A stretch of DNA of 64,000 bases from Planctomycetota bacterium (lineage in GTDB: Bacteria > Planctomycetota > Phycisphaerae > UBA1845 > UTPLA1). Where the stretch lies: assembly GCA_015654675.1 (NCBI GenBank), contig JAATGM010000055.1, forward strand, positions 142,305 through 206,304. The letters run 5' to 3'. Below the pieces are notes generated by a model. The model was not told the DNA's origin, searched no databases, and saw only the letters and a list, made by a program, of their open reading frames with translations. The stretch's first letter is position 1. Each line of letters opens with the position of its first letter. Below, in pieces: positions 1-64,000 of the stretch. The position numbers and the translations under genes were made by a program.

Positions 1-634
1 AGCCGCCTTGCGTGCAGACATTTCCGCCGACGCATGAGAACGCTGAGCCGGGTGACGCGTCACCGAGGACGATGAGCTCGGGAATCGGGATGTCGGTGTT
101 GCCGTCGAAGGGGGCCGCGGCGCTGGTGAAGGTATCTGTCGCGAGTCGCGGGGGAATCGATCCCGTAATTGTCGTGGCAAGCAATTCTGTACCCAGGCCC
201 AGCGTGACGACATCGCAGCCAAAAGTCTTGTCGTTGCTGACCAGCGTTTGCTGTGTGTAACCGAAATCGGTGAAATCGTTGATTTCGTCGGTGCAGACGA
301 AACCGTCCCCGCCGGCCGAGGTGACCAGCGTGAGCGCGAAGCTGACGGCGACCGTGGCTTCATTCCGTACTGCGATGCGCAACGTTTTCTGGTTGTCGTC
401 GAGGTTGCAATAGCTTGAGGGGTTGTCGCTGCCATCGTCGGATCCGCCGCCTCCGCCACCGCCTCCGCCCGAATTGGGCGCCGGACGGGGGAACGCGCCA
501 GTGGCCTGGCCGATGACGACGAAAGTGCCGAGCGGGCTGGTACCGCCGCAGGCCATGGTGCCTAGTACCATGGCGCCAATCCCGGCAATCGCCGTCGCGG
601 CGACGACAAACGTCAGTGATCGCATTTGCTTCAT
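1..634 (-). CDS. Putative secreted lipoprotein, paralogue of the next gene (3' end outside window)
   Basis: This frame is open from an ATG at 634 down to the window edge, giving at least 211 residues, so the C-terminus is missing. The N-terminus has a hydrophobic signal segment ending in an Ala-Cys lipobox followed by GGTSPL, as in a lipoprotein anchored to a membrane. A run of nine glycines (about residues 57-65) links the anchor to a domain with scattered cysteines (SYCNLDD, DGFVCTDE, GCDVVTLG). The order of motifs matches the neighbouring protein at 687-1646 almost step by step: anchor with GGTSPL, Cys in the first strand, GGDGFVC against GQGGFMC, GCDV against GCDI, PELIVLG against PEVIVLG. 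I do not recognise the family; the function is unknown. Minus-strand translation was done by hand. Confidence 0.8.
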   Translation of the reverse strand, partial: MKQMRSLTFVVAATAIAGIGAMVLGTMACGGTSPLGTFVVIGQATGAFPRPAPNSGGGGGGGGGSDDGSDNPSSYCNLDDNQKTLRIAVRNEATVAVSFALTLVTSAGGDGFVCTDEINDFTDFGYTQQTLVSNDKTFGCDVVTLGLGTELLATTITGSIPPRLATDTFTSAAAPFDGNTDIPIPELIVLGDASPGSAFSCVGGNVCTQGG

Positions 635-686
635 GATCTTTCTCGATGAATCGGCCGGGTAACCCGGCCGCGATCTCATTCCTGAA

Positions 687-1646
687 CTACTGAACCGGAT
701 CGTGGATGGGCGTGAAGCCCGGCGGTGGACCTACAACGGTCCAGACGGCCTTGTTTTGAGCGGGATTCGGATTGAAGACGCGGTCGAGCACCTGGATGCT
801 GATGCTTCCACCGGCGACGAACTGGAAAAGTTGCGCGGTGCTATCCGCATTGCTTGGATTGGAAAGACGCCATTCGGGCCGGTTGCCCAAATTTACGTTG
901 CAAATTGTTCCCTGGGTGCGTGCCGCAGTGATGTGGTCAATCAACACGCCCAGCGTATTCGTGTAATTCATGCCGGACTGGGTGCAAGGGTCGTTGCCCT
1001 GGCAACTGAAGTTTACGTCGCTATTCCCCAGCACAATAACTTCCGGCAGAGGAATGGCGGTAACGCCGTTGAGCGGGGCCGGAGCGGCTGGTGCACCTGA
1101 TGGGGTACCGCTGGTATTCGGCGGAATAATAATCGGCTGGTTAAAGCTGTCTCGTCCAAAGCTGACGGCCAGCAGCTCATTGCCGCCCTTGAAGCCATTG
1201 GCGGAGGAGGGCGTCAGAATGTCACATCCCAGCGTGATCGAGTTTCCGACCGAGACATAGCCGGCGGCTGTGTAGGTCGGGCGATCGGCCTCGCACATGA
1301 AACCACCTTGGCCGGCTGAGATCAGGAAGGTGATCGAATAGGTCAGGTTTTGCAGGCTATTGTTGCGGAGAATGAAGAATTCTGGCTTGCGATTGGTTGG
1401 AAGATCGCAGGTTGTGTTAATGGTCGGATTCACTGGCTGCGTGGATTGAGTGGTGGTCGGAGTGCGCGGGATTCCACCGCGCGGAAATGTCTGCACGCTC
1501 GGATCGCTGACCGCTTGATTGAGCAGCTGCAATGTGCTCAGCGGGCTAGTGCCGCCACAGCCTGAACCGGTGGACGCGATCATCCATGCGATCGCGAGAA
1601 TTGACGCCGAACCCCAGAGAAACGCCGCACGTTGACTGGTCATCAT
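687..1646 (-). CDS. Putative secreted lipoprotein of unknown function
   Basis: 319 aa from an ATG at 1646, chosen because GGAG lies 5 nt upstream; the open frame extends to 2042 but that extension looks non-coding (Arg/Ser-rich, no signal). Residues 1-35 form a signal peptide with a lipobox-like GSGC, followed by GGTSPLS, the same sequence context as in the partial gene at 1-634. The mature part is rich in Thr, Pro and Asn and carries several cysteines (TTCDLP, GGFMCEAD, LGCDILT, FSCQGNDPC, TICNVN), probably disulfide-bonded outside the cytoplasm. A short proline/alanine linker sits in the middle. Tandem paralogy with the upstream gene indicates local duplication. No enzyme motif is visible. 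Confidence 0.78.
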   Translation of the reverse strand: MMTSQRAAFLWGSASILAIAWMIASTGSGCGGTSPLSTLQLLNQAVSDPSVQTFPRGGIPRTPTTTQSTQPVNPTINTTCDLPTNRKPEFFILRNNSLQNLTYSITFLISAGQGGFMCEADRPTYTAAGYVSVGNSITLGCDILTPSSANGFKGGNELLAVSFGRDSFNQPIIIPPNTSGTPSGAPAAPAPLNGVTAIPLPEVIVLGNSDVNFSCQGNDPCTQSGMNYTNTLGVLIDHITAARTQGTICNVNLGNRPEWRLSNPSNADSTAQLFQFVAGGSISIQVLDRVFNPNPAQNKAVWTVVGPPPGFTPIHDPVQ

Positions 1647-2030
1647 TGCCGCTCCACGTCTACGAGAACCCATGCAATCCGAGCGAGGCGGGCCGCAACT
1701 TCGCAACCGGATACCGCGAGGACCGGGTGTAAGTCGCCCAAGGATTCTGACGGGCGGGAGACCGCAGAATACGGGGGTCGGCAGTGAGGCGCTGTTCCAA
1801 CCTCCGGAACACCCTATTCTACCGAATTTACTCCTTTGGGACAACCGGGCCTTTGTTTTGGTCCGGCTGTCGTCATTCTCGGACCCGCGCCGACGGATTT
1901 GGCGCGCATTTTCGAAGTTTCCTGAATGCGATATCGCCATTGGGCGGCCCCCTCCGTGCGGGAAAAATGGGAAGCTCGAACGGCCGTCGGGCTGAATATG
2001 CAGGTTGGCGAGCCACAGCGGCGCAAGTGC

Positions 2031-2059
2031 TTGTTGGAGCATTAGTTTCGGACTACGAT
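2031..2059 (+). promoter_or_regulatory. Candidate promoter of the pgsA-like gene
   Basis: A -35-like TTGTTG (2031-2036) and a -10-like TACGAT (2054-2059) are separated by 17 nt. The predicted transcription start falls about 5 nt before the ATG at 2071, which has no Shine-Dalgarno sequence. The -35 match is weak, so this is tentative. Confidence 0.3.
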
Positions 2060-2070
2060 GCGAGCGTTGG

Positions 2071-2697
2071 ATGGGCTATCAGATGTGGCTGGGCTGGCCG
2101 AACGTTGTTTCGCTCGCCCGGATCGCGCTGGTCGGGCCATTCGTGGGGTGCCTGGTCTGGATTAATGCCGACGCCCACCCCGATCTGCGGCATGTCGCAC
2201 TGGGCCTGTTTGTGCTGATGGCGATCAGCGATGGGTTGGACGGATATCTCGCGCGACGGCTGAATCAGGAAACTGCGCTCGGGCGGTTTCTCGACCCCCT
2301 GGGTGACAAATTGCTGATTGCCTCCGGGGTGATTGTCCTCACAATCATTGGTATCCCGGATGCGGCGGTTGGCGGGTGGTGCCGGCTTCCGGTTTGGTTG
2401 ACGGCGGCGTTGCTCGGCAAGGATTTGCTCGTGCTGATCGGATCGATTGTCGTCTATCGCCGCACGAAGACGCCGCTGATCGCCCCGCGGCCAATCGGAA
2501 AGTTGTGCACCTCGGCGGCGTTTCTGTTGATACTTTTCATGTTGTTGATGCCGGATCTTCCGGCAAATTGGGCGGTGATTCGAACCGTCCTGATTTGGGC
2601 GACGTTGATCATGTCCCTTGCGGCGAGCGCGGACTATGTTCGATTGGGCCTGCAGATTGCAGCCGGGAAGTCGGCTTGGCTGGAGAAACGAGCGTGA
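2071..2697 (+). CDS. pgsA: CDP-alcohol phosphatidyltransferase, PgsA-like
   Basis: An integral membrane enzyme that transfers a phosphatidyl group from CDP-diacylglycerol to an alcohol, most likely glycerol-3-phosphate, the first committed step to phosphatidylglycerol. With the start at 2071 (208 aa) the whole family signature is present: D54, D57-G58, A61-R62, G71, D75 and D79 in the stretch DGLDGYLAR...[10 protein letters not shown]; these acidic residues bind the metal and the CDP group. Several hydrophobic segments surround it. No Shine-Dalgarno sequence precedes the start, so an upstream start cannot be fully excluded. The stop overlaps the likely GTG start of ribBA by 3 nt, so the two are co-transcribed. 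The acceptor alcohol is inferred from length and N-terminal similarity ([10 protein letters not shown]), not proven. Confidence 0.85.
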
Positions 2698-3947
2698 GCA
2701 TGAGCGAGTCACCGTTCAGTCCGATTCCTGAAATTCTCGACGAGCTTCGCGCCGGGCGAATGATCGTTCTGGTGGACGATGAAGATCGCGAGAATGAGGG
2801 CGATCTGGTTTGCGCGGCGGAAAAGGTCACGCCGGAAATAGTCAATTTTATGCTGACGGAAGGGCGCGGCGTCCTCTGTCTGACTCTGACCCGCGAACGC
2901 TGCGATGAGTTGCAACTGCATCCGCAATCGCCGGAGAACACCACGCAATTCGGAACGGCATTCACGGTGACGGTTGATGCGCATCCGCGATTCGGGACCA
3001 GCACAGGCGTCTCTGCCCGCGACCGGGCTATCACCATTCTGACGGCAATGGACGATCGAACGAGGGCCGGCGACCTGCTTCGGCCGGGTCACATCAATCC
3101 GCTTCAGGCACGCGACGGCGGCGTACTGGTGCGGGCCGGGCAGACGGAGGGGTCGGTCGATTTGGCGCGGCTGGCGGGACTGCGGCCGGCCGGAGTTCTG
3201 ATCGAGATTCTGAATGAAGACGGGACGATGGCGCGGGTTCCACAATTGAAGGAGTATTGCACGCGGCATGGCTTGAAGATGTGCACGATTGCATCGCTGA
3301 TCGAGTATCGAATGCAGCGCGAAGCGCTGGTGCACCGGGCCGAGGAGTTGGATCTGCAGACGCGCTGGGGCGAGTTTCATCTGGTCGCGTATGAGTCGAT
3401 GGGCGGTGGCGAGCCGCACCTGGCGTTGACCGTCGGCGGGATCGGCAAGAAAAACGCGCAGGGCGCGGTGACGCCGATTGACGATGCCGTGCTGGTGCGC
3501 GTGCATAGCGAGTGCCTGACCGGCGACGTGTTTGGATCGCAGCGATGTGAATGCGGAGAGCAGCTCGGAAAGGCGCTTGAGGTGCTCCAGCAGGCGGGGC
3601 GGGGCATTCTGGTTTATTTGCGGCAGGAGGGTCGCGGAATCGGGCTGTTAAATAAGCTGCACGCCTATCGCTTGCAGGATGCCGGGTTGGACACCGTCGA
3701 AGCCAACGAGCGCCTCGGTTTTCCGGCGGACAAGCGCGACTACGGAATTGGAGCACAAATCCTGCGCGACCTCGGGGCGCGGAAGATTCGGGTGTTGACG
3801 AACAATCCCAAAAAAATCTCTCGGCTGGAAGTGTATGGGCTCGAAGTGGTTGAGCAGCGGCCGATCGAGGTGCCGGCGAACGACGTGAACCGAAAGTATC
3901 TGCAGACGAAGCGAAGCAAATTGGGGCACACGCTTCACGACCTATAA
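2694..3947 (+). CDS. ribBA: Bifunctional 3,4-dihydroxy-2-butanone-4-phosphate synthase / GTP cyclohydrolase II
   Basis: Makes both precursors at the start of riboflavin synthesis. The N-terminal half (about residues 10-210) is Rib[11 protein letters not shown] binds metal and substrate, followed by [16 protein letters not shown] and TEGSVDL. The C-terminal half is Rib[17 protein letters not shown] supplies the three zinc-binding cysteines, and [29 protein letters not shown] and LTNNPKK are the GTP-site and turnover motifs. Length (417 aa) is normal for RibBA. GTG at 2694 is chosen because GGAGA lies 7 nt upstream; ATG at 2700 is the alternative. It overlaps the pgsA-like gene by 4 nt. No FMN riboswitch-like leader is visible upstream, as expected for an internal operon gene. 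Confidence 0.96.
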
Positions 3948-3968
3948 TCTGACTCAGATCGTGGAGTG

Positions 3969-3985
3969 CCTGCCGCGCGGGCAGG
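3969..3985 (+). terminator. Hairpin after ribBA, possible weak terminator
   Basis: CCTGCC (3969-3974) pairs with GGCAGG (3980-3985) across a 5-nt loop and is followed by only three T residues, 22 nt after the ribBA stop. It could be a weak terminator or a small intergenic palindrome. Confidence 0.3.
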
Positions 3986-3986
3986 T

Positions 3987-4015
3987 TTGCCGAGGCATAG
4001 GCGAAGTTGTAGAAT
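3987..4015 (+). promoter_or_regulatory. Candidate promoter of the 4043-6803 operon
   Basis: TTGCCG (3987-3992) and TAGAAT (4010-4015) with a 17-nt spacer resemble a housekeeping-sigma promoter. Transcription would start near 4022, leaving room for the GAGGAAG ribosome binding site upstream of the ATG at 4043. Confidence 0.45.
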
Positions 4016-4042
4016 CGTCGCTCTCGCCGTGAGGAAGAGCAA

Positions 4043-4777
4043 ATGTTGGCTCAAAGCCACTCCTTGCGAAGGTCGGGGTTTGTTTCAGTTGTGTGCGTTT
4101 CGCTGATTTTCTGCGGGTCGTGCAATTCGACCCCTATTTCGCTCGATTCGAGCGGCTCGCGATCTTCGTGTCCGGTGCGAGTTTTCTGTCTGCGCGGGCT
4201 CTGGGATCTGTTTTCCTGGGGACTGACGGATCTTGCCGGCGAACTCCAGCAGGACGGCGTTGACGCGACTGCGATGAGCGGCCCGAACTGGCCGGACCTG
4301 GCTGATTATCTGGTGAAGGCCTATTCCGGTGTCGATCGTCCGGGACCGCTGGTTTTGATCGGACACAGCTATGGCACGGACAACGCGGTGAACGTGGCCA
4401 AGTCGCTCAACGAATTTCAGATTCCCGTGCGGCTGTTGATCTCGCTGGATGGAACGTCGCCGGCGCCGATCCCGCCCAACGTTGAGCATTGCATTCATCT
4501 TTACATTCCGTCGTATGGCGCCGAGGCCCTGCCGGATGAGCTTCCCGGGCATCCGATTTCGTTGGAGCCGGGCAATACGCAGACCGACCTGCAGAATATC
4601 GCGGTCACGCAGGAACGATTCGGTCCGGAAATTGTTGGCATGACGCATTTTGACATTGATTCGAACCCGGCGATTCATAGGTTTGTGATCGACCAGATTC
4701 TGCCGCTTTGCAGCGGATCGGGTCCGCAGCGTGAATCCATTCCGGCGGCACGGGCGATTGGTACGGCGTTGAGATGA
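4043..4777 (+). CDS. Alpha/beta-hydrolase-fold lipoprotein
   Basis: 244 aa with a signal peptide ending in a lipobox (FCGSC), so likely anchored in a membrane outside the cytoplasm. The core motif GHSYG (about residues 112-116) is the nucleophile elbow of serine hydrolases/lipases, preceded by LVLIG and followed by a strand ending LLISLDG, which may carry the acidic residue; MTHFDID near residue 200 offers a histidine for the triad. The start at 4043 has GAGGAAG upstream. The stop overlaps the next gene's ATG (ATGA), so translation is coupled. The substrate is unknown; a lipid or ester is plausible from the neighbouring methyltransferase and acyltransferase-like genes. Confidence 0.8.
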   Translation: MLAQSHSLRRSGFVSVVCVSLIFCGSCNSTPISLDSSGSRSSCPVRVFCLRGLWDLFSWGLTDLAGELQQDGVDATAMSGPNWPDLADYLVKAYSGVDRPGPLVLIGHSYGTDNAVNVAKSLNEFQIPVRLLISLDGTSPAPIPPNVEHCIHLYIPSYGAEALPDELPGHPISLEPGNTQTDLQNIAVTQERFGPEIVGMTHFDIDSNPAIHRFVIDQILPLCSGSGPQRESIPAARAIGTALR

Positions 4778-5433
4778 CGATCGAACAGATACCTGCATTT
4801 GTTCTGGGTTGGACCATCTGCACGTATTGGTTCTGCGTGGCTGTAAAGGTTGTGCGCGTGCGGCGCGATGCCCGCCACGTAAAGCGCGTGCTCATTCCGG
4901 CACACCGGCTCGAGCAGTATCTGTGGATCGTCTGGGTTCCGCTGCTGGTCGGGTGGATGCTCTTGCCGTTCCTGGCGTATCTGGATATCGGGGAGCGTCT
5001 GGCGGTTTTGCGACCGATCGCGGCTGCCGCGTCGCCGACTTTCCGAACGTTCCGGTTTATCGCGGCCGGCCTGGGCGTGTTGTGCCTTGGACTGTCCATC
5101 GTCTGCTGGCACTACATGGGCCGCCATTGGCGAATGAGCATCGACCCCTCACAGGAAGGGGCCCTGTTTGTTGACGGGCCGTTTTCGTTTGTGCGACATC
5201 CGATTTATTCGCTCAGCATTCTTCTGATGGCCTGTTCGGTCGTTATTGTTCCGTGTGCGTTGATGTTGATTCTGGGGCTTACGCACGTCATGCTGATGCA
5301 AATAAAGGCCCGGCACGAGGAACAATTCCTCCGTGGGAAGTATGGCCGGGCCTATGATGACTACTGTTCGCGAACGGGCCGGTTCTTTCCTTCGCTGGCC
5401 GGTCGTCGCGTGGCACGAACTTCCGGCCCATGA
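4774..5433 (+). CDS. Isoprenylcysteine carboxyl methyltransferase-family membrane methyltransferase
   Basis: 219 aa with about five membrane segments. The C-terminal part shows the ICMT/PEMT-family signature: GPFSFVRHPIYS (about residues 131-142) and the later acidic/aromatic block EEQFLRGKYGRAYDDY followed by RFFP. In this family these residues bind S-adenosylmethionine and the methyl acceptor at the membrane. Bacterial members methylate small hydrophobic or isoprenoid acids or are uncharacterised. It overlaps both neighbours by ATGA, so it is the middle gene of a three-gene operon. The acceptor is not predictable from sequence. Confidence 0.83.
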   Translation: MTIEQIPAFVLGWTICTYWFCVAVKVVRVRRDARHVKRVLIPAHRLEQYLWIVWVPLLVGWMLLPFLAYLDIGERLAVLRPIAAAASPTFRTFRFIAAGLGVLCLGLSIVCWHYMGRHWRMSIDPSQEGALFVDGPFSFVRHPIYSLSILLMACSVVIVPCALMLILGLTHVMLMQIKARHEEQFLRGKYGRAYDDYCSRTGRFFPSLAGRRVARTSGP

Positions 5434-6803
5434 GCGTCGCCCAACGCCATCCTGAACAACACAGCCGGCTGGAGCACTCTTCCATCCCACATTCGGGCGA
5501 GATGCCACTAACGCTGTTTCAGCGGGAGATGCTGCTGTGGGAAGTTTCGCATCCCTATAACGCGGCGCACGTACTGAAGATTTCAGGACCGGCGAAACTC
5601 GACGAGCTGCGGCGCGCCATCGAGGAGACGTGTCGCGAGTCGGGAATCGGTGAGCTGGATATCGACTTGGGGAGGAAGTCGCTTCGATATCAGCCGCTCC
5701 GATCGATCGAGATCCGGACGGCCGAGGGCGGCGTCGCGCCCGACGCGGTGGTGGCATCGATCGTCAACGAGGGGATGAACGCGCACTTCCCGGATCGGGC
5801 GCATTATCCGATTCGTTGGGCGGTCGTGTCGGAAGCCGACCGTCGGTCGCATCATCTGATTCTGCTCTATCACCATATCGCCTCGGACGCGCATGGAATT
5901 GAGGCGCTGTTGGGGACAATCCTGCCGCGCTATCTGCATGTGGCGGGCATCGAGAATGACGTTCCGCTGACGACCAGCGCGCCCGGGCTGCCCGAGTGGT
6001 TTGTCGGGGAGGCGCGGCGGGCGGGCATTGTGCGCAGTCTGCTGCGGGCGACGGCAATGACGCACCGCATGCGCAAGAGCCATCAGATGCCGGACGACGC
6101 GACGGAGGACGGGCGGACACGCTTCACAATCCATCGGGCGCCGGTGGAGATGCTGGCTCGTCTGACCGCGGCGTGCCGGCGGCGCGGTGTTGGCGTGAAC
6201 GACGCCTTTATGGCGGCGCTGGTATGCGCCATTGCGGATCGGACGCCCGATCGGCAGTTAAACGGAGCGCGGCGAAAAATTGCGGTTGGGACGGTGTTGA
6301 GCGAGCGTCGGCGGGTGGCGCAGGATCTGGGGAACTTCTTCGGCGTTTGCCTGAGCGACATGCTCGCACTGCTCGATCGGCCCGATGCCGGCGTGGAAGA
6401 TGTATTGCTGCAGGTTGCCGAGCAGACGCGGCGGCAAAAGGCCGATCGGGCCTATGCGGCCGCGCTCTCGATTATTCGTTACGTGAACATTCGCTATCTG
6501 TGGCCGATCGTGCGAATTCCCAATCATCGTCGGAGCTATCGGCGCGTGTTCCCGATCTGTGCGGGCGTGAGCACCATGTTCGTCGATCCTGTGCGATTCG
6601 GGGCGGCGGGACGCTGCATTCTGCGCTATCACCGTGTTTGCCCGCCGGGTCCCATGGCACCAATCGTGCTGGCGCCGACGGTATTCGGCGATCAGCTCGA
6701 ATTGTGCCTGACTTATCGAGTCGCTTCTCGTTCGGCGGGAGAGGCGGCCGACACGCTTGCCGGCGTCGTTTCGAATCTCGAGGCGATCGGGGCGGGCGGC
6801 TAG
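5430..6803 (+). CDS. Condensation-domain / WS-DGAT-like acyltransferase
   Basis: 457 aa soluble protein with YHHIASDAHG around residues 148-157, which corresponds to the catalytic HHxxxD(x)G motif of the chloramphenicol-acetyltransferase-like superfamily (NRPS condensation domains, PapA5-type acyltransferases, wax ester synthases). A further family feature is the second-subdomain stretch DLGNFFGVCLSDM (about residue 300). Note the spacing: HHxxxDxxG rather than the strict HHxxxDG. It ends a coupled operon (ATGA overlap with the methyltransferase), which suggests a shared pathway making or decorating a lipid or an acylated small molecule. No adenylation or carrier-protein gene is nearby, so it is more likely a stand-alone acyltransferase. 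Confidence 0.75.
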   Translation: MSVAQRHPEQHSRLEHSSIPHSGEMPLTLFQREMLLWEVSHPYNAAHVLKISGPAKLDELRRAIEETCRESGIGELDIDLGRKSLRYQPLRSIEIRTAEGGVAPDAVVASIVNEGMNAHFPDRAHYPIRWAVVSEADRRSHHLILLYHHIASDAHGIEALLGTILPRYLHVAGIENDVPLTTSAPGLPEWFVGEARRAGIVRSLLRATAMTHRMRKSHQMPDDATEDGRTRFTIHRAPVEMLARLTAACRRRGVGVNDAFMAALVCAIADRTPDRQLNGARRKIAVGTVLSERRRVAQDLGNFFGVCLSDMLALLDRPDAGVEDVLLQVAEQTRRQKADRAYAAALSIIRYVNIRYLWPIVRIPNHRRSYRRVFPICAGVSTMFVDPVRFGAAGRCILRYHRVCPPGPMAPIVLAPTVFGDQLELCLTYRVASRSAGEAADTLAGVVSNLEAIGAGG

Positions 6804-6843
6804 ACGCTCGACCGAGGTCGCCGAAAGCGGGGATCAATCTGAT

Positions 6844-6930
6844 CGGAGAGGGAGGGATTCGAACCCCCGGACGCCTTTCGACGTCAACGGTTTTCAAAAC
6901 CGTCGCCTTCAGCCGCTCGGCCACCTCTCC
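6844..6930 (-). tRNA. tRNA-Ser(TGA)
   Basis: Reading the minus strand, the 7-bp acceptor stem GGAGAGG/CCTCTCC, the D arm (GGCCGAGCGGCTGAAGGC), the anticodon loop with TGA, a long variable arm (GTCGACGTCGAAAGGCGTC region) and the T arm GGTTCGAATCC are all present. The long variable arm and discriminator G are typical of serine tRNAs. CCA is not encoded. A -10-like TAGAAT on the minus strand (6965-6970) lies about 35 nt upstream. Confidence 0.96.
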
Positions 6931-7012
6931 GGTCGGCGGAGCATCGCCCCGTCCGGAGGGCGGCATTCTAGCGGAAGATCTGCCGGCATGCGGATTTTGG
7001 AAACTTGGTCGA

Positions 7013-8506
7013 TTAGTTATTCAGACGAGGCGGCGTGTTGACGTGCAGACTTCCGCCATTGTAAGGCGTACCGCCCCCGGTCGGGCAACCGGTGTAGTTC
7101 ACTTGAATGCCGATCGCAGTGCCTGGGCATTGATCAAGGCAATCGTTGACGCCATCGCCGTCGCTGTCGCGCTGATCGCACGAGCAGCCGAATTCGTCGG
7201 GTGCATGACCGGGGATCGTGAATGGGCAGAGGTCGATACAATCGACCGCGCCATCGTGATCTGAGTCGAGTTGATCGCAGGAGCAGCCGTTTCCGTCGAC
7301 GGACTTGCCGACAGGCGTGCCCGGGCACAAATCCCAGCATTCCTTCACGCCGTCTTTGTCGGTGTCGATCTGGTTGCATGCGCAACCATTCGCGTCAACC
7401 GGCCATGCGAACGGTGAATTGGGGCAGTCGTCGGCGCAGTCGTCGATACCGTCGCCATCGCTATCGGTGCTGTCACAGCCGCATCCCTGCTGATTAACTG
7501 CAGTTCCGGGGAGCGTGTCGGGACAGCGGTCGACACAATCGTTTACCCCATCATGGTCACCGTCGAGTTGGTCACAGGCGCAACCGTTGGGTCCGACCGG
7601 CGTCCCGGGCGGCGTGCCCGGGCATTCGTCGCCGCAGTTCGGGACACCGTCGTTGTCATAGTCACCGGGCGGAAAGGACGAGTAGCGCCAAAACGGACCC
7701 GTGTCATCGGCGATGAACAGCTCGCAAGTGGACGGCTTCACCGCGATGCCTTCGGTTTCGAGGCCCGGAACGAAATACTCAGCGATGATCGTGCCGTTCA
7801 GCCGCATGACCGTGACGACGCCATAGGCGTCGTACAGGATGTAGAAAATCTGATTCTGGCGATCGTAATCAAGTCCGGCGATGTCCCAACGCCCCGGCAC
7901 AGGCGAAAATGCACCAAGGAAGGTCACGCTGGTGGAGGTAGCGCTGGTCTTGATGGGTAGACTGAACATGAAAATTCGACCGTCATCCTGGTGTCCGGCG
8001 TAGAACACTCCCCCCTCTGGATGACCCTCGATCGGGACGAAAGTCAGTGCTTCCAATCCGCGGTTCTGCGGGCTCACCATGAAGTTGTTTAAATCAAAGG
8101 TGCGCGTGATTCGGTTCGTGGTGATGTCGAATTCGTAGATTCGATTTGGGGTTTCTGTTCCGATGTAGATGAAATTCGTGGCCGGATCGGCATAGCAGAC
8201 GCCTTCGAGATCGCCCGGGACATTCGTCAGTTGCACACCGGTCCCGTCGGTGTTGAGCATCGCGAGCATGCCGTTGTCATTCACGAGGAATAGCTTGTTG
8301 AGTCGCGGATGCCAGACGACGTCGCTGGGTTCAAATCCAATCGGTAGCCCGAAGCCGATGGGCAGCCCCGGCGTGGGACAGGGAAAGGGCTCTGCCGCGC
8401 GAGCTGTGGTCACGAAAAATATCGCACAGATTGCTAAACCGGTGATATATGATGTGAACGGCAGATGTCGCGACGGGCGACGCGGGCGCATTGGGAGCGG
8501 TTGCAA
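7013..8506 (-). CDS. Secreted beta-propeller protein with thrombospondin type-3 calcium-binding repeats
   Basis: 497 aa (492 if started at the ATG at 8491). A signal peptide ends near ARAAEP. Residues about 45-285 read as a beta-propeller of the SdiA-regulated/phytase-like type, with repeated strands such as FEPSDVVWHP, DLEGVCYAD, RGLEALTFVP and DIAGLDYD. The C-terminal 190 residues hold five repeats of about 40 residues built on DxDxDGxxDCxDxCPxTxxG with paired cysteines, the calcium-binding thrombospondin type-3 pattern used as rigid stalks in secreted proteins. It ends in a short Asn/Pro-rich tail with no further domain. It is preceded by a strong candidate promoter about 250 nt upstream. 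The ligand of the propeller is unknown. Confidence 0.85.
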   Translation of the reverse strand: MQPLPMRPRRPSRHLPFTSYITGLAICAIFFVTTARAAEPFPCPTPGLPIGFGLPIGFEPSDVVWHPRLNKLFLVNDNGMLAMLNTDGTGVQLTNVPGDLEGVCYADPATNFIYIGTETPNRIYEFDITTNRITRTFDLNNFMVSPQNRGLEALTFVPIEGHPEGGVFYAGHQDDGRIFMFSLPIKTSATSTSVTFLGAFSPVPGRWDIAGLDYDRQNQIFYILYDAYGVVTVMRLNGTIIAEYFVPGLETEGIAVKPSTCELFIADDTGPFWRYSSFPPGDYDNDGVPNCGDECPGTPPGTPVGPNGCACDQLDGDHDGVNDCVDRCPDTLPGTAVNQQGCGCDSTDSDGDGIDDCADDCPNSPFAWPVDANGCACNQIDTDKDGVKECWDLCPGTPVGKSVDGNGCSCDQLDSDHDGAVDCIDLCPFTIPGHAPDEFGCSCDQRDSDGDGVNDCLDQCPGTAIGIQVNYTGCPTGGGTPYNGGSLHVNTPPRLNN

Positions 8507-8676
8507 GGCGGCGCACTCCGGTAGCTGGGCCGGGATTGCGCGCAGTCGAACTCATCCGACTGCGAACGAGCCGGCGATCCACAAAGCCGCGATGTGTGCA
8601 ATTGTTAAGCCGAAGGCGGGCCGAGTCGGGGTGGGTGCTTCATTCCGCCCTGTTCTCACGCCGCAGAGCCAGAAAT

Positions 8677-8738
8677 CGGACCAAATTAAAAGGTCCGGAT
8701 TGCGGCTTGCATCGGAAACATCGATGTTCACCCGATGC
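8677..8738 (-). other. Two hairpins in the 5' leader of the propeller/TSP3 gene
   Basis: On the minus strand the predicted transcript starts near 8755 and meets two inverted repeats. The first pairs the 7-bp arms at 8732-8738 and 8709-8715 around an internal 12-bp palindrome (8717-8728), and can be extended by GGC/GCC across a small internal loop. The second pairs CGGACC and GGTCCG (8692-8697 and 8677-8682) around an AT-rich 9-nt loop. I do not recognise a known riboswitch class. Confidence 0.4.
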
Positions 8739-8761
8739 TTGCCAAAGCTTAACGCGATACA

Positions 8762-8790
8762 AATATAAGGGTTTTGACGGATATGGTCAA
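8762..8790 (-). promoter_or_regulatory. Candidate promoter of the propeller/TSP3 gene
   Basis: Minus strand: TTGACC (8785-8790), 17-nt spacer, TATATT (8762-8767). Both hexamers match consensus at five of six positions. It implies a leader of about 250 nt before the start at 8506. Confidence 0.6.
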
Positions 8791-9436
8791 GCGTTTTCGC
8801 AGTGGTGGGAGGTCGGTATTACCGGCGATGCGAATCCTTGAACCGGCATTCCTATTCTCCTTCGCAATGGATGGTTAGATCAATTACTCGGGCACGGCGG
8901 CCTAACTCGACGTCGTCATCGGTTGCCGCGCGCGAGATTTCTCAGCCCGCTCAAATGAAGAACCTGTCATTTTCCGAGTTTTTCAAGCATCCGAATCGAC
9001 CGCTGTTACGTCTTCCAAGCGGAGTTCTCGCATCGCTTTCGCAGAGCCCGCGAAATGCGTAAGGAAAGTGATATTGGATGCCAAACGGGGCGGCTCATTT
9101 TGACTCGTTTTGCAGCGCCCGAGGTGAGACCGTCTCTGTTTATGTGCTTCGGACACTAACTCGTGGACTACGATTACCGGTCGGGCCCTGGCATCCCTTC
9201 GCTGAGGAGATTTCTCGAGCGTATTCGAGTTTCGGAAAGTCGCGGCTGCAAGGCGCGGTTGAATCCAGTGTTTTTCGGGTCTGGGTTCGAGCGATCGACC
9301 GATCCAAGATTCAAGGCGCGCCCGGGCAAGCCCCGTCAGCCGCGCTTCGCGAGCCAATTTTCGCAGCCACCCGTTGCGTACACGAACCCGAACGCAATTC
9401 CGGTCGGCGTAGTGATTTCGAGGAGAGCGGTCAGGG
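8791..9436. other. Intergenic region between divergent genes, no supported gene
   Basis: Only short, mutually overlapping frames with no ribosome binding site, signal peptide or recognisable motif occur here. The last 20 nt hold the AGGAGAG ribosome binding site (9421-9427) of the first CotH gene. No clear promoter for that gene was found. Confidence 0.5.
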
Positions 9437-12400
9437 ATGAAGCGGATCGCAGGAAAACTGATTGGGTGGATTGCGTGTGGTTTGTCGTGCGCTTCGGCAT
9501 TCGGACAAACCGTTGTCATTAACGAAATTCATTACAATCCGCCCGCGTCCGCCGGGGCCGACGCCGAGTTCATTGAGCTTTACAACGCTGGGGCCTCACC
9601 CGCCAACCTGACGGGCTGGACGATTTCCAACGGCGTCGTCTATTCATTCCCCAGCGGCACGACGATTCCCGTCGGCGGCTACCTCGTCATCGCGAAGAAT
9701 GCAGCGCTGCTTCAAGCGGCGACCGGATTTAGCGGAGCGTTGCAGTGGACGTCGGGGTCGCTTGATAACGGCGGCGAAACGGTTTCGATTTCGAATGCTT
9801 CGGCAGTTATCGTCGACACCGTTTCATACGACGACGTGGCGCCCTGGCCGACCGCGCCGGACGGCGGCGGCAAATCGCTGGAGCTGATTTCGCCGACACT
9901 CGACAACAGTCTGGCATCTTCGTGGGCAGCTTCGCTAGGCAATAACGGGACACCGGGCGCCCAGAACAGCGTATTTGTTTCGGCGCCCGTGTTGGTGGCG
10001 CGGACACCCGTTCCAAAGACGATGGTCGCAGCGCTGCCCAGCGTTTCGGTGACATTTGATCGAGTTGTGACGGGTGTGACCGCCGGTGCTCTGACGGTGA
10101 ACGGCTCAGCGTCAACATCGTTCAGTGGGAGCGGGGCGGGACCTTACCTTTTCAGCGGCTTTGCATCGCCGACTCCGGGATCGGTGACGATCGCGCTGGC
10201 GGGCACAGGCATTCTGGATGGATCGAACGTCGCGTTTGGGGGCGCGGCCTGGACGGTGGCGGTCGGGACCAACATCGTCATCAACGAGTTGAACTATCAC
10301 CCCAATGAACTGGTCTATCCGGCGCAGGAGACCGAGTTCATCGAGCTATACAACGCGGGCGCCAACAACGTCGACATGAGCGGCTGGGAGTTCACGAACG
10401 GAATCACGTACACAATTCCGAACGGGACGACGCTCAATGCCGGCGCCTATTTGGTGGTTGCGGTCAACTCAGCGGCATTGCAGGCGGCGACCGGCTACGC
10501 CGCCGCGCTGCAGTGGACTTCAGGCGGTCTCTCCAACTCCGGCGAAAAAGTCGGAATTGCGGATGCAAGCTTGAATCAGATCGATCTAGTCGATTACGCC
10601 GATTCCGGGGCATGGCCGGGTGCGGCGGATGGCGATGGACCGTCGCTCGAGCTGCGGAATCCGGCATACCCGAATGAGTTTGGCGCGGCTTGGGGCGCAT
10701 CGATTCCGAACAACGGAACGCCCGGCGCGCAGAACAGCATCTTTCAGGCGGCGCTCGGACCGATCATCATCGGCACCGCCCACCTTCCGATTATTCCAGC
10801 CGCTAATCAGGCCGTGACTATTACTGCCACCGTCGTTGACGACTCGCCCAACCCGACGGTGACGCTCTATTACCGGCAGGACCAGGATCCGACGATCGCG
10901 TATTCGTCGACGCCGATGCTTGATGATGGGGCCCACGGCGATGGCGCGGCGGGCGACAAACTCTACGGTGCGGTGGTGCCGGGGCTGGCGGACGGCCAGC
11001 GGCTGGACTTTACGATCCGGGCGGACGACGGCGGAATCGTTTCGGCCGCGCCGAACGGGAACAACACGCTAGTGGCCGGAGAGAATCCGAATCAAACTTA
11101 TCTGTGCAAATTCTCGAACGCGGCATTGTCGAGCGACTTTCCGTCGTATCACCTCATCACAACGCAGCACATCCGAAACCTCCAGACGAATGCGATCGAG
11201 GACGAATTCGATTCGACGTTCGTGCATTGCGACACGGCCGGGAATTGCAAGAATTTCTATAATTCCGGGCAGCACTATCGCGGGGCGAGCAGCTTGAATC
11301 AGCTTCCGCACTCGTACCGGATCGACCTGCCAAACAGTCCCAACTTCGATTCGGAGCTGGGATTCCGGACGACGAAAATCGACCTGTTGTCGCAGGCGAT
11401 CCATAAGCAGTACCTGGGGATGCAATTCTTCCGCGAGGCGTTCGGCGGCCAGATTCCGACGCCGCGGACCCAGTTCGTGCGATTCAACACGAATCCGTTG
11501 AGCGAGGGCGGAACTCAGGATTATGTCTATCACAACATCGAAGTCCTGGATGGGAGCTTCCTTGAGTCGCAGCGCGGCGACGTCACGCCGCTGCGCTGGC
11601 CGGATCGGTGCAGTACGAGTCTGTCGGTATGCGGCTCGGCGGCCGATTGCAGTGGCGTGCAGACGTGCGTGTCGACCGATGATGGCAATCTTTATCGCGG
11701 GCGGAACGATGGAGCTCGGCTCAATTACAAGGGGCCGGACAAGAACGCTTACCGCACTGATGCGAATGGCGCCAACGGCTACCAGAAATACACCAACGAG
11801 GCCGAGGACAACTGGGACGACCTGATCACGCTGAGTTTCGCGCTCGACGCGACCACGACGCCGGATGCCATCTACGAGGCCACGGTCAGCCCGTTAATCG
11901 ACGAAGATGAGTGGGTGAAATGGTTCGCGATTCACATGCTACTGGTGAATCAGGAAGGCGGGATCTATCGCGATACGGGCGATGACTATTTCCTTTACTT
12001 CCAGCGTCAGAATGCGCCGGGCGGCTACAACGCGAAAATGCTGCCATGGGATATGGACTCGACGTTCGGCGGATTCGGCGACACCTACGTTCTCGAATCA
12101 ATCTGGCGAACGACTGTCGCCAGTCCGCGGCGTTTTATTCGATCGAACGAATATGCCGGGCGATTCGTGAAAGCCATCTGCGACATGATGGGAAACGAAT
12201 TCCTGCAGCCGACGATGAACGCGAAGATCGACGCATTGCCGACCGCCGTGGCCGATGCAGCGCGCAAGACGCAGCTCAAGAACTGGGTGTCCGCTCGACG
12301 CGCGTCCATACAATCCGAAATCAAGACGCAGCTCACAATTTCGAACCTGCCGGGCAGTCCATATCGCAACGTCAATTCGGCGCTGACACTGGTCGGGCAA

Positions 12401-15322
12401 CTGAATCAATGCGGCACACGCTATGTGCGAATAAACGGACAGAATGCCGATTTTCTGAGCGTCTTTAGTGCCACGTGGGTGAAGACCATCACGCTGACGC
12501 CAGGGTTGAATTCGATCACGGTTCAGTGCCTGGATTATACGAACACCGAGATCAGCCGAATCGATACGTCAGTTTTCTATGACCCGGCGCCATTGCAGAT
12601 CCTGGTCACCGCACCGTCCCGGATGGTGGACAGCAAGACGCTCACCCTGAAGGCCGAAATCCTGGACGTGAACGGGCGAATTGACTGGCAGACTTGCGCT
12701 ACCCTCGGAACAGTATCTGCAACGCGTGTCTCGGATGGCACTCCGGTCCCGATCTCGGTGACGACATTCGAGACGTTGAACGCCGGAGTTGGCGCAAATG
12801 GTCCCATTACGGACACGCTTCGCTTCTACAACGGGGCTGGCAGCGTCTCGATCACGCTCGATCAGGGCGCTGATACGCCGCCCGGCGACATCAATGTCGT
12901 CGTCACTGTTGGATCGTTGAGCGCATCTAAGATCGTCACAGTGCTGGACGGTGATAATCCAGCGTTGTTTAAGTCCCTGTCCGGCACACTGTCGGGCGCG
13001 GACTTGAGTTGGTCACCGGCCAATGGCGTGATTCGTCTAACCGGCGATGTGGTCGTGGATGCAGGCAATACGCTGACAATCCAGCCGGGAACGCTGATCA
13101 TGGCCGATTCGGGCAGTCCGAGTCAGGGTGTCGCGATCATCGCTCAGAACGGTGGCGTGGTCAGTGCGCTAGGCACACAGACTTCTCCGATATTTTTCTT
13201 CCCGACGGCGGGCCCGTCGGCCATGTCGCTCCCGCAGGCGATCGGCAACAACGATGCGTCGTGGCGCGGTATTCAGCATTCCCAAACTGGGTCGTCGCAG
13301 TATCGATACGTATTTCTGACGGGCGCCGGCAACGGTCCGGCGAGCGGTCTGACGCGGCCGGCAATTGTCAGTGCGTCGAATACGCACGGTGTGACACTCG
13401 ATCGCTGCGTCTTCGCCGATTGCCCGGGTGCCGGTCTGTTCGTGGCGCCGGGGGCGAGCGGAAGTAGTGCGATTCGAAATTCGATGTTTTCGCGGCTGGG
13501 CATCGGCGGGGCCTGGCTCGGTGCCGGTTACTCGGTTGATGTTGAGGACTCGTGGTTCACGCGGATCGGCCGCGCGCCGTCGGCGAATGGTGTGGATGGC
13601 GATGCGCTGATATTCGATCAAGCGGGTGGAACCGCGCACGTGCGACGCTGCCTGTTGACCGACTGCGGCGATGACCTGATCGAGATGTCTAACGGCGCTG
13701 CTGCGACCATCGAAGATAGCATCCTGAGTGATGCGCGCGACACCGCGGTCGTCGCCGACGCGTCGATTACTCAAGCTTTGACCATGACCAACAGTTTGGT
13801 CTTCAACGCACCCGGCGGTGCGCGCTGCAACGGGCGTGCGGCAAACCTGAGTCTTTGCACCATCGGTCAAAATGCGATTCTGGATGGAGCGGGCTGCGGA
13901 AGCACGGCGGTGGACCGTTGCGTGCTATGGCCGAGTAGTCTAAGCACCTGTTGCGGAGCGGTTAACAATTCGATTGTCGGCAACCAGGGCGACCTCGGCT
14001 GCGGCACGGGAAACTCGTCGCAGGACCCGCTCTTCGTGTTGCCGTTTCCGAGTGGATGCAGCTATCAACTGTTGGGGGGATCACCAGCGTTGGCGGCCGG
14101 ACCAGGCGGAACGCGAATCGGCTGGCAAGGGTTCACCGGGCCGCGTCGCGGTGGTTTGATGAGTATTTCACCGGCCGGGCTGGCGGCGCTCCCAGGTTCG
14201 ACTACGTCGCTGGATGTTTTCCTTCAGTTTGCGCTGCGTGTTCGCAGCTACACCACTGTCATCGCCATTACCCGCACGAGTGGAACGGGGAGTGTCAGCG
14301 TGGATTGCCCGGGCGGCGTTTCGATTGCGACCGGGCGCACCGACCATGTGTTCTATGGACTTGGCGGAACGCCCAGCACGAATTGCACGCTGAGGGTGGC
14401 GTCGGACCAGTTGGCGAGCGGATCCGTGGATGTGGGCTCCACTGCGAAATACCTCTCGACGTATATGTTGCACGTCTCTCCGGACGCCGCCGAAGGAAGC
14501 ACTTTCGAGATTCGAGTGGTCGGCTATGGCGGTTCGATCCTGGGTGACTCGGTCGGTGCGGCGGTTGCTTTCGAGGCGGCGCCGCCCACGGTACTCACGA
14601 TTGGCGAATGCCCGACCGCCGACGCGGGGTCCGATCAGCTCGTCTGCTCACCTTCCTCTGTGTCTCTGGGTGGTACAAGTCTGCGAAGTGAGGGCTGCAC
14701 TTGGAGCACGTCGGGGGATGGGTTGTTTGACGATCCAGGAGCGTTTGGCGCGATCTACACGCCGGGGCCAAATGACGCCGCCAGCGGCTTCGTGACCCTG
14801 ACGCTGACTTGCCAGCCGCTCGCACCGTGCGTGACCCCGGCGCAGGACTCGATGCAAGTCTCCTTTGTCCCGCCGCCGGTGCTTGAGGCGGGTGCGGATC
14901 AATCCCTGTGCCATGGTACCGCGGCTCAGGTGTCGGCCAGCGCAATTCATACATCCGGATGCATGTGGCTCACATCCGGCGACGGCGTTTTCGGCGATGC
15001 GAGCCACTTCAGCACGAGCTACACACCGGGAACTTCGGACTCAGGGTCCGGAAATGTTGTATTGACGTTCCAATGCAATGCTGAGGCGCCCTGCCAGGGC
15101 CCGGTAAGCGACACGCTGCATATTCATTGGACGACCGGTTCTTTGACCGGCGACATGAACGCTGATGGAGTCACAAACGGTGACGACATAACGAGTTTCG
15201 TTCGCGCGGTGATCGCACAGTCGACGCAGCCCGCGGACGTGTGTGCGGGTGATTTCTCGCTAAATGGACAGGTATCTGTGGAAGATATCAGCGGTATGAT
15301 AGGTGTATTATTAGGGACATAG
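9437..15322 (+). CDS. Giant secreted CotH-kinase/lamin-tail/beta-helix protein with cohesin-like and dockerin-like domains
   Basis: 1961 aa, signal peptide (residues 1-24). Approximate order: lamin-tail domain 25-165 (VVINEIHYNPP...AEFIELYNAG), SbsA-type Ig-like domain 180-270, second lamin-tail domain 272-430, Ig-like spacer 435-545 (ending in the FTIRADDGG block), CotH kinase-like domain 555-900 with the metal-binding WDMD motif near residue 870, Ig-like spacer, parallel beta-helix region about 1180-1560, cohesin-like domain 1575-1715, two Cys-containing modules 1720-1890, and a C-terminal dockerin-like pair of EF-hand-type loops (DMNADGVTNGDDI, DFSLNGQVSVEDI). CotH family members are secreted or surface atypical kinases; whether this one is active is unknown. 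AGGAGAG precedes the ATG. It lies 8 nt upstream of a paralogue, so the two are probably co-transcribed. Confidence 0.88.
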   Translation: MKRIAGKLIGWIACGLSCASAFGQTVVINEIHYNPPASAGADAEFIELYNAGASPANLTGWTISNGVVYSFPSGTTIPVGGYLVIAKNAALLQAATGFSGALQWTSGSLDNGGETVSISNASAVIVDTVSYDDVAPWPTAPDGGGKSLELISPTLDNSLASSWAASLGNNGTPGAQNSVFVSAPVLVARTPVPKTMVAALPSVSVTFDRVVTGVTAGALTVNGSASTSFSGSGAGPYLFSGFASPTPGSVTIALAGTGILDGSNVAFGGAAWTVAVGTNIVINELNYHPNELVYPAQETEFIELYNAGANNVDMSGWEFTNGITYTIPNGTTLNAGAYLVVAVNSAALQAATGYAAALQWTSGGLSNSGEKVGIADASLNQIDLVDYADSGAWPGAADGDGPSLELRNPAYPNEFGAAWGASIPNNGTPGAQNSIFQAALGPIIIGTAHLPIIPAANQAVTITATVVDDSPNPTVTLYYRQDQDPTIAYSSTPMLDDGAHGDGAAGDKLYGAVVPGLADGQRLDFTIRADDGGIVSAAPNGNNTLVAGENPNQTYLCKFSNAALSSDFPSYHLITTQHIRNLQTNAIEDEFDSTFVHCDTAGNCKNFYNSGQHYRGASSLNQLPHSYRIDLPNSPNFDSELGFRTTKIDLLSQAIHKQYLGMQFFREAFGGQIPTPRTQFVRFNTNPLSEGGTQDYVYHNIEVLDGSFLESQRGDVTPLRWPDRCSTSLSVCGSAADCSGVQTCVSTDDGNLYRGRNDGARLNYKGPDKNAYRTDANGANGYQKYTNEAEDNWDDLITLSFALDATTTPDAIYEATVSPLIDEDEWVKWFAIHMLLVNQEGGIYRDTGDDYFLYFQRQNAPGGYNAKMLPWDMDSTFGGFGDTYVLESIWRTTVASPRRFIRSNEYAGRFVKAICDMMGNEFLQPTMNAKIDALPTAVADAARKTQLKNWVSARRASIQSEIKTQLTISNLPGSPYRNVNSALTLVGQLNQCGTRYVRINGQNADFLSVFSATWVKTITLTPGLNSITVQCLDYTNTEISRIDTSVFYDPAPLQILVTAPSRMVDSKTLTLKAEILDVNGRIDWQTCATLGTVSATRVSDGTPVPISVTTFETLNAGVGANGPITDTLRFYNGAGSVSITLDQGADTPPGDINVVVTVGSLSASKIVTVLDGDNPALFKSLSGTLSGADLSWSPANGVIRLTGDVVVDAGNTLTIQPGTLIMADSGSPSQGVAIIAQNGGVVSALGTQTSPIFFFPTAGPSAMSLPQAIGNNDASWRGIQHSQTGSSQYRYVFLTGAGNGPASGLTRPAIVSASNTHGVTLDRCVFADCPGAGLFVAPGASGSSAIRNSMFSRLGIGGAWLGAGYSVDVEDSWFTRIGRAPSANGVDGDALIFDQAGGTAHVRRCLLTDCGDDLIEMSNGAAATIEDSILSDARDTAVVADASITQALTMTNSLVFNAPGGARCNGRAANLSLCTIGQNAILDGAGCGSTAVDRCVLWPSSLSTCCGAVNNSIVGNQGDLGCGTGNSSQDPLFVLPFPSGCSYQLLGGSPALAAGPGGTRIGWQGFTGPRRGGLMSISPAGLAALPGSTTSLDVFLQFALRVRSYTTVIAITRTSGTGSVSVDCPGGVSIATGRTDHVFYGLGGTPSTNCTLRVASDQLASGSVDVGSTAKYLSTYMLHVSPDAAEGSTFEIRVVGYGGSILGDSVGAAVAFEAAPPTVLTIGECPTADAGSDQLVCSPSSVSLGGTSLRSEGCTWSTSGDGLFDDPGAFGAIYTPGPNDAASGFVTLTLTCQPLAPCVTPAQDSMQVSFVPPPVLEAGADQSLCHGTAAQVSASAIHTSGCMWLTSGDGVFGDASHFSTSYTPGTSDSGSGNVVLTFQCNAEAPCQGPVSDTLHIHWTTGSLTGDMNADGVTNGDDITSFVRAVIAQSTQPADVCAGDFSLNGQVSVEDISGMIGVLLGT

Positions 15323-15330
15323 GGCCATCT

Positions 15331-18300
15331 ATGCGGACGCTGGCGCACATCCCGGCAGGCGCGTGGACCAACTCTCGTTGGGCGCGCATGGGGTGCGCGC
15401 TTATTTTCTCAATCTTAATGGCCGGCCAGGCGAGCGCGGCGGTCGTGATCAACGAGATCATGTACCACGCGGCTTCGGACAATCCAAAGGAAGACTTCAT
15501 CGAACTCCGCAACACGGGTGCCGCGGCGGTCTCGCTCGCCAACTGGAGCATCAACGGCGTCGGCTTCACGTTTGGTGCAGGCGCCTCCATTCCCGCGGGC
15601 GGTTTTATTTTGGTTGCGCAGGACGCGACCCGGTTCAATGCGGTTTACGGCTTTCAGCCGGATTTCACCTTCACCGGAGCCCTCTCAAACTCCGGCGAGA
15701 CGCTGAAGCTGATTGACAGCGGCGGCCTCGTGCAGGACCAGGTGACTTATTCAGATCACGCGCCGTGGCCAACCACGCCGGACGGCAAGGGTCCCTCGCT
15801 CGAATTGATCGACGCAACTCAAAATAATGACGATCCGCGAAACTGGCAGGCATGTACCGCGGTCGCCCACCAAACGGCCAAGGCCGCGAACTCGGTGCAG
15901 GCGACGGGGCTGCCACCCTGGATCTCAAATGTGGCGTTTCCGACCGAGCCGGCGGCCAACACCGCGATCCCGGTAACGGCCCACGTCATCGGCGCTTCGA
16001 GCGTGACGTTGACGTACAAGCTGGACTTCGGATCCGACACGACCATTGCGATGCTCGACGATGGATTGAGCGGCGATGGCGCGGCAGGCGATGGCGTCTA
16101 TGGGGCTACGATCCCGGGGCCGGGCACCGCTTCGATCTTCCGATTCCAGATTCTCGCGACCGGCGCGACCGGCACGATGCGCTATCCGCGGACGGACGAC
16201 ACAACGAATTACGTCGGCGGGATGGTTCCCGACGCGACGCTGACATCCAACCTGCCCAGGTTCCATTGGCTGATCCTGCCAGCGGACTACCAACAGGCAT
16301 TAGCAACCAAATTTACGGACACCGAGTATCCGGCGGTGTTCTTCTACAACGGGACGCTTTACGACAACATGAGGATTCGGGTGCGCGGCGATCGAGCGAG
16401 AAATTTCCCCAAGCTGCATTGGCTCTTCAAGTTTCCGCAGGGGCACGATTTCTCGGCCGCCGGGTTGTATCCCTTGCCCGTCCAAGAAATTGATATGCAG
16501 GGCTGCTACGCGGACAAGTCCTACATGCGTGAGATGCTCTCGTACGAGACCTACCGCGACGCCGGTAGTCCGTCGAGACTGATCAACCCGGTGGCCCTCT
16601 TCCAGAACGGCGCATATTACGGCCTCTACCTGACGATGGAGCCGATGGAAAAGGAATACCTGACGCGCAATGGACTGGACGAAGAAGGCGCCTGGTACAA
16701 GGCGGCCCAGGACTTTCACTATGAGCCGCAGGGCCACCTGCCGCCGGATTATCCAAAACAGAACAGAACCTACGAGGACTACACCGACCTCTACAATCTT
16801 ATTGACAATGTGAACAACCTGAGCGGACAGGCGCGGCGCGACTACTTGTTCGCGAACCTGAACATTCCCGCCGTAATCAACTACCTCGCTGCGACGACGA
16901 TCGTTCACGACAATGATCACATCACCAAGAATTACCTCATGTTCCGCGACTCGGACGGAACGCAGCGATGGATGATTCACGCATACGACAAGGACCTTAC
17001 GTTCGGGCGCAATGCCGTGAACGCAGTGCTCAATGACACGATCTGGGCAAATGTTGATGTGATCCCCGGCCGGCCAAATGTCTCACCCAGCCATCCGCTG
17101 TACGGCGAGCAGGCGCATCAGAAGTACAACTTCTTCTGGAACCATTTGATCGACGCAGTGCATGCCATCCCCGAGTTCAATCTGATGTACTACCGGCGCC
17201 TGCGGACACTCATGGACGATCAATTAGCGCCCGGTCGTTACGAGGCCCGAATTGACACGCTAAGCGCATTGCTGGCAACTGAGGCAGCGCGGGACACGCA
17301 AAAATGGGGCCAGTACGGGACGGCGCAGACCCTCGACCAGGCCACCACCATTCTCAAGAATGATTATCTGGCGGTTCGTCGCCAGCACTTGTTCGTGACG
17401 CATCGCATCCCGGGCGAGATTCCAACCACGCAGTCGTCTGCTCCGCAAATCGTGATCAACGAGATTATGTACAACCCGGCGTCGAACCCCGAACTCGAGT
17501 TCATTGAGTTATTTAATCCCTCGTTTGACGAATCGGTGGACCTGTCGGGCTGGAAGCTCGAAGGAGTAGACCTCACTTTTCCGGGCGGGTCGGTCATTCT
17601 GCCGATGAGCTATGGTCTGGTGGTTCGGAATGACGTCGAATTCCGCGCGGCCTACGGCGGGACATTCCTGGTTCTCGCTCAGTACCCGGGCAAGCTCGAC
17701 GGCGGCGGCGAAAACCTCGTCCTGAAGAATCGAAACGACGTCGTGATCGATTCGGTGAGATACGACGACGACGCGCCCTGGCCAACGACGGCGGACGGCG
17801 GCGGTCCATCCCTAGAGTTAATCGACGTCGCGCAGGACAACGATCGAGCCGTGAACTGGGCTCCGTCGGCTAGCGCGGGCGGAACGCCGGGAATGCCGAA
17901 CTCCACGATCGGGACGACCCTTCCAGTACCCGGCCTGTGGGTGAATGAAGTGTTACCGGTCAACACGAACGGCATCCGCGATGAGCAGAACGAATTTTCG
18001 CCGTGGATCGAAATCTATAATTCCACCGGCTCGCCGATCGACTTGAGCGGCATGCACCTGACCAATCAATACTCCAATCCGACCAAATGGACATTTCCCA
18101 ATGGAACGAGCTTGGCCGGGAATTCGTGGCTGATCGTATGGGCCGACGCCGAACCAGGTGAAGGGCCGCTGCACACCAACTTTGCGTTGAGCGCGGCGGG
18201 TGGGGTGGTCGGACTCTATACGGCCGATGCGCACATCATCGACTACCTGAACTACGATCCGCTTCCGGCAAACGTGTCATTCGGCAAGTTTCCGGATGGA

Positions 18301-20538
18301 ACCAATCCACGGCAGGAATTTGCCGTTCCCTCGCCCGGAGCAATGAACTTCGTTCCACCGGCGCGTTTGATTCTTAATGAATACAACGGCGTCAAGGATG
18401 ACGGCTTCCTCAAGAACGGGGCCTCGGACATTTACTGGGGGCGCGTCCTGGGGAATGGCGGTGACTGGTTCGAGTTGGTGGTCGTCCAGGATCACCTCGA
18501 CATCCGCGGCTGGAAGTTGATCGTCAGCGACAACACCGGTGCGGGCAACCAGACCGTGCAGACGCTGACGCTGACCAACAACGCGCTTTGGGCCGACATG
18601 CGGGCCGGAACGATCATCACCGTTTCGGAGAATCTGGCTGACGATGTCAGTTACGACCCGGGCAATGGCGACTGGTGGATCAATGTGCGGGCGAGCAGCG
18701 CGGGCACGGGGACGTATATCACCGCCGCCAATTTCTCCGTCTCAAACAACTCATGGCAACTGACGATCCGCGACGCGGCTGACGCGCCTGTCTTCGGCCC
18801 GGCCGGCGAGGGTGTGAAGCCCGACACCGGGATCGGCAACGACGAAATACTCCTGTTAGACGAAACCCCGGGCCCGGCGATCACGCCGCGATCCAGCTAC
18901 AAGGACGGCTCGGATAGCACATTTGGAGCGCCGAATATCATCGGCGACGGCGAAACTCAGGACTTCGGAGTCTTGCGCGGGTCCTACTGCGATCCGCCGC
19001 CCGGTTTTTCCGATGCCGGCAGCAACATCGCATCGTGCGGCGGCGGTCCGGTCACTCTGCAGGGTAGTAGCATCGGAGCGATCTCGACAAACTGGGCTTC
19101 GCCTGGCGATGGGGCGTTCGATAACGCATTCTTGCTTCACGCGACGTACACGCCCGGCCCGGCCGACCTCGCCGCCGGATCGGTTGTGCTGACGTTGTTC
19201 GCGAACTCGGCGCCGCCATGTTCGACCGTCGGGTCCGACACGGTCACGATTACATTCACCGCGGCCCCGGTCGCGAATGCTGGAGTCGATCAGACCGTTT
19301 GCACATCCTGCGCCGTCGACGTCACCGGTACTTCGTCGCACAGCGCCGGATGCTTGTGGGCGACCTCGGGGGATGGAATCTTCGACCACGCTGGCGAGCT
19401 AACGGCGACCTATACGCCCGGAGCCGCGGATATTGCCGCTGGCTCGGCGACGCTGACGCTGACCTGTCAGCCCGTCGCACCGTGCGCATCGCCTTCCCAT
19501 GACTCGATGGTGGCCGCGATCATCCGGCCGCCGCAGGTGTCTGCGATTGGCGGACGTTACCTGTCCGTGAAGCCGCCGCCGGACTTCCCGTCCGTAGCAC
19601 TGCGAGTCGAGTCAGCTTCGATGCCCTGCCTGCCGAAATACCTTGACGCGAGCGGACTGCTCACGACCGATCCGGTGTTCGCGACATCGGCGGCCTGGGG
19701 GACGATCGTCGTCAAAGATCGGACGATCGTTCCGGGCACCGCGTATTCGATTAGGGCGGACGTGCGGACAGCCGCTCAGTCTGCGAATCTTTCCTCGCCG
19801 GCGACGGCCACAACCTGGGTCTGGGGCGACGTAAACAACAGCGGAAGTGTGGACATCAGTGACATCGTGTGCTTGCTGGACGGTTTTCAAGGTCAATATC
19901 CGAACTGCACGCTCTATGGCGATGACCTTCGCGGAAACAATCCCGACGGCGTGATCGACGTCATGGACATTGTCGCCGTGCTGGACGCATTCCAGGGTAT
20001 CGCCTATCCGGATGGAGCGCCCTGCAGTTCCGGACTGATGATGGCGCCGCCATCGGGTGGGCCGATGGCCGGACTGATGCTCGTTCCGCGCGTCCGCAGC
20101 GCGGCGCCGGGCGGCGTCGTCCGCGTTGATGTGTTCCTGAGCGGGGCACCGACATTACGCGCCTATCAGCTTGCATTCGCGAGCAGCGGGGGATCGAGCG
20201 GGCGGATGAATGTCGAAACAATCTCGATTGATTCGCAACGACCCGATTACGCATTCGCCGGCCTCGCGGCGCAATCGGCCGTGTCGACGACGGGCGGTAA
20301 GCTGGCAAACGCCACCATGAGCGCCTGGGCCAACTGCTCGGCCAGCCGCTATCTCTGCACCCTGACGCTACGCGCGACAGCCGACAGCAACGGGACGTTT
20401 GTTGTGAAATTGGGCGACAGTCCGGCGACGCTGCTGCTCGACGCGGGCGGAGCGGTGTTGAACCAAACTACCGGATCCGCCAAGATCGCCGTGATTCGCG
20501 CGGTAAACCTCGGCGCAGCGGCGGCTTCTCCGGGCTGA
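15331..20538 (+). CDS. Giant secreted CotH-kinase/lamin-tail protein with dockerin-like and cohesin-like C-terminus
   Basis: 1735 aa, signal peptide ending near QASA. Order: lamin-tail domain about 30-175, Ig-like spacer 180-275 (LDDGLSGDGAAGDGVYG, shared with the upstream protein), CotH kinase-like domain 285-690 with VRGDRARNFPK and the metal-site AYDKDLTFG near residue 550, lamin-tail domains at about 700-855 and 860-1005, a further lamin-tail-like block to 1205, two Cys-containing modules 1215-1400, an Ig/FN3-like stretch, dockerin-like loops 1500-1570 (DVNNSGSVDISDI, DGVIDVMDI), then a cohesin-like domain 1575-1725. It shares domains but not order with the upstream protein: here the cohesin-like domain follows the dockerin. 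No anchor segment was seen at the C-terminus. Confidence 0.88.
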   Translation: MRTLAHIPAGAWTNSRWARMGCALIFSILMAGQASAAVVINEIMYHAASDNPKEDFIELRNTGAAAVSLANWSINGVGFTFGAGASIPAGGFILVAQDATRFNAVYGFQPDFTFTGALSNSGETLKLIDSGGLVQDQVTYSDHAPWPTTPDGKGPSLELIDATQNNDDPRNWQACTAVAHQTAKAANSVQATGLPPWISNVAFPTEPAANTAIPVTAHVIGASSVTLTYKLDFGSDTTIAMLDDGLSGDGAAGDGVYGATIPGPGTASIFRFQILATGATGTMRYPRTDDTTNYVGGMVPDATLTSNLPRFHWLILPADYQQALATKFTDTEYPAVFFYNGTLYDNMRIRVRGDRARNFPKLHWLFKFPQGHDFSAAGLYPLPVQEIDMQGCYADKSYMREMLSYETYRDAGSPSRLINPVALFQNGAYYGLYLTMEPMEKEYLTRNGLDEEGAWYKAAQDFHYEPQGHLPPDYPKQNRTYEDYTDLYNLIDNVNNLSGQARRDYLFANLNIPAVINYLAATTIVHDNDHITKNYLMFRDSDGTQRWMIHAYDKDLTFGRNAVNAVLNDTIWANVDVIPGRPNVSPSHPLYGEQAHQKYNFFWNHLIDAVHAIPEFNLMYYRRLRTLMDDQLAPGRYEARIDTLSALLATEAARDTQKWGQYGTAQTLDQATTILKNDYLAVRRQHLFVTHRIPGEIPTTQSSAPQIVINEIMYNPASNPELEFIELFNPSFDESVDLSGWKLEGVDLTFPGGSVILPMSYGLVVRNDVEFRAAYGGTFLVLAQYPGKLDGGGENLVLKNRNDVVIDSVRYDDDAPWPTTADGGGPSLELIDVAQDNDRAVNWAPSASAGGTPGMPNSTIGTTLPVPGLWVNEVLPVNTNGIRDEQNEFSPWIEIYNSTGSPIDLSGMHLTNQYSNPTKWTFPNGTSLAGNSWLIVWADAEPGEGPLHTNFALSAAGGVVGLYTADAHIIDYLNYDPLPANVSFGKFPDGTNPRQEFAVPSPGAMNFVPPARLILNEYNGVKDDGFLKNGASDIYWGRVLGNGGDWFELVVVQDHLDIRGWKLIVSDNTGAGNQTVQTLTLTNNALWADMRAGTIITVSENLADDVSYDPGNGDWWINVRASSAGTGTYITAANFSVSNNSWQLTIRDAADAPVFGPAGEGVKPDTGIGNDEILLLDETPGPAITPRSSYKDGSDSTFGAPNIIGDGETQDFGVLRGSYCDPPPGFSDAGSNIASCGGGPVTLQGSSIGAISTNWASPGDGAFDNAFLLHATYTPGPADLAAGSVVLTLFANSAPPCSTVGSDTVTITFTAAPVANAGVDQTVCTSCAVDVTGTSSHSAGCLWATSGDGIFDHAGELTATYTPGAADIAAGSATLTLTCQPVAPCASPSHDSMVAAIIRPPQVSAIGGRYLSVKPPPDFPSVALRVESASMPCLPKYLDASGLLTTDPVFATSAAWGTIVVKDRTIVPGTAYSIRADVRTAAQSANLSSPATATTWVWGDVNNSGSVDISDIVCLLDGFQGQYPNCTLYGDDLRGNNPDGVIDVMDIVAVLDAFQGIAYPDGAPCSSGLMMAPPSGGPMAGLMLVPRVRSAAPGGVVRVDVFLSGAPTLRAYQLAFASSGGSSGRMNVETISIDSQRPDYAFAGLAAQSAVSTTGGKLANATMSAWANCSASRYLCTLTLRATADSNGTFVVKLGDSPATLLLDAGGAVLNQTTGSAKIAVIRAVNLGAAAASPG

Positions 20539-20550
20539 TACGCGGCGGAC

Positions 20551-21387
20551 TCATGCCCGCTTGAGTTTTCCAATTGCAGCGGACATTTCGGCGACTCGAC
20601 GCGGATCGGGCGGATTGAACCACGCGCCATCCCTCTTGAGCCACGATCCGACGATGAATCCGTCAGCGTGAGCTGCCAGCGCGGCGAGATTCTGGGGAGT
20701 GGTGCCCGATCCAACCAGAACCGGAAGACGGACCGCCTGGCGTATGGCGGCCACATCCTCCACGGAAGTGGGCTGTCCGGTGGCTGATCCGGTCACGATG
20801 ACGCCCGACGCGCCAAAGAACTGGGCGGCGCGGGCCGTCTCGGCGAGATCGACATCGCTCGTCACGGCATGGGCGGAGTGCTTTTTCTTGATGTCGGCGA
20901 AGACTCCGATTGAGTCAGCGCCGATCTGCTTTCGAAAACGCAGCAGCGGGCCGGCGTCGGCGCGCGGCATAAGGCCCTCGTCGGCGACGTGCGCGAAAAC
21001 GAAGTTCTCTGCGCGAATGAATTCGGCCCCGGATGCCAGGGCGACCGAGAGCGCGGCGCGGTTCGCGCCGGCCAGCACCTGAACGCCGATCGGCAGCGCG
21101 GACGCCGCGCGGACCTGCGTTGCGATCGCCGTCATGGCGGCAACGATTTCCGGCCCGACGCGCTGTCGCAGGTAGGGGGCATCGTGCATGTTCTCGATGA
21201 TGATCGCATTCGCGCCGTGCTCAGTCAGTATTCGCGCTTCATCGGCCGCCTGCCGGGCGATCTCGGCGACCGATTGCGTCGCGCGAGGCGTGCCGGGCAG
21301 GGATTGCACGTGAATCATGGCGATGAAGGCGGGCCTCGGGCAGGACTGCAGCCAGGCAGGAGTCGGTGGCATGGGGCCGCTGGACAT
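20551..21387 (-). CDS. BtpA/SgcQ-family TIM-barrel protein
   Basis: 278 aa. Reads as a member of the BtpA family: FIAMIHVQSLPGTP near the N-terminus, ANAIIIENMHDAPY, GVQVLAGANRAAL, FIRAENFVFAHVADEG, VFADIKKKHSAH, GVIVTGSATG and PVLVGSGTTPQNL, consistent with an eight-strand barrel and a phosphate-binding GSGTT loop. Cyanobacterial BtpA affects photosystem I stability; members in non-phototrophs are of unknown function, possibly aldolase-like. ATG at 21387 was chosen because it fits the usual short N-terminus and lies next to a candidate promoter; the frame stays open to 21435. It is divergent from ccsBA and convergent with the CotH operon (12 nt between stops). Confidence 0.85.
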   Translation of the reverse strand: MSSGPMPPTPAWLQSCPRPAFIAMIHVQSLPGTPRATQSVAEIARQAADEARILTEHGANAIIIENMHDAPYLRQRVGPEIVAAMTAIATQVRAASALPIGVQVLAGANRAALSVALASGAEFIRAENFVFAHVADEGLMPRADAGPLLRFRKQIGADSIGVFADIKKKHSAHAVTSDVDLAETARAAQFFGASGVIVTGSATGQPTSVEDVAAIRQAVRLPVLVGSGTTPQNLAALAAHADGFIVGSWLKRDGAWFNPPDPRRVAEMSAAIGKLKRA

Positions 21388-21394
21388 GACCGAC

Positions 21395-21423
21395 AATATC
21401 GGCGGAACGCACGCGTTTGTCAT
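21395..21423 (-). promoter_or_regulatory. Candidate promoter of the BtpA-like gene
   Basis: Minus strand: ATGACA (21418-21423), 17-nt spacer, GATATT (21395-21400). The predicted start of transcription coincides with the ATG at 21387, which has no Shine-Dalgarno sequence, so the mRNA would be leaderless. Confidence 0.35.
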
Positions 21424-21454
21424 TCCGGTGGGCATGCGAAAAGCGCCAAAGGGC

Positions 21455-21460
21455 TATAAT
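21455..21460 (+). promoter_or_regulatory. -10 element upstream of ccsBA
   Basis: A perfect TATAAT ends 9 nt before the ATG at 21470. No convincing -35 element is seen at 16-18 nt. If used, the transcript would have a leader of only about 2-3 nt. Confidence 0.4.
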
Positions 21461-21469
21461 CTAAGACCT

Positions 21470-24400
21470 ATGAACTCTTTGAGCGCCCTGCGTTCCCGAC
21501 GCGGTCCCCTGGGCGGATTTATTCGAATCATTTCAAGCATCTGGCTCGGCATCGGCCTGCTGGCGGCCATCATCGTTTATAGCTCGGTGGGCTCGGCTGT
21601 CCCACCGGTTCGGCAGTTCTTTGAGCTGACCGAGTTCGAGTACTTCAATCACTGGGTTTTCGTGACGCTGATCGGCATGTTCTGCGTGGCGCTCACGGCG
21701 GCGACGGTGTTTCGAATCGCCTTCAACCGCATCAACCTCGGCGTGATCACTGTCCACGCGGGGTTGCTCACTCTGGCGCTGGGTTGCGTGCTCTACTTTG
21801 GTCGAAAGATCGAGGGCGACGTGCTTCTCTTCAATCCGCGCGTCGAAATTCTTTCAGTCAAGCGATTGCAAAGCGGCGGTGACGATCCCGTTGTTGGACG
21901 CGTCGTCGCGGCGGAGGGACGGAGTTGGGAGGCCAACATGCCCGCGCTGGGCGGGCGGTATCGAGTCGAGGTCGAGTCTGTTGCCCAGCAGGGGCTGGCG
22001 ACGGCCGGCGAAGTAAAATTGCGGGCCATCACGCCCGACGCTCCTAATGGCCGCGAGCTGGTGTTGCGGCAGGACACGCCCCGCGATGCAACCGTCCGGC
22101 TGGACGACCGGATTGTGCTGTCGCTCAAGCCCACGAACATCGCCGATCGATTCTATGACAACAACACGCCGGCGTTGCTCATGCGGCGGGGGAATGAAAG
22201 TGAACTGTTCTCGCTTCAGGGGTTGCCGCTCTACGGCGAGCGCTTTGTGTCTGGCGTGGAGGAGGTTCGCGATACGGATGGCGCGGGCGTGCGTTCCGCG
22301 GGCCTGAAGCCGATTCCCGTCATCGACCGTTGGTCCATGCCGCTTGAAATCGGTCCGGCCGACGGCGTCAGTCTGGCCGATTGGCCGTTTCGAATCGAGA
22401 TCGACGGCTACCTGCCCTATGCGACGCTTCAGCGGACCGCGACGACGGGCGGCACGGAATTGAATCCGATGGCGCGCGTCGAGGTGGCCTCCGGCGGCCA
22501 GAGTCGCGGGGACTGGCTCTTCGCGAGTGTTCCTCGGGACTCTCGTTTTTCGATACCCGGCATGGCCACGGTCGAGTTCGCCTGGCTCGGAGACGATGGG
22601 AAAATTCCGGAAGAGTGGACGCGCACCGTGGCCGGAAGGCATGTGCTCGATGTCTGGGTTAAGGACAAAGGCGTCCGCCGGCAATTCGACGTCCAACCCG
22701 GGCAGTCGATCGAAATCGAAGGCACACCATACAAATTAACGATTGAGGATATTCAGGACGATTGGCCGCTGGTGACGGCGGCGGTCGCGGGGGCCAGGTC
22801 GCCGGTTGCGCGGGTGCTGGTGCGATCGGGCGGTCAATCGTTTCACCGAAGCGTCCTGCAGCGGTTTCCGCAGTTCAACCAGGATCGCAACGACGAAGGG
22901 AAAAAGCTCTCCGATCGGGGTCTTGTCGACGAAAACATCGAATTGCGCTACACCGACGCATCGATTCCAAGCGCGGTGATTGTCGCGGGCGACCATTTGT
23001 CGCCGGTTGCGGTGGTGACTGCCGCGGGCGGCAAGCGATCGGTTACCGCGATGAAGATTGGCGATCCACTCGCGCTGGGTGGCGACGTGAAGCTCACGCT
23101 CGCGGAATTGATTCAACGACCGCGCTTTGAGGAGAGGCCGGCCGTGATTCCCGTGGAGCAGCGTCGGCCGCAACCGGGCCGGCAGGCCTCGCTGATCAGG
23201 CTACACGTCGTATCGCAAAAGGGAGATTGGCAGACTCACGTGTGGCTCCCGTTCGAATCGTACAACGACATGCCGACTGAATCGGCGCCGCACTGGACCA
23301 GCGTGGCGGTCCCCAATGTAGGTCGGGTCGAATTTATTTATGGAAGATTGCCGCGGCTGCTGCCCGGCCGCGTCGCCCTCCGAGAGATGGAAGTGCAGTT
23401 CTATCCGGGCGGCACTCGACCGAGCGAATGGAAGAGCCACATTCGCTGGGAAGACCCGGTGACGCATCGCGTGAGCGAAGGCGTCGCCTATTTGAACAAC
23501 ACGGCAAAAATTGGACCGTGGACGCTGTTTCAATCCGGCGAGGCGCCCGATCATGAGAGCTACACAATTCTCGGCGTCGGCAATCGTGATGGAGTATTGA
23601 CGATGTTGCTGGGTTGCGTCCTGATTACGTTGGGCATGATGTACGCGTTCTACGTGAAGCCGATCCTCAAGCGGCGGTTGGCGAATCGGTTGTCTTTGGA
23701 GGCACAGGCGCGTAAGTCGATGGCCTCGACCGCGCCCGTCGCGGGGCGTTCGCTTACGTCGGCGATGGTTGCCGGGGCAATCTTTTTTGCCGCGTCGCTC
23801 ATCGGCGCTCCACCTGTTCGGGCAGCCGACCCCATCCCGACTGATCCGACCGGCGGCCTCCGCGCCATGCAGGATCAGATTCACCTTGATCGACTCCGCA
23901 CGCTGATCGTTCAGCACAATTCTCGCTATCAGACAATCGAAGCGTGGGCGCGGGATGTGATGTCGACCGTGCATGGCAGAGATCAGATGCTCGGCCTCGA
24001 CCCGGTGGTCGGGGCGCTGGAGCTGATGTTCAATCGGTCGGCTTACGACGACCAGCCGGTGATCTACGTCAAGGACCTGGGCGTGCGCCGACAGATCACC
24101 AGCTATCCCATTCACGTGCCGAAGGATGAGGCCCGGCGAATTCGAAGCACCGGCCTGGTGAGCTCCCAATTTCTGGCCGAGCCGGAAGTAGGCCGCACGC
24201 TCGATGAGTTGTCCTCGAAGATGACGATGCGCCGCGCGATGGACCGCCTCAACAGTGCGATGTCCTATTACGGTTCGGTCCTCGGTTTGCTACGCGTGGT
24301 GCCAAGCCCGACGGGACGCTACGACAGCCCATGGCAAACGATCGACAAGTTGCTCGCCAACCTCGGCGGCGTTCCGGAGGCGGCCGCGGCAAACATCGCG

Positions 24401-25660
24401 CCGGTCCCGGGAGTCAAGCCCGAGACGGCCGCGAAAGTGCTGACCGATTTTCGCGCGCTGGGGAAGTCGTGGCTCAAGCGCGATGTCGCGGGCATCAACT
24501 CAGCGATCGATAACCTCTGCAACGAACTGCCCGACCTTGCTCCGGCCGGGACGTATCCGTCGCTCTCGCAGCGGCAGGTCGAGGTTCGCTATTTTCGGCT
24601 TGGGGCACTGACGAATGCATGGGGAATCTACGTCGCGGCCATGTTCGCGAGCGTGTTCGCGCTGATAGGCGGTTGGAAGTGGGCGCAGCGGCAGGCGTTC
24701 GGCCTGTTTCTGATCGCATTTCTCGCGCACGGGGCGGGACTGGCGATGCGCTGGTATATCGTCGGGCGGATCCCCGTGGCCAACATGTTTGAGTCGGTCG
24801 TCTCGTCGGCATGGGTGGGTTGCGCGATTGCGCTCGTATTGGCCGTGGCCACGCGGCGAACAGTATTCGTGTTGGCCGGGTCATTCCTGGGTTTTCTCTC
24901 GCTGGTCATGGGACGAATGGTCGGAAGTGAGATCACGCAGATCGCGCCGATCCTTGATGACATCATGCTGCGGATTCACACGGTGCTGATCATTTCTTCT
25001 TACGCAATGATCACGCTGGCGTTTGCGGTTTCGGTTTGCTACCTCGTGGTGGATGCCCGCGATCCGAATCCGCTCGTCTCGCGGCTGACGCTTGGTATCG
25101 TGGGAAGTTTGGGGCTCTGCGCCGCATTGGGCACGCAAAATGTGTTCTACGAACTGACGTCGCGTTCGGAGTGGTGGATGGTCATCATTCCGGCGGCGTT
25201 TGCGGCGGCCGGGGCCTTCCTGCTGGCCGGGCTGCCGCGCGTATTTGGTAATTTGAGCGGATCGGGTGTGGCGATGGCGCCTCCGGGAGCGGCCGGAATC
25301 GTTTCGGCGGCGACGTTCCGTGCGATCACCGCACCCCCGGAGGATCGGTCGGCGCTCCTGGAGGAATTCGATCGAGCGCAGGTCATCCTGCTTCACATGT
25401 CAACGATTTCGCTCTTCGTCGGGCTCGTGTTGGGCGCCATCTGGGCGGACTATTCGTGGGGCCGGCCGTGGGGATGGGACCCGAAGGAAGTATTCGCACT
25501 CGTGACCTGGCTCTTTTATGCCATCCTGATTCACGCCCGCCTGGCGGTGCGGCGTCGGGCGTTGTGGACCGCCGTTCTCTCCTGCGTGGGTTTCGCGGCG
25601 ATGCAGTTCAACTGGTGGGTGGTCAATTTCTATATTGTCGGGTTGCACAGCTACGCGTGA
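21470..25660 (+). CDS. ccsBA: Fused ResB-CcsA (CcsBA) cytochrome c biogenesis protein
   Basis: System II cytochrome c assembly carries haem across the membrane and attaches it to apocytochromes. 1396 aa. The N-terminal ResB/CcsB part has three membrane segments (about residues 20-45, 60-85, 88-110), a large periplasmic domain to about 690 and a fourth segment (TMLLGCVLITLGMMYAFYV). A second hydrophobic segment near 765-785 leads to an extra soluble region of about 280 residues (IEAWARDVMSTVHGR...). The C-terminal CcsA part has about eight segments and the haem-handling WWD-type motif WGRPWGWDPKE, plus conserved histidines in the flanking loops. Starting at 21470 avoids a non-hydrophobic extension. 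The 3' end overlaps the convergent HDAC-like gene by 10 nt. Confidence 0.92.
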   Translation: MNSLSALRSRRGPLGGFIRIISSIWLGIGLLAAIIVYSSVGSAVPPVRQFFELTEFEYFNHWVFVTLIGMFCVALTAATVFRIAFNRINLGVITVHAGLLTLALGCVLYFGRKIEGDVLLFNPRVEILSVKRLQSGGDDPVVGRVVAAEGRSWEANMPALGGRYRVEVESVAQQGLATAGEVKLRAITPDAPNGRELVLRQDTPRDATVRLDDRIVLSLKPTNIADRFYDNNTPALLMRRGNESELFSLQGLPLYGERFVSGVEEVRDTDGAGVRSAGLKPIPVIDRWSMPLEIGPADGVSLADWPFRIEIDGYLPYATLQRTATTGGTELNPMARVEVASGGQSRGDWLFASVPRDSRFSIPGMATVEFAWLGDDGKIPEEWTRTVAGRHVLDVWVKDKGVRRQFDVQPGQSIEIEGTPYKLTIEDIQDDWPLVTAAVAGARSPVARVLVRSGGQSFHRSVLQRFPQFNQDRNDEGKKLSDRGLVDENIELRYTDASIPSAVIVAGDHLSPVAVVTAAGGKRSVTAMKIGDPLALGGDVKLTLAELIQRPRFEERPAVIPVEQRRPQPGRQASLIRLHVVSQKGDWQTHVWLPFESYNDMPTESAPHWTSVAVPNVGRVEFIYGRLPRLLPGRVALREMEVQFYPGGTRPSEWKSHIRWEDPVTHRVSEGVAYLNNTAKIGPWTLFQSGEAPDHESYTILGVGNRDGVLTMLLGCVLITLGMMYAFYVKPILKRRLANRLSLEAQARKSMASTAPVAGRSLTSAMVAGAIFFAASLIGAPPVRAADPIPTDPTGGLRAMQDQIHLDRLRTLIVQHNSRYQTIEAWARDVMSTVHGRDQMLGLDPVVGALELMFNRSAYDDQPVIYVKDLGVRRQITSYPIHVPKDEARRIRSTGLVSSQFLAEPEVGRTLDELSSKMTMRRAMDRLNSAMSYYGSVLGLLRVVPSPTGRYDSPWQTIDKLLANLGGVPEAAAANIAPVPGVKPETAAKVLTDFRALGKSWLKRDVAGINSAIDNLCNELPDLAPAGTYPSLSQRQVEVRYFRLGALTNAWGIYVAAMFASVFALIGGWKWAQRQAFGLFLIAFLAHGAGLAMRWYIVGRIPVANMFESVVSSAWVGCAIALVLAVATRRTVFVLAGSFLGFLSLVMGRMVGSEITQIAPILDDIMLRIHTVLIISSYAMITLAFAVSVCYLVVDARDPNPLVSRLTLGIVGSLGLCAALGTQNVFYELTSRSEWWMVIIPAAFAAAGAFLLAGLPRVFGNLSGSGVAMAPPGAAGIVSAATFRAITAPPEDRSALLEEFDRAQVILLHMSTISLFVGLVLGAIWADYSWGRPWGWDPKEVFALVTWLFYAILIHARLAVRRRALWTAVLSCVGFAAMQFNWWVVNFYIVGLHSYA

Positions 25661-26622
25661 GCTTCGGCCGGGTGGTGTTCGAGCAACAGCCGGATGTGTT
25701 TCGCAACGCAGCGCCCGAGTGCATCGAGGTCATAGCCGCCTTCAAGCAAACTGACGAGCCGGCCGCCGCAGCACTCATGTGCCAGGTCGAGTGCGGCGCG
25801 GGTCATGTCGTCAAATGCCTCGTCTGACAAGTTGATCGCGGCCAGCGGGTCGTCGGCGTGGGCGTCAAAGCCGGCTGATATCAACACAAAATCAGGTTTG
25901 AAGGTTCGCGCTGCCGGGAGAAAGGTCTGCTCGAATGCGCGGCGATAGTCCGCGTCGGAAGCGCCGGACTCCATGGGAATATTCAGCGTAAATCCCGTCC
26001 CCGCGCCGCGGCCGCGCTCGGTCTCATAGCCCGTACCGGGATAGCGCCGCGACGGGTCCTCATGCAGGCTGCAGAAAAAGACAGACGGGTCCGATTCAAA
26101 CGCGTGCTGCGTTCCATTTCCATGATGGACATCCCAGTCGAGGATCAGGATTCGCTGCAGGCCCCAGCGCTGCTGGAGGTATCGAGCGGCGATGGCGATG
26201 TTGTTGAACAGGCAGAAGCCCATGGCCAGATCGTGCTCGGCATGATGGCCGGGCGGGCGGATGGTGCAGCACGCATTGGCAACTTCGCCGGTCATGACAC
26301 CATCGCAGGCGGCCAAGGCGGCCCCGACCGCGAGCGTCGCGGCCTCATAACTTTCGGGTGAGATTGGGCAATCGAGCGTGTCGATGTGGGTTTGTCCGGA
26401 GCGGCAAGCCTGCTCGACTCGATCGATGTAAGCCGGTGCGTGGTTGGCTTCAAGCCAGCGGCGTTCGGCCGGTCCGAAGGCGAGCGGTGTGAGCCGCCGC
26501 ATCAGCCCCAGGTCATCCATGGCGCGGGTAATCGCGCGGAGTCGCTCGGGTCGTTCGGGGTGCCCGGGTCCGGTTTTGTGAAGCAGGCAGCGTGCGTCGT
26601 AGCACCAGCCCGTCTTGGGCAT
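25651..26622 (-). CDS. Histone deacetylase-family (acetoin utilisation / amidohydrolase) protein
   Basis: 323 aa zinc hydrolase of the arginase/deacetylase fold. Visible family motifs are GHPERPERL, RPPGHHAEHDLAMGFCLFNN (the catalytic His pair), DWDVHHGNGTQ and SAGFDAHADDPL (the three metal ligands D, H and D) and LEGGYDL. Bacterial homologues deacetylate acetylpolyamines, acetylated proteins or small amides; the substrate here is unknown. The length is typical. It is convergent with ccsBA with a 10-nt overlap and divergent from the flippase-like gene 67 nt away. Confidence 0.93.
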   Translation of the reverse strand: MPKTGWCYDARCLLHKTGPGHPERPERLRAITRAMDDLGLMRRLTPLAFGPAERRWLEANHAPAYIDRVEQACRSGQTHIDTLDCPISPESYEAATLAVGAALAACDGVMTGEVANACCTIRPPGHHAEHDLAMGFCLFNNIAIAARYLQQRWGLQRILILDWDVHHGNGTQHAFESDPSVFFCSLHEDPSRRYPGTGYETERGRGAGTGFTLNIPMESGASDADYRRAFEQTFLPAARTFKPDFVLISAGFDAHADDPLAAINLSDEAFDDMTRAALDLAHECCGGRLVSLLEGGYDLDALGRCVAKHIRLLLEHHPAEAHA

Positions 26623-26689
26623 GTGATCGTCCTCTCGGCGTGCTGGTCAATTGCGGGCCGCGTCTGTAGCTTACGCCGTCTTGAATCGC

Positions 26690-27910
26690 ATGTCTCCCAC
26701 GACGCGACGATGGCTGTCTCGATTTGTCCGGCTGGCGGTAACCGTCGCGGCGGTGGCTTATCTCTACACCAAAGTGTCCTGGTATGACCAGGTTTCGCTG
26801 GCGGAAGATCCGGCGAAGTCGTTTCGGATGCTCAGTCGCCCAGGCGAAAATCCGATGCGCCTGGACGATCCCGAGACAGGGCGAGTATTCACCGCGCCGC
26901 ATTCCCAGTTGGCGTCAGACGCGCAGATGGCGCCGTTCAAGCGGCGGCCGGTCGAGCCGGGTCTGCGAAACATCGTCCGGCGGATGAATTTGAAATGGGC
27001 CTTGCTCGCGGTGGTCGCGCTGGCGCCGACCACGATCATCCTGGGCTGGCGGCTCCGCTACTTGCTGGCCATGCAGCACATCGAAATGTCGTTGTACGAG
27101 GCGACGTTGCTGACCTTCGCGGGAAACTTCTTCAATTTCGCCCTGCCGGGGACGACCGGCGGCGACATCTATAAGGCCTACCACATCGCCCGGCACGCCC
27201 ACCGCCGAACCGAAGGCGTCACCATGGTGTTTCTCGATCGCGCCATCGGCCTGATCAGTTTCCTACTGCTGGCGGCGGTCTGCATCTTGTTTTCCTGGCG
27301 GTCATCGGCGCTCGGGCCGCTCGGCAAGCTGGTTGGCGTGCTGATGGCGGCCCTGTTCGTCGGCTCGACGATCTTTTTCTCGAAACGGTTTCGGCGCTGG
27401 ATTCGTTATGACGCACTGCTCTCCCGACTGCCGATGGCCGATCGGCTGCGGCGCGTTGACCAGACGGCCTTTTCCCTTCGATACCATCCACGGCAGACGG
27501 CTATCGCCCTACTGGTCACGATCGTGAATCACGGTTTGCTGGCGCTCGGCGTGATGTACTTCGCGCGCGCGGTCGGCATGCCGCATCCGACGGCCGCCCA
27601 GCCCGCGCGCTCGCTGGCCGAGTTCTATCTCGCCTGCATGCTTTCAATGACGGTCGGCTATGTCGTGGCGGCCGTGCCCATCAGCTTTCAGGGCTTCGGA
27701 CTGATGGAGACGGTCTATCTGCGGGTGCTTGCCGCCGGCGGCTGGGGAACCAGCGGGCAGGTGATAGCCGTTTGTCTGGGTACACGGCTGCTGCAACTGA
27801 TCTGGTCGCTGCCGGGCATCGTTGTGCCTTGGCTTGGGCTTCGCCGGCCTCCGGCTGACGAAGCGGCCGCAATCGGCGCGAGCGAAGGCGAGACCATCCC
27901 GCCCGGCTGA
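26690..27910 (+). CDS. Lysylphosphatidylglycerol-synthase-TM / flippase-like membrane protein
   Basis: 406 aa with about eight membrane segments. It matches the LPG_synthase_TM / AglD-like group (flippase-like domain): ALAPTTIILGWRLRYLL, FFNFALPGTTGGDIYKAYHI, VTMVFLDRAIGLISF and the late PISFQGFGLMETVYL block. Such proteins are proposed to move lipid-linked molecules between leaflets or to regulate cell-envelope lipid modification. A roughly 75-residue hydrophilic insert follows the first membrane segment. The start at 26690 lacks a Shine-Dalgarno sequence; a weak TGGTCA/TAGCTT promoter-like pair (17-nt spacer) ends 17 nt before it. An ORF extension to 26651 is possible but poor in sequence character. 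Confidence 0.85.
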   Translation: MSPTTRRWLSRFVRLAVTVAAVAYLYTKVSWYDQVSLAEDPAKSFRMLSRPGENPMRLDDPETGRVFTAPHSQLASDAQMAPFKRRPVEPGLRNIVRRMNLKWALLAVVALAPTTIILGWRLRYLLAMQHIEMSLYEATLLTFAGNFFNFALPGTTGGDIYKAYHIARHAHRRTEGVTMVFLDRAIGLISFLLLAAVCILFSWRSSALGPLGKLVGVLMAALFVGSTIFFSKRFRRWIRYDALLSRLPMADRLRRVDQTAFSLRYHPRQTAIALLVTIVNHGLLALGVMYFARAVGMPHPTAAQPARSLAEFYLACMLSMTVGYVVAAVPISFQGFGLMETVYLRVLAAGGWGTSGQVIAVCLGTRLLQLIWSLPGIVVPWLGLRRPPADEAAAIGASEGETIPPG

Positions 27911-27925
27911 ACGGTTGTTGCGCAA

Positions 27926-27956
27926 CAAAAAGGGTTCCCAATCGCTCGGGAACCCT
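27926..27956 (-). terminator. Rho-independent terminator after the OmpA-like gene
   Basis: A 9-bp perfect stem (27931-27939 with 27948-27956, AGGGTTCCC/GGGAACCCT) with an 8-nt loop is followed on the minus strand by a T tract (plus-strand A run 27927-27931). It lies 32 nt after the minus-strand stop at 27989 and could also stop plus-strand transcription. Confidence 0.8.
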
Positions 27957-27988
27957 GGATCAAGTTTCCTTTAGAGATGCCGCCTCGA

Positions 27989-28873
27989 TTATTGATGCGA
28001 GGAAGGCCGGGGCGATGCACTCGGGGCATCATTGATCATGACTTCCGAGCCACCGGGCGCGCTGGGGATGGGCGACTTGGACGATACGAGGAACACTTCA
28101 ACACGGCGATTGCGCTCGCTGCCGCCCTTGGCCGGATTCGGCTCGCGCGGCCGCCACTCGCCGTAGCCGAGACAGCCCATTTTCGCATAGTCGCATCCGT
28201 ATTCATGCATGGCGTTCATGACAGCGATCGCGCGATAGCATGAGAGATGCCAGTTCGACGGGAAGCGAGCCGCGCTGGAGCGGATGGGTACGTTGTCTGT
28301 GTGGCCGGCAATCACGACTTCAAAACCGGACGCAGCCGACGATTGGACGATGCGGGCAAACTCGGCGAGGGCGGCTTTCGCGTCGTCGCGAAGCTGATCG
28401 CTGCCGAGTGCGAAGGTGAGGTCGCTCTTCCAGCGAACGAGGCCGCGCTTCGAGTCGTACTCGACGGCCTGCGGATAGCGTGCGGCGAAGTCCTGCAGGG
28501 CCCGATCAAGCTCGGGCGGAAGCTTGACCTCGACGACATCGATCGCATTGGGAATGCCCTTGCGGAGCATTTCATCCATCTTCGCGAGCAGGTCGCGGTT
28601 GGTGGCATTCAGCCGCGAGTTTTCGGCTTTGAGGTTGTCAGCCAGGGCCGCGAGCGTTTCCTTCTCGCGCTGCAGCGTCTCGACCTGGTTGCGCAGCTCG
28701 TGATTCTTCGAGCGCTCGTCGGCGAGCTCATTCTCGAGGCCCGACGCCCTCGAACTGGCGGTGTCATTCGAGAACTTCGTTCGGAGATACTCATCACGCG
28801 AAACACAGCCCATGCTCGGCGCGAGGAGGACCGCCATCCCTGTTGCAATCATTCCAAACTTGATCCGGTTCAT
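27989..28873 (-). CDS. OmpA/MotB-domain lipoprotein with coiled coil
   Basis: 294 aa. A signal peptide ends in a lipobox (SMGC), so the N-terminus is lipid-anchored. Residues about 25-105 are a heptad-like coiled coil (LENELADERSKNHELRNQVETLQ region). The C-terminal OmpA-like peptidoglycan-binding domain (about 150-270) has FALGSDQL, VVIAGHTDNVPI, NWHLSCYRAIAVMNAM, GYGEWRP and the SERNRRVEVFL end motif. Such proteins tether the envelope to peptidoglycan. ATG at 28873 has AGGAAAGG upstream; an in-frame ATG at 28906 would spoil the signal peptide. It is followed by a good terminator. Confidence 0.92.
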   Translation of the reverse strand: MNRIKFGMIATGMAVLLAPSMGCVSRDEYLRTKFSNDTASSRASGLENELADERSKNHELRNQVETLQREKETLAALADNLKAENSRLNATNRDLLAKMDEMLRKGIPNAIDVVEVKLPPELDRALQDFAARYPQAVEYDSKRGLVRWKSDLTFALGSDQLRDDAKAALAEFARIVQSSAASGFEVVIAGHTDNVPIRSSAARFPSNWHLSCYRAIAVMNAMHEYGCDYAKMGCLGYGEWRPREPNPAKGGSERNRRVEVFLVSSKSPIPSAPGGSEVMINDAPSASPRPSSHQ

Positions 28874-29058
28874 CGGATTTGCCCTTTCCTTGGACAGAGG
28901 CCCCACGAGCTGGCGGCCAAACGCTTCGCCGCGAAACGGGCAGGATTATGCATTCGCGGGTGCGTGCAAGCAAGCACCGATCGTGTGGCGGAGATCACCA
29001 AAGGCGGGCCGAACCCGCCGCCAATGTCGTCATAGTCGGTAAGGTCGGATCGAGGCGG

Positions 29059-30141
29059 TCAGCGGGCCGCCGGGCGAGGAGATTCCCTCGTGGCGGGCTC
29101 ACTTCGCCGACGGTCGGGCGAACCATCGGCCTTGCCAAAGATCATCCGGCCGGCGCTGGTTTGCAGGACGCTGGTGACGGCGACCTCCAGGGTGTCACCA
29201 ATGGCGTTTCGACCGCCATCGACGACGACCATCGTGCCGTCTTCGAGGTAGCCGACGCCCTGGTTGGGCTCCTCGCCGGCCCGAATGATCTTGACCTGCA
29301 TGCCTTCGCCGGGCAGGTAGACCGGGCGGAGCGACTTGGCGAGATCGTTGATGTTGACCACCGGCACGCCGCGGACCTTGGCCACCTTATTCAGGTTGTA
29401 GTCAATGGTTACGACGCGCCCATTGAGCTCTTTGGCCAAATTCAGCAGGCGGGTATCGACCGGTTCGCCGGTCGCTGGGCCGGAGGCGGCCTCGTCGAGC
29501 AATTCGATGTCAATGGACTCGGAGTTTTGCAGGCGATTCAGGATGTCGAGCCCGCGCCGGCCGCGGCCGCGTTTTATGCGATCGCTGGAATCGGCGACGG
29601 CCTGCAGTTCATGGAGAACGAAACGCGGCACGACGACCTTCTGATCGATGAAGCCGCAGTCGGCAATGTCGGCGATTCGACCGTCGATGATCACGCTGGT
29701 ATCGAGCAGCAGGGGGGTCTGGCCCTTCATATGACGCGAAAATTCGACGTAGGGGATGACAAATCGGATGTCGTCCTTGGTTTGGAGGATGAAGCTGACG
29801 CAGAGATAGCAGCAGACGATCCCGAGCACGTATTTGACGGTGCCGACGATGGCCACATCGAGGGTGGGAAGATAGACGGCCTGAAAGTAGTCGAAGACAA
29901 GCGAAAGTCCGTAGGTGATCACTAGGCCGACGATGAGTCCGAAAAAGAGCCCGCCCATGGCCTTGAGACTCTTGCGCGGCTGAATGATGTCAACGACGAT
30001 GATGGCCGCCGCCAGAAGCATGGCGGCGACGAGCAGATACACGCGTCGATCGGGCAGCACCTTGCCGGCCTCGACCAGACTCCAGAAGACGGCGACGACC
30101 GCGAGCACGAAGAAAGCGCGGAGGACTTGTAGGAGAATCAT
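29059..30141 (-). CDS. PIN/TRAM-domain membrane protein (YacL-like)
   Basis: 360 aa. Four membrane segments (residues 1-125) are followed by a PIN nuclease-like domain: LLLDTSVIIDGRIADI carries the first catalytic aspartate, with PRFVLHELQAVADSSD, VDTRLLNLAKEL and VVTIDYNLNKVA supplying the others. A TRAM RNA-binding domain follows (about 285-345, GEGMQVKIIRAGEEPNQGVGYL, GTMVVVDGG). This matches the PIN/TRAM family typified by Bacillus YacL, of uncertain function, probably RNA-directed at the membrane. GAGGAAAAC precedes the ATG at 30141, which decides the start; an upstream frame to 30483 is not coding-like. Confidence 0.93.
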   Translation of the reverse strand: MILLQVLRAFFVLAVVAVFWSLVEAGKVLPDRRVYLLVAAMLLAAAIIVVDIIQPRKSLKAMGGLFFGLIVGLVITYGLSLVFDYFQAVYLPTLDVAIVGTVKYVLGIVCCYLCVSFILQTKDDIRFVIPYVEFSRHMKGQTPLLLDTSVIIDGRIADIADCGFIDQKVVVPRFVLHELQAVADSSDRIKRGRGRRGLDILNRLQNSESIDIELLDEAASGPATGEPVDTRLLNLAKELNGRVVTIDYNLNKVAKVRGVPVVNINDLAKSLRPVYLPGEGMQVKIIRAGEEPNQGVGYLEDGTMVVVDGGRNAIGDTLEVAVTSVLQTSAGRMIFGKADGSPDRRRSEPATRESPRPAAR

Positions 30142-30337
30142 GTTTTCCTCATTCGGGAGTATATCGCCGGCGGGTGGGTCCGGAAATGCGGACGGAGGTC
30201 GCGCCTGGTCGGCCAGGAGCCAGAGTCGGACGTTAATTGGCGCCCGTGGCCGGCCGATACTCCGAGGCGTGTTGGTTCGGTAGGCCGGCGCGCCGGCGAT
30301 CCGGACACGCCGTCGTTCCGCCGCGCGGGGGGGTCGC

Positions 30338-33001
30338 ATGTCCACATTCGAATCCGCATCGCAGGTTCCGGATCCGCCAGAATCCGATTCGACTGGCGAC
30401 GGCTCTGCGTTTCGCGCAATGGTCGAAAACGCGCCCGTCGGCGTTTTCCAGATCGACGCCGCTGGAAACTGCATCTTCGCCAACGCCAGGTGGTGCGAAC
30501 TAGCGGGAATGCTCTCCGACGAGGCCCTCGGTCGCCCTTGGCTTCATGCCATACATCCCGGCGATCGAGAACGCGTAACAAGTGAATGGCACGCGGCTAT
30601 GCGCGCCGGGCGCGATTTTTCGAGCTTGTTCCGATTTCAATGGGCGAATGGGCAGGTGCGTTGGGTCGAGGGCGCGGCACGGGCGATTCGCGGCGCCGAC
30701 GCAAAAATCACCGGATACATTGGATCGACCACCGACATCACCGATCTCCGACCGGTCGAGCACGAGCAGGCGACCGATGCGCAACAAGCGGTTCGCAAGC
30801 AGATTGAGGACGAATTACGGGCCAGCCAGGAGCGCTTTGAGCGCTGCGTTCAGGGTTCGAGCGACGGTCTATGGGATTTCGACATCCAGACCAAGGCGGT
30901 CTATGTCTCGCCGCGCTACAAGGCGCTGCTCGGCTACGCGGACGACGAGTTGACGCCGAACTACGACGACTGGGCGTCGCGTCTGCATCCGGAAGATCGC
31001 GAGCGAGCGTTTACGGCCTACGAGGAGCACCTGACGCTTCGATCGCCCTTCGACGTCGAGTATCGGCTCCGCTGTCGAGACGGAAGCTATCGTTGGTTCC
31101 GTTCGCGCGGCCAGGCGAGTTGGAATGAAGCCGGCGTTCCGACGCGCATGGCCGGCTCAATGACCGACGTGACCTTGCAGCGGGCTGCCCAGGCGGAACT
31201 CTCCTCGCACGCGCGATATGCGGCCTTGATCGGCGAGATCGGCGTAGCGCTGACGCAGAGCGGAGATCTGCGCGACGTGTTGCAACGCTGCAGCGAAGCG
31301 CTCGTTCGACATCTGGGAGCCGCCTTCGCGCGAATCTGGACGTTGAACGAGCAGTCGGACGTGCTGGAGCTGGAATCCAGCGCCGGGGCTTATACTCATA
31401 CAAACGGCCGGCATTCGCGAATTAAGGCTGGGGATTTGAAGATCGGTTGGATTGCCAGCAATCGCGCTCCATACCTCACCAACGACTTGAAAAATGACCC
31501 GCGCACGAGCGATCCGCAATGGGCCCGCACCAACGGTGTCGCTGCGTTTGCCGGCTGCCCACTTTTGCTGGGAGAACGGTTGATCGGCGTCCTGGCGATA
31601 TTTGCCCGAAAGCCGCTCGATGAACTGACGCTGCAAACGCTTCATAGCGTGGCCGACGCAATCGCGGTGGGCATCGATCAGAATCGCGCCTCGGAGAAGT
31701 TGAAGAATTATGCGGCGCAGATGTCGATCGCCAATCGCGAACTCTCCACGCGGCAGGCCGAAATGCAATCGATGCTCGAAGCATTGCGCGACGTCAACGG
31801 CGCACTGAAGGAAGCCAATGACGACGCCGAGTCCGCGAGCAAGGCCAAGAGCGAATTCCTGGCCAACATGAGCCACGAGATTCGAACGCCGATGACGGCC
31901 ATCCTCGGCTTCGCCGAAAACCTGCAGGATCCGGGATTATCCGAGGCAGAGCGGCGCGATGCGGCGCAGACGATTCTGCGGCATGGTCAGCATCTGCTCG
32001 GCCTGATTAACGACATTCTCGATCTCTCGCGCGTCGAGGCGGGCAAACTCCCGATCGAGTCGGCTCCATGCTCACCGCGCGGCCTGCTGTCCGAGGTCGT
32101 GACGATGTTGCGCGGGCGGGCGGAAGCGAAACGTCTAACGCTCGAGGTGACATACGACGACGCGTTGCCGGCCCAAATCGTGACCGATGGACACCGATTC
32201 CAGCAAATCCTGTTGAACCTGGTTGGCAACGCGATCAAGTTCACCGACCGCGGCGGCATCACGCTTTCGGCCCGGTATCTTGGCGGCCCGGCGCCCATTC
32301 TGCAGGTTGACGTGGCGGATACGGGAATTGGCATGACGCCCGAGCAATCCGCGCGAGTGTTTCATCTGTTTTCCCAGGCCGATACGTCGATGGCTCGACG
32401 ATTTGGTGGGACAGGTCTTGGGCTCGCCATCAGCAGGCGACTGGCGGACCTGCTCGGCGGCGACGCGACGCTGGTCTACTCGAGTCCGGATTGCGGGTCC
32501 TGCTTTCGGGCGACAATCGCGGCGCCGGCCGCACACCATGAGCATGCCGGACCTGCGACGGTCGCACGCGAATCGAACGCCGCGAGAATCGACTCACCTT
32601 CGAGCGATCTTCAGGGCGCGCGAATTTTGCTCGCCGAAGACGGGCCGGACAATCAACGGCTCATCGGATTCATTTTGCGCAAAGTCGGAGTCGATCTGAC
32701 CATTGTCGACAATGGCCGGGCCGTCCTTGAATCGATTCGGCTGGCCGAGACGACCGGACTCCCGTTTGACGTCATCCTGATGGATATGCAGATGCCGATT
32801 ATGGATGGCCATGCGGCCACCTCGGCACTTCGAAGTCGCGGGTATCGCGGGCCGATCCTGGCCCTCACCGCCCACGCGATGGCCGGCGATCGTGACGCGT
32901 GCCTGAAAGCCGGCTGCGATGAGGTGATCACCAAGCCGATTGATCGCGCACGGTTTCTGCGGGCACTAGCGCAGTATCGGGCACGCTGTGCGGCGCGCTG
33001 A
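30338..33001 (+). CDS. Hybrid sensor histidine kinase (PAS-PAS-GAF-HisKA-HATPase-REC)
   Basis: 887 aa, no membrane segment, so a cytoplasmic sensor. Order: PAS 1 about 25-145, PAS 2 with PAC about 155-275 ([20 protein letters not shown]), GAF about 285-440, coiled coil to 500, dimerisation/phosphoacceptor helix with NMSHEIRTP (His near 513), ATPase domain with [21 protein letters not shown] and [10 protein letters not shown], and a C-terminal receiver with [14 protein letters not shown] (phospho-Asp near 815) and a final KPID lysine. All catalytic residues are present. No response regulator or output gene is adjacent, so phosphotransfer partners lie elsewhere. The panC stop is 1 nt beyond its stop on the other strand. 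Confidence 0.94.
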
Positions 33002-33002
33002 T

Positions 33003-33848
33003 TCACTTCGTGACAATCAAGTTGTCTATCAATCGTGCGCCTTCCAGGCGAACCGCCAGCGCGATCATCACCGGAGGACTGATCTCGTCTTGTTCGGCCA
33101 GCGTCTCCGGATCAACAACCGCGATGTAGTCAATGTGGGACGGGCCGGCGTCGTCGAGGACGGCTCGGATGGCGAATACGACTTTTCCGGCATTTCGCTC
33201 ACCGCGCTGAATCAGCTCCTGTCCTGTGCGTAATCCACGATAGAGACTTGCCGCCTGCTTGCGCTGCTCGGGCGAGAGATACGCGTTTCGGGTAGACATG
33301 GCCAGTCCGTCCGGCTCGCGGACGATCGGGCACACTTCAATCCGCGTGGGAAACCGGAGATCAGCCACCATCCGCCTGATGATGACGGCTTGTTGAGCAT
33401 CCTTCTGCCCGAAGTAAGCCGTGTCGGGCTGGACGATATTGAACAGCCGCGCGACCACGGTGCAGACGCCTTCGAAATGGCCGGGCCGAAATGGTCCGCA
33501 CATTCCGTCTGCCAGCCGGCCGGGGCGAACGCGGGTTTCATCGCCGGGGGGATAGATTTCGGACACTTCGGGGTTAAAGAGCAGGGAGCAGCCGCTGGAC
33601 CGGCAAAGGGCCGCGTCGTTTTCGATCGGGCGGGGATAGCGAGAGAAGTCCTCACCCGCACCGAATTGCGTCGGATTGACGAAAATGCTCACGACGACGA
33701 AGTCGCCGGCGTCGCGGCTGCGGCGGATCAGACTGGCATGGCCCTCGTGCAATCCACCCATGGTTGGGACAAACCCAATGCTCTTACCCGACTTGCGGGC
33801 GGCGGTGATGGCCTGGCGGCACTCCGAGACGTTGGTGACGGTATTCAT
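33003..33848 (-). CDS. panC: Pantothenate synthetase
   Basis: Joins pantoate and beta-alanine using ATP to give pantothenate, the precursor of coenzyme A. 281 aa, the normal family length from the ATG at 33848. Family motifs: FVPTMGGLHEGHASLI (HIGH-type ATP site), VSIFVNPTQFG, FRPGHFEGVCTVV, YFGQKDAQQ (substrate and ATP contacts) and AMSTRNAYLS (KMSKS-type loop). The Shine-Dalgarno match is poor; a longer frame to 33989 overlaps the divergent dehydrogenase promoter and is unlikely. panB and panD are not in this window. Confidence 0.96.
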   Translation of the reverse strand: MNTVTNVSECRQAITAARKSGKSIGFVPTMGGLHEGHASLIRRSRDAGDFVVVSIFVNPTQFGAGEDFSRYPRPIENDAALCRSSGCSLLFNPEVSEIYPPGDETRVRPGRLADGMCGPFRPGHFEGVCTVVARLFNIVQPDTAYFGQKDAQQAVIIRRMVADLRFPTRIEVCPIVREPDGLAMSTRNAYLSPEQRKQAASLYRGLRTGQELIQRGERNAGKVVFAIRAVLDDAGPSHIDYIAVVDPETLAEQDEISPPVMIALAVRLEGARLIDNLIVTK

Positions 33849-33987
33849 GACAAAATTGGACTCACACTTGCGTGACTTGCGGGCGGTTTGACATTGGGCT
33901 CGGTCGTTCGCACGATGATAGCAGAGGCGGGTGGTCCGCACCGCAGGTCGCTCGGCCGGGTGGATTGTCCGCAAGGAGAGGTATCGC

Positions 33988-35238
33988 ATGTCTGAGATGA
34001 ATCCGTTCCAAATCGCCCAGCATCAGCTTGATATGGCGGCCAAGAAACTGGGACTCGACGAGGCGACGCACGAATTGCTTCGCTGGCCGATGCGGGAGTT
34101 TCGCTTCACGCTGCCGGTGCGGATGGACAACGGCAAGGTGAAAGTCTTCCAAGGGTATCGGGTTCAGTACAACGACGCGCGCGGGCCGAACAAGGGCGGC
34201 ATTCGCTGGCATCCGGACGAGACCATCGACACGGTGCGGGCACTGGCGGCATGGATGACGTGGAAGACGGCTGTGGCCGATCTGCCGCTGGGCGGCGGCA
34301 AGGGCGGCGTGACCTGCAATCCGAAGGAAATGTCCGACGGCGAGAAGGAGCGGTTGGCGCGGGCCTGGATGCGGGCGGCGGCTCGCGAGCTGGGCGTGCA
34401 TCGCGACGTGCCTGCGCCGGATGTCTATACGACGCCGCAGATCATGGCGTGGATGATGGACGAGTATGAGCACATCGTCGGCCACAGCCATCCGGGCGTG
34501 ATCACCGGCAAGCCGCTCGCGCTGGGTGGGTCGCAGGGGCGCCACGATGCGACGGCGCGCGGCGGCGTGTACTGCGTTCGCGAGGCGTGCAAGGTCAAGT
34601 CGATCGACCCGTCCAAGTGCACTTATGCGATTCAAGGATTCGGCAACGCCGGCCAGTACGCTGCGACGCTGCATCGCGAGATTCTGGGCGGCGGAAAGCT
34701 GGTGGCGGTTTCGGATTCGAGCGGCGGCGTGATCAACCGTGGCGGAATTGATCCGGAGCGAGTCGTCGCCCACAAGCTCGAGACCGGGAAGGTCGCGGGC
34801 TTCCCCGGGACCGAGCCGATCACGAATGAGGCGCTGCTCGAACTGGACGTCGACGTGCTCTATCCGTCGGCACTGGAGGGCGTCATCACCGGCAAGAATG
34901 CCAAGAACATCAAGTGCAAGATCAGTTGCGAGCTGGCGAACGGGCCGACCACGCCCGAGGCCGACGACATCCTTTTCGGCAAGGGCGTCATGGTCTTGCC
35001 GGACTTCCTGGCGAACAGCGGCGGCGTGACGGTCAGCTATTTTGAGCAGGTTCAGAACACCTACAACTACTATTGGTCACGCGATGACGTGAATCAGCAG
35101 CTTGACCGGAAGATCACGGATGCCTTCACGGCCGTGCACAAGATGCAGCAGCAGGCCAAGACGCACATGCGGCTGGCGGCCTACATGGTCTCGGTGACGC
35201 GTGTGGCCGAGGCGTGCAAGCTTCGCGGCTGGGTGTAG
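33988..35238 (+). CDS. Glu/Leu/Phe/Val dehydrogenase family enzyme (probable glutamate dehydrogenase)
   Basis: 416 aa, typical of the NAD(P)-dependent hexameric glutamate dehydrogenases, linking 2-oxoglutarate plus ammonia with glutamate. Motifs: [11 protein letters not shown] and PLGGGKGGV (substrate lysine and catalytic lysine), DVPAPDVYT (catalytic Asp), [22 protein letters not shown] (dinucleotide-binding loop) and [18 protein letters not shown] and [16 protein letters not shown] complete the signature. AAGGAGAG lies 7 nt before the ATG at 33988, which fixes the start. It is divergent from panC. Coenzyme choice cannot be judged by eye. Confidence 0.95.
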
Positions 35239-35246
35239 GCCGCGGA

Positions 35247-37397
35247 CTAGAAGTCATAGTTGGCGTGGGGATTGCTGCTGGTCGCGATGTTGGCGTTCGT
35301 GACCAGCCGCCCCGCGGTATTGCCGGCGACGATGTCGTAGTTGGGCGCATTTCCGCTTGCGGAGTTGCGGATAATCAGGTTGCCGGTCGCGGGGTTGCAG
35401 TCGATTCCGCGGTCGTTGTTTGTCGCGTTGTTTCCTTCGATTCGCGTGTTGCTGCCGGTCACGTTGATGCCGGCACCGTCTCCAGCGCCGTTTCCGTTGC
35501 CGGCGGTGTTGTTATCGACGATGCGGCAGTCGCTGCCTGCGTTGATGCCGTTGGCGGTGTTCGTGCTGGCGGTGCAGCCGCGGATCATTGAGCTGTTCGT
35601 CACGACGATGCCGTCGCCACCATTGCTGGCGGCTGTGCAGTTGCTTACGGTGGACGAGCCAAACGCACTGATTCCGGAGGCCGTGTTGTTGGAAGAAGCG
35701 CAGGCCGTGATAGTGCACGCGCTGCTTCCGATGATTCCCGTCACTCCATTCAGGCGGGCCGTGCAGCCGCCGATGTGGGATCCAACGCCGGCGTTGATCC
35801 CGGTGCCGGTGTTGTCTCTCGACTGACAATCGGTGATGTCGGCACTGGTTCCCGTTTTCAGGCCGTCGCCTCCGTTGTCGGAGGCGCGCACGCCGCGCAC
35901 GTGGGCATTGAATGACGCCGCGGCGTCCAGCCCGTCGCCGCCCCATCCGCGGATCGTTCCATTTAATACCGATAGATTCTTGCCTTTGTTGGCCGCGACA
36001 TTGATGCCGTCGAGTGACCCCGCCACGCCTACCAGACTGTGGCCGGCCAAGTCGATGGTCACTTCGTCGGCGTTCACCGTGATACCGTTGCCGGTTGAGC
36101 CGGTCAGATTTCCCGCGAGCGTGACGGTTGACGGCCAGTCGATCGATTCGGGGAGTTGGCCGAGCAGGATATTGAGCTGATTGCCGGCGACGATGTCGTA
36201 GTTGTCGGTGTTCAGGCGGACGGCGTTGCCGCTGATTTGATTGTCGGCGTTGTCGATGTCGAGGCCGCGATCGTTGTGCTCGACGAAATTGTCCGCAATA
36301 CGGCTGCCGCCCGCCGATGTGTGGATGCCGGCGCCGCTGCCGCTGTTCCCATTCACGAGGCATGTGTTTCGGGTGATGAGGCAGTCTCCGCTCGTTCTGA
36401 TGCCGTCGCTCGTGTTAGCCGATAAATAGCAGTCTGTAATCGTAGATTGGCCGAGTTCGGCGCTTATTCCGAGTCCGTTGGAATTGCAGGTGCAGCCGGC
36501 GATTCGGCACGAACTGATGACGTCGATTCCGGAGTCGATATTGCCGACGGCCGTACAGCGTTCGATGGTGGAGTCGGACCATGCGCCGATGCCCACGCCC
36601 AAATTCGATCGCGAGACACAATCCGCCACGGTGCAACCAAAGCCGACGACAATTCCGGAAATGCTGTTGGACTGAGCCGTGCAGCCAATGACGAGCGAGC
36701 CGTCGCTGCCATTCACGCCGCGTGGCGCGCCGGGCGCCTGAGGGGCGGGCGTGCGGGGGTTTGGTTTCGGGTCAGACTTGCCGTCATCGGAGGCAGCGGC
36801 GCGCGCGGCGCCGAACTCGGCGGCAGCGCCGGGCTGGAGCAGGTTGATGCCGTTTGCTCCATTGGACCTCGCGACGCAGTTCCGAACGATGACGTTGTTA
36901 CCTTCGGCGTGGATGCCGTCGGCGGTGTTGGCCGCCAGCAGAAGCTGTTCGAGGATGACGTTGTCGGCATTTACGGTGTCGACGCCGTCGCCGCCCCATG
37001 CGCGGATCGCGCCGTTTCGGATGGCGACGTTTTGCGATCCGGGCGTGCTGACGACAACACCATCGAGCGTGCCGGCCAGGCCGATCAGGGCGAAGCCATT
37101 GAGATCAAGCATCACGTCGGAGGCGGCGATTTCGACGCCGGACTTGCCGACGACGCCGGCTACGCTGGCTGCGAGGTAGTAGGAGCCGGGTTGGGTGATC
37201 CTGAAGACGGAGTCGGCGTCGCCGGGGGTGTTCGCGGTGGTGATCGCGACGCGCGGTTCAATTTCGGCGAGCGGCTTAGCGGTTGGGGTGATGGGGCCGG
37301 CGGGCGGCGTGAGGTTGCCGGCTTGTGCTGCGGATGGCGCGAGGGTGGTGACGAGCAGGAAGAGCGCGGTCGTTGGGCGTCGAAGTTGCGGAATCAT
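35247..37397 (-). CDS. Secreted right-handed parallel beta-helix protein with internal duplication
   Basis: 716 aa. A signal peptide ends near SAAQA. The body is a long run of 20-25-residue coils (GDGVDTVNADNVILEQ, GIHAEGNNVIVRNC, CRIAGCTCNSNG, SITRNTCLVNGNSG-type) typical of pectate-lyase-like beta-helices (NosD/DUF1565-like). The protein contains two tandem helices: the entry motif at about residues 67-130 (DLNGFALIGLAGTLDG ... AIRAWGGDG) recurs at about 445-500 (DLAGHSLVGVAGSLDG ... TIRGWGGDG), and both halves end with an NYDIVAGN motif. GGAGG lies 6 nt before the start. The function is probably surface binding or a carbohydrate-active enzyme; no catalytic site was recognised. A paralogue follows upstream. 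Confidence 0.88.
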   Translation of the reverse strand: MIPQLRRPTTALFLLVTTLAPSAAQAGNLTPPAGPITPTAKPLAEIEPRVAITTANTPGDADSVFRITQPGSYYLAASVAGVVGKSGVEIAASDVMLDLNGFALIGLAGTLDGVVVSTPGSQNVAIRNGAIRAWGGDGVDTVNADNVILEQLLLAANTADGIHAEGNNVIVRNCVARSNGANGINLLQPGAAAEFGAARAAASDDGKSDPKPNPRTPAPQAPGAPRGVNGSDGSLVIGCTAQSNSISGIVVGFGCTVADCVSRSNLGVGIGAWSDSTIERCTAVGNIDSGIDVISSCRIAGCTCNSNGLGISAELGQSTITDCYLSANTSDGIRTSGDCLITRNTCLVNGNSGSGAGIHTSAGGSRIADNFVEHNDRGLDIDNADNQISGNAVRLNTDNYDIVAGNQLNILLGQLPESIDWPSTVTLAGNLTGSTGNGITVNADEVTIDLAGHSLVGVAGSLDGINVAANKGKNLSVLNGTIRGWGGDGLDAAASFNAHVRGVRASDNGGDGLKTGTSADITDCQSRDNTGTGINAGVGSHIGGCTARLNGVTGIIGSSACTITACASSNNTASGISAFGSSTVSNCTAASNGGDGIVVTNSSMIRGCTASTNTANGINAGSDCRIVDNNTAGNGNGAGDGAGINVTGSNTRIEGNNATNNDRGIDCNPATGNLIIRNSASGNAPNYDIVAGNTAGRLVTNANIATSSNPHANYDF

Positions 37398-37538
37398 GGC
37401 GGCCTCCGGGATAGGAGAAGGGGTGGCGGATCGCGGCGGGTATGGACTCGCCGCGAGCTCGCGTTGTGCGTATGGTCGGATTCTAGCCGAACGGCCGTCT
37501 AACCGCGGGGATTTCCGAGCAAATCAATCCGATTGGGC

Positions 37539-39077
37539 TCAATATGAGATATTGGCCCACGGGCTGGTAGAGGCGGCGGCCGTGCCGATGGGGCCGACGT
37601 CGTTGCCGGCTGCGATGCCGCCATAGTTGTTGGTATTGCCGCGGGCCGAATTGCGCATGATCGTGCTGCGGGTTGAAGTAACCTGCAGGCCGAAGTCGTT
37701 GTTCGTGACAGAATTATTATCAATCCGATTTCGATCGCCCGTCGCGCGGATGCCGGCGCCCGATCCGCCGCCGCCGGAGAAGCTGCCGTTCGAGTTGCAA
37801 TGGTTGTTCTCGATGCGGCAGGCGACCGTGGCATTGATTCCGTTGCCCCGGTTGCGAGCGGCGGTGCAGGATTCGACTGAGCACTGATCGATAACGAATA
37901 TTCCATCGAGATCGTTCTCGGAGACGGTGCAGCCGGCGACGCGCGAGCCCTCACCACCGGCGGTGACTTCGATGCCGTTTCCGAGATTGTTGCTGACGGC
38001 GCAGTCGGAGATGTTGCCCGTCCCATCGAGGTGGATGCCGGCCTGGGAATTGGAATTGACCGTGCAGCCCGCGATCTTCATGCTGCCGAAAAAGCTCCAG
38101 ATGCCGCCGCCGCCATTGTTGTTCGTGGTGCAATTCGAGACGGTTCCGCCGTTGATATAGACGCCGATCCAACTGTTGCTGGAGAGCGTGGAATTGGTGA
38201 CGGTGATGTCGTCAAAGCCGTAGACGCCCGCGCCGCCGTTGCCCGAGGCGGTCGAGCCGACCACCGTGCCGCGGCTGCCAAGATCAAAGCCGTTGCTGGT
38301 GTTGATCTCGGAAGAGCAGCCAGTGATGGTGCAGGCGTCGCCGCACCCGATTCCAGGGGCGTTGCCCTTGCCGATGAAGTTATTGCGGGCGACGCAGAAT
38401 TCGACGGCGCTGCCGTTCTGAACGCGGATGCCCGTGCCGTTGTTGGTCTCAGCGGCACAGAAACTGATCGTGGAGACATTGCCGGCCTGAATGCCGCCGC
38501 CACTGTTGAAGAGTGCCGTGCAGCGGGTGACGGTGGAGACGTTCCCGACGGAGATGCCGATGGAACTGTTGCCTTCGGCGACGCAGTCGGCGACGGCGGT
38601 GCAGTAGTTGGCATAAATGCCGATGCCATTGCGATAGGCGCGGATATGGTCAATTTGCGAATTACTGGCGTAGGCGGTGTCGACGGCGATGCCGCCCCAG
38701 TCGGAGATCGAGCCATTAGTGATGCGAATGTTCTTGCGGACGTCGCCGCCGCCGGGATCGGTGACGAAGATGGCCGCCTGCGAGCCTGAGACGCCGATGA
38801 GGGCGAAGCCGTTTAGATCGACGGTGACGTTGTTGGTCGCAATGTGGATGCCGTCCAGGCCGGGCGAACCGGTCAGGTTGCTGACCAGGACATAGGAGCC
38901 GGGCTGTGTGATGTTGAAGGGCAGGGCGACAATGGCCTGCTGGTTGATGGTGGTGCGGTTGGTGGGCTGGACGGCGCCCGGGGGCGGCGTCAGCGGGCCG
39001 GCAAAGGCGGCGGCGGTAAACAAGGATGCGACCAGCGATGCAAAGCTCGGGGCGATGCAATTAAAGCGCGAGGACAT
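37539..39077 (-). CDS. Secreted right-handed parallel beta-helix protein, paralogue of its neighbour
   Basis: 512 aa with a signal peptide ending near AAFA followed by GPLTPPPGAVQPT, which resembles the mature start of the downstream gene (GNLTPPAGPITPT). One helix of repeated short coils follows (DLNGFALIGVSGSQ, SISDWGGIAVDT, GISVGNVSTVTRCTALFNSGGGIQAG), ending with a GGIAAGNDVGPIG cap close to the neighbour's NYDIVAGN cap. AAGGAGGG lies 5 nt before the ATG at 39077, and a good promoter lies upstream. The two paralogues are 141 nt apart in the same direction. The ligand or substrate is unknown. Confidence 0.88.
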   Translation of the reverse strand: MSSRFNCIAPSFASLVASLFTAAAFAGPLTPPPGAVQPTNRTTINQQAIVALPFNITQPGSYVLVSNLTGSPGLDGIHIATNNVTVDLNGFALIGVSGSQAAIFVTDPGGGDVRKNIRITNGSISDWGGIAVDTAYASNSQIDHIRAYRNGIGIYANYCTAVADCVAEGNSSIGISVGNVSTVTRCTALFNSGGGIQAGNVSTISFCAAETNNGTGIRVQNGSAVEFCVARNNFIGKGNAPGIGCGDACTITGCSSEINTSNGFDLGSRGTVVGSTASGNGGAGVYGFDDITVTNSTLSSNSWIGVYINGGTVSNCTTNNNGGGGIWSFFGSMKIAGCTVNSNSQAGIHLDGTGNISDCAVSNNLGNGIEVTAGGEGSRVAGCTVSENDLDGIFVIDQCSVESCTAARNRGNGINATVACRIENNHCNSNGSFSGGGGSGAGIRATGDRNRIDNNSVTNNDFGLQVTSTRSTIMRNSARGNTNNYGGIAAGNDVGPIGTAAASTSPWANISY

Positions 39078-39150
39078 GAAATCCCTCCTTCCAGATGACC
39101 TGAATTGAAAGCTGATGGCGGCGCGATCCCGAAGCGCCGTTACTCTCTGT

Positions 39151-39180
39151 AGCATAAAGAATTACGCACCGTCGTGTCAA
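39151..39180 (-). promoter_or_regulatory. Promoter of the 39077 beta-helix gene
   Basis: Minus strand: perfect TTGACA (39175-39180), 18-nt spacer, TATGCT (39151-39156). Transcription would start near 39144, giving a leader of about 67 nt that ends in the AAGGAGGG site. Confidence 0.6.
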
Positions 39181-39858
39181 CGCTGAAGGCACCCCATTGA
39201 ATGCCTGGTTTCCTGATAAGTCCATATGCGCCAAGGCGTAGTAAGAAGGGCCGCCGAATTTGAGACCCGCGCGGCACGATGAGGTTTGCGGATTTTGGTG
39301 CCAATTTTCCGGCAGGGCCGTGGCGGGCGATGAGCCGGCACGGATTGAGATTCCTAAGACGAGTGAGATTCGGGGCGGACCGGTTCGTGCGGCCTGGGTG
39401 CGGTGAGACGCGGATGCGAGGCCGGGTGAGATTCGTGAGATTTCTGAGACGACCGGCGTTCCTGGCTTGCAAACGCGGCTTGACGCGTGAGATTGATGAG
39501 ATTTGGGGCGGCACATATTCGAGTGGCGGTTGCGACGAATGAGACGCGCGCGGCGTGCGACATATCGAAGTCCCAAGATTCCAAGTTTCGGCCGGCGCAG
39601 AAACCGAGCGGGTCCCGATCGGGTCGAGATTGCGCGAAGTCCGCGTTGATCGCCCCCCTGTGCAACATTAATGGGCGATGTTTGGTTAGAGTTTTATGCC
39701 CATCGCGGCAAGAGTCAAGGCAGAAAATGTTTGGTGGGAGAGTCCTGGTTTGGAGACGTCGGGCCAGCGCGCGGGGCAACACGAAGTACACGGGCAAACA
39801 AGTTTGCCTATGGCGCCCTTCTTTGGCCACGTACCGCGTTGCTCGGGGAGTCGACTGG
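39181..39858. other. Non-coding region with degenerate repeats
   Basis: No frame here has a ribosome binding site together with a plausible product. Part of it (39346-39503) carries degenerate 9-bp repeats. The rest is featureless to me; it may be decayed sequence. Confidence 0.5.
39346..39503. repeat. Degenerate 9-bp TGAGATTCG-type repeats
   Basis: TGAGATT occurs at 39346, 39364, 39427, 39436, 39488 and 39497, and TGAGAC at 39404 and 39445. Neighbouring copies are 9 or 18 nt apart: 39427, 39436 and 39445 form three contiguous nonamers, 39488 and 39497 two. On the minus strand the unit reads as AATCTCACG. Confidence 0.55.
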
Positions 39859-40638
39859 TTACTTTTGGGGTAGTCCGATGTGGAGGACGGGGACTTTTCG
39901 GCGTTCGCGGGTTAGCGTAATTCCATAACGCTTTTCGATGTCCTGGCGGAGTTTTTCGAAGTCGGGTTCGACTTTCCAGGTGACGTTGAAGCAGCCGGGC
40001 AGGTTGAGTTCGTCGATGATGATTTGCTTCGTTCCTTGTCCGAGCGATTCGAGGAATTGACTGGTCGTGACACTCTGGGCTTCGAATTCCGTGGCCTTGT
40101 TTCTGGGGATCACATGCATGTGGCCGGCACCCGGGGGCAATTGCAAATTTGTTCCGCGGGCCACCCAGACATCGCGCTCCGGCGATTCTTCGCGGGCTTC
40201 GAGGCCGGCGGCCTGGGCGAAGGACTGGAAGAAGAGCCGGGGCGAGGCCTCGGCGGGCGGGTCGGGATGGTGGAAGAACTGGACTTCGAAGATGTCGTTG
40301 GGGGCGGCCGGGTCCCACTCGATGCGGTCGTGGCTGAAGTAGGCGAGGGTTTCCATGATTTCACGGGCATGGTTGGCGGGAAAATCGACGTAAATCAGAT
40401 CCTTGTCGATACTCATTCCGTCGTTTGTTCGGCGTTGCGGCTTGTCCGCGCGCATGACGCAGCAGTAGAGCTTCAGGCCTTTTTTTCCCCATAAGGCGTG
40501 ACGCAACTCAGTCGCGGGGTCTGTGGGTGCATGAGGCGGCGGCGGGTCTTCGACCGCGAGGGCCTTGATGGAAAAGATGATCGTCAGGGCGAGCGCGGCG
40601 GCGAGGATCAGGTTGCGCGGGTGTGCGTGACCCGACAT
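39859..40638 (-). CDS. Secreted protein of TIGR03435-like type, function unknown
   Basis: 259 aa with an N-terminal hydrophobic signal segment (residues 8-28). The rest follows the plan of the TIGR03435 family known from Acidobacteria and Planctomycetes: a short central segment (IMETLAYFSHDRIEWD, FDI-like block), an RLFFQSFAQAAGLEAREE helix and the C-terminal stretch TKQIIIDELNLPGCFNVTWKV, then a helix and PVLHIG. Family function is unknown. GGAG lies 8 nt before the ATG at 40638; the longer frame to 40686 was rejected. Confidence 0.72.
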   Translation of the reverse strand: MSGHAHPRNLILAAALALTIIFSIKALAVEDPPPPHAPTDPATELRHALWGKKGLKLYCCVMRADKPQRRTNDGMSIDKDLIYVDFPANHAREIMETLAYFSHDRIEWDPAAPNDIFEVQFFHHPDPPAEASPRLFFQSFAQAAGLEAREESPERDVWVARGTNLQLPPGAGHMHVIPRNKATEFEAQSVTTSQFLESLGQGTKQIIIDELNLPGCFNVTWKVEPDFEKLRQDIEKRYGITLTRERRKVPVLHIGLPQK

Positions 40639-40684
40639 GAGTGGTGCTCCTGTTCGTGAATTGGGCCTGGAAAAAGCAATTTGC

Positions 40685-40713
40685 ATTATCCCTCGGAAAT
40701 TGAGGGCTTACAA
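40685..40713 (-). promoter_or_regulatory. Candidate promoter of the TIGR03435-like gene
   Basis: Minus strand: TTGTAA (40708-40713), 17-nt spacer, GATAAT (40685-40690). The predicted transcript starts about 40 nt before the ATG at 40638. Confidence 0.45.
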
Positions 40714-40753
40714 ATATCGCGGGGCAATTGGCGAGCTCGCTGTCCTCGTTTGA

Positions 40754-41275
40754 TCACGGTTGATGCGCGGGTGTTGGGACGGGCTCCGCTGTGAGTATTT
40801 CGGAGTTGCCGTCGGGTTGGGTGGTTGGTTGGCGGGGCTTCGGGGTCGTGGTGCTCAATTTGTGTTGTCGTTTTCGATCGGGATGCGTTGTTGGTCGTGC
40901 TGACGGCATTCCGTAGCTGACTTGGCCGAGCGGCACGCAGGCAGTAGTGCTGGTGAGAACGATGCCGAAGAGACCGGCGATGGCGGCGACCATTCGTTGC
41001 AATGCTTGCTGGGCGCGGCGGAGCGCGGCCGGGCAGTTTTGCGTGAGGATGGTTCCGTCGTGTCGCTGGAAGTAACGGACGCAGAGCTTGCCTTCTTTTT
41101 CTTTCAGAAGTTGCTCGGCCTGGGGGCGGGAAAGTTCGGAGAGGTTATAGACGTTGAGCCTGCACTGCGGGCAGTGGCGGACGCGGTCGTCGCCGGCCAT
41201 GGCGTTCCAGTCGGCGGTACAGGGGGAGGCGATGGTTAGGTTGTCGAGATTGAGGTGGTTGAGATTGACGGTCAT
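40754..41275 (-). CDS. Small Cys-motif protein with one membrane segment, unknown function
   Basis: 173 aa. The N-terminal half has IASPCTADWNAM, then RHCPQCRLNVYNLSELS (a CxxC pair that looks like a zinc-ribbon half), KLCVRYFQRHDGTILTQNCP. This cysteine pattern occurs in conserved hypothetical proteins of Planctomycetes, Acidobacteria and Bacteroidetes. A hydrophobic segment (about 93-113, MVAAIAGLFGIVLTSTTAC) and a Pro/Thr-rich tail follow. GGAGG lies 5 nt before the start. The N-terminal half would be cytoplasmic if the segment spans the membrane. No function can be named. Confidence 0.78.
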   Translation of the reverse strand: MTVNLNHLNLDNLTIASPCTADWNAMAGDDRVRHCPQCRLNVYNLSELSRPQAEQLLKEKEGKLCVRYFQRHDGTILTQNCPAALRRAQQALQRMVAAIAGLFGIVLTSTTACVPLGQVSYGMPSARPTTHPDRKRQHKLSTTTPKPRQPTTQPDGNSEILTAEPVPTPAHQP

Positions 41276-41409
41276 GTGTGCCTCCGTGCGGATGGACTTG
41301 AGTTGATGGAATCATATCGTCGCGGGCCGAGCACCGTAACGGAACTGGAAGAGTCGAGTGCGGTGTTCGCAGGCGACTGCAGAGCGGCTAGAGTTCGCGG
41401 GAATTGACC

Positions 41410-42066
41410 ATGGGCATGCACATCGGACTGATCGCCGGCAGGATTCCCGTTGCTCGGCTTCGCGAGGCGATGCTGCAGGCGTGGCCGGAGCTTGAAGTCG
41501 TCGCGTCACAGGAGCGGTTTGCCGACGTCGGGGCCATGTCGGCATGGATGGATTCGCAGCAGCGCGGCGTTCCGGCGGGCGGCTCGTCGGTGTCGCGCGT
41601 CGAAGTCTATGGCTTCTGGCAAGATGGTGCGTGGGGGGGCCTTCTAGACCCGACGTATGTCCTGCCGAGCGATGCGGCAGGTCTTTACTCACTGAGCGCG
41701 GAGATCGGGACGGTGGTCTCGCTGGTGGTGGAGACTGTCACGGGGTGTGCGTATTTCACATGTTTTGAGGCCGGGCGATTGAGGCGGATGATCAATTATT
41801 CCGACGGCGAGGTAACGACGCAGGGCGATCCTCTGCCGGAAGAAGCCGGGATCGACCTGTCAGAATTCTATATGGACGAAGCGGGCGCGCTTTGTAGGGC
41901 GTTTGGGCTTTCAACGCTGGAGGCAACACCGAAGTCGCATTCGTTTGAGGCGATCGGCGTGATCGATCACACAGATTACAGCGATGTTCGCGCGGAGCTC
42001 GCAAACCGAGCGCGTGACAACGAGGCCGATTTGCCACGGACGAAGGCGTGGTGGAAATTCTGGTGA
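41410..42066 (+). CDS. Hypothetical protein, 218 aa
   Basis: A soluble, acidic protein without signal peptide or membrane segment; I do not recognise it. It has a ferredoxin-like opening (MHIGLIAGRIPVARLREAML), an aspartate-rich middle and a C-terminus ending KAWWKFW. The tone (small, cytoplasmic, single copy among unrelated small genes) is that of an immunity or SUKH/Imm-like protein, but this is a guess. The start is ATG 41410 or 41416; the ribosome binding site is weak. Confidence 0.6.
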   Translation: MGMHIGLIAGRIPVARLREAMLQAWPELEVVASQERFADVGAMSAWMDSQQRGVPAGGSSVSRVEVYGFWQDGAWGGLLDPTYVLPSDAAGLYSLSAEIGTVVSLVVETVTGCAYFTCFEAGRLRRMINYSDGEVTTQGDPLPEEAGIDLSEFYMDEAGALCRAFGLSTLEATPKSHSFEAIGVIDHTDYSDVRAELANRARDNEADLPRTKAWWKFW

Positions 42067-42099
42067 ACTACATCGCAATCGTTTGCATTCGACGGGAAG

Positions 42100-42858
42100 T
42101 TGGAGGGCGCACGCCTGACTGATCTCTCGAAGGACATTTACAGCCCAGAATTCGTTAAGAAGCTTTTTGACGAGATGGCCCAGACATATGGGGTCGTCAA
42201 TCTTATCTCATCATTTGGCTTCTGCATTCGCTGGCGACGGCAATGCGTCGAGCAGGTTCCAATCGGCCCACAAGATGTCGCCTTCGATCTGATGTCCGGA
42301 ATGGGAGAATTGTGGCCCGAATTGGCGGCCAAAGTCGGCGAGAACGGGCGGCTCTATGCCGTCGATATTTCGCCCGTCATGTGCGATCGGTCACGCATGA
42401 CCGCAAATCGTCTGCGGGGCACCACGGTTGAGCTGCGCCAAGAGGATGTATTGCGCAACTCGATCCCGGATGAATCGGCAGACGTTGTCGTATCTTCATT
42501 CGGACTCAAGACGTTCAGCAGCGCGCAACTCGGCCAACTGGCCCGAGAAGTTGCGCGGATCTTAAGGCCCGGTGGCAGGCTGTCATTCCTCGAAATCTCT
42601 GTCCCGCCGGCGGCGCTGCTGCGCTGGCCCTTTATGTTCTATCTCGATTACGTAGTTCCGGTGATTGGGCGGGTGCTGCTGGGGAATCCGGATAACTACC
42701 GCCTCCTGGGTATTTACACGGCGGCTCATCGGAATTGCGAAGAGTTTGAAAAACATTGCACTGCCGCAGGCCTGCGCGTCCGATCAACGAAGTTCTTTTT
42801 CGGCTGCGCCACTGGCGTACTTGGGGAGAAGCCAGACAATCCCAGAGGGGTCGCGTAG
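42100..42858 (+). CDS. Class I SAM-dependent methyltransferase, UbiE/MenG-like
   Basis: About 250 aa. DIYSPEFVKKLFDEMAQTYGVVN opens the domain, AFDLMSGMGELWPELA is the SAM-binding glycine-rich loop (with SGMGE in place of GCGTG), YAVDISPVM holds the acidic ribose-binding residue, and LAREVARILRPGGRLSFLE is the post-motif III helix. It resembles quinone or small-molecule C-methyltransferases; the substrate is unknown. The start is uncertain: the frame opens with TTG at 42100, which has no usable ribosome binding site, while GGAGGG (42102-42107) lies 7 nt before an in-frame CTG at 42115 that would give a typical N-terminus. Confidence 0.82.
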   Translation: MEGARLTDLSKDIYSPEFVKKLFDEMAQTYGVVNLISSFGFCIRWRRQCVEQVPIGPQDVAFDLMSGMGELWPELAAKVGENGRLYAVDISPVMCDRSRMTANRLRGTTVELRQEDVLRNSIPDESADVVVSSFGLKTFSSAQLGQLAREVARILRPGGRLSFLEISVPPAALLRWPFMFYLDYVVPVIGRVLLGNPDNYRLLGIYTAAHRNCEEFEKHCTAAGLRVRSTKFFFGCATGVLGEKPDNPRGVA

Positions 42859-42948
42859 CACGAATCGAACACATAGTCCAGGTCGAGCCGATGAGTCCGT
42901 ACGAGATCGATTACGGCTACGGGGTACACGATACTGCGGTGTCGCGCC

Positions 42949-43314
42949 CTAGGCCTCGACAATGGCTTCGAAGCCGCCGACGCACATGCGCTTCATGTCG
43001 AAGGGCATTTTTTTCATGGTGTTCATCACTGCCGACAGGCGCGGGTCGGCCATGACTCGGGCGTTGACGCTGTCGCGGTGCTTGCGGGATTTGTAGACGA
43101 TGAAGGAGAAGATGACGGTTTCCCCGGGTTTGAGCTTCATGGCTTTCGGGAAGGGCAAACCCCACTTGGGCGTGAGATCCTCGCCGACGCACTCGAAGTA
43201 GTGCAGAGCGCCGTGGTCGTGCCATACTTTTGCGCCGACCTTTGCCATTTTGCGATAGGCGGCGAGGTTTTTCTTGGGGATGGGGAGGAGGTATCCATCG
43301 ACGTAGGTTGCCAT
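42949..43314 (-). CDS. DUF1428-family protein
   Basis: 121 aa, a small ferredoxin-fold protein. The opening YVDGYLLPIPKKNLAAYRKMAK, then WHDHGALHYFECVGEDL, ETVIFSFIVYKSRKHRD and MPFDMKRMCVGGFEAIVE match the DUF1428 family (YbaA-like), distantly related to antibiotic-biosynthesis-monooxygenase-type dimers. Function unknown. GGAG lies 7 nt before the ATG. Confidence 0.9.
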   Translation of the reverse strand: MATYVDGYLLPIPKKNLAAYRKMAKVGAKVWHDHGALHYFECVGEDLTPKWGLPFPKAMKLKPGETVIFSFIVYKSRKHRDSVNARVMADPRLSAVMNTMKKMPFDMKRMCVGGFEAIVEA

Positions 43315-43417
43315 GTGAATGCTCCAGGGTTGATCGTGTTTCGTGAGCCGGGATCATAGCGGAAGCTGGTTTGAAGGTCGCGGTTTTTGAATCGCGATTT
43401 GGCGAGGGCGGCGGAAA

Positions 43418-43714
43418 TCAGCCGCCGGCGATGGCTCCGACGACGTGAAACGGTTCGGCGCCGTTGGCGACGGCTTCGGGAAGCGGCGTGTCGGGCGGGT
43501 CGAGCGAGAGGTCTTTCTGGCAGGCGAAGAAGCGGATGAAAGGGCGGCGCTTCAGGGTGCCGTGGTCGCGAATCGTTCCCCTGAGCATGGGGAAGCGGGC
43601 TTCGAGGGCGTCGAGAACGGAACGTTGCGTGGCCGGCGTGGCTACCTCGAGATCGACGTCGCCATCGAGGCGAGCGAGAGTACGGAGATGGAAGGGGAGG
43701 ATGACTCGGATCAT
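43418..43714 (-). CDS. MoaD/ThiS-family ubiquitin-like protein
   Basis: 98 aa with a beta-grasp-like sequence ending in a C-terminal Gly-Gly (VGAIAGG), the feature by which MoaD and ThiS carry a thiocarboxylate for molybdopterin or thiazole synthesis. Other signs are [19 protein letters not shown] and [16 protein letters not shown]. It is unusually long for ThiS and has an insert ([14 protein letters not shown]). No moaE, thiG or E1-like gene is adjacent, so its sulfur-transfer partner is not identified. Confidence 0.78.
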
Positions 43715-43781
43715 GGGAATCTCATTTGTTCGCTACGGGCCATTGAATTGTAGCCCGCGCTGTATCGGCTAAGTTATTCAC

Positions 43782-44603
43782 ATGCGATTTTGGCGGCTCA
43801 CTTATCCTGACTATCAGAGCGATTACCGACATACCTTCATCAATGGTTCGTTGGAACATCCGTTTGGTCTGCCGGGCATTGAATGCAGCGAATGCGATGC
43901 GACCTGGGGCGGTTCACGCATACTTCCATTTGCGCTGCCAGCGCCGTTGCGCGCCATTGAAACTCTTCGCGAGCGATGGCCGGTTTCGTTGAAAGAGCAT
44001 GTCGCGCTCCAACAGAAGGTGCACCACGAATTTGCTCGCGAAGGAATTACGCTTCCCCGCTTGCGCCCTGGAGACGACTTTCAGCCCTGCTACCTTGATG
44101 TTCCGTCTCGTCCCCGATTCGACTTCCTCTGGGCTTCGCTGGGAAGCGTGGTTGTTTCTGAACGAGCGAAAACCATGCTTGAGTCACTGGGTACTCCTGA
44201 GATTACGTTTTGCCCGGTTACGCTCCGAAGCATTGGGAGCATGGAGCCGCACCTCCCGGAGCCGATTCCATCCATAGGAGAGCCCGAGGACATGTACTCG
44301 GAGACTCCACGTCTTGAGCGAACCGACGAATTGAGTCCGTACTATGAATTGCTCATTCATGCGGAATCCGGACGTCCCCCCGGAACCGATCCGGCGTTAA
44401 TCTGTGAAGGCTGCAGTCGAGAATGGTTTAACCCAGAGCAGAGGAAACTGGTGATGTTGCCGTCAATGTGGCGCGGTGCACCCATTTTTTTTCTCGCTAC
44501 GTCGCTGCAAATCATCGTCACGGACGAGTTCAAACAATGCCTCGAAGGCCAGACACTTACAAACGTCGAGTTTGAGCCGTGCCCGTCGCATGAATCGAGT
44601 TGA
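43782..44603 (+). CDS. Double-CxxC protein, SitI/Gmx_para_CXXCG-like immunity protein
   Basis: 273 aa. Two CxxC pairs (ECSECD near residue 30 and ICEGCS near 210) sit in similar contexts, each followed by an aromatic residue, as in the Myxococcus paralogous double-CXXCG family, several members of which act as immunity proteins against Sit outer-membrane-exchange toxins. The N-terminal MRFWRLTYPDY also fits that family. It probably binds zinc. No toxin gene is adjacent here, so an immunity role would be as an orphan. No signal peptide is seen. Confidence 0.72.
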   Translation: MRFWRLTYPDYQSDYRHTFINGSLEHPFGLPGIECSECDATWGGSRILPFALPAPLRAIETLRERWPVSLKEHVALQQKVHHEFAREGITLPRLRPGDDFQPCYLDVPSRPRFDFLWASLGSVVVSERAKTMLESLGTPEITFCPVTLRSIGSMEPHLPEPIPSIGEPEDMYSETPRLERTDELSPYYELLIHAESGRPPGTDPALICEGCSREWFNPEQRKLVMLPSMWRGAPIFFLATSLQIIVTDEFKQCLEGQTLTNVEFEPCPSHESS

Positions 44604-44614
44604 GTTTCGGTTCG

Positions 44615-45802
44615 TCAACCTAGCGTCTGCACTTCGACTGAATAGACTGGTGGGAGGTCTCGGACTATGGGGGCCCACGAGTCGCCGCCGTCGGGGGAGC
44701 AGTAGACCTGGCCGCCGGTTGTGCCGAAGTAGATGCCGCATTTGTCGAGCTGGTCGACCGCCATCGCTTCGCGGAGGACGTTGACGTAGCAGTCCTTCTG
44801 CGGGAGGCCGTTGGTCAGTGCTTCCCACTCGTTGCCGCCGGTCTTGCTGCGATAGACGCGGAGCTGGCCGTCGAGCGGGTAGTGCTCGGAGTCGCTCTTG
44901 ATCGGCACGACGAAGACCGTCTCGGGTTCGTGGGCATGGACGTCGATCGGGAAGCCGAAGTCGGTGGGCAGATTGCCGCTGACTTTTTTCCAGGTGTCGC
45001 CGGCGTCGTCGCTGCGGCAGACGTGCCAGTGCAGTTGCATGAAGAGCGTGTTGGGGCGGGCGGCGTTCAGGGCGATGCGGTGGACGCAGAAGCCGACCTC
45101 GGGGGCCTGCTCGGGGAGATACTTCGACGCGAGGCCGCGGTTTTTGGGGGCCCAGGTTTGGCCGCCATCATCGCTGCGGAAGACGCCGGCCGCTGAGATT
45201 GCGCCGAAGATGCGGTTGGTGTTCTTCGGATCGAGCACGATGGTGTGCAGGCCCATGCCGCCGGCGCCGGGCTGCCACTTGGGGCCGGTGCCATGTCCGC
45301 GCAGTCCGGGCAACTCGTGCCACGACTTTCCGCCGTCGGTGGTGCGGAAGATGGCTGCGTCCTCGACGCCAGCGTAGACGGTGTCGGGATCGTGCAGCGA
45401 TGGTTCGAGGTGCCAGACGCGCTTGAACTCCCACGGGTGCTGGGTGCCGTCGTACCATTGGTGGGTGGTGAGCGGTTTGCCGGCCGGGCCGTCGGTGTCG
45501 TAGGCGAACTTGTTGCTTTCGCCCATCGGCATGCCGTCGGGCGTGGTGGTGGGCTGGCCGGCGGGGGTGCCGGGCTGGTGCCAGGTTTTTCCGCCGTCGT
45601 CGGAGCGCTGAATGATCTGGCCGAACCAGCCGCTGGTTTGCGAGACAAAGATGCGATTGGGGTCGGCGGGCGAGCCCTTGGCGTGGTAGATCTCCCAGCC
45701 GGCGAAGTGCGGGCCGGCGACGTCCCACTTCTGGCGCTTGGCGTCGGAGGTCAGGACGAATGCGCCTTTTTTTGTTCCAACGAGTACGCGGACCTGGCTC
45801 AT
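44615..45802 (-). CDS. BNR/Asp-box repeat protein (sialidase-like, VPS10-type propeller)
   Basis: 395 aa. Six Asp-box motifs ([45 protein letters not shown]) recur at propeller spacing. The start [26 protein letters not shown] matches a widespread group of cytoplasmic or secreted exo-alpha-sialidase-like proteins of unknown function. There is no signal peptide. Catalytic sialidase residues are not evident, so enzymatic activity is doubtful. GAGGAGC lies 6 nt before the ATG at 45802. Confidence 0.88.
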
Positions 45803-45921
45803 GTAAAGCTCCTCTTGGATGACGACCGCAAGGGTCATCGTACCAGCCGGGGCGCGGGGCATTCAATTGCCTCGTCTCGGCGGATGGATCGACTCAGTCG
45901 GTTGGGGGTACGGCGATTTCG

Positions 45922-46401
45922 CTATTCCAGGACGATCATGGGTCGTGCGGATCCGGTGGCTTTGGGCAGGGGCAGGAAGCGGCCAATGGCAAAGCGGCCC
46001 GGGCCCGCGATGAGGATCGGGGCCAGCAGGCCGATGAGGGCGAGGTTGTATTCGAAGCCGGCCGTGGCGAGTGTGCTCTCCGGGCCCTGGCCCATGAAGA
46101 AGCCGTTCTTGCCGTGCACCATTTTGATGGCGCCGATCATGATGACGATGAGCGACGCGGCGGAGAAGCGCGTCAGGAAGCCGAAGATCAATCCGAGTCC
46201 GCCGAAAAATTCGCCAATCGTCACGGGATAACCAATCGGTCCCATGAACTTGACCATGTTGCTGATGCCGGGGCCGCCCCAGGCGCCGAAGAGCTTCTGC
46301 GCGCCGTGGGCGGCGAAGATGATTCCGACGATGAGGCGAACGATCAGCAGGGCGACGTCGACCGCGGTGCGATCGGCTTGTCGGACTTGGATGTCGGTCA
46401 T
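45922..46401 (-). CDS. DoxX-family membrane protein
   Basis: 159 aa with four membrane segments and the DoxX signature: LLIVRLIVGIIFAAHGAQKLFGAWGG, then FFGGLGLIFGFLTRFSAASLIVIM and LALIGLLAPILIAGPGRFAIG. The family is linked to quinone or thiosulfate chemistry and redox stress in a few cases and is otherwise unknown. AAGGAGCGG precedes the ATG, whose last bases overlap the upstream AHSA1 gene stop (ATGA), so it ends the ArsR operon. Confidence 0.93.
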   Translation of the reverse strand: MTDIQVRQADRTAVDVALLIVRLIVGIIFAAHGAQKLFGAWGGPGISNMVKFMGPIGYPVTIGEFFGGLGLIFGFLTRFSAASLIVIMIGAIKMVHGKNGFFMGQGPESTLATAGFEYNLALIGLLAPILIAGPGRFAIGRFLPLPKATGSARPMIVLE

Positions 46402-47393
46402 GACCGCTCCTTTGCGAGGTAATCGGCGAGCTGGTCGAAGGTGCCAGTCCAGCCCATGGTCATGCTTTCGTGGCCGGTGTCAAACGTCTTCTGTTCGGCA
46501 GCGGTGGCGTCGAGCGCCTGCCAATGGATCGTGACCACAGTGCCGCCACCTTTGCCGGCGTGCGTCGCGAAGGTTGTGGTCGAGAGCATTTCGAGCGGCC
46601 ATTCGGCGTGGCCGGGGTGGCGGGCGACGTTGCCTTTTTCGTCGGAGAATGAATTGACGAGGACGATTCGTTCCATGGGGACGATTTCGCGATAGGCGAA
46701 CTTGCCCCACATGTCGTGGCCGTCGGGCGAGCGGAGGCAGTAGTGGAAACTGCCGCCGGGGCGAAAGTCGAGCTTGGCGGTAGACATGGTGAAGCCCTTC
46801 GGGCCGAACCAGCGGATGAGCTGGTCGCGTTCGGTCCATGCTTTCCAGACGCGGTCGAGCGGGGCATCAAAGACGCGCGAGATGACGAACGGCGGACTCG
46901 CTGCGATGTCGGAGGCGCCCTCGGCCAGCAAATCGGCGAGTCGGCCGACGTGCTGATTCAGTCCGTCGACGGCGCCGTAGGTGGTGATGACGTGTTCGCG
47001 GGCCGCGGCGGAGGGGAAGGTCATCCGCATGGAGAGAAGCGTTTTGCCGCCGTGGTCGTCAAAGGTGACCTGGACCTGGAAGTTGATCGGCTCGGCGTCC
47101 TTTTCGTTGCCGTGTTTGTAGACGAGGCGGCTGGGGGCGACGATTTCCTGGTAGGTGATGACGTTGGGATAGTCGGTGCCGTCGGGGCCGTGCATGATGA
47201 AGCGCCAGACGCCGCCGGGGCGGAGGTCCATTTTTTCGGTGGTGGTGGTGAAGCCCTTGGGACCCCACCAGCGGGCGACGTGCTTCGGATCGGTCCAGAG
47301 CTTGAAGACGAGTTCGCGCGGCGCGTCCAGCAGGCGTGTGGCGGTGATTTCGCGATCGCCGACCAGGGTCGCGGGCGTGTTCATGACGTTCAT
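46398..47393 (-). CDS. Tandem AHSA1/SRPBCC-domain protein
   Basis: 331 aa made of two AHSA1-type START-like domains in tandem, residues about 15-155 and 165-325. Each opens with a RxFDAPxxxVxKxWT-type helix (TRLLDAPRELVFKLWTD, SRVFDAPLDRVWKAWTE) and a W(W/F)GPKGFT strand, followed by RPGGxxxxxxxxPDGxD. Such domains bind hydrophobic ligands in a deep cavity. Usual family members have one domain (about 150 aa), so this is a fusion. It overlaps its neighbours by ATGA at both ends, inside an ArsR-led operon, a common arrangement for this family. Confidence 0.92.
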   Translation of the reverse strand: MNVMNTPATLVGDREITATRLLDAPRELVFKLWTDPKHVARWWGPKGFTTTTEKMDLRPGGVWRFIMHGPDGTDYPNVITYQEIVAPSRLVYKHGNEKDAEPINFQVQVTFDDHGGKTLLSMRMTFPSAAAREHVITTYGAVDGLNQHVGRLADLLAEGASDIAASPPFVISRVFDAPLDRVWKAWTERDQLIRWFGPKGFTMSTAKLDFRPGGSFHYCLRSPDGHDMWGKFAYREIVPMERIVLVNSFSDEKGNVARHPGHAEWPLEMLSTTTFATHAGKGGGTVVTIHWQALDATAAEQKTFDTGHESMTMGWTGTFDQLADYLAKERS

Positions 47394-47758
47394 GTTCGCT
47401 TTCCTTTGACTCGGGGTTGTGGTTTCGTGGGCTGGAGCTCGCGCAGGTATTCTTCGAGGCGATCCAGACTTTCATCCCAGAAGCGACGGTAGTGGTCGAG
47501 CCAGCTTGCCGCGGCCTTGAGCGGTTGGGGTTTGAGCCGGCAGGGCCGCCATTGGGCGTGGCGCGAGCGGGTGATGAGACCGCTGCGTTCGAGCACTTTG
47601 AGGTGCTTGGAGATTCCGGGGAGCGTCATTTTGAAGGGCTTGGCCAGCTCGCTGACGGAGGTTTCTCCCTTTGTCAGCCGGCCGAGGATAGCCCGGCGGG
47701 TGGGGTCTGCCAGGGCGGCGAAGGTGATGCTGAGCGGGTCGGGCATGTATTGCACCAA
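47390..47758 (-). CDS. ArsR-family transcriptional regulator
   Basis: 122 aa winged-helix repressor of the type that heads AHSA1 operons. FAALADPTRRAILGRL opens the domain, and SVSELAKPFKMTLPGISKHLKVLERSGLI is the helix-turn-helix. No metal-site CxC motif is seen, so the effector is not a classic metalloid; a lipophilic ligand or stress signal is more likely. The start is either 47758 or 47746. Its promoter and a palindromic operator lie just upstream, so it probably represses its own operon. Confidence 0.94.
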   Translation of the reverse strand: MVQYMPDPLSITFAALADPTRRAILGRLTKGETSVSELAKPFKMTLPGISKHLKVLERSGLITRSRHAQWRPCRLKPQPLKAAASWLDHYRRFWDESLDRLEEYLRELQPTKPQPRVKGKRT

Positions 47759-47761
47759 CAG

Positions 47762-47771
47762 GTTAATTAAC
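47762..47771 (-). promoter_or_regulatory. Palindromic operator candidate for the ArsR regulator
   Basis: A perfect 10-bp palindrome GTTAATTAAC, 3 bp upstream of the ArsR gene, lying at and just after the predicted transcription start. Partial symmetry continues outward (TTAG on one side). The position would block RNA polymerase. Confidence 0.5.
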
Positions 47772-47779
47772 TAATCGGT

Positions 47780-47808
47780 AAAATATTATCTGAAGTTCAG
47801 CGTGTCAA
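47780..47808 (-). promoter_or_regulatory. Promoter of the ArsR-AHSA1-DoxX operon
   Basis: Minus strand: perfect TTGACA (47803-47808), 17-nt spacer, TATTTT (47780-47785). The predicted transcription start is near 47773, beside the palindrome. Confidence 0.6.
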
Positions 47809-47860
47809 GCGCACGCCTGCGGCGACAGCGCGCATCCGTCAGGCGGCGAAGCGGGGTATC

Positions 47861-48172
47861 ATGCCGGGCGGCCGATCAGTGGAGCGAGGCGATCAATTCG
47901 TGCGGGTGCTGCGGTACATTGCGGTCTGCCTGGGTTTCCTGGCGGTTACTGCCGTTGTGCTGCGGATGTACTACTTCACTGCATATTTCGTGTGGTCGAC
48001 GGCTGTGCCGGGGAGCGACATCAGCGCCGCGCGTCGTAATGCGAACCTGTACTTCGCCGGAGGAACGCTACTGCTCGGCGCAGAGATCGTGTGCGCGGCC
48101 ATTCTCATTCTTCGGATCGTGAGACAGCGTCGCAATCAGCGAGGGTTTCCGGTTATTGTCGACGCAGAATGA
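47861..48172 (+). CDS. Small two-segment membrane protein, unknown function
   Basis: 103 aa (or about 90 aa from GTG at 47900). Two hydrophobic segments (about residues 15-40 and 66-86) with a short basic C-terminus (RIVRQRRNQRG). The loop between carries WSTAVPGSDISAARRNANLYF. I do not recognise a family. A GGAGCGAGG stretch (47881-47889) could serve the GTG. Confidence 0.5.
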   Translation: MPGGRSVERGDQFVRVLRYIAVCLGFLAVTAVVLRMYYFTAYFVWSTAVPGSDISAARRNANLYFAGGTLLLGAEIVCAAILILRIVRQRRNQRGFPVIVDAE

Positions 48173-48210
48173 AGCGGCGCTGCCGGCGCGAAGCGGTGTG
48201 AGGCCGAGGG

Positions 48211-48774
48211 TCAGGGCTCGCCGAGGTCGATGTCTGAATCTTCGTTGTCGGGCATTTCTTCGAGGATCGACGCGAAGGAGTCGTCGTCGGGGCTGACGTC
48301 GACTTCGAGCAGGGCCGAATCGGAAAGTTCTTCGAGGACCTCGGGCAGTTCCGGCTCAGCGGCGGCTGCATCAATGGCGGCGCCGTTGGCGGCGATTTGC
48401 TTCGACTCGATGGCGCGGGTGCTGTCGTCCGGGTTGGTCGTGGGCGACGGGGCTGAGAGAAGCGGTTCGATCTGCTCGGGCTGGCCGTCAATCTGGACTG
48501 TGAAGACGACGGAACCAACCTGCAGTCGGTCGCCGGCTTTGAGCTTCTTCTCGAGGACGCGCTTGCCGTTGATGTAGGTTCCGTTGCTGGAACCCAGGTC
48601 CTTGAGCTTGAGCGAGCCGTTGTTCTGGATGACCTCGCAATGTTTTCGTGAAACCTGGCCGAGCGGAACGCGCATACCGCATTCCTCGCCACGGCCGATG
48701 AGGGTTGAAGATTTGGTTATGGGAAAATCCCGACGCTGGCCGTCGGGCCTGAACATCACCAGGATTGCTTTCAT
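48211..48774 (-). CDS. FHA-domain protein with acidic tail
   Basis: 187 aa. Residues 1-95 form a forkhead-associated domain, which binds phosphothreonine peptides: TLIGRGEECGMRVP, VSRKHCEVI, LKDLGSSNGTYINGKRV carry the conserved Gly-Arg, Ser, His and Asn binding residues. The second half is a low-complexity acidic tail rich in Glu, Asp and Ala (LPEVLEELSDSALLEVDVSPDDD). The start at 48774 has GGAGG 10 nt upstream. It is divergent from hemW. It probably docks to a Ser/Thr-kinase pathway encoded elsewhere. Confidence 0.9.
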   Translation of the reverse strand: MKAILVMFRPDGQRRDFPITKSSTLIGRGEECGMRVPLGQVSRKHCEVIQNNGSLKLKDLGSSNGTYINGKRVLEKKLKAGDRLQVGSVVFTVQIDGQPEQIEPLLSAPSPTTNPDDSTRAIESKQIAANGAAIDAAAAEPELPEVLEELSDSALLEVDVSPDDDSFASILEEMPDNEDSDIDLGEP

Positions 48775-48955
48775 TCGTGGCAGTCCTCCGGCACGGCTCA
48801 TCCGTTCGCCGGCAGGCATCTAACGGGGCTGCGAGAAGCCGTTAGGCATCATTTACCCTACCATCCCCCGGCGGGCCGTTCAAGCACTAAGTCAATGATA
48901 GCATGTCATTGAGGCAGCCGACGGAGCACCGTCAATTGCGTTAGGATCGTGCGAT

Positions 48956-50134
48956 ATGGCACAGGCGAAAGCGAATGCTGGAAGTGGCGGTGGCGTGGGG
49001 TGGTACGTGCATTTGCCATTCTGTACGACCAAGTGCGGGTACTGTGATTTTTATTCCCTGCCGACTCAAGAGGACTGGATACCGGACCTAGTGAAGGCCG
49101 TTCGTCGCGAAATGGAGGTTCGCGATCCCGGGCGGGCGATCCGGACGGTGTTTGTCGGCGGGGGGACGCCGACGGTGCTGCCGGCCGATGCGTTGCGGGC
49201 GGTGCTGGAGCCGATTTCGGAGCGGGTGAAAAAAGCGGGCGTTGAGATCGAGTTCACGTGCGAGGCGAATCCTTCGACGGCGGACGAGCTGAAGCTGGAG
49301 CTGCTGCGCGAAATGGGGGTGAACCGGGTTTCGTTCGGGGCACAGTCGTTTGATTTGGGCGAGCTGGCGGTGTTGCAGCGGTTGCACGATCCGTCGCATA
49401 TCGCGGAGGCGGTTTCGCTGGCGCGGGCGGCGGGGTTTGAGAATGTGAATCTCGATCTGATTTTCGGGGTGCCGGGGCAGACGATGAAGTCGTGGCGGAA
49501 CTCGCTGCGGCGGGCGATCGAGCTGGGTCCGGATCATGTGTCGTGTTATGGGCTGATGTATGAGGAGGGGACGGCGCTAACCAAGCAGCGACGGATGGGG
49601 CTGGTGCGGCCGTGCGACGAGGACGTCGAGGCGGAGATGTTTGAGGCGACGATTTCGGATCTGGGGGCGGCGGGGTATGAGCAGTATGAGATCAGCAACT
49701 TTGCGCGCGGCGGGCGGCGATGCGAGCATAATTTGATCTATTGGCGGAACGAGGAGTATCTGGGCGTCGGTCCTTCGGCCGTGTCGTATCTCGGCGGCGT
49801 GCGGCAGAAGACGAAGGCGGATGTGAAGGCGTATATCGAGACCTGGGCGGGGGCAGAGGCCCCCGGTACCCTCGCGGCTACACTGGTTTTCGAAAGTGAG
49901 GAGCTGGGGCGCGAGGCGCGGGCACGGGAGACGGCAGTACAGATGCTGCGGTTGAATGACGGGATTGAGCTGGGGCGGTTTACGGCTCAGACCGGGTATG
50001 AAGCGCGGGAGCTGTTTGGGGCGGCGATTGAGAAGAATGCGGCGGCGGGGCTTTTGAGCAATGGGGGCGGGGCGATTCGACTGACGCGGGCGGGGCAGTT
50101 GTTGGCAAATCGGGTGATGGAAGACTTCTTGTAG
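48956..50134 (+). CDS. hemW: HemW-like radical SAM haem chaperone
   Basis: 392 aa. HLPFCTTKCGYCDFYS holds the radical SAM cysteines C23, C27 and C30; GGGTPT, CEANPST, SFGAQS and IFGVPGQT follow in the canonical order, and the C-terminal HemW domain shows YEISNFAR, CEHNLIYWRNEEYLGVGPSA. HemW binds haem and is proposed to deliver it to respiratory proteins; it was formerly annotated as oxygen-independent coproporphyrinogen oxidase. No Shine-Dalgarno sequence is present; TAGGAT (48942-48947) ends 8 nt before the ATG. Confidence 0.94.
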   Translation: MAQAKANAGSGGGVGWYVHLPFCTTKCGYCDFYSLPTQEDWIPDLVKAVRREMEVRDPGRAIRTVFVGGGTPTVLPADALRAVLEPISERVKKAGVEIEFTCEANPSTADELKLELLREMGVNRVSFGAQSFDLGELAVLQRLHDPSHIAEAVSLARAAGFENVNLDLIFGVPGQTMKSWRNSLRRAIELGPDHVSCYGLMYEEGTALTKQRRMGLVRPCDEDVEAEMFEATISDLGAAGYEQYEISNFARGGRRCEHNLIYWRNEEYLGVGPSAVSYLGGVRQKTKADVKAYIETWAGAEAPGTLAATLVFESEELGREARARETAVQMLRLNDGIELGRFTAQTGYEARELFGAAIEKNAAAGLLSNGGGAIRLTRAGQLLANRVMEDFL

Positions 50135-50150
50135 TCGTCGGTGGGCCGGG

Positions 50151-50420
50151 CTAGACCAGCAGGGCGGCGGCTTCGGCGTCTGCGAGAACCTCTTCGGTGG
50201 GTACCATGGTGATGACGTCCCACGGGCAGACCTGGGCGCAGAGCTTGCAGCCGATGCAGCGTTTCATGTCGATGGTGCAAACGCCCATCGCATAGCCGGG
50301 GTGGATCGGGTCGTGGACTTTATCGATGCAATCGACCGGGCAGACGGTGATGCAGGCATCGCAGCCGGTGCAGAGGTCTTCGTCGAGGATGGCGAGTTGT
50401 TTGGGGAGCTTTTTGGCCAT
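50151..50420 (-). CDS. 2[4Fe-4S] ferredoxin
   Basis: 89 aa electron carrier with two full cluster motifs: C17, C20, C23, C27 (CTGCDACITVCP) and C55, C58, C61, C65 (CIGCKLCAQVCP), plus C31 and C48 nearby. The spacing and the stretch between the motifs resemble ferredoxins of the bacterial 7Fe/8Fe type. It is convergent with hemW (16 nt apart). Its partner enzyme is not in the window. Confidence 0.95.
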   Translation of the reverse strand: MAKKLPKQLAILDEDLCTGCDACITVCPVDCIDKVHDPIHPGYAMGVCTIDMKRCIGCKLCAQVCPWDVITMVPTEEVLADAEAAALLV

Positions 50421-50492
50421 TGGGGCTGACGCGGTCCTCTGCCGCGGCAGACGATCGGCCGCGGGAAGAGGAATTTAGCCGTCTAAACCGGG

Positions 50493-51356
50493 TCAGGCAA
50501 GCAGGTTGCCGATCTTGCTGGCGGCGGCCTGCCGGGACGCGGCAATGCGGGCGTGCAGCGCCAATTTTGTCAGGTCGGCGTCCGGCTTGGTCTGTCCGTT
50601 CCCGTTGCCGTTTCCGTTTCCATTGGCGTGACCGTTGCCATTGCCGTTGGTGGTGACGGGTTTTCCATTGGCCGGGATTCTTTGACCGTCGATGTCGACC
50701 GTTGCGACCGGAGCGAGGACGCGGACCGGAAGCGTTTCGAAATTAACGATCTGCTCCGTCGTAACGAGGAACGCGCCCTTGGCTTCCATCTGCCGCATGG
50801 CGAGATCGCCGTCGGGGGCGTTCCAGTGACCGCAAGCATCCTTAATGACGATGACGTTTCGCTGGCGCGTCAGGAGCGCGAGGACGGTGGCTTTGATGCA
50901 GCGCTCGGCCATGACGCCGAAGACGATCTGATGCGTGATGGTCATTTCGGTCAGGAGGCGATCGGCCTTCGGGTTTCCGAGTAGATCGCGCGTTCGCTTG
51001 GCGAAGATGACCTGTCGATATCTTGAGAGAACATCCGGCGGAAGGTCGAGCGTGTTATCGCCGTCGAGCATGATGCGGCGCGGAAGCAACGTGAATGGAA
51101 GCTTTCGCTGGCCGGGCGTTCGATCGATGCAATGTCGGGGATGCCCGTTGGTTGGTTCGTCAGCGCGGTGGGCGTCGAGACTGGAGATGACTGGGACGCC
51201 GAACTGCCTGGCCCATTCGAAGAGGCGGCGGATATTTGGAATTATTTCGGCCCGGTTTGAAACCGGGACGGCGCCCTTCGGTAACAAATAGTCGCACTGC
51301 GTATTGAGGTCGAGGAGGACCCGATCGCAGCTTTTGCGGCGAAAGATCGTGCTCAT
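50493..51356 (-). CDS. Isochorismatase-family cysteine hydrolase with Asn-Gly linker
   Basis: 287 aa. The first 190 residues form the isochorismatase-like fold: LLDLNTQCDY has the catalytic Asp, VIFAKRTRD the Lys and GVMAERCIKAT the Cys, so activity towards amides such as nicotinamide-like substrates is likely. After a strand ending in ANGKPVTT there is a low-complexity Asn/Gly repeat (NGNGNGHANGNGNGNGNG) and a helical C-terminal tail. GGAGG lies 6 nt before ATG 51356. The substrate is not predictable. Confidence 0.88.
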   Translation of the reverse strand: MSTIFRRKSCDRVLLDLNTQCDYLLPKGAVPVSNRAEIIPNIRRLFEWARQFGVPVISSLDAHRADEPTNGHPRHCIDRTPGQRKLPFTLLPRRIMLDGDNTLDLPPDVLSRYRQVIFAKRTRDLLGNPKADRLLTEMTITHQIVFGVMAERCIKATVLALLTRQRNVIVIKDACGHWNAPDGDLAMRQMEAKGAFLVTTEQIVNFETLPVRVLAPVATVDIDGQRIPANGKPVTTNGNGNGHANGNGNGNGNGQTKPDADLTKLALHARIAASRQAAASKIGNLLA

Positions 51357-51736
51357 TCCCACCTCCGCTGTCGCAACGGGCCATAAGGAGAACGGCCGCG
51401 AGACGACAACCTGCTTCTTGCTTCTTCCCGGTGTTGGCTTTGGCGGTCTGCTTTTCGGAGAAGCAGAGAGGGGTGACTTCTTCCGCCCTTCCCAACCCTG
51501 CCCAATGTTACCCCCACGATGCGAGAGTCAATAGACCGGGTGGGAAAATTCACGCCGAATTTACGCGAGCAACCGGGTTCTCGGCCTTGGACTCGACAAC
51601 TGGACGAGACCGCAAATCTGACACAGGCCGCAAAATCGAACCGTTATGAATGCGCTGCCCAATCGGGGGCCGTGTGCCTTGACAGATTTCGGGGCGTGCG
51701 CGACAACCTTGTCTCGCTGAATTGCGGGGAGGATTT
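51357..51736. other. Divergent intergenic region, no gene seen
   Basis: Only short overlapping frames without ribosome binding sites. A TTGACA (51679-51684) is present, but no -10 element follows at 16-18 nt. The GGGGAGGA ribosome binding site of the next gene lies at 51726-51733. Confidence 0.45.
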
Positions 51737-53131
51737 GTGACGCGATTATCCCATAATCAACGGACATTGCTTTGCCTTGCGGTCGTTGCGGCCGGTCTGG
51801 TCGCGACGGGATGCCAGGATGTCGACTGGGACTGGGAAAGCCGCTGGTGGCAGAAGCCGACGCGCGAGGTGAAGCCGGATCGTCGCGTGGCGCGCGACGG
51901 TCGGACGACGCCACCGCCGCAGCAAGCCGCGCCGCCGCCGAAGCCGGCCGAGTCGCCGCAGCCCGTCAGCGCATCGACGGTGACGCCGGGCAACGCGCCG
52001 CAATCGGGCGTGCGAAGCAGTCCATCGCCGGCGTCGGGCGGCGATGCCGTGATCGAAGTTCAGTCGGATGAGCGCGTCGAATTGACGACGAGTCCGCCGC
52101 CTTCTCCGCAACCGGCGCCGCCCTCCGCGCTACCGCCGGCACCGACACGCAGCGAGCCGATTTTGCGCAGTGAGCCGATCGCGCGGAGCGAGCCGCAACC
52201 GAGCGCGTCGATCACGCCGAGCGAGCCAGCGGTGAGCCAGCGACCCGCGCCGCCGCCTGAGCCGGTCACGCAGCGACCAGCCGAGCAGCGACCAGCCGAA
52301 GCGCAGATCGCATCGGCGCGGACGAATGAACGCATGGCGATTCCGGACCGGTCGTCGAGCCCGACACCGAGTCCGACTGTTAGTTCGACGGCCAGTCCGA
52401 CAGCCAGGCCCACCCCCGAGCCGGCGGTCGTCGCCCCGCCGCCTTCGGCGCCGATTTTGTCGAGCGGTCCGGATGTTTTCTATCAGCTTTATTTACTGAG
52501 CGAGCCATCTTCGCAGCGGGCAGCGCCGAACACGCAGCGTATGCAGCTTGCAAATGTGCCGGCGCGGTCGGCGGCGCAACTTGTCTCGCAGCTCTATCAG
52601 CCGGTGGGGCTGGGCGGTGGCGAGCGACAGACCTATTTGATTTATCAGGACCTTGATGAGTGGCGCGCGGCTCAGTCGGCAGTGGGGTGGATTGACGTGC
52701 CGTCGGGCTCGGCGTCGGGAATGGGTCGTGGGGTGCGATCTCTGATTGAAGTGGTCGGGGCCGGACCGATGCCGGATCGCGAGGCCGTGAACGCGGCGCA
52801 TGCGGCGTTTTCGCAGGTGGTCGGCGACACGGGCGCGGACAGCCGAACACGCTGGGCGGCGGCGATGTGGGACGGCAAGCTTTCAAGCGAACAGTTGTTT
52901 GACGATACGGCTGCCGCGGCGTCGTACGACATGGCGATCAAGCTGGCTCAGCCGGGCTCGGTGGAGCGGTTGGCAGCCATGTGGGCCAGGGCGGAGAGTT
53001 ATCAGGCGGTGGGGGATCGCGATTCGGCGAAAAAGGCCTACGCAGCACTGGCGGACCAGTTTGGGCGGGCGCATCCGCGGTCGCAGGCGGTGCAGCGGGC
53101 TTCGACCTTGCGCGCGGGGGGCGGTCGATAG
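51737..53131 (+). CDS. Proline-rich lipoprotein with TPR-like C-terminus
   Basis: 464 aa. The start GTG at 51737 is set by GGGGAGGA just upstream. Residues 1-27 are a signal peptide with the lipobox LVATGC. A long Pro/Ser/Ala-rich linker follows (about 45-240, repeats such as RSEPI and QRPAE), probably spanning the cell wall. The globular C-terminal part (about 245-460) starts FYQLYLLSEP, has a QTYLIYQDLDEWRAAQSAVGWIDVP stretch and ends in helical pairs (AAASYDMAIKLAQPGSVERLAAMWARAESYQAVGDRDSAKKAYAAL) that look like TPR units. Family not recognised. Confidence 0.8.
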   Translation: MTRLSHNQRTLLCLAVVAAGLVATGCQDVDWDWESRWWQKPTREVKPDRRVARDGRTTPPPQQAAPPPKPAESPQPVSASTVTPGNAPQSGVRSSPSPASGGDAVIEVQSDERVELTTSPPPSPQPAPPSALPPAPTRSEPILRSEPIARSEPQPSASITPSEPAVSQRPAPPPEPVTQRPAEQRPAEAQIASARTNERMAIPDRSSSPTPSPTVSSTASPTARPTPEPAVVAPPPSAPILSSGPDVFYQLYLLSEPSSQRAAPNTQRMQLANVPARSAAQLVSQLYQPVGLGGGERQTYLIYQDLDEWRAAQSAVGWIDVPSGSASGMGRGVRSLIEVVGAGPMPDREAVNAAHAAFSQVVGDTGADSRTRWAAAMWDGKLSSEQLFDDTAAAASYDMAIKLAQPGSVERLAAMWARAESYQAVGDRDSAKKAYAALADQFGRAHPRSQAVQRASTLRAGGGR

Positions 53132-53139
53132 GCCGTGTA

Positions 53140-53313
53140 TCAGCGCAGCGCGGTGGGCCGCTGACCCGGACGCATAAGGCGTACGCGGTCGGTCAGGCCT
53201 TCGAGCTGACGCAGGTAGTCGCTGAGTTCGTTTTCGGAAAAGCCCTCGAGGAATTCGGGGCGGACGGTGCGGTTGATCAGCTTGATTCGGTCGATCAGTT
53301 CTCGCTTCGACAT
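53140..53313 (-). CDS. Small conserved-looking protein, 57 aa
   Basis: A short helical protein: MSKRELIDRIKLINRTVRPE, FLEGFSENELSDYLRQLEGL, then a basic tail. The pattern of two amphipathic helices with a Phe-Leu-rich turn recalls small regulatory or adaptor proteins common in Planctomycetes, but no function is known to me. The longer frame reaches 53553; the start at 53313 was chosen because the upstream part is not helical and has no good ribosome binding site. An AGGG lies 4 nt before this ATG. Confidence 0.5.
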   Translation of the reverse strand: MSKRELIDRIKLINRTVRPEFLEGFSENELSDYLRQLEGLTDRVRLMRPGQRPTALR

Positions 53314-53466
53314 GCAGCCCTGCTCCCACGGCGGATCGGCGAAGGCGGGGCTCCGGTGGGTCGGATGCCCGGCCATGTGACTATCGGCGCGTGTTTCGGG
53401 GCGACTTGAGGACGGATGTAACGAGCGGCGCGTTTCGATCGGAGGTTCCGGCATGAATGATCGCGT

Positions 53467-54129
53467 ATGAGCACCGTGCGTCATGCAACCAAGGAGTCGG
53501 CCCGGCGCGAGTTTGAGAACTGGGCGCCGTCGTACGACCGGAGCATCCTGCAACGGCTGGTGTTTGGTCCGTCTTATCGGGCTTTCATGGAAGAGCTGGT
53601 GCGCTGGCGGCTGAACGACCCGGCCCCGTTTGACGTGCTGGATGTCGGCTGCGGAACGGGCAGCTGGCTGGCGATGATCTGGTCAACGAGTCTGCCGAGC
53701 GGGCGGCTGTGCGGGCTGGATTACTCGCACACGATGTGCCGGCTGGCGGCGGACAAGGCGACCGAGCGCGGTGAGCGGCGCGCGGCGTTCTTCAACGGGG
53801 ATTCCGAGCACCTGCCTTTCGCCGATGGCTCGTTCGACCTACTGACGTGCAGCAATTCGTTTCATCATTATCCGCACCAGGCGCAGGTGGTGCGCGAGTT
53901 TCGGCGAGTATTGCGGCCGGGGGGGCGGCTGATGATCATAGACGGGTTCAGGGACAACCTGATCGGCTGGGTGGCGTTTGACGTGCTCGTGACGCGCCGC
54001 GAAGGCAAGGTCTATCACGCCCCATGGTCGGTGATGCGAAAGTATTATGTCGATGCCGGATTCAGTGAGGTTACGCAGCGGAAGTTCAATATCTGGATCC
54101 CGCTGTTCATCACGATCGGCGTCGCGTAG
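53467..54129 (+). CDS. Class I SAM-dependent methyltransferase
   Basis: 220 aa. REFENWAPSYDRSILQRLVFGP opens the domain; VLDVGCGTGSWLA is the SAM-binding loop, GLDYSHTMC the acidic strand, ENLPF-like SEHLPFADGSFDLLTCSNSFHHY motif II and REFRRVLRPGGRLMIID motif III, followed by a hydrophobic C-terminus (WIPLFITIGVA). It resembles UbiE/Methyltransf_11 enzymes acting on quinones or lipids. The start is reached through a five-codon mini-ORF with its own GGAGG. It is followed by a GAF-SpoIIE phosphatase gene 54 nt downstream. Confidence 0.9.
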   Translation: MSTVRHATKESARREFENWAPSYDRSILQRLVFGPSYRAFMEELVRWRLNDPAPFDVLDVGCGTGSWLAMIWSTSLPSGRLCGLDYSHTMCRLAADKATERGERRAAFFNGDSEHLPFADGSFDLLTCSNSFHHYPHQAQVVREFRRVLRPGGRLMIIDGFRDNLIGWVAFDVLVTRREGKVYHAPWSVMRKYYVDAGFSEVTQRKFNIWIPLFITIGVA

Positions 54130-54183
54130 TTGGATGGGGGCGACGGGGCAGCGCGCGGCAATTGCGGCGCGATGGAGGATGGC

Positions 54184-55449
54184 GTGACGGTCAGCACGAT
54201 CCGATCGGCGGAGCAGCGCATCGCCGACTTGATGGAGGTGCTGGAGGTGTCGCGCCGACTGGCGGCGTCGGGCGAGCTGCGGCCGCTGCTGGAGGCGATT
54301 GAGCGGGCGTCGCTTCGCGTTTTGAATTGCGAGCGGTCGACGGTTTTTCTTTACGATCGTCAGAAGGACGAACTGGTGAGCCATGTCGCCACCGGCGTGG
54401 GAGAGATCCGCGTGCCGGCCACGCGCGGCATCGTCGGCGAAGTGATGCGGACGAACGCGGTCATCAATGTGCCGGATGCGTACAGCGATCCGCGCTTCAA
54501 CGCGGAGATCGACCGGAAGACCGGTTTTCGCACGCGGAACATGCTGACGTTTCCGCTGGTCGGCTATGACAATTCGATCGTGGGGGTTTTGCAGGTTCTG
54601 AACAAACAGTCCGGGCCGTTTGATGCGTGGGACGAGCAACTGGTGCATACGTTCGGAGCGCAGGCCGGGATTGCAGTGCAGCGGCAGCTATTGTTGGAGC
54701 ATTTCGCGGAGAAGCAGCGGATCCAACGCGACCTGGACATCGCGCGCGAAATTCAGCAGGCCAACCTGCCGTCTGAAGCGCCGTGCGTGACGGGATTCGA
54801 GATCGCGGGCTGGAGCAAGCCGGCGGATGAGACCGGCGGCGATTGTTATGACTATCTCGCTTTAGAGAACGGGCACGTCGCGATGACGGTGGCCGACGCG
54901 ACCGGCCACGGAATTGGCCCGGCGCTGGTCATTGCCGAGTGTCGGGCGCTGTTTCGAGGGGTGGTGTCGCTGGAGCCGTCGTTGCCGGTGGTGGTGAAGC
55001 TGGTGAACCGGCTCTTGTGCAATGACTTGCCTGACAATCGATTCGTGACGGCGTTCTTCGGGCTGCTGATTCCGGAGCGCAACCAGCTTCAATACACGGC
55101 CGCGGGGCACGGGCCGATTTTGATTTTCGAGGCGGAGGATAATCACCTCCGGGCCGAATCGGCCAACGGGCTGCCGCTGGGCATCATGGATGACGCGCCC
55201 TACGACGAGCCGGTGTGCATCGACTTCCAGCACGGCGACATGCTGGTCGTGCTGACGGACGGTTTCCTGGAGTGGGCGAATCCGCGGCGCGAGCAATTCG
55301 GCGTGGAGCGGGTGGAGGTCGTCCTGCGCGAGAACAAGTCGCGGCCGGTGACGGAGGTTATCGAGAAGCTTTACGCTGCCGTGCTGGAGTTCGCGGAGGG
55401 GACGAAGCAGATGGATGATTTGACGGCAGTGATTGTGAAGCGGAGCTGA
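54184..55449 (+). CDS. GAF-SpoIIE PP2C-type serine phosphatase
   Basis: 421 aa cytoplasmic phosphatase. Residues about 20-180 are a GAF domain (LRPLLEAIERASLRVLNCERSTVFL, RGIVGEVMRTN, LTFPLVG). A short linker helix (IQRDLDIAREIQQANLP) leads to the SpoIIE/PP2C domain with ETGGDCYDY (metal Asp), VADATGHGIGPAL, FVTAFFGLL, YTAAGHGP and LVVLTDGFLEW, ending MDDLTAVIVKR. Such phosphatases dephosphorylate anti-sigma-factor antagonists in partner-switching pathways. GGAGG lies 5 nt before the GTG at 54184, so that start is preferred; ATG 54172 is the alternative. Confidence 0.93.
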   Translation: MTVSTIRSAEQRIADLMEVLEVSRRLAASGELRPLLEAIERASLRVLNCERSTVFLYDRQKDELVSHVATGVGEIRVPATRGIVGEVMRTNAVINVPDAYSDPRFNAEIDRKTGFRTRNMLTFPLVGYDNSIVGVLQVLNKQSGPFDAWDEQLVHTFGAQAGIAVQRQLLLEHFAEKQRIQRDLDIAREIQQANLPSEAPCVTGFEIAGWSKPADETGGDCYDYLALENGHVAMTVADATGHGIGPALVIAECRALFRGVVSLEPSLPVVVKLVNRLLCNDLPDNRFVTAFFGLLIPERNQLQYTAAGHGPILIFEAEDNHLRAESANGLPLGIMDDAPYDEPVCIDFQHGDMLVVLTDGFLEWANPRREQFGVERVEVVLRENKSRPVTEVIEKLYAAVLEFAEGTKQMDDLTAVIVKRS

Positions 55450-55474
55450 GGGGCTCAATTCAATCTGCGGGGGG

Positions 55475-55504
55475 CAGCGCACTTTCAGGGTCTCAGCGCA
55501 CTTT
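55475..55504. repeat. 11-bp direct repeat between two SpoIIE genes
   Basis: CAGCGCACTTT occurs at 55475-55485 and again at 55494-55504. The second copy overlaps the last codons of the minus-strand gene. It may be by chance. Confidence 0.4.
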
Positions 55505-57268
55505 TGCGATGACGAGCGTCAGGTCGTCGGATTGCTTGGCCAATCCCTTGAAGCGGCGGATATCCCAGAGGAGTTGTTGCGCGAGTTGCTGGGCATCGAG
55601 TGATGCATGGCGCTGCAGCGATTCGTGGAAGCGGGCGCGGCCGAAGGCCTGGCCGTTGTAGTCGATGGCCTCGACGAAGCCGTCGGTGAGGAAGACGAGC
55701 AGGTCGCCCGAGCGCAGGTCAATGCGTCCCATTTCATACGTGGCTTCGCGATCAATGCCTAGGACGGTTCCGCCGTGTTCGAGTGGCGTGATGCGCCCGT
55801 CGCGGAGCAGCAGGACCGGCTCGTGGCCGGCGTTGCAGTAGGTGAAGGTGCGGACGTCGTCGCTGAAGACGCCGTAGACCAGCGTGACGAACTCGCTCAT
55901 GAGCGTGTCGCGGCAGATGTGGCGGTTGAGTTCGACCATGATGCGATCGATGTAGTAGATGCTCTTGGCGTGCGCGCGGAGCGCGGCGCGGACGGAAGCC
56001 ATGGTGAGCGAGGCGGGAACGCCTTTGCCGACGACGTCGGCGACGGCGACGCCGACGTTGCCGCCGGGGAACTCAAGGAAATCGTAGAAGTCGCCTCCGA
56101 GCTCGTTGCTGGGCTGGTAGATGGCGGCGATGTCGAGGCGCGGGTGGCGGGGCGAGCGGGTCGGGATCATGCGGCGCTGGACGTCGCCGGCGAGACGGAC
56201 CTGGCGTTCGAGAGCTTCGGCTTCGCGGGCGTCGCGGCGCATGCGGGCGTGAATAATGGCGGCGGCGCACTGGTTGGCGACGGCACGGAGCAGTGAGATA
56301 TCGAGCGGGGTGAAGACGCGCTTTTCGCCGGTGTAGACGCGCATGACGCCGATGTTCTTGCCGCGGAAGGAGAGACTGGTGACGAGGGCGCTGTGGATGC
56401 CTTCGGCGGCGGCCTCTTCCTTGTAGACCGTGCGCGGGTCGGTGGGCATGTCTTCGACGTAGAGGACTTGGCCGGTGAGGGCTTCGGCGTCGATGGGACT
56501 CTGGTGGGTGAGTAGCGGTCCCTTGTTGAGATAGTCCTGCGAGAGATTGTGGACGGCGACGATTCGGAGCTCGCTGGTGTCTTCGTCGAGCAGGCGGATC
56601 GCGGCGGCCTTGGCGCGGAGGGCCTCGGTTACGAGCTGGGCGGAGAGGTTGAGGATCTCCTTGAGGTCGCGCTCTCCGGCAAGCAGCGTGGAGAGGCGAT
56701 AGACGGTTTCGAGCTCTTCGTTGCGCTGGCCGAGCTGGTGGGCCTGATACCAGATTCGGGCGAGGGTGTTGGCCAGGAGTTGGGCGAAGGCGATGGCCGA
56801 GCTCATGTCGCGTTCGGCCCAGTTCTTAAGGCCCCAGGCGGCGCGGCGGAGCGTGTCGTAGTCGAGGCCGAAGCGATCGGCGACGGTGCGGACCTGGTCG
56901 TCGGTAAGCGGGGTGCGCGGGCGGTCGCCGATGATGATGGCGGCCAGCGGCTCGCCCTTGATGTTGACCGGCGCGGCGTATTGGGTGAGGCCGGCGTGGC
57001 ATTCCATCTGCACGAGGCCGCCGGTGGCACAAGCCGATTGCGTGGCGCGGGTGTGGCAATCGCGGCAGGCGACGGAGGCCTCGGGGTGATTGAGGAACAT
57101 GCGGCAGTAGTCGTTGTCGCCGCCGGGGTCTGTTAAGGGATTGCCGTCGGCATCGCGGATGCTGGTGGCGACGCCGGTGAGGGCGACGAAGGCGTTTTGC
57201 ACGTCCTGAAGCGTGGACGCTTTGATGAAGTCGGTGAGAGCGGGGGACTCGGCGGGTTGGGCGTTCAT
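55493..57268 (-). CDS. PocR-GAF-SpoIIE PP2C-type phosphatase
   Basis: 591 aa from ATG 57268; the longer frame to 57736 is antisense to the radical SAM gene and not coding-like. Order: PocR-type sensory domain about 10-170, with cysteines in DNDYCRMFLNHPEASVACRD (and a CxxC), ATQSACATGG and VQMECHAGL; GAF domain about 195-345; SpoIIE/PP2C domain about 370-590 with ELGGDFYDF, VADVVGKGVPASL, YCNAGHEP and LVFLTDGFVEA. PocR domains bind small ligands (propanediol in Salmonella PocR). It thus couples a small-molecule or redox signal to dephosphorylation. It converges on the GAF-SpoIIE gene, 43 nt apart. Confidence 0.9.
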   Translation of the reverse strand: MNAQPAESPALTDFIKASTLQDVQNAFVALTGVATSIRDADGNPLTDPGGDNDYCRMFLNHPEASVACRDCHTRATQSACATGGLVQMECHAGLTQYAAPVNIKGEPLAAIIIGDRPRTPLTDDQVRTVADRFGLDYDTLRRAAWGLKNWAERDMSSAIAFAQLLANTLARIWYQAHQLGQRNEELETVYRLSTLLAGERDLKEILNLSAQLVTEALRAKAAAIRLLDEDTSELRIVAVHNLSQDYLNKGPLLTHQSPIDAEALTGQVLYVEDMPTDPRTVYKEEAAAEGIHSALVTSLSFRGKNIGVMRVYTGEKRVFTPLDISLLRAVANQCAAAIIHARMRRDAREAEALERQVRLAGDVQRRMIPTRSPRHPRLDIAAIYQPSNELGGDFYDFLEFPGGNVGVAVADVVGKGVPASLTMASVRAALRAHAKSIYYIDRIMVELNRHICRDTLMSEFVTLVYGVFSDDVRTFTYCNAGHEPVLLLRDGRITPLEHGGTVLGIDREATYEMGRIDLRSGDLLVFLTDGFVEAIDYNGQAFGRARFHESLQRHASLDAQQLAQQLLWDIRRFKGLAKQSDDLTLVIAKVR

Positions 57269-57313
57269 AGGGATATTGGTAGTCGGGTGGTTCAAGTCCC
57301 TATTATAGAGGGC

Positions 57314-58009
57314 ATGGAACTGGTTCGCTACGGACGGTATCCGAACAAGCGTGCGCGCGAGGTCGTGCTGCTGCGCGGGAAGCCGTGCGTGTGGAGCCGG
57401 TGCAGCTTTTGCGACTACATCGCGGACAACACGACGGACGTCGAGCTCATTCGACGAACTGCCGACGAAGAGCTGGCGAAGGTGACGGGGGAGTTCGGGC
57501 GGTTGATGGTGATCAACTCGGGGAGCGTGCAGGAACTGCCGCAGACGATTCGTGAGCGGATTCGCGATTTGATTCGGGCGAAGGGGATTCGCGAGTTCTA
57601 CACGGAGTCGTATTGGGCGTACCGCAAGGACTATGAGGCAACACGGCAGTTTTTTGAGGTTGAGACGCATTTGTTTCTCGGCGTGGAGACGTTTGACGAC
57701 GGCGTGCGAAACGGCGTGCTGAACAAGGCGATGCACTGGTCGGGGCCGGACGAGGTGGCGGCCTACACGGATTCGATCAACCTGATGATCGGGATTCGGG
57801 GCCAGACGCGCGAGATGGTGCGGCGCGACGTCGAGATCATGTTGAGCAAGTTTCGGTATGGGATCGTGAACCTGTTCACGGAGAATACGAAGTCGGCCGG
57901 GCTTATGGATGAGGAGCTAAAGGGGTGGTTTCTCGAGGAGTTTGACTGGTTGAAGGGGGAGGAGCGGGTGGACGTGCTGGTGGAGAACACGGGGTTTGGG
58001 GTGGGGTAG
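57314..58009 (+). CDS. Radical SAM superfamily protein with CX4CX2C cluster
   Basis: 231 aa. C25, C30 and C33 (PCVWSRCSFCDYI) would hold a 4Fe-4S cluster; the spacing CX4CX2C differs from the usual CX3CX2C. Further blocks are VINSGSVQELP, YTESYWAYR, HLFLGVETFDDGVRN and VNLFTENTKSAG. It looks like an uncharacterised radical SAM group related in pattern to archaeosine/Elp3-like enzymes; the product is unknown. The start ATG 57314 has TATTAT (57301-57306) 7 nt upstream and only a marginal GAGGG. The frame is open to 57197, but the extra sequence overlaps the divergent gene. Confidence 0.8.
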   Translation: MELVRYGRYPNKRAREVVLLRGKPCVWSRCSFCDYIADNTTDVELIRRTADEELAKVTGEFGRLMVINSGSVQELPQTIRERIRDLIRAKGIREFYTESYWAYRKDYEATRQFFEVETHLFLGVETFDDGVRNGVLNKAMHWSGPDEVAAYTDSINLMIGIRGQTREMVRRDVEIMLSKFRYGIVNLFTENTKSAGLMDEELKGWFLEEFDWLKGEERVDVLVENTGFGVG

Positions 58010-58092
58010 CGGGGAACGCTGCTCGGCGGGGCGCGGAAAGCCGAATATAAGAAGATCGGTGAATCACACGGGCTCGGGCGCGCGTCTTGGGA

Positions 58093-59217
58093 ATGGATCA
58101 GGCAGGATCAGGATTAGCAGATGGGCGGAAGTGGCGCATTTGCTTCTTTGCGCCGGGGTCGAACGTTCATACGCAGCGCTGGGTGGAGGCGATGGCCGAT
58201 CGGGGCCACGAGGTGCTGCTGATCTCGACCGATCGGCCGCGCGCGATGCGAGCGCGGGTGTTTTATCCCGCGCCGGGGAGTTCGCGCTGGCGATTTCTTC
58301 CGAAGTTGCGCGCGGCGTTTGCGCATGGCGACATGGCGCGGGCGACGCAGGAGTTCCGGCCGGACTTCGTGCACATGCACTGGCTGAATGCGTCGATGTT
58401 GTCGGTCATGCAGGCGCGGCATTGGCGGCGGCTGATCATTTCGGTGTGGGGCACGGATGTAATCTGGGATGTTTCGGAGCATGAGCCGTGGTTGCGGCGG
58501 ACGTTGCGGCGGCGCATCGCGGCGCAGGCGGAGATCATCACGGCTACGTCGGAGTTCCTTGCCGGGCGGACGCAGGCGATCGTGGGGCTCAGCGCGCGGC
58601 CGACCGTGGTGCCGTTTGGGATTGATACCGAGGCATTTTCGCCGGGGGCAAAGCGGGCAGCCGGGGGAGAAATTGTCATTGGGTATTTGAAGCACTACAT
58701 GCCACGCTACGGGCCGGAGATCGCGGTGCGAAGCATGTTGCGGGTGCGGGCGGCGATTCCCGGGGCGCGGTTGGAGATGTATGGGGCGGGCGATCAGGCC
58801 GGGCTCGAGCGATTGGTTGGCGAATTGGGCCTCGGCGACGCGGTGCGTGTTCACGGTCCGGTGGCGCATGCGGAGGTTGCCGGGGTGATGCGCGGGTTTG
58901 ATATTTACTGCATGCCTTCGTTGAGCGAGTCGTTTGGGGTGTCGGCATTGGAAGCGTCGGCTTGCGGCGTTTCGGTGGTGGCGAGCGATGTGGGCGGAGT
59001 TCCTGAAGTGGTGGTGGACGGGCAGACGGGTGTGCTGGTTCGATCGGGTGACGTGAATGGGCTTGCGGATGCGCTGATTCGGCTGGCGGGCGATGCGACT
59101 GCGCGGGAGCAGATGGGCGCGGCGGGTCGCGCATTTGTTGTCGGGCGATATCGGTGGGCCGACAGCGTGACGGCGATGGAGGGGGTTTATGAGCGGATGA
59201 TGGTGAATGGGCGATAA
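58093..59217 (+). CDS. Glycosyltransferase family 4 (GT-B)
   Basis: 374 aa. ICFFAPGSNVHTQRWVEAM opens the N-terminal Rossmann domain; HMHWLNA and VSVWGTDVIWD-type motifs are acceptor-side features. The donor-side half shows VVPFGIDTEAFSPG, EIVIGYLKHYMPRYG, MYGAGDQAGLERL, VHGPVAHAEVAGVM and the signature CMPSLSESFGVSALEASACGVSVVASDVGGVPEVV (E-x7-E). It transfers a sugar from a nucleotide donor, probably to a cell-surface or envelope glycan, fitting the following lpxD. TTG 58087 is an alternative start. Confidence 0.93.
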   Translation: MDQAGSGLADGRKWRICFFAPGSNVHTQRWVEAMADRGHEVLLISTDRPRAMRARVFYPAPGSSRWRFLPKLRAAFAHGDMARATQEFRPDFVHMHWLNASMLSVMQARHWRRLIISVWGTDVIWDVSEHEPWLRRTLRRRIAAQAEIITATSEFLAGRTQAIVGLSARPTVVPFGIDTEAFSPGAKRAAGGEIVIGYLKHYMPRYGPEIAVRSMLRVRAAIPGARLEMYGAGDQAGLERLVGELGLGDAVRVHGPVAHAEVAGVMRGFDIYCMPSLSESFGVSALEASACGVSVVASDVGGVPEVVVDGQTGVLVRSGDVNGLADALIRLAGDATAREQMGAAGRAFVVGRYRWADSVTAMEGVYERMMVNGR

Positions 59218-59231
59218 GCGGGCGGGCTGCG

Positions 59232-59260
59232 TTGACCCCTGCAGCCGGGTTCTCTAGCAT
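59232..59260 (+). promoter_or_regulatory. Promoter of lpxD
   Basis: TTGACC (59232-59237), 17-nt spacer, TAGCAT (59255-59260). The predicted start of transcription is 4-5 nt before the ATG at 59272, so the leader is too short for a Shine-Dalgarno site and none is seen. Confidence 0.5.
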
Positions 59261-59271
59261 GATTCGCGCTG

Positions 59272-60348
59272 ATGCCTGAGACGCTTTCCGCGATTGCTGA
59301 ATACCTTTCCTCGCAGGGCCTTGCCTGCGAGTGCGCGGGGGACGTGAGCACGCGAATTCGGGCCGTGGCCACGCTGGGGGACGCGGGGCCGGACGAGATC
59401 AGCTTTCTTTCCAATCCAAAATACGAAAAGGCGCTGGGGACGACGCGGGCCGGTGCGGTGGTCGTCTCCAAGACGCAGGCGGTTCCGGAGGGGCGGACCG
59501 TATTGCGCGTGGCTGATCCGTACGCGGCCATCATGATGCTGATCATCCGCATTCACGGTTATCGCAAGCATCCGGGCAAGGGCGTGCATGCTGAGGCGAA
59601 GGTGGATGCTTCAGCGCAGATTGGCGAAAACGCGAACATCATGCATGGGGCGACTGTTGCGGCGGGCGTCTCGATCGGGCGGAACGTGGTTTTGTATCCG
59701 GGCGTTTATGTCGCGGCGGGCAGCCGGCTGGGCGACGACTGCGTGCTTTATCCGAACGTGGTGGTGTACGACGGCTGCATGCTGGGGAACCGCGTCACGA
59801 TTCACGCGAACAGCGTGATCGGCGAGGACGGGCTCGGTTATGCGCCGCTGGGGCGAAAGTGGCACAAGATTCCGCAGGTGGGAATTGTTGAAATCGGCGA
59901 CGACGTTGAAATCGGCGCGAGTTGCACCATCGACCGGGCGACGCTGGGTCGGACGTCGATCGGGGCGGGGACGAAGTTCAGTAATCTGATTGCCATTGGG
60001 CATGGATCGCGTATTGGGCGGGATTGCATGTTTGTGGCGCAGGTGGGCATCGCCGGATCGGTCACGGTGGGCGAGCATGTCACCATGGCGGGCAAGGTCG
60101 GCGTGGCCGGGCACCTCACGATCGGCGATGACGTTCAGATCGCGGCGCTGTCGGGCGTCATGAACGACATTCCGCCGAACACGCGGGCATTCGGGCAGCC
60201 GGCGCTGCCGATGAACGAGGCGAAGCGGGTTTACGCCGTGATCACGCGATTGCCCGAGATGCGCGACAAGCTGAAGCGGCTTGAGCGCGAAATGGAAAAG
60301 CTGCAGGCCGACATCGCGGCGCTCAATTCCCCAACAGATCGGAAATAA
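59272..60348 (+). CDS. lpxD: UDP-3-O-(3-hydroxyacyl)glucosamine N-acyltransferase
   Basis: 358 aa. Transfers a 3-hydroxyacyl chain from ACP to the glucosamine nitrogen in lipid A synthesis. The N-terminal uridine-binding domain (residues 1-100) has DAGPDEISFLSNPKYEKAL; the trimeric left-handed beta-helix follows as hexapeptide repeats (VDASAQIGENANIMHGATVAAGVSIG, ASCTIDRATLGRTSIG) with IAIGHGSRIGRDC carrying the catalytic His, and a C-terminal helix (LKRLEREMEKLQ). Length is typical. It shows that this organism has lipid A machinery. The 3' end overlaps a convergent protease gene by 26 nt. Confidence 0.96.
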   Translation: MPETLSAIAEYLSSQGLACECAGDVSTRIRAVATLGDAGPDEISFLSNPKYEKALGTTRAGAVVVSKTQAVPEGRTVLRVADPYAAIMMLIIRIHGYRKHPGKGVHAEAKVDASAQIGENANIMHGATVAAGVSIGRNVVLYPGVYVAAGSRLGDDCVLYPNVVVYDGCMLGNRVTIHANSVIGEDGLGYAPLGRKWHKIPQVGIVEIGDDVEIGASCTIDRATLGRTSIGAGTKFSNLIAIGHGSRIGRDCMFVAQVGIAGSVTVGEHVTMAGKVGVAGHLTIGDDVQIAALSGVMNDIPPNTRAFGQPALPMNEAKRVYAVITRLPEMRDKLKRLEREMEKLQADIAALNSPTDRK

Positions 60349-61975
60349 ACAGGGGCACGTCGGCGGCCGAAACATGTCCGTCGACGTTCAAGTCTGATTG
60401 GATTTGCTCGGAAAGACTGGGGCTGTTCTGGGCCAGCGCCCGTGTGAACGCGGCAATGTCGTCACCGTTAGCGATGCCGTCCTCGTTGATGTCGCCCTCG
60501 ACATAGTAGATGGCGGAGTCGACGTTTACGATGCCGTATCCGCGAATGAACAGCGGATCGGTCAGCCCGTTGTTGGCGAAGCCCGAGGCAGTGTGGAGCA
60601 GGACGCGGCGAATTTTCTGCGCGTTCCAGGTGGGGTGTGCCTGAATGAGCAGACTGGTCGCTCCGGCAAGCAGGGGTGTCGACAGGGATGTTCCGCTCAC
60701 CGCAATGATCGATGAGTTGTCCTGAGCCGCGACCGTGGCGGTATCGAGACCACGCGCGAGCAGTTCGGGTTTGACGCGGCCGTCGGCGGTCGGGCCGTCG
60801 GACGAAAATGAAGTGATGACGCCGTTGAGATCGACCGCTCCGCACGTCAGAACGTTTAACGCGTCGGCCGGGGCGATGAGGTGGGCGACCGCGGGAGAGC
60901 CGTCGTTGCCTTCGTTGCCGGCCGCCGTGCAACAAACCAGGCCGAGTGCCGTGGCCGTATTGACAGCGATGGTCGTAACAGCGGTGTGGCCGTTGAGGTC
61001 GGCTTGCGTGTACCAGTCGATGTAACCGAGCGAGCTGGTGGCGAGGTCGGCGCCGTGGGCTTCGATCCATTCGAGGCCGGCCACGTAATTGTCTTCCTCG
61101 GCGGGGACTTCCTGGCTGATGTCCTCGGTCTTCGCGAGGACGAACGAGGCGTCGTATGCCGCGCCGACCAGCACTCCGGGGTTATACGCTGCAAGCGTTC
61201 CGAGGATGTAAGTGCCGTGGTTGTGCTGGCCGGGGAAGTCGCTCGGCTCGGGTCCGGGGTTGGAGTCGTTGTTGACGAAGTCGTACTGATCGATGACCTG
61301 CACGGGGTGGGCGTTGATGGTCTGGTTGAAAGCGGCGTGAGTCAGGCGGAAGCCCGAGTCGAGGATGCCGATGATGATGCCGTTGCCGGTAAAGCCGGCG
61401 TTATGTGCGGCGACGACACCGATCTGGTTGAGCTGGTTATAAGCCGGGCCGTAGAAACCGGGGCCGACAGTGCCGCGCGGCGCCGGCTGCGCGGCGATCG
61501 GCTTTTCGGGCATCGGCTTGCGCGGGGCGGCATGGGCGACTGGTTGAACGAGGCGGACGAAAGGCAGCGCGGCGATGGCGCGGAGCTGGTCGGGCGTGGC
61601 ATCGGCACTCTGCGCGTTGAGCCAACGGCTGGTCTGGCGAAGTTTTGCGCCGGTGGCGCTGACGGCGTTGATATATGCCGGCGCGACAGGCAGATCGGCC
61701 AGTTCGAGTGCGGGCGTGCGGTCGCCGCGCCGATCGCGGCGGAGCAGCGTTTTGGCGGGCAGGTCGGCGTGACGGATGAGTGCAGCCGCGCTGATGGCGC
61801 GTTCGTCGGCGACCTGTTTATCGGTGAAGAATATCCACACGCGCTGCGTGGCTTGTGCGTCGCGTTGTATGGCGCGATCGAGCGCCGGAGCAATGACCGA
61901 GTTTGCGGGCGGCTCGGCAGCGCTTGCGGCGGCTACGAAGATTGGGAGCAATACGGTGGCGAATCGGACGATCAT
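60323..61975 (-). CDS. Secreted subtilisin-like serine protease with dockerin-like C-terminus
   Basis: 550 aa, signal peptide ending near ASA. The S8 triad is complete: ILDSGFRLTH (Asp), GQHNHGTYILG (His) and SGTSLSTPLLAG (Ser). An N-terminal propeptide-like stretch (about 25-165) precedes it. After residue 490 come two EF-hand-type loops (DINEDGIANGDDI and DLNVDGHVSAADV) forming a type I dockerin-like domain, the third in this window. AGGAGTTCGC precedes the ATG. The protein is probably exported and sorted or docked through this domain. It overlaps lpxD tail to tail by 26 nt. Confidence 0.93.
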   Translation of the reverse strand: MIVRFATVLLPIFVAAASAAEPPANSVIAPALDRAIQRDAQATQRVWIFFTDKQVADERAISAAALIRHADLPAKTLLRRDRRGDRTPALELADLPVAPAYINAVSATGAKLRQTSRWLNAQSADATPDQLRAIAALPFVRLVQPVAHAAPRKPMPEKPIAAQPAPRGTVGPGFYGPAYNQLNQIGVVAAHNAGFTGNGIIIGILDSGFRLTHAAFNQTINAHPVQVIDQYDFVNNDSNPGPEPSDFPGQHNHGTYILGTLAAYNPGVLVGAAYDASFVLAKTEDISQEVPAEEDNYVAGLEWIEAHGADLATSSLGYIDWYTQADLNGHTAVTTIAVNTATALGLVCCTAAGNEGNDGSPAVAHLIAPADALNVLTCGAVDLNGVITSFSSDGPTADGRVKPELLARGLDTATVAAQDNSSIIAVSGTSLSTPLLAGATSLLIQAHPTWNAQKIRRVLLHTASGFANNGLTDPLFIRGYGIVNVDSAIYYVEGDINEDGIANGDDIAAFTRALAQNSPSLSEQIQSDLNVDGHVSAADVPLFISDLLGN

Positions 61976-62088
61976 GCGAACTCCTGAAAACCCCGGGGCC
62001 GGCGGCAGGTTGGCTCAATGAGCGCCGGCGGGCGATCTACCGATTATACCGCGTCGCGGTGTGTCTTCGGCATGCCGAGCCGGGCGTC

Positions 62089-62117
62089 TTTACCGGGCAC
62101 GCGGGTGTGGCTAGGAT
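62089..62117 (+). promoter_or_regulatory. Promoter of tRNA-Arg
   Basis: TTTACC (62089-62094), 17-nt spacer, TAGGAT (62112-62117). Transcription would start near 62124, at a GTGCGA/TCGCAC hairpin (62125-62140) just before the tRNA. Confidence 0.45.
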
Positions 62118-62142
62118 TTGGGCTGTGCGAGGGATCGCACGA

Positions 62143-62216
62143 GTCCGCGTAGCTCAATTGGACAGAGTGTCGGCCTCCGAAGCCGAAGGTTGCTGGTTCG
62201 AGCCCAGCCGCGGACG
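62143..62216 (+). tRNA. tRNA-Arg(CCG)
   Basis: 74 nt cloverleaf: acceptor stem GTCCGCG/CGCGGAC, D arm AGCTCAATTGGACAGAGT, anticodon stem TCGGC/GCCGA around the loop CTCCGAA (anticodon CCG), T arm GGTTCGAGCCC. Discriminator G; CCA is not encoded. Confidence 0.95.
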
Positions 62217-62242
62217 TTCAGTTCTCTAGGCGGGACACAGTT

Positions 62243-63019
62243 TCAGATTTCGAGAATATCGCCAACCGCGTTGCGTGAAGCGACATGGACGGGAAAGTCT
62301 TTTCCCACCGTCTGCCGATGGGTCGCCAATGCAAGTTCTGGATCGTTGTTAATTTCGCTCAGGTGGGCGGCGGCGATCCATTTCAGGCGGTTGGATGTGT
62401 TCAGCAGACCTACCGTACGGCTGGCCAGGTCGGCGGATTCGTGGTTTGAGATGTGGCCGTGCTTGCCACGGATGCGGTCCTTGAGCGGCTTGGAGTAGGG
62501 GCCGGTTTCGAGCATGTCGGGGTCGTAGTTGCTTTCGAGATAGGCCGCGTCGAGGTCCTGCATGATGGACTCGAGCGCGGCGAAGGGGTGGCCGAGGTCG
62601 GTCAGGATGCCGAGGCGTTTGTTTTCGTGCGCGACGACGAAGCAGACCGGTTCGACGGCGTCGTGGGGCGTCGGAATGGTGTAAACCGTGACCGGCCCGA
62701 ACTCGATCCGCTCGCCGGGGGCGAAGTGGCATGGCTTGTGGGTGCGGCCGATGAGGCCGGCTGAGCGGCGGAGGGTGTGGCGAGTGATATAGAGCGGGAT
62801 GGCGTGGCGGCGGTGGATGACGCCGGCCCCGCGGACGTGGTCGATGTGCTCGTGCGAGATGATGAGGGCGTCGATGCCGTCCATTTCGCGGCCGCGGGCG
62901 GCGAGGCGGGTTTCGGCAAGCTGGCCGCTGATACCGGCGTCGAAGAGGAGGCGGACGCCGCCGGCCTCGACGTAGATGCAGTTGCCGTTGGAGCCGGATT
63001 GGAGCGAGATCGAGAGCAT
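62243..63019 (-). CDS. Metallo-beta-lactamase-fold hydrolase, YycJ/WalJ-like
   Basis: 258 aa. LQSGSNGNCIYVE, LLFDAGISG, IISHEHIDHVRG (the HxHxDH metal motif) and IPTPHDAVEP with later TDLGHPF and AAHLSEINN match the YycJ/VicX single-domain MBL group, probably an exonuclease-like or phosphodiesterase activity with two metals. ATG 63019 is preferred over 63034 because a promoter-like pair ends 13 nt upstream and no ribosome binding site exists for either. Confidence 0.9.
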   Translation of the reverse strand: MLSISLQSGSNGNCIYVEAGGVRLLFDAGISGQLAETRLAARGREMDGIDALIISHEHIDHVRGAGVIHRRHAIPLYITRHTLRRSAGLIGRTHKPCHFAPGERIEFGPVTVYTIPTPHDAVEPVCFVVAHENKRLGILTDLGHPFAALESIMQDLDAAYLESNYDPDMLETGPYSKPLKDRIRGKHGHISNHESADLASRTVGLLNTSNRLKWIAAAHLSEINNDPELALATHRQTVGKDFPVHVASRNAVGDILEI

Positions 63020-63032
63020 GAGTCTTTGGGGC

Positions 63033-63061
63033 ATCGTAGCGGATCGGGGCCGGGCAGTGAA
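63033..63061 (-). promoter_or_regulatory. Candidate promoter of the MBL hydrolase
   Basis: Minus strand: TTCACT (63056-63061), 17-nt spacer, TACGAT (63033-63038). The transcript would start near 63026, 7 nt before ATG 63019. Confidence 0.35.
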
Positions 63062-63092
63062 AAAGCGCGTGATACTATTTCTGCCGTAGCGT

Positions 63093-63110
63093 TACTATGT
63101 GGATAGTAAA
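63093..63110 (+). promoter_or_regulatory. Perfect inverted repeat upstream of the retropepsin-like gene
   Basis: TTACTAT, GTGG, ATAGTAA: 7-bp arms around a 4-nt spacer, 23 nt before the ATG. TACTAT within it (63094-63099) could be a -10 element. It may be an operator or an RNA hairpin. Confidence 0.35.
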
Positions 63111-63133
63111 GAGCGGCTTTGGAGGAATGTGCC

Positions 63134-64000
63134 ATGCAGCGATGGACCTGGATCGGACTGGTTGTGTTGTCGAGCGCGGCGCTGGCGGCGGGACATCCGG
63201 AGGCGAGCGGACCGAAGCGGACGCAACTGAAGGCGTCGGAAACGGTGCCGCTCGAAACCAGGGGCGGCAAGCTGGTCGTGCGGGTGAAGATCAACGGCAA
63301 GGGGCCCTTTCCGTTGCTGCTCGACACGGGCGCGGGGGCGACGGTGCTCAATGCCGACCTCGCGAAGGAACTGGGGCTCAAGAAGACCGGCAACACCGAG
63401 ATCGGCGATCCGAGCAATCCGACGGCCATCAAGGCGGAACGCGTTGCGGTCGATCGGCTGGAGATCGGCGGGGCGGCTTTTGAGGATTTTGAGGCGGTCG
63501 CCTGGGATCGGGCGGCGTTGTACAGCGGCAAGGATGCGCCGCGCGGCGTGCTGGGTTTTCCACTCTTTGCCGATTGCCTCATCGCGATTGACACTCCGGG
63601 GGCGAAACTGACTTTATCGAAAGGGCATCTGCCATCGATTGGCAAGGGCATTACCGAGTACCGCCAGTCGCACGGCGGCATTCCCGAGATTGACGTCGAG
63701 CTGGCGGGCACGACTGTGCCCACCCACATCGACACCGGCGCGACGAGCGGGCTGACGGTCAATTCGAAGTGGATCGAGGAACTGCCGTTGAAAAGCAAGC
63801 CGGTGGTGGTGGCGCGGGCGCGGACGGTGAACAGCGAAGTCGACGTGAAGGCCGCCACGCTGGATGGCACCGTCGTCTTCGCGGGCTACGGAATCTCGGA
63901 ACCGGAAGTTTCGTTCAACTCGGTTGTGCAGGGCGGAAATCTGGGAATGGAGGTTCTCGGCGACTACATCATTCGTTTCGATCAGAGCGCCAAGCTCGTT
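63134..64000 (+). CDS. Retropepsin-like aspartic protease (3' end outside window)
   Basis: 289 codons are open to the window edge. The signal peptide ends near ALAAG. Two aspartyl-protease half-sites are present: LLLDTGAGATVL with D64 and THIDTGATSGLTV with D200, separated by FADCLIAIDTPG, so both halves of the active site lie in one chain, as in the retropepsin-like/PDZ-linked aspartyl proteases (gag-asp-like). GGAGG (63121-63125) lies 8 nt before the ATG. An 18-bp inverted repeat lies upstream. C-terminal partners such as a PDZ domain cannot be seen. Confidence 0.85.
   Translation, partial: MQRWTWIGLVVLSSAALAAGHPEASGPKRTQLKASETVPLETRGGKLVVRVKINGKGPFPLLLDTGAGATVLNADLAKELGLKKTGNTEIGDPSNPTAIKAERVAVDRLEIGGAAFEDFEAVAWDRAALYSGKDAPRGVLGFPLFADCLIAIDTPGAKLTLSKGHLPSIGKGITEYRQSHGGIPEIDVELAGTTVPTHIDTGATSGLTVNSKWIEELPLKSKPVVVARARTVNSEVDVKAATLDGTVVFAGYGISEPEVSFNSVVQGGNLGMEVLGDYIIRFDQSAKLV

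Follow-up and report, generated by a model that had tools for sequence, protein, structure and literature searches.

Two adjacent giant CotH proteins of a planctomycete as possible parts of a cohesin-dockerin network

Background

Two very large proteins with CotH kinase-like and lamin-tail domains (LTDs) are encoded side by side in the genome of a planctomycete, and the question raised by this locus is whether they act together, and if so, what would hold them to each other. An earlier note on the same DNA had suggested that they could form a surface adhesion or kinase complex. We examined the domains of both proteins, their CotH active sites, the conservation of the pair across genomes of the host class, and the neighboring genes.

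Locus and domain layout of the 2 proteins

The window, the whole stretch of 64,000 nucleotides analyzed here, corresponds to C45:142305-206304 of the host genome G000 (4.93 Mb, 62 contigs). It encodes protein A and protein B (Table 1), with 8 nt between the stop of A and the start of B as read from the sequence, and the open reading frames agree in size and position with what the earlier note had described. Both proteins start with a signal-peptide-like stretch, as judged by eye. Pfam identified CotH and LTD in both proteins and a beta-helix in A, with the LTD matches totaling 133 bits over 2 stretches in A and 170 bits over 3 stretches in B, and 4 CotH matches were found in the G000 genome as a whole. 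Our own profiles gave the order LTD, Ig-like, LTD, linker, CotH, beta-helix, cohesin-fold, 2 PKD-like, and dockerin-like for A, and LTD, linker, CotH, LTD, LTD, conserved region, 2 PKD-like, conserved pre-dockerin piece, dockerin-like, and cohesin-fold for B, where PKD-like, pre-dockerin, and linker are our own names for segments where no Pfam match exceeded the cut-off. Pfam and own profiles thus bear out the description of shared LTD, CotH, Cys-module, and dockerin-like domains in differing order, with a beta-helix in 1 member and a second and third LTD in the other. The Cys module itself turned out to be a repeated PKD-like module, matched by Pfam PKD_4 below its cut-off only.

Table 1. Genes and protein modules of the A/B locus, with positions in the window
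Feature	Position (nt)	Residues (aa)	Strand	Basis and remarks
Propeller-like protein with thrombospondin type 3 repeats	7013-8506		-	Pfam TSP_3 33 bits, Phytase-like 29.6 bits, both over cut-off
Protein A	9437-15322		+	ORF, 1961 aa; A-type CotH; predicted secreted
A lamin-tail domain 1	9497-9841	21-135	+	Pfam and own profile
A lamin-tail domain 2	10259-10606	275-390	+	Own profile; Pfam counts 2 LTD stretches
A CotH kinase-like domain	11243-12301	603-955	+	Pfam (613-952) and own profile
A beta-helix region	12569-14143	1045-1569	+	Pfam Beta_helix 37.5 bits at 1311-1470; own profile
A cohesin-fold module	14183-14602	1583-1722	+	Predicted model; invisible to Pfam
A 2 PKD-like Cys modules	14618-15127	1728-1897	+	Own profile
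A dockerin-like module	15146-15313	1904-1959	+	Own profile
Protein B	15331-20538		+	ORF, 1735 aa; B-type CotH; predicted secreted
B lamin-tail domain 1	15433-15759	35-143	+	Pfam and own profile
B CotH domain	16366-17400	346-690	+	Pfam (349-686); structure 5jd9, E 2e-8
B lamin-tail domain 2	17440-17772	704-814	+	Own profile
B lamin-tail domain 3	17929-18303	867-991	+	Own profile
B conserved region without recognized fold	18346-18978	1006-1216	+	No Pfam match; kept in 9 of 9 near-full B homologues, the window's B counted
B 2 PKD-like Cys modules	19009-19515	1227-1395	+	Own profile
B dockerin-like module	19807-20037	1493-1569	+	NCBIfam dockerin_GC 20.7 bits at 1500-1555, below cut-off
B cohesin-fold module	20098-20481	1590-1717	+	Predicted model; invisible to Pfam

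The beta-helix region of A recurs in shorter proteins of 663-838 aa that are 44-54% identical to it (L060, L061, and L059, on C22, C36, and C48). Downstream of the pair, positions 21317-25660 encode a 1447-aa protein whose C-terminal domain is of the CcsB type (cytochrome c assembly); ResB was matched weakly. A recent horizontal arrival of the pair was also considered; G+C content gives no sign of it (A 0.601, B 0.609, and 0.589-0.656 for 7 further window genes), and the 3' end of the adjoining tRNA-Ser gene (6843-6931) is nowhere repeated exactly over at least 14 nt within the window.

Active sites of the 2 CotH domains

The Pfam CotH profile (PF08757, cut-off 23.8) scored 76.4 bits in A and 176.9 bits in B. 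Passages of PMC7821199 describe the inactivation of Bacillus subtilis CotH by substitution of D228 or D251, and we equated these residues by spacing with 2 Asp residues of the structure fragment 5jd9 that lie 23 residues apart, with an Asn 5 after the first. Aligned with this fragment, B keeps the catalytic Asp, the Asn, and the metal Asp (D529, N534, and D553), and A has E840 and D850 at the catalytic-Asp and Asn positions and keeps the metal Asp (D872).

This alteration recurs in homologues, as Glu, GDD, and DxD were present in all 29 distinct A-type loops, 14 of which came from a scan patterned on these very residues, leaving an unbiased count of 15 of 15. The Asp...Asn plus DxD pattern was found in 26 of 30 distinct B-type sequences, with 1 of the other 4 being truncated. 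A phmmer search with the CotH domain of A against the PDB returned no match. By its sequence, A is a member of a CotH subfamily with an altered catalytic loop, in which Glu and Asp stand for Asp and Asn.

The combination of CotH with LTDs had been ascribed to cellulosome-like systems, and rightly so, with parts of PMC6083626 describing it for the Clostridium thermocellum cellulosomal dockerin protein Cthe_0239 (LTD, LTD, Fn3, CotH). The same publication speaks against calling the architecture unusual, as do 17 of 17 database loci (including L139, which is the G015 locus), where an LTD precedes the CotH domain of the A type. A-type CotH after an LTD was also identified in loci labeled Verrucomicrobia, Sumerlaeota, Myxococcota, and Acidobacteria.

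Cohesin-fold and dockerin-like modules

Cohesins and dockerins are familiar chiefly from cellulosomes, whose parts they join. The segment 1575-1745 of A had no meaningful Pfam match and 1575-1735 of B had none, and the Pfam cohesin profile (PF00963) did not match either segment at E <= 5. Predicted models of the 2 modules reached a pLDDT of 74.1 for A (7 rows) and 92.3 for B (10 rows, A-type rows included). In comparison with solved structures, the best match of the A model was the cohesin 5n5p (Z 13.1, rmsd 2.4 over 126 residues) and that of the B model 4uyq (Z 15.5, rmsd 2.3 over 130 residues). Cohesins, or structures containing one, fill rows 1-46 of this comparison for A, where row 47 is an entry titled merely 'protein-protein interaction module', and rows 1-48 for B, and the first non-cohesin domain is 9ifr at Z 9.4 (A) and 11.2 (B). 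Foldseek likewise placed cohesins on top for both models, with E 6e-8 and TM about 0.64 for B and, for the A model of middling confidence, a modest match at E 2e-4 and TM about 0.5. By these predicted models, A and B each hold a cohesin-fold module near the C-terminus.

Profile alignment relates the 2 modules to one another (hhalign 98%), and both align with parts of proteins encoded in a second cluster of the same genome (contig C58), where a 391-aa protein has a Pfam cohesin over cut-off beside a module of the A/B sort. In this cluster, a cohesin of a type other than that of A and B scores 29.9 bits, over the Pfam cut-off. Profile comparison found no relation between the A module and the Pfam-type cohesins of the cluster, and the profile of the A module had no match among PDB sequences, so that the cohesin assignment rests on the fold. 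A profile made from the cluster's Pfam-type cohesins reached solved cohesins with an E of about 1e-3. For the small cluster cohesin (A4), a sequence search of the PDB found nothing, and profile comparison linked it to these Pfam-type cohesins at 78%. Cohesin counts based on Pfam can therefore miss divergent members.

The single dockerin-like stretches of A and B fall below Pfam and NCBIfam cut-offs, with 19.7 and 16.3 bits, respectively, for PF00404 (cut-off 22.9), a cut-off that the dockerin modules of other cluster proteins exceed. A 9-row profile (A5) led by the A module matched solved dockerins at a best E of 6e-6, covering both Ca-binding-like repeats. The B module had weak matches to solved dockerins, at E 0.06 and above, and a better-scoring row was a serine protease. 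With a cohesin-fold and a dockerin-like module in each protein, A and B would each bear both halves of a cohesin-dockerin joint. Neither cohesin-fold module had figured in the earlier note, nor had the linked gene at 7013-8506.

Conservation of the A/B pairing

We searched 298 genomes of the host class with A (residues 1-1570) and B (residues 1-1250) at E <= 1e-60. Near-full A homologues were identified in 6 genomes (G000 twice, G113, G015, G014, G006, and, in pieces, G286), with copy numbers being lower bounds as at most 2 candidates per genome were scored, and identities ranged from 46% to 51% outside G000. Near-full B homologues were identified in 8 genomes, comprising the 6 with A plus G237 and G128, at 52-57% identity outside G000. 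B is therefore present in 6 of 6 genomes with A (Fisher p 3e-11, shared ancestry ignored), of which 4 belong to 1 family and the other 2 to the same order.

In all 4 genomes in which linkage could be tested, A and B share a contig, with the 8-nt gap in G000, 2 genes between them in G014, 5 genes between them in G006, and about 19 kb between them on opposite strands in G113. The A gene of G015 runs off its contig and the contig with B begins 3 kb before that gene; in G286, B sits on a 7.35-kb contig. Conservation of the 2 genes as neighbors, as raised in the earlier note, thus stands at the level of the contig, and the close adjacency is seen in G000 only among the genomes compared. The same note had named 2 findings that would count against its reading, namely, CotH domains lacking the metal-site residues and a pair unique to this contig; the metal Asp is kept in both proteins and homologues of A and B co-occur in 6 of the 298 genomes.

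The connector modules are distributed more narrowly. The A/B-type cohesin profile matched exactly 4 of 17 genomes of the host family, those with A and B. Outside the family, profiles built mostly on family sequences recognized no cohesin or dockerin module in 5 near-full B homologues (G286, G237 with 2, G113, and G128), 1 of which runs off its contig. Among A-type loci elsewhere, L140 carries a dockerin of the B type and L143 matched a cohesin weakly; L142 showed neither module. With the modules not seen in B homologues outside the family and patchy in A-type loci, the connector pair is certain only for the host family.

Neighboring genes and cohesin-dockerin clusters

The propeller-like gene at 7013-8506 adjoins A in the window, and its counterparts adjoin A-type genes in C58, G006, G014, G015, and G113. 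Its product matched a 1179-aa neighbor in G006 (blastp) at E 1e-55 for the repeat part and 3e-21 for the N-terminal part, and the gene probably belongs to the A/B unit. The genes between A and B in G006 and G014 mostly encode proteins that combine cohesin and dockerin modules, and no such protein was recognized among the genes between A and B in G113. Across the clusters of the window, C58, G006, G014, and G015, with truncated genes counted, a cohesin-type and a dockerin-type module occur together in 20 of 33 genes. The pair of modules is absent from the other 13, including the propeller genes, TPR genes, and a G006 phosphatase giant with a dockerin only.

Phosphatase giants of this kind (Metallophos and Pur_ac_phosph_N) follow the A-type gene directly or past 1 TPR gene in C58, G006, and L140, the last labeled Acidobacteria; none was found beside the A-type gene in the window, the examined G014 stretch, L142, or L143. 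A cohesin-dockerin giant with a small cohesin-dockerin neighbor also recurs away from CotH genes. Six of 7 such stretches have both modules in both genes, with several scores low at 7-28 bits, and L160 is without a dockerin match. The profile of the small cohesin matched 12 of 17 family genomes. One more cohesin-dockerin cluster without CotH, as in other family members, was found in G000 at C19:77136-86080 (in L062).

The C58 cluster encodes a paralogue of A (C58:15947-24250) that is 71% identical to A over residues 20-1569 and 72% identical in the search of the class. Its C-terminus is homologous to that of B (52% over B 1371-1735), and the small proteins of the C58 cluster with cohesin and dockerin modules are what the C-terminus of A itself resembles. 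No B-type gene was found in the C58 stretch. Judging from these alignments, the C-termini look swapped between the 2 copies. The B-like end of the paralogue, the likeness of the A end to small C58 proteins, and the missing B gene together make the window pair look as if it had come from the cluster by duplication, shortening, and recombination.

What A and B may form

The explanation that we favor, tentatively and with slightly less than even confidence, is that A and B bring CotH domains into a network built outside the cell from cohesin-dockerin joints and resembling the planctosome, a hypothetical cohesin/dockerin/LTD complex of Nemodlikiaceae described in passages of PMC6461901; we infer both the formation of the network and its phosphorylation. 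The dockerin of 1 protein would plug into the cohesin of another, A, B, and their partners would link into chains or a meshwork, to which additional secreted proteins with a dockerin tag could attach. B, with its standard CotH residues, may phosphorylate neighboring proteins by analogy with CotH in the Bacillus spore coat, which would strengthen or regulate assembly, and the purple-acid-phosphatase giant of the second G000 cluster could remove the phosphate. A, with its altered loop, could work more slowly or catalyze something else, or it could serve chiefly as a structural partner. Joint membership of A and B in such a network is argued for by the cohesin folds, the dockerin profile, the Pfam-recognized cohesin of another type in C58, the confinement of the A/B-type cohesin to those family genomes that have A and B, the co-occurrence of the 2 genes, the 20 of 33 cluster genes with both modules, the phosphatase giants behind some A-type genes, and the catalytic residues of B. 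A general network of this sort is counted against by the B homologues outside the family, in which no connector was seen and which lowered our confidence slightly. Other points against the explanation are the 5 family genomes with the dockerin tag in which none of 3 cohesin profiles matched, the changed catalytic Asp and Asn of A, the 13 cluster genes lacking the module pair, the missing phosphatase giant beside A and B in the window and the examined G014 stretch, and the modest structural match of the A cohesin model. The surface complex suggested in the earlier note is plausible, and its strongest reason is a predicted cohesin together with a dockerin-like module in each protein.

An unlikely elaboration would make A and B a secreted pseudokinase-kinase pair, in which the widespread A-type subfamily, whose Glu...GDD loop would no longer perform the standard chemistry or would perform another, serves to activate or target the B-type kinase, and the cohesin-dockerin joints hold both in a self-assembling extracellular phosphorylation network that includes a phosphatase.

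The strongest rival, a real possibility that we nevertheless consider somewhat doubtful, takes the dockerin-like module as the lineage's general tag for surface sorting or folding and the cohesin fold as a spacer or binding domain, with A and B being separate adhesins or matrix proteins that form no network. The G000 genome has 158 dockerin-like matches at E <= 0.01, some of them partial, against 13 cohesin-like modules (5, 2, and 6 by 3 profiles), and most of the about 150 listed dockerin-like matches stand away from any cohesin found. The dockerin region of A was matched in 17 of 17 family genomes, and the 3 cohesin profiles had no match in 5 of these (G001, G002, G003, G009, and G010, with G003 and G010 being 85% and 75% complete), so the tag must serve something without these cohesins there. 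The B homologues outside the family, in which neither module was recognized, also fit a tag. This rival explains less readily why both module types stand together in most A/B cluster genes and why several cohesin types are maintained side by side. Moreover, few cohesins and many dockerins are what classical cellulosomes have.

A cellulosome-like degrading machine with the CotH proteins as accessory subunits is very unlikely. It could draw on the CotH-dockerin proteins that belong to cellulosomes according to parts of PMC6083626 and PMC12484212, on a CBM96 match in the A homologue of G006, and on a C30 protein with a chitobiase C-terminal-like, noncatalytic domain. However, no catalytic domain of a glycoside hydrolase or peptidase exceeded the Pfam cut-off in the scanned cluster proteins, which did not include the downstream-end giant and part of the homologues, and the sole recognized enzyme beside CotH is the phosphatase. 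It is similarly improbable that CotH, purple-acid-phosphatase-like, and phytase-like propeller proteins form a surface that scavenges organic phosphate by acting on external phosphate esters, as the Metallophos and Pur_ac_phosph_N domains of the C58 cluster and the Phytase-like match of the gene at 7013-8506 would suggest, since that match is weak (29.6 bits, cut-off 27.6) and accompanied by an SdiA-regulated match (21 bits, at cut-off), and the ATP that CotH uses is scarce outside cells.

If the cohesin-dockerin network is real, kinase-like domains carried on plug-and-socket joints would constitute a scaffold that assembles itself in nature and might be switched by phosphorylation.

Comparison with known systems

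In the open-access literature (PMC), we found no paper joining 'CotH kinase' with planctomycetes, and we did not meet hidden cohesins in CotH proteins, a conserved pairing of 2 CotH subfamilies, or A/B-like genes linked to additional genes of the cohesin-dockerin kind and in certain loci to a phosphatase gene. LTD-CotH-dockerin proteins, CotH in cellulosomes, and the planctosome hypothesis are known kinds; the hidden cohesins and the recurring pairing appear new.

The planctosome, as passages of PMC6461901 present it, is likewise from a planctomycete, includes a cohesin-bearing LTD protein as well as an adaptor in which dockerin and cohesin are combined, and shows in those passages no sign of cellulose degradation; clusters of the host family similarly encode cohesin, dockerin, and LTD proteins together. 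Its enzymes are described there as peptidases (M12B and M14) and its anchor as carrying P-domains, whereas CotH and, in some clusters, a phosphatase are found here, and a Pfam scan of cluster proteins recognized no peptidase. A further difference is that Pfam does not see the cohesins in A and B.

Parts of PMC6083626 and PMC12484212 describe CotH-dockerin proteins as cellulosome subunits, with the role of CotH there called unclear in the latter. Cthe_0239 and CseP (passages of PMC6083626) combine LTD, CotH, and dockerin in 1 secreted protein, as do A and B, whereas A and B add a cohesin-fold module and PKD-like repeats, and A a beta-helix, and they are a linked pair from 2 CotH subfamilies. 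The A/B clusters offer a concrete gene set both for the planctosome idea and for the unsettled role of CotH in cellulosomes.

The CotH domain of B aligns with the Bacillus spore-coat kinase (5jd9) and keeps its catalytic and metal Asp. In contrast to that kinase, A and B are giant multidomain proteins, and in A the catalytic Asp and the Asn are replaced by Glu and Asp. Fam20A and Fam20C are a secretory pseudokinase-kinase pair, whose logic, in which a secreted kinase keeps the standard residues and its paralogue has changed them, resembles that of B and A, although activation of B by A is a proposal only. CotH itself is related to Fam20C only distantly, as stated in part of PMC7821199.
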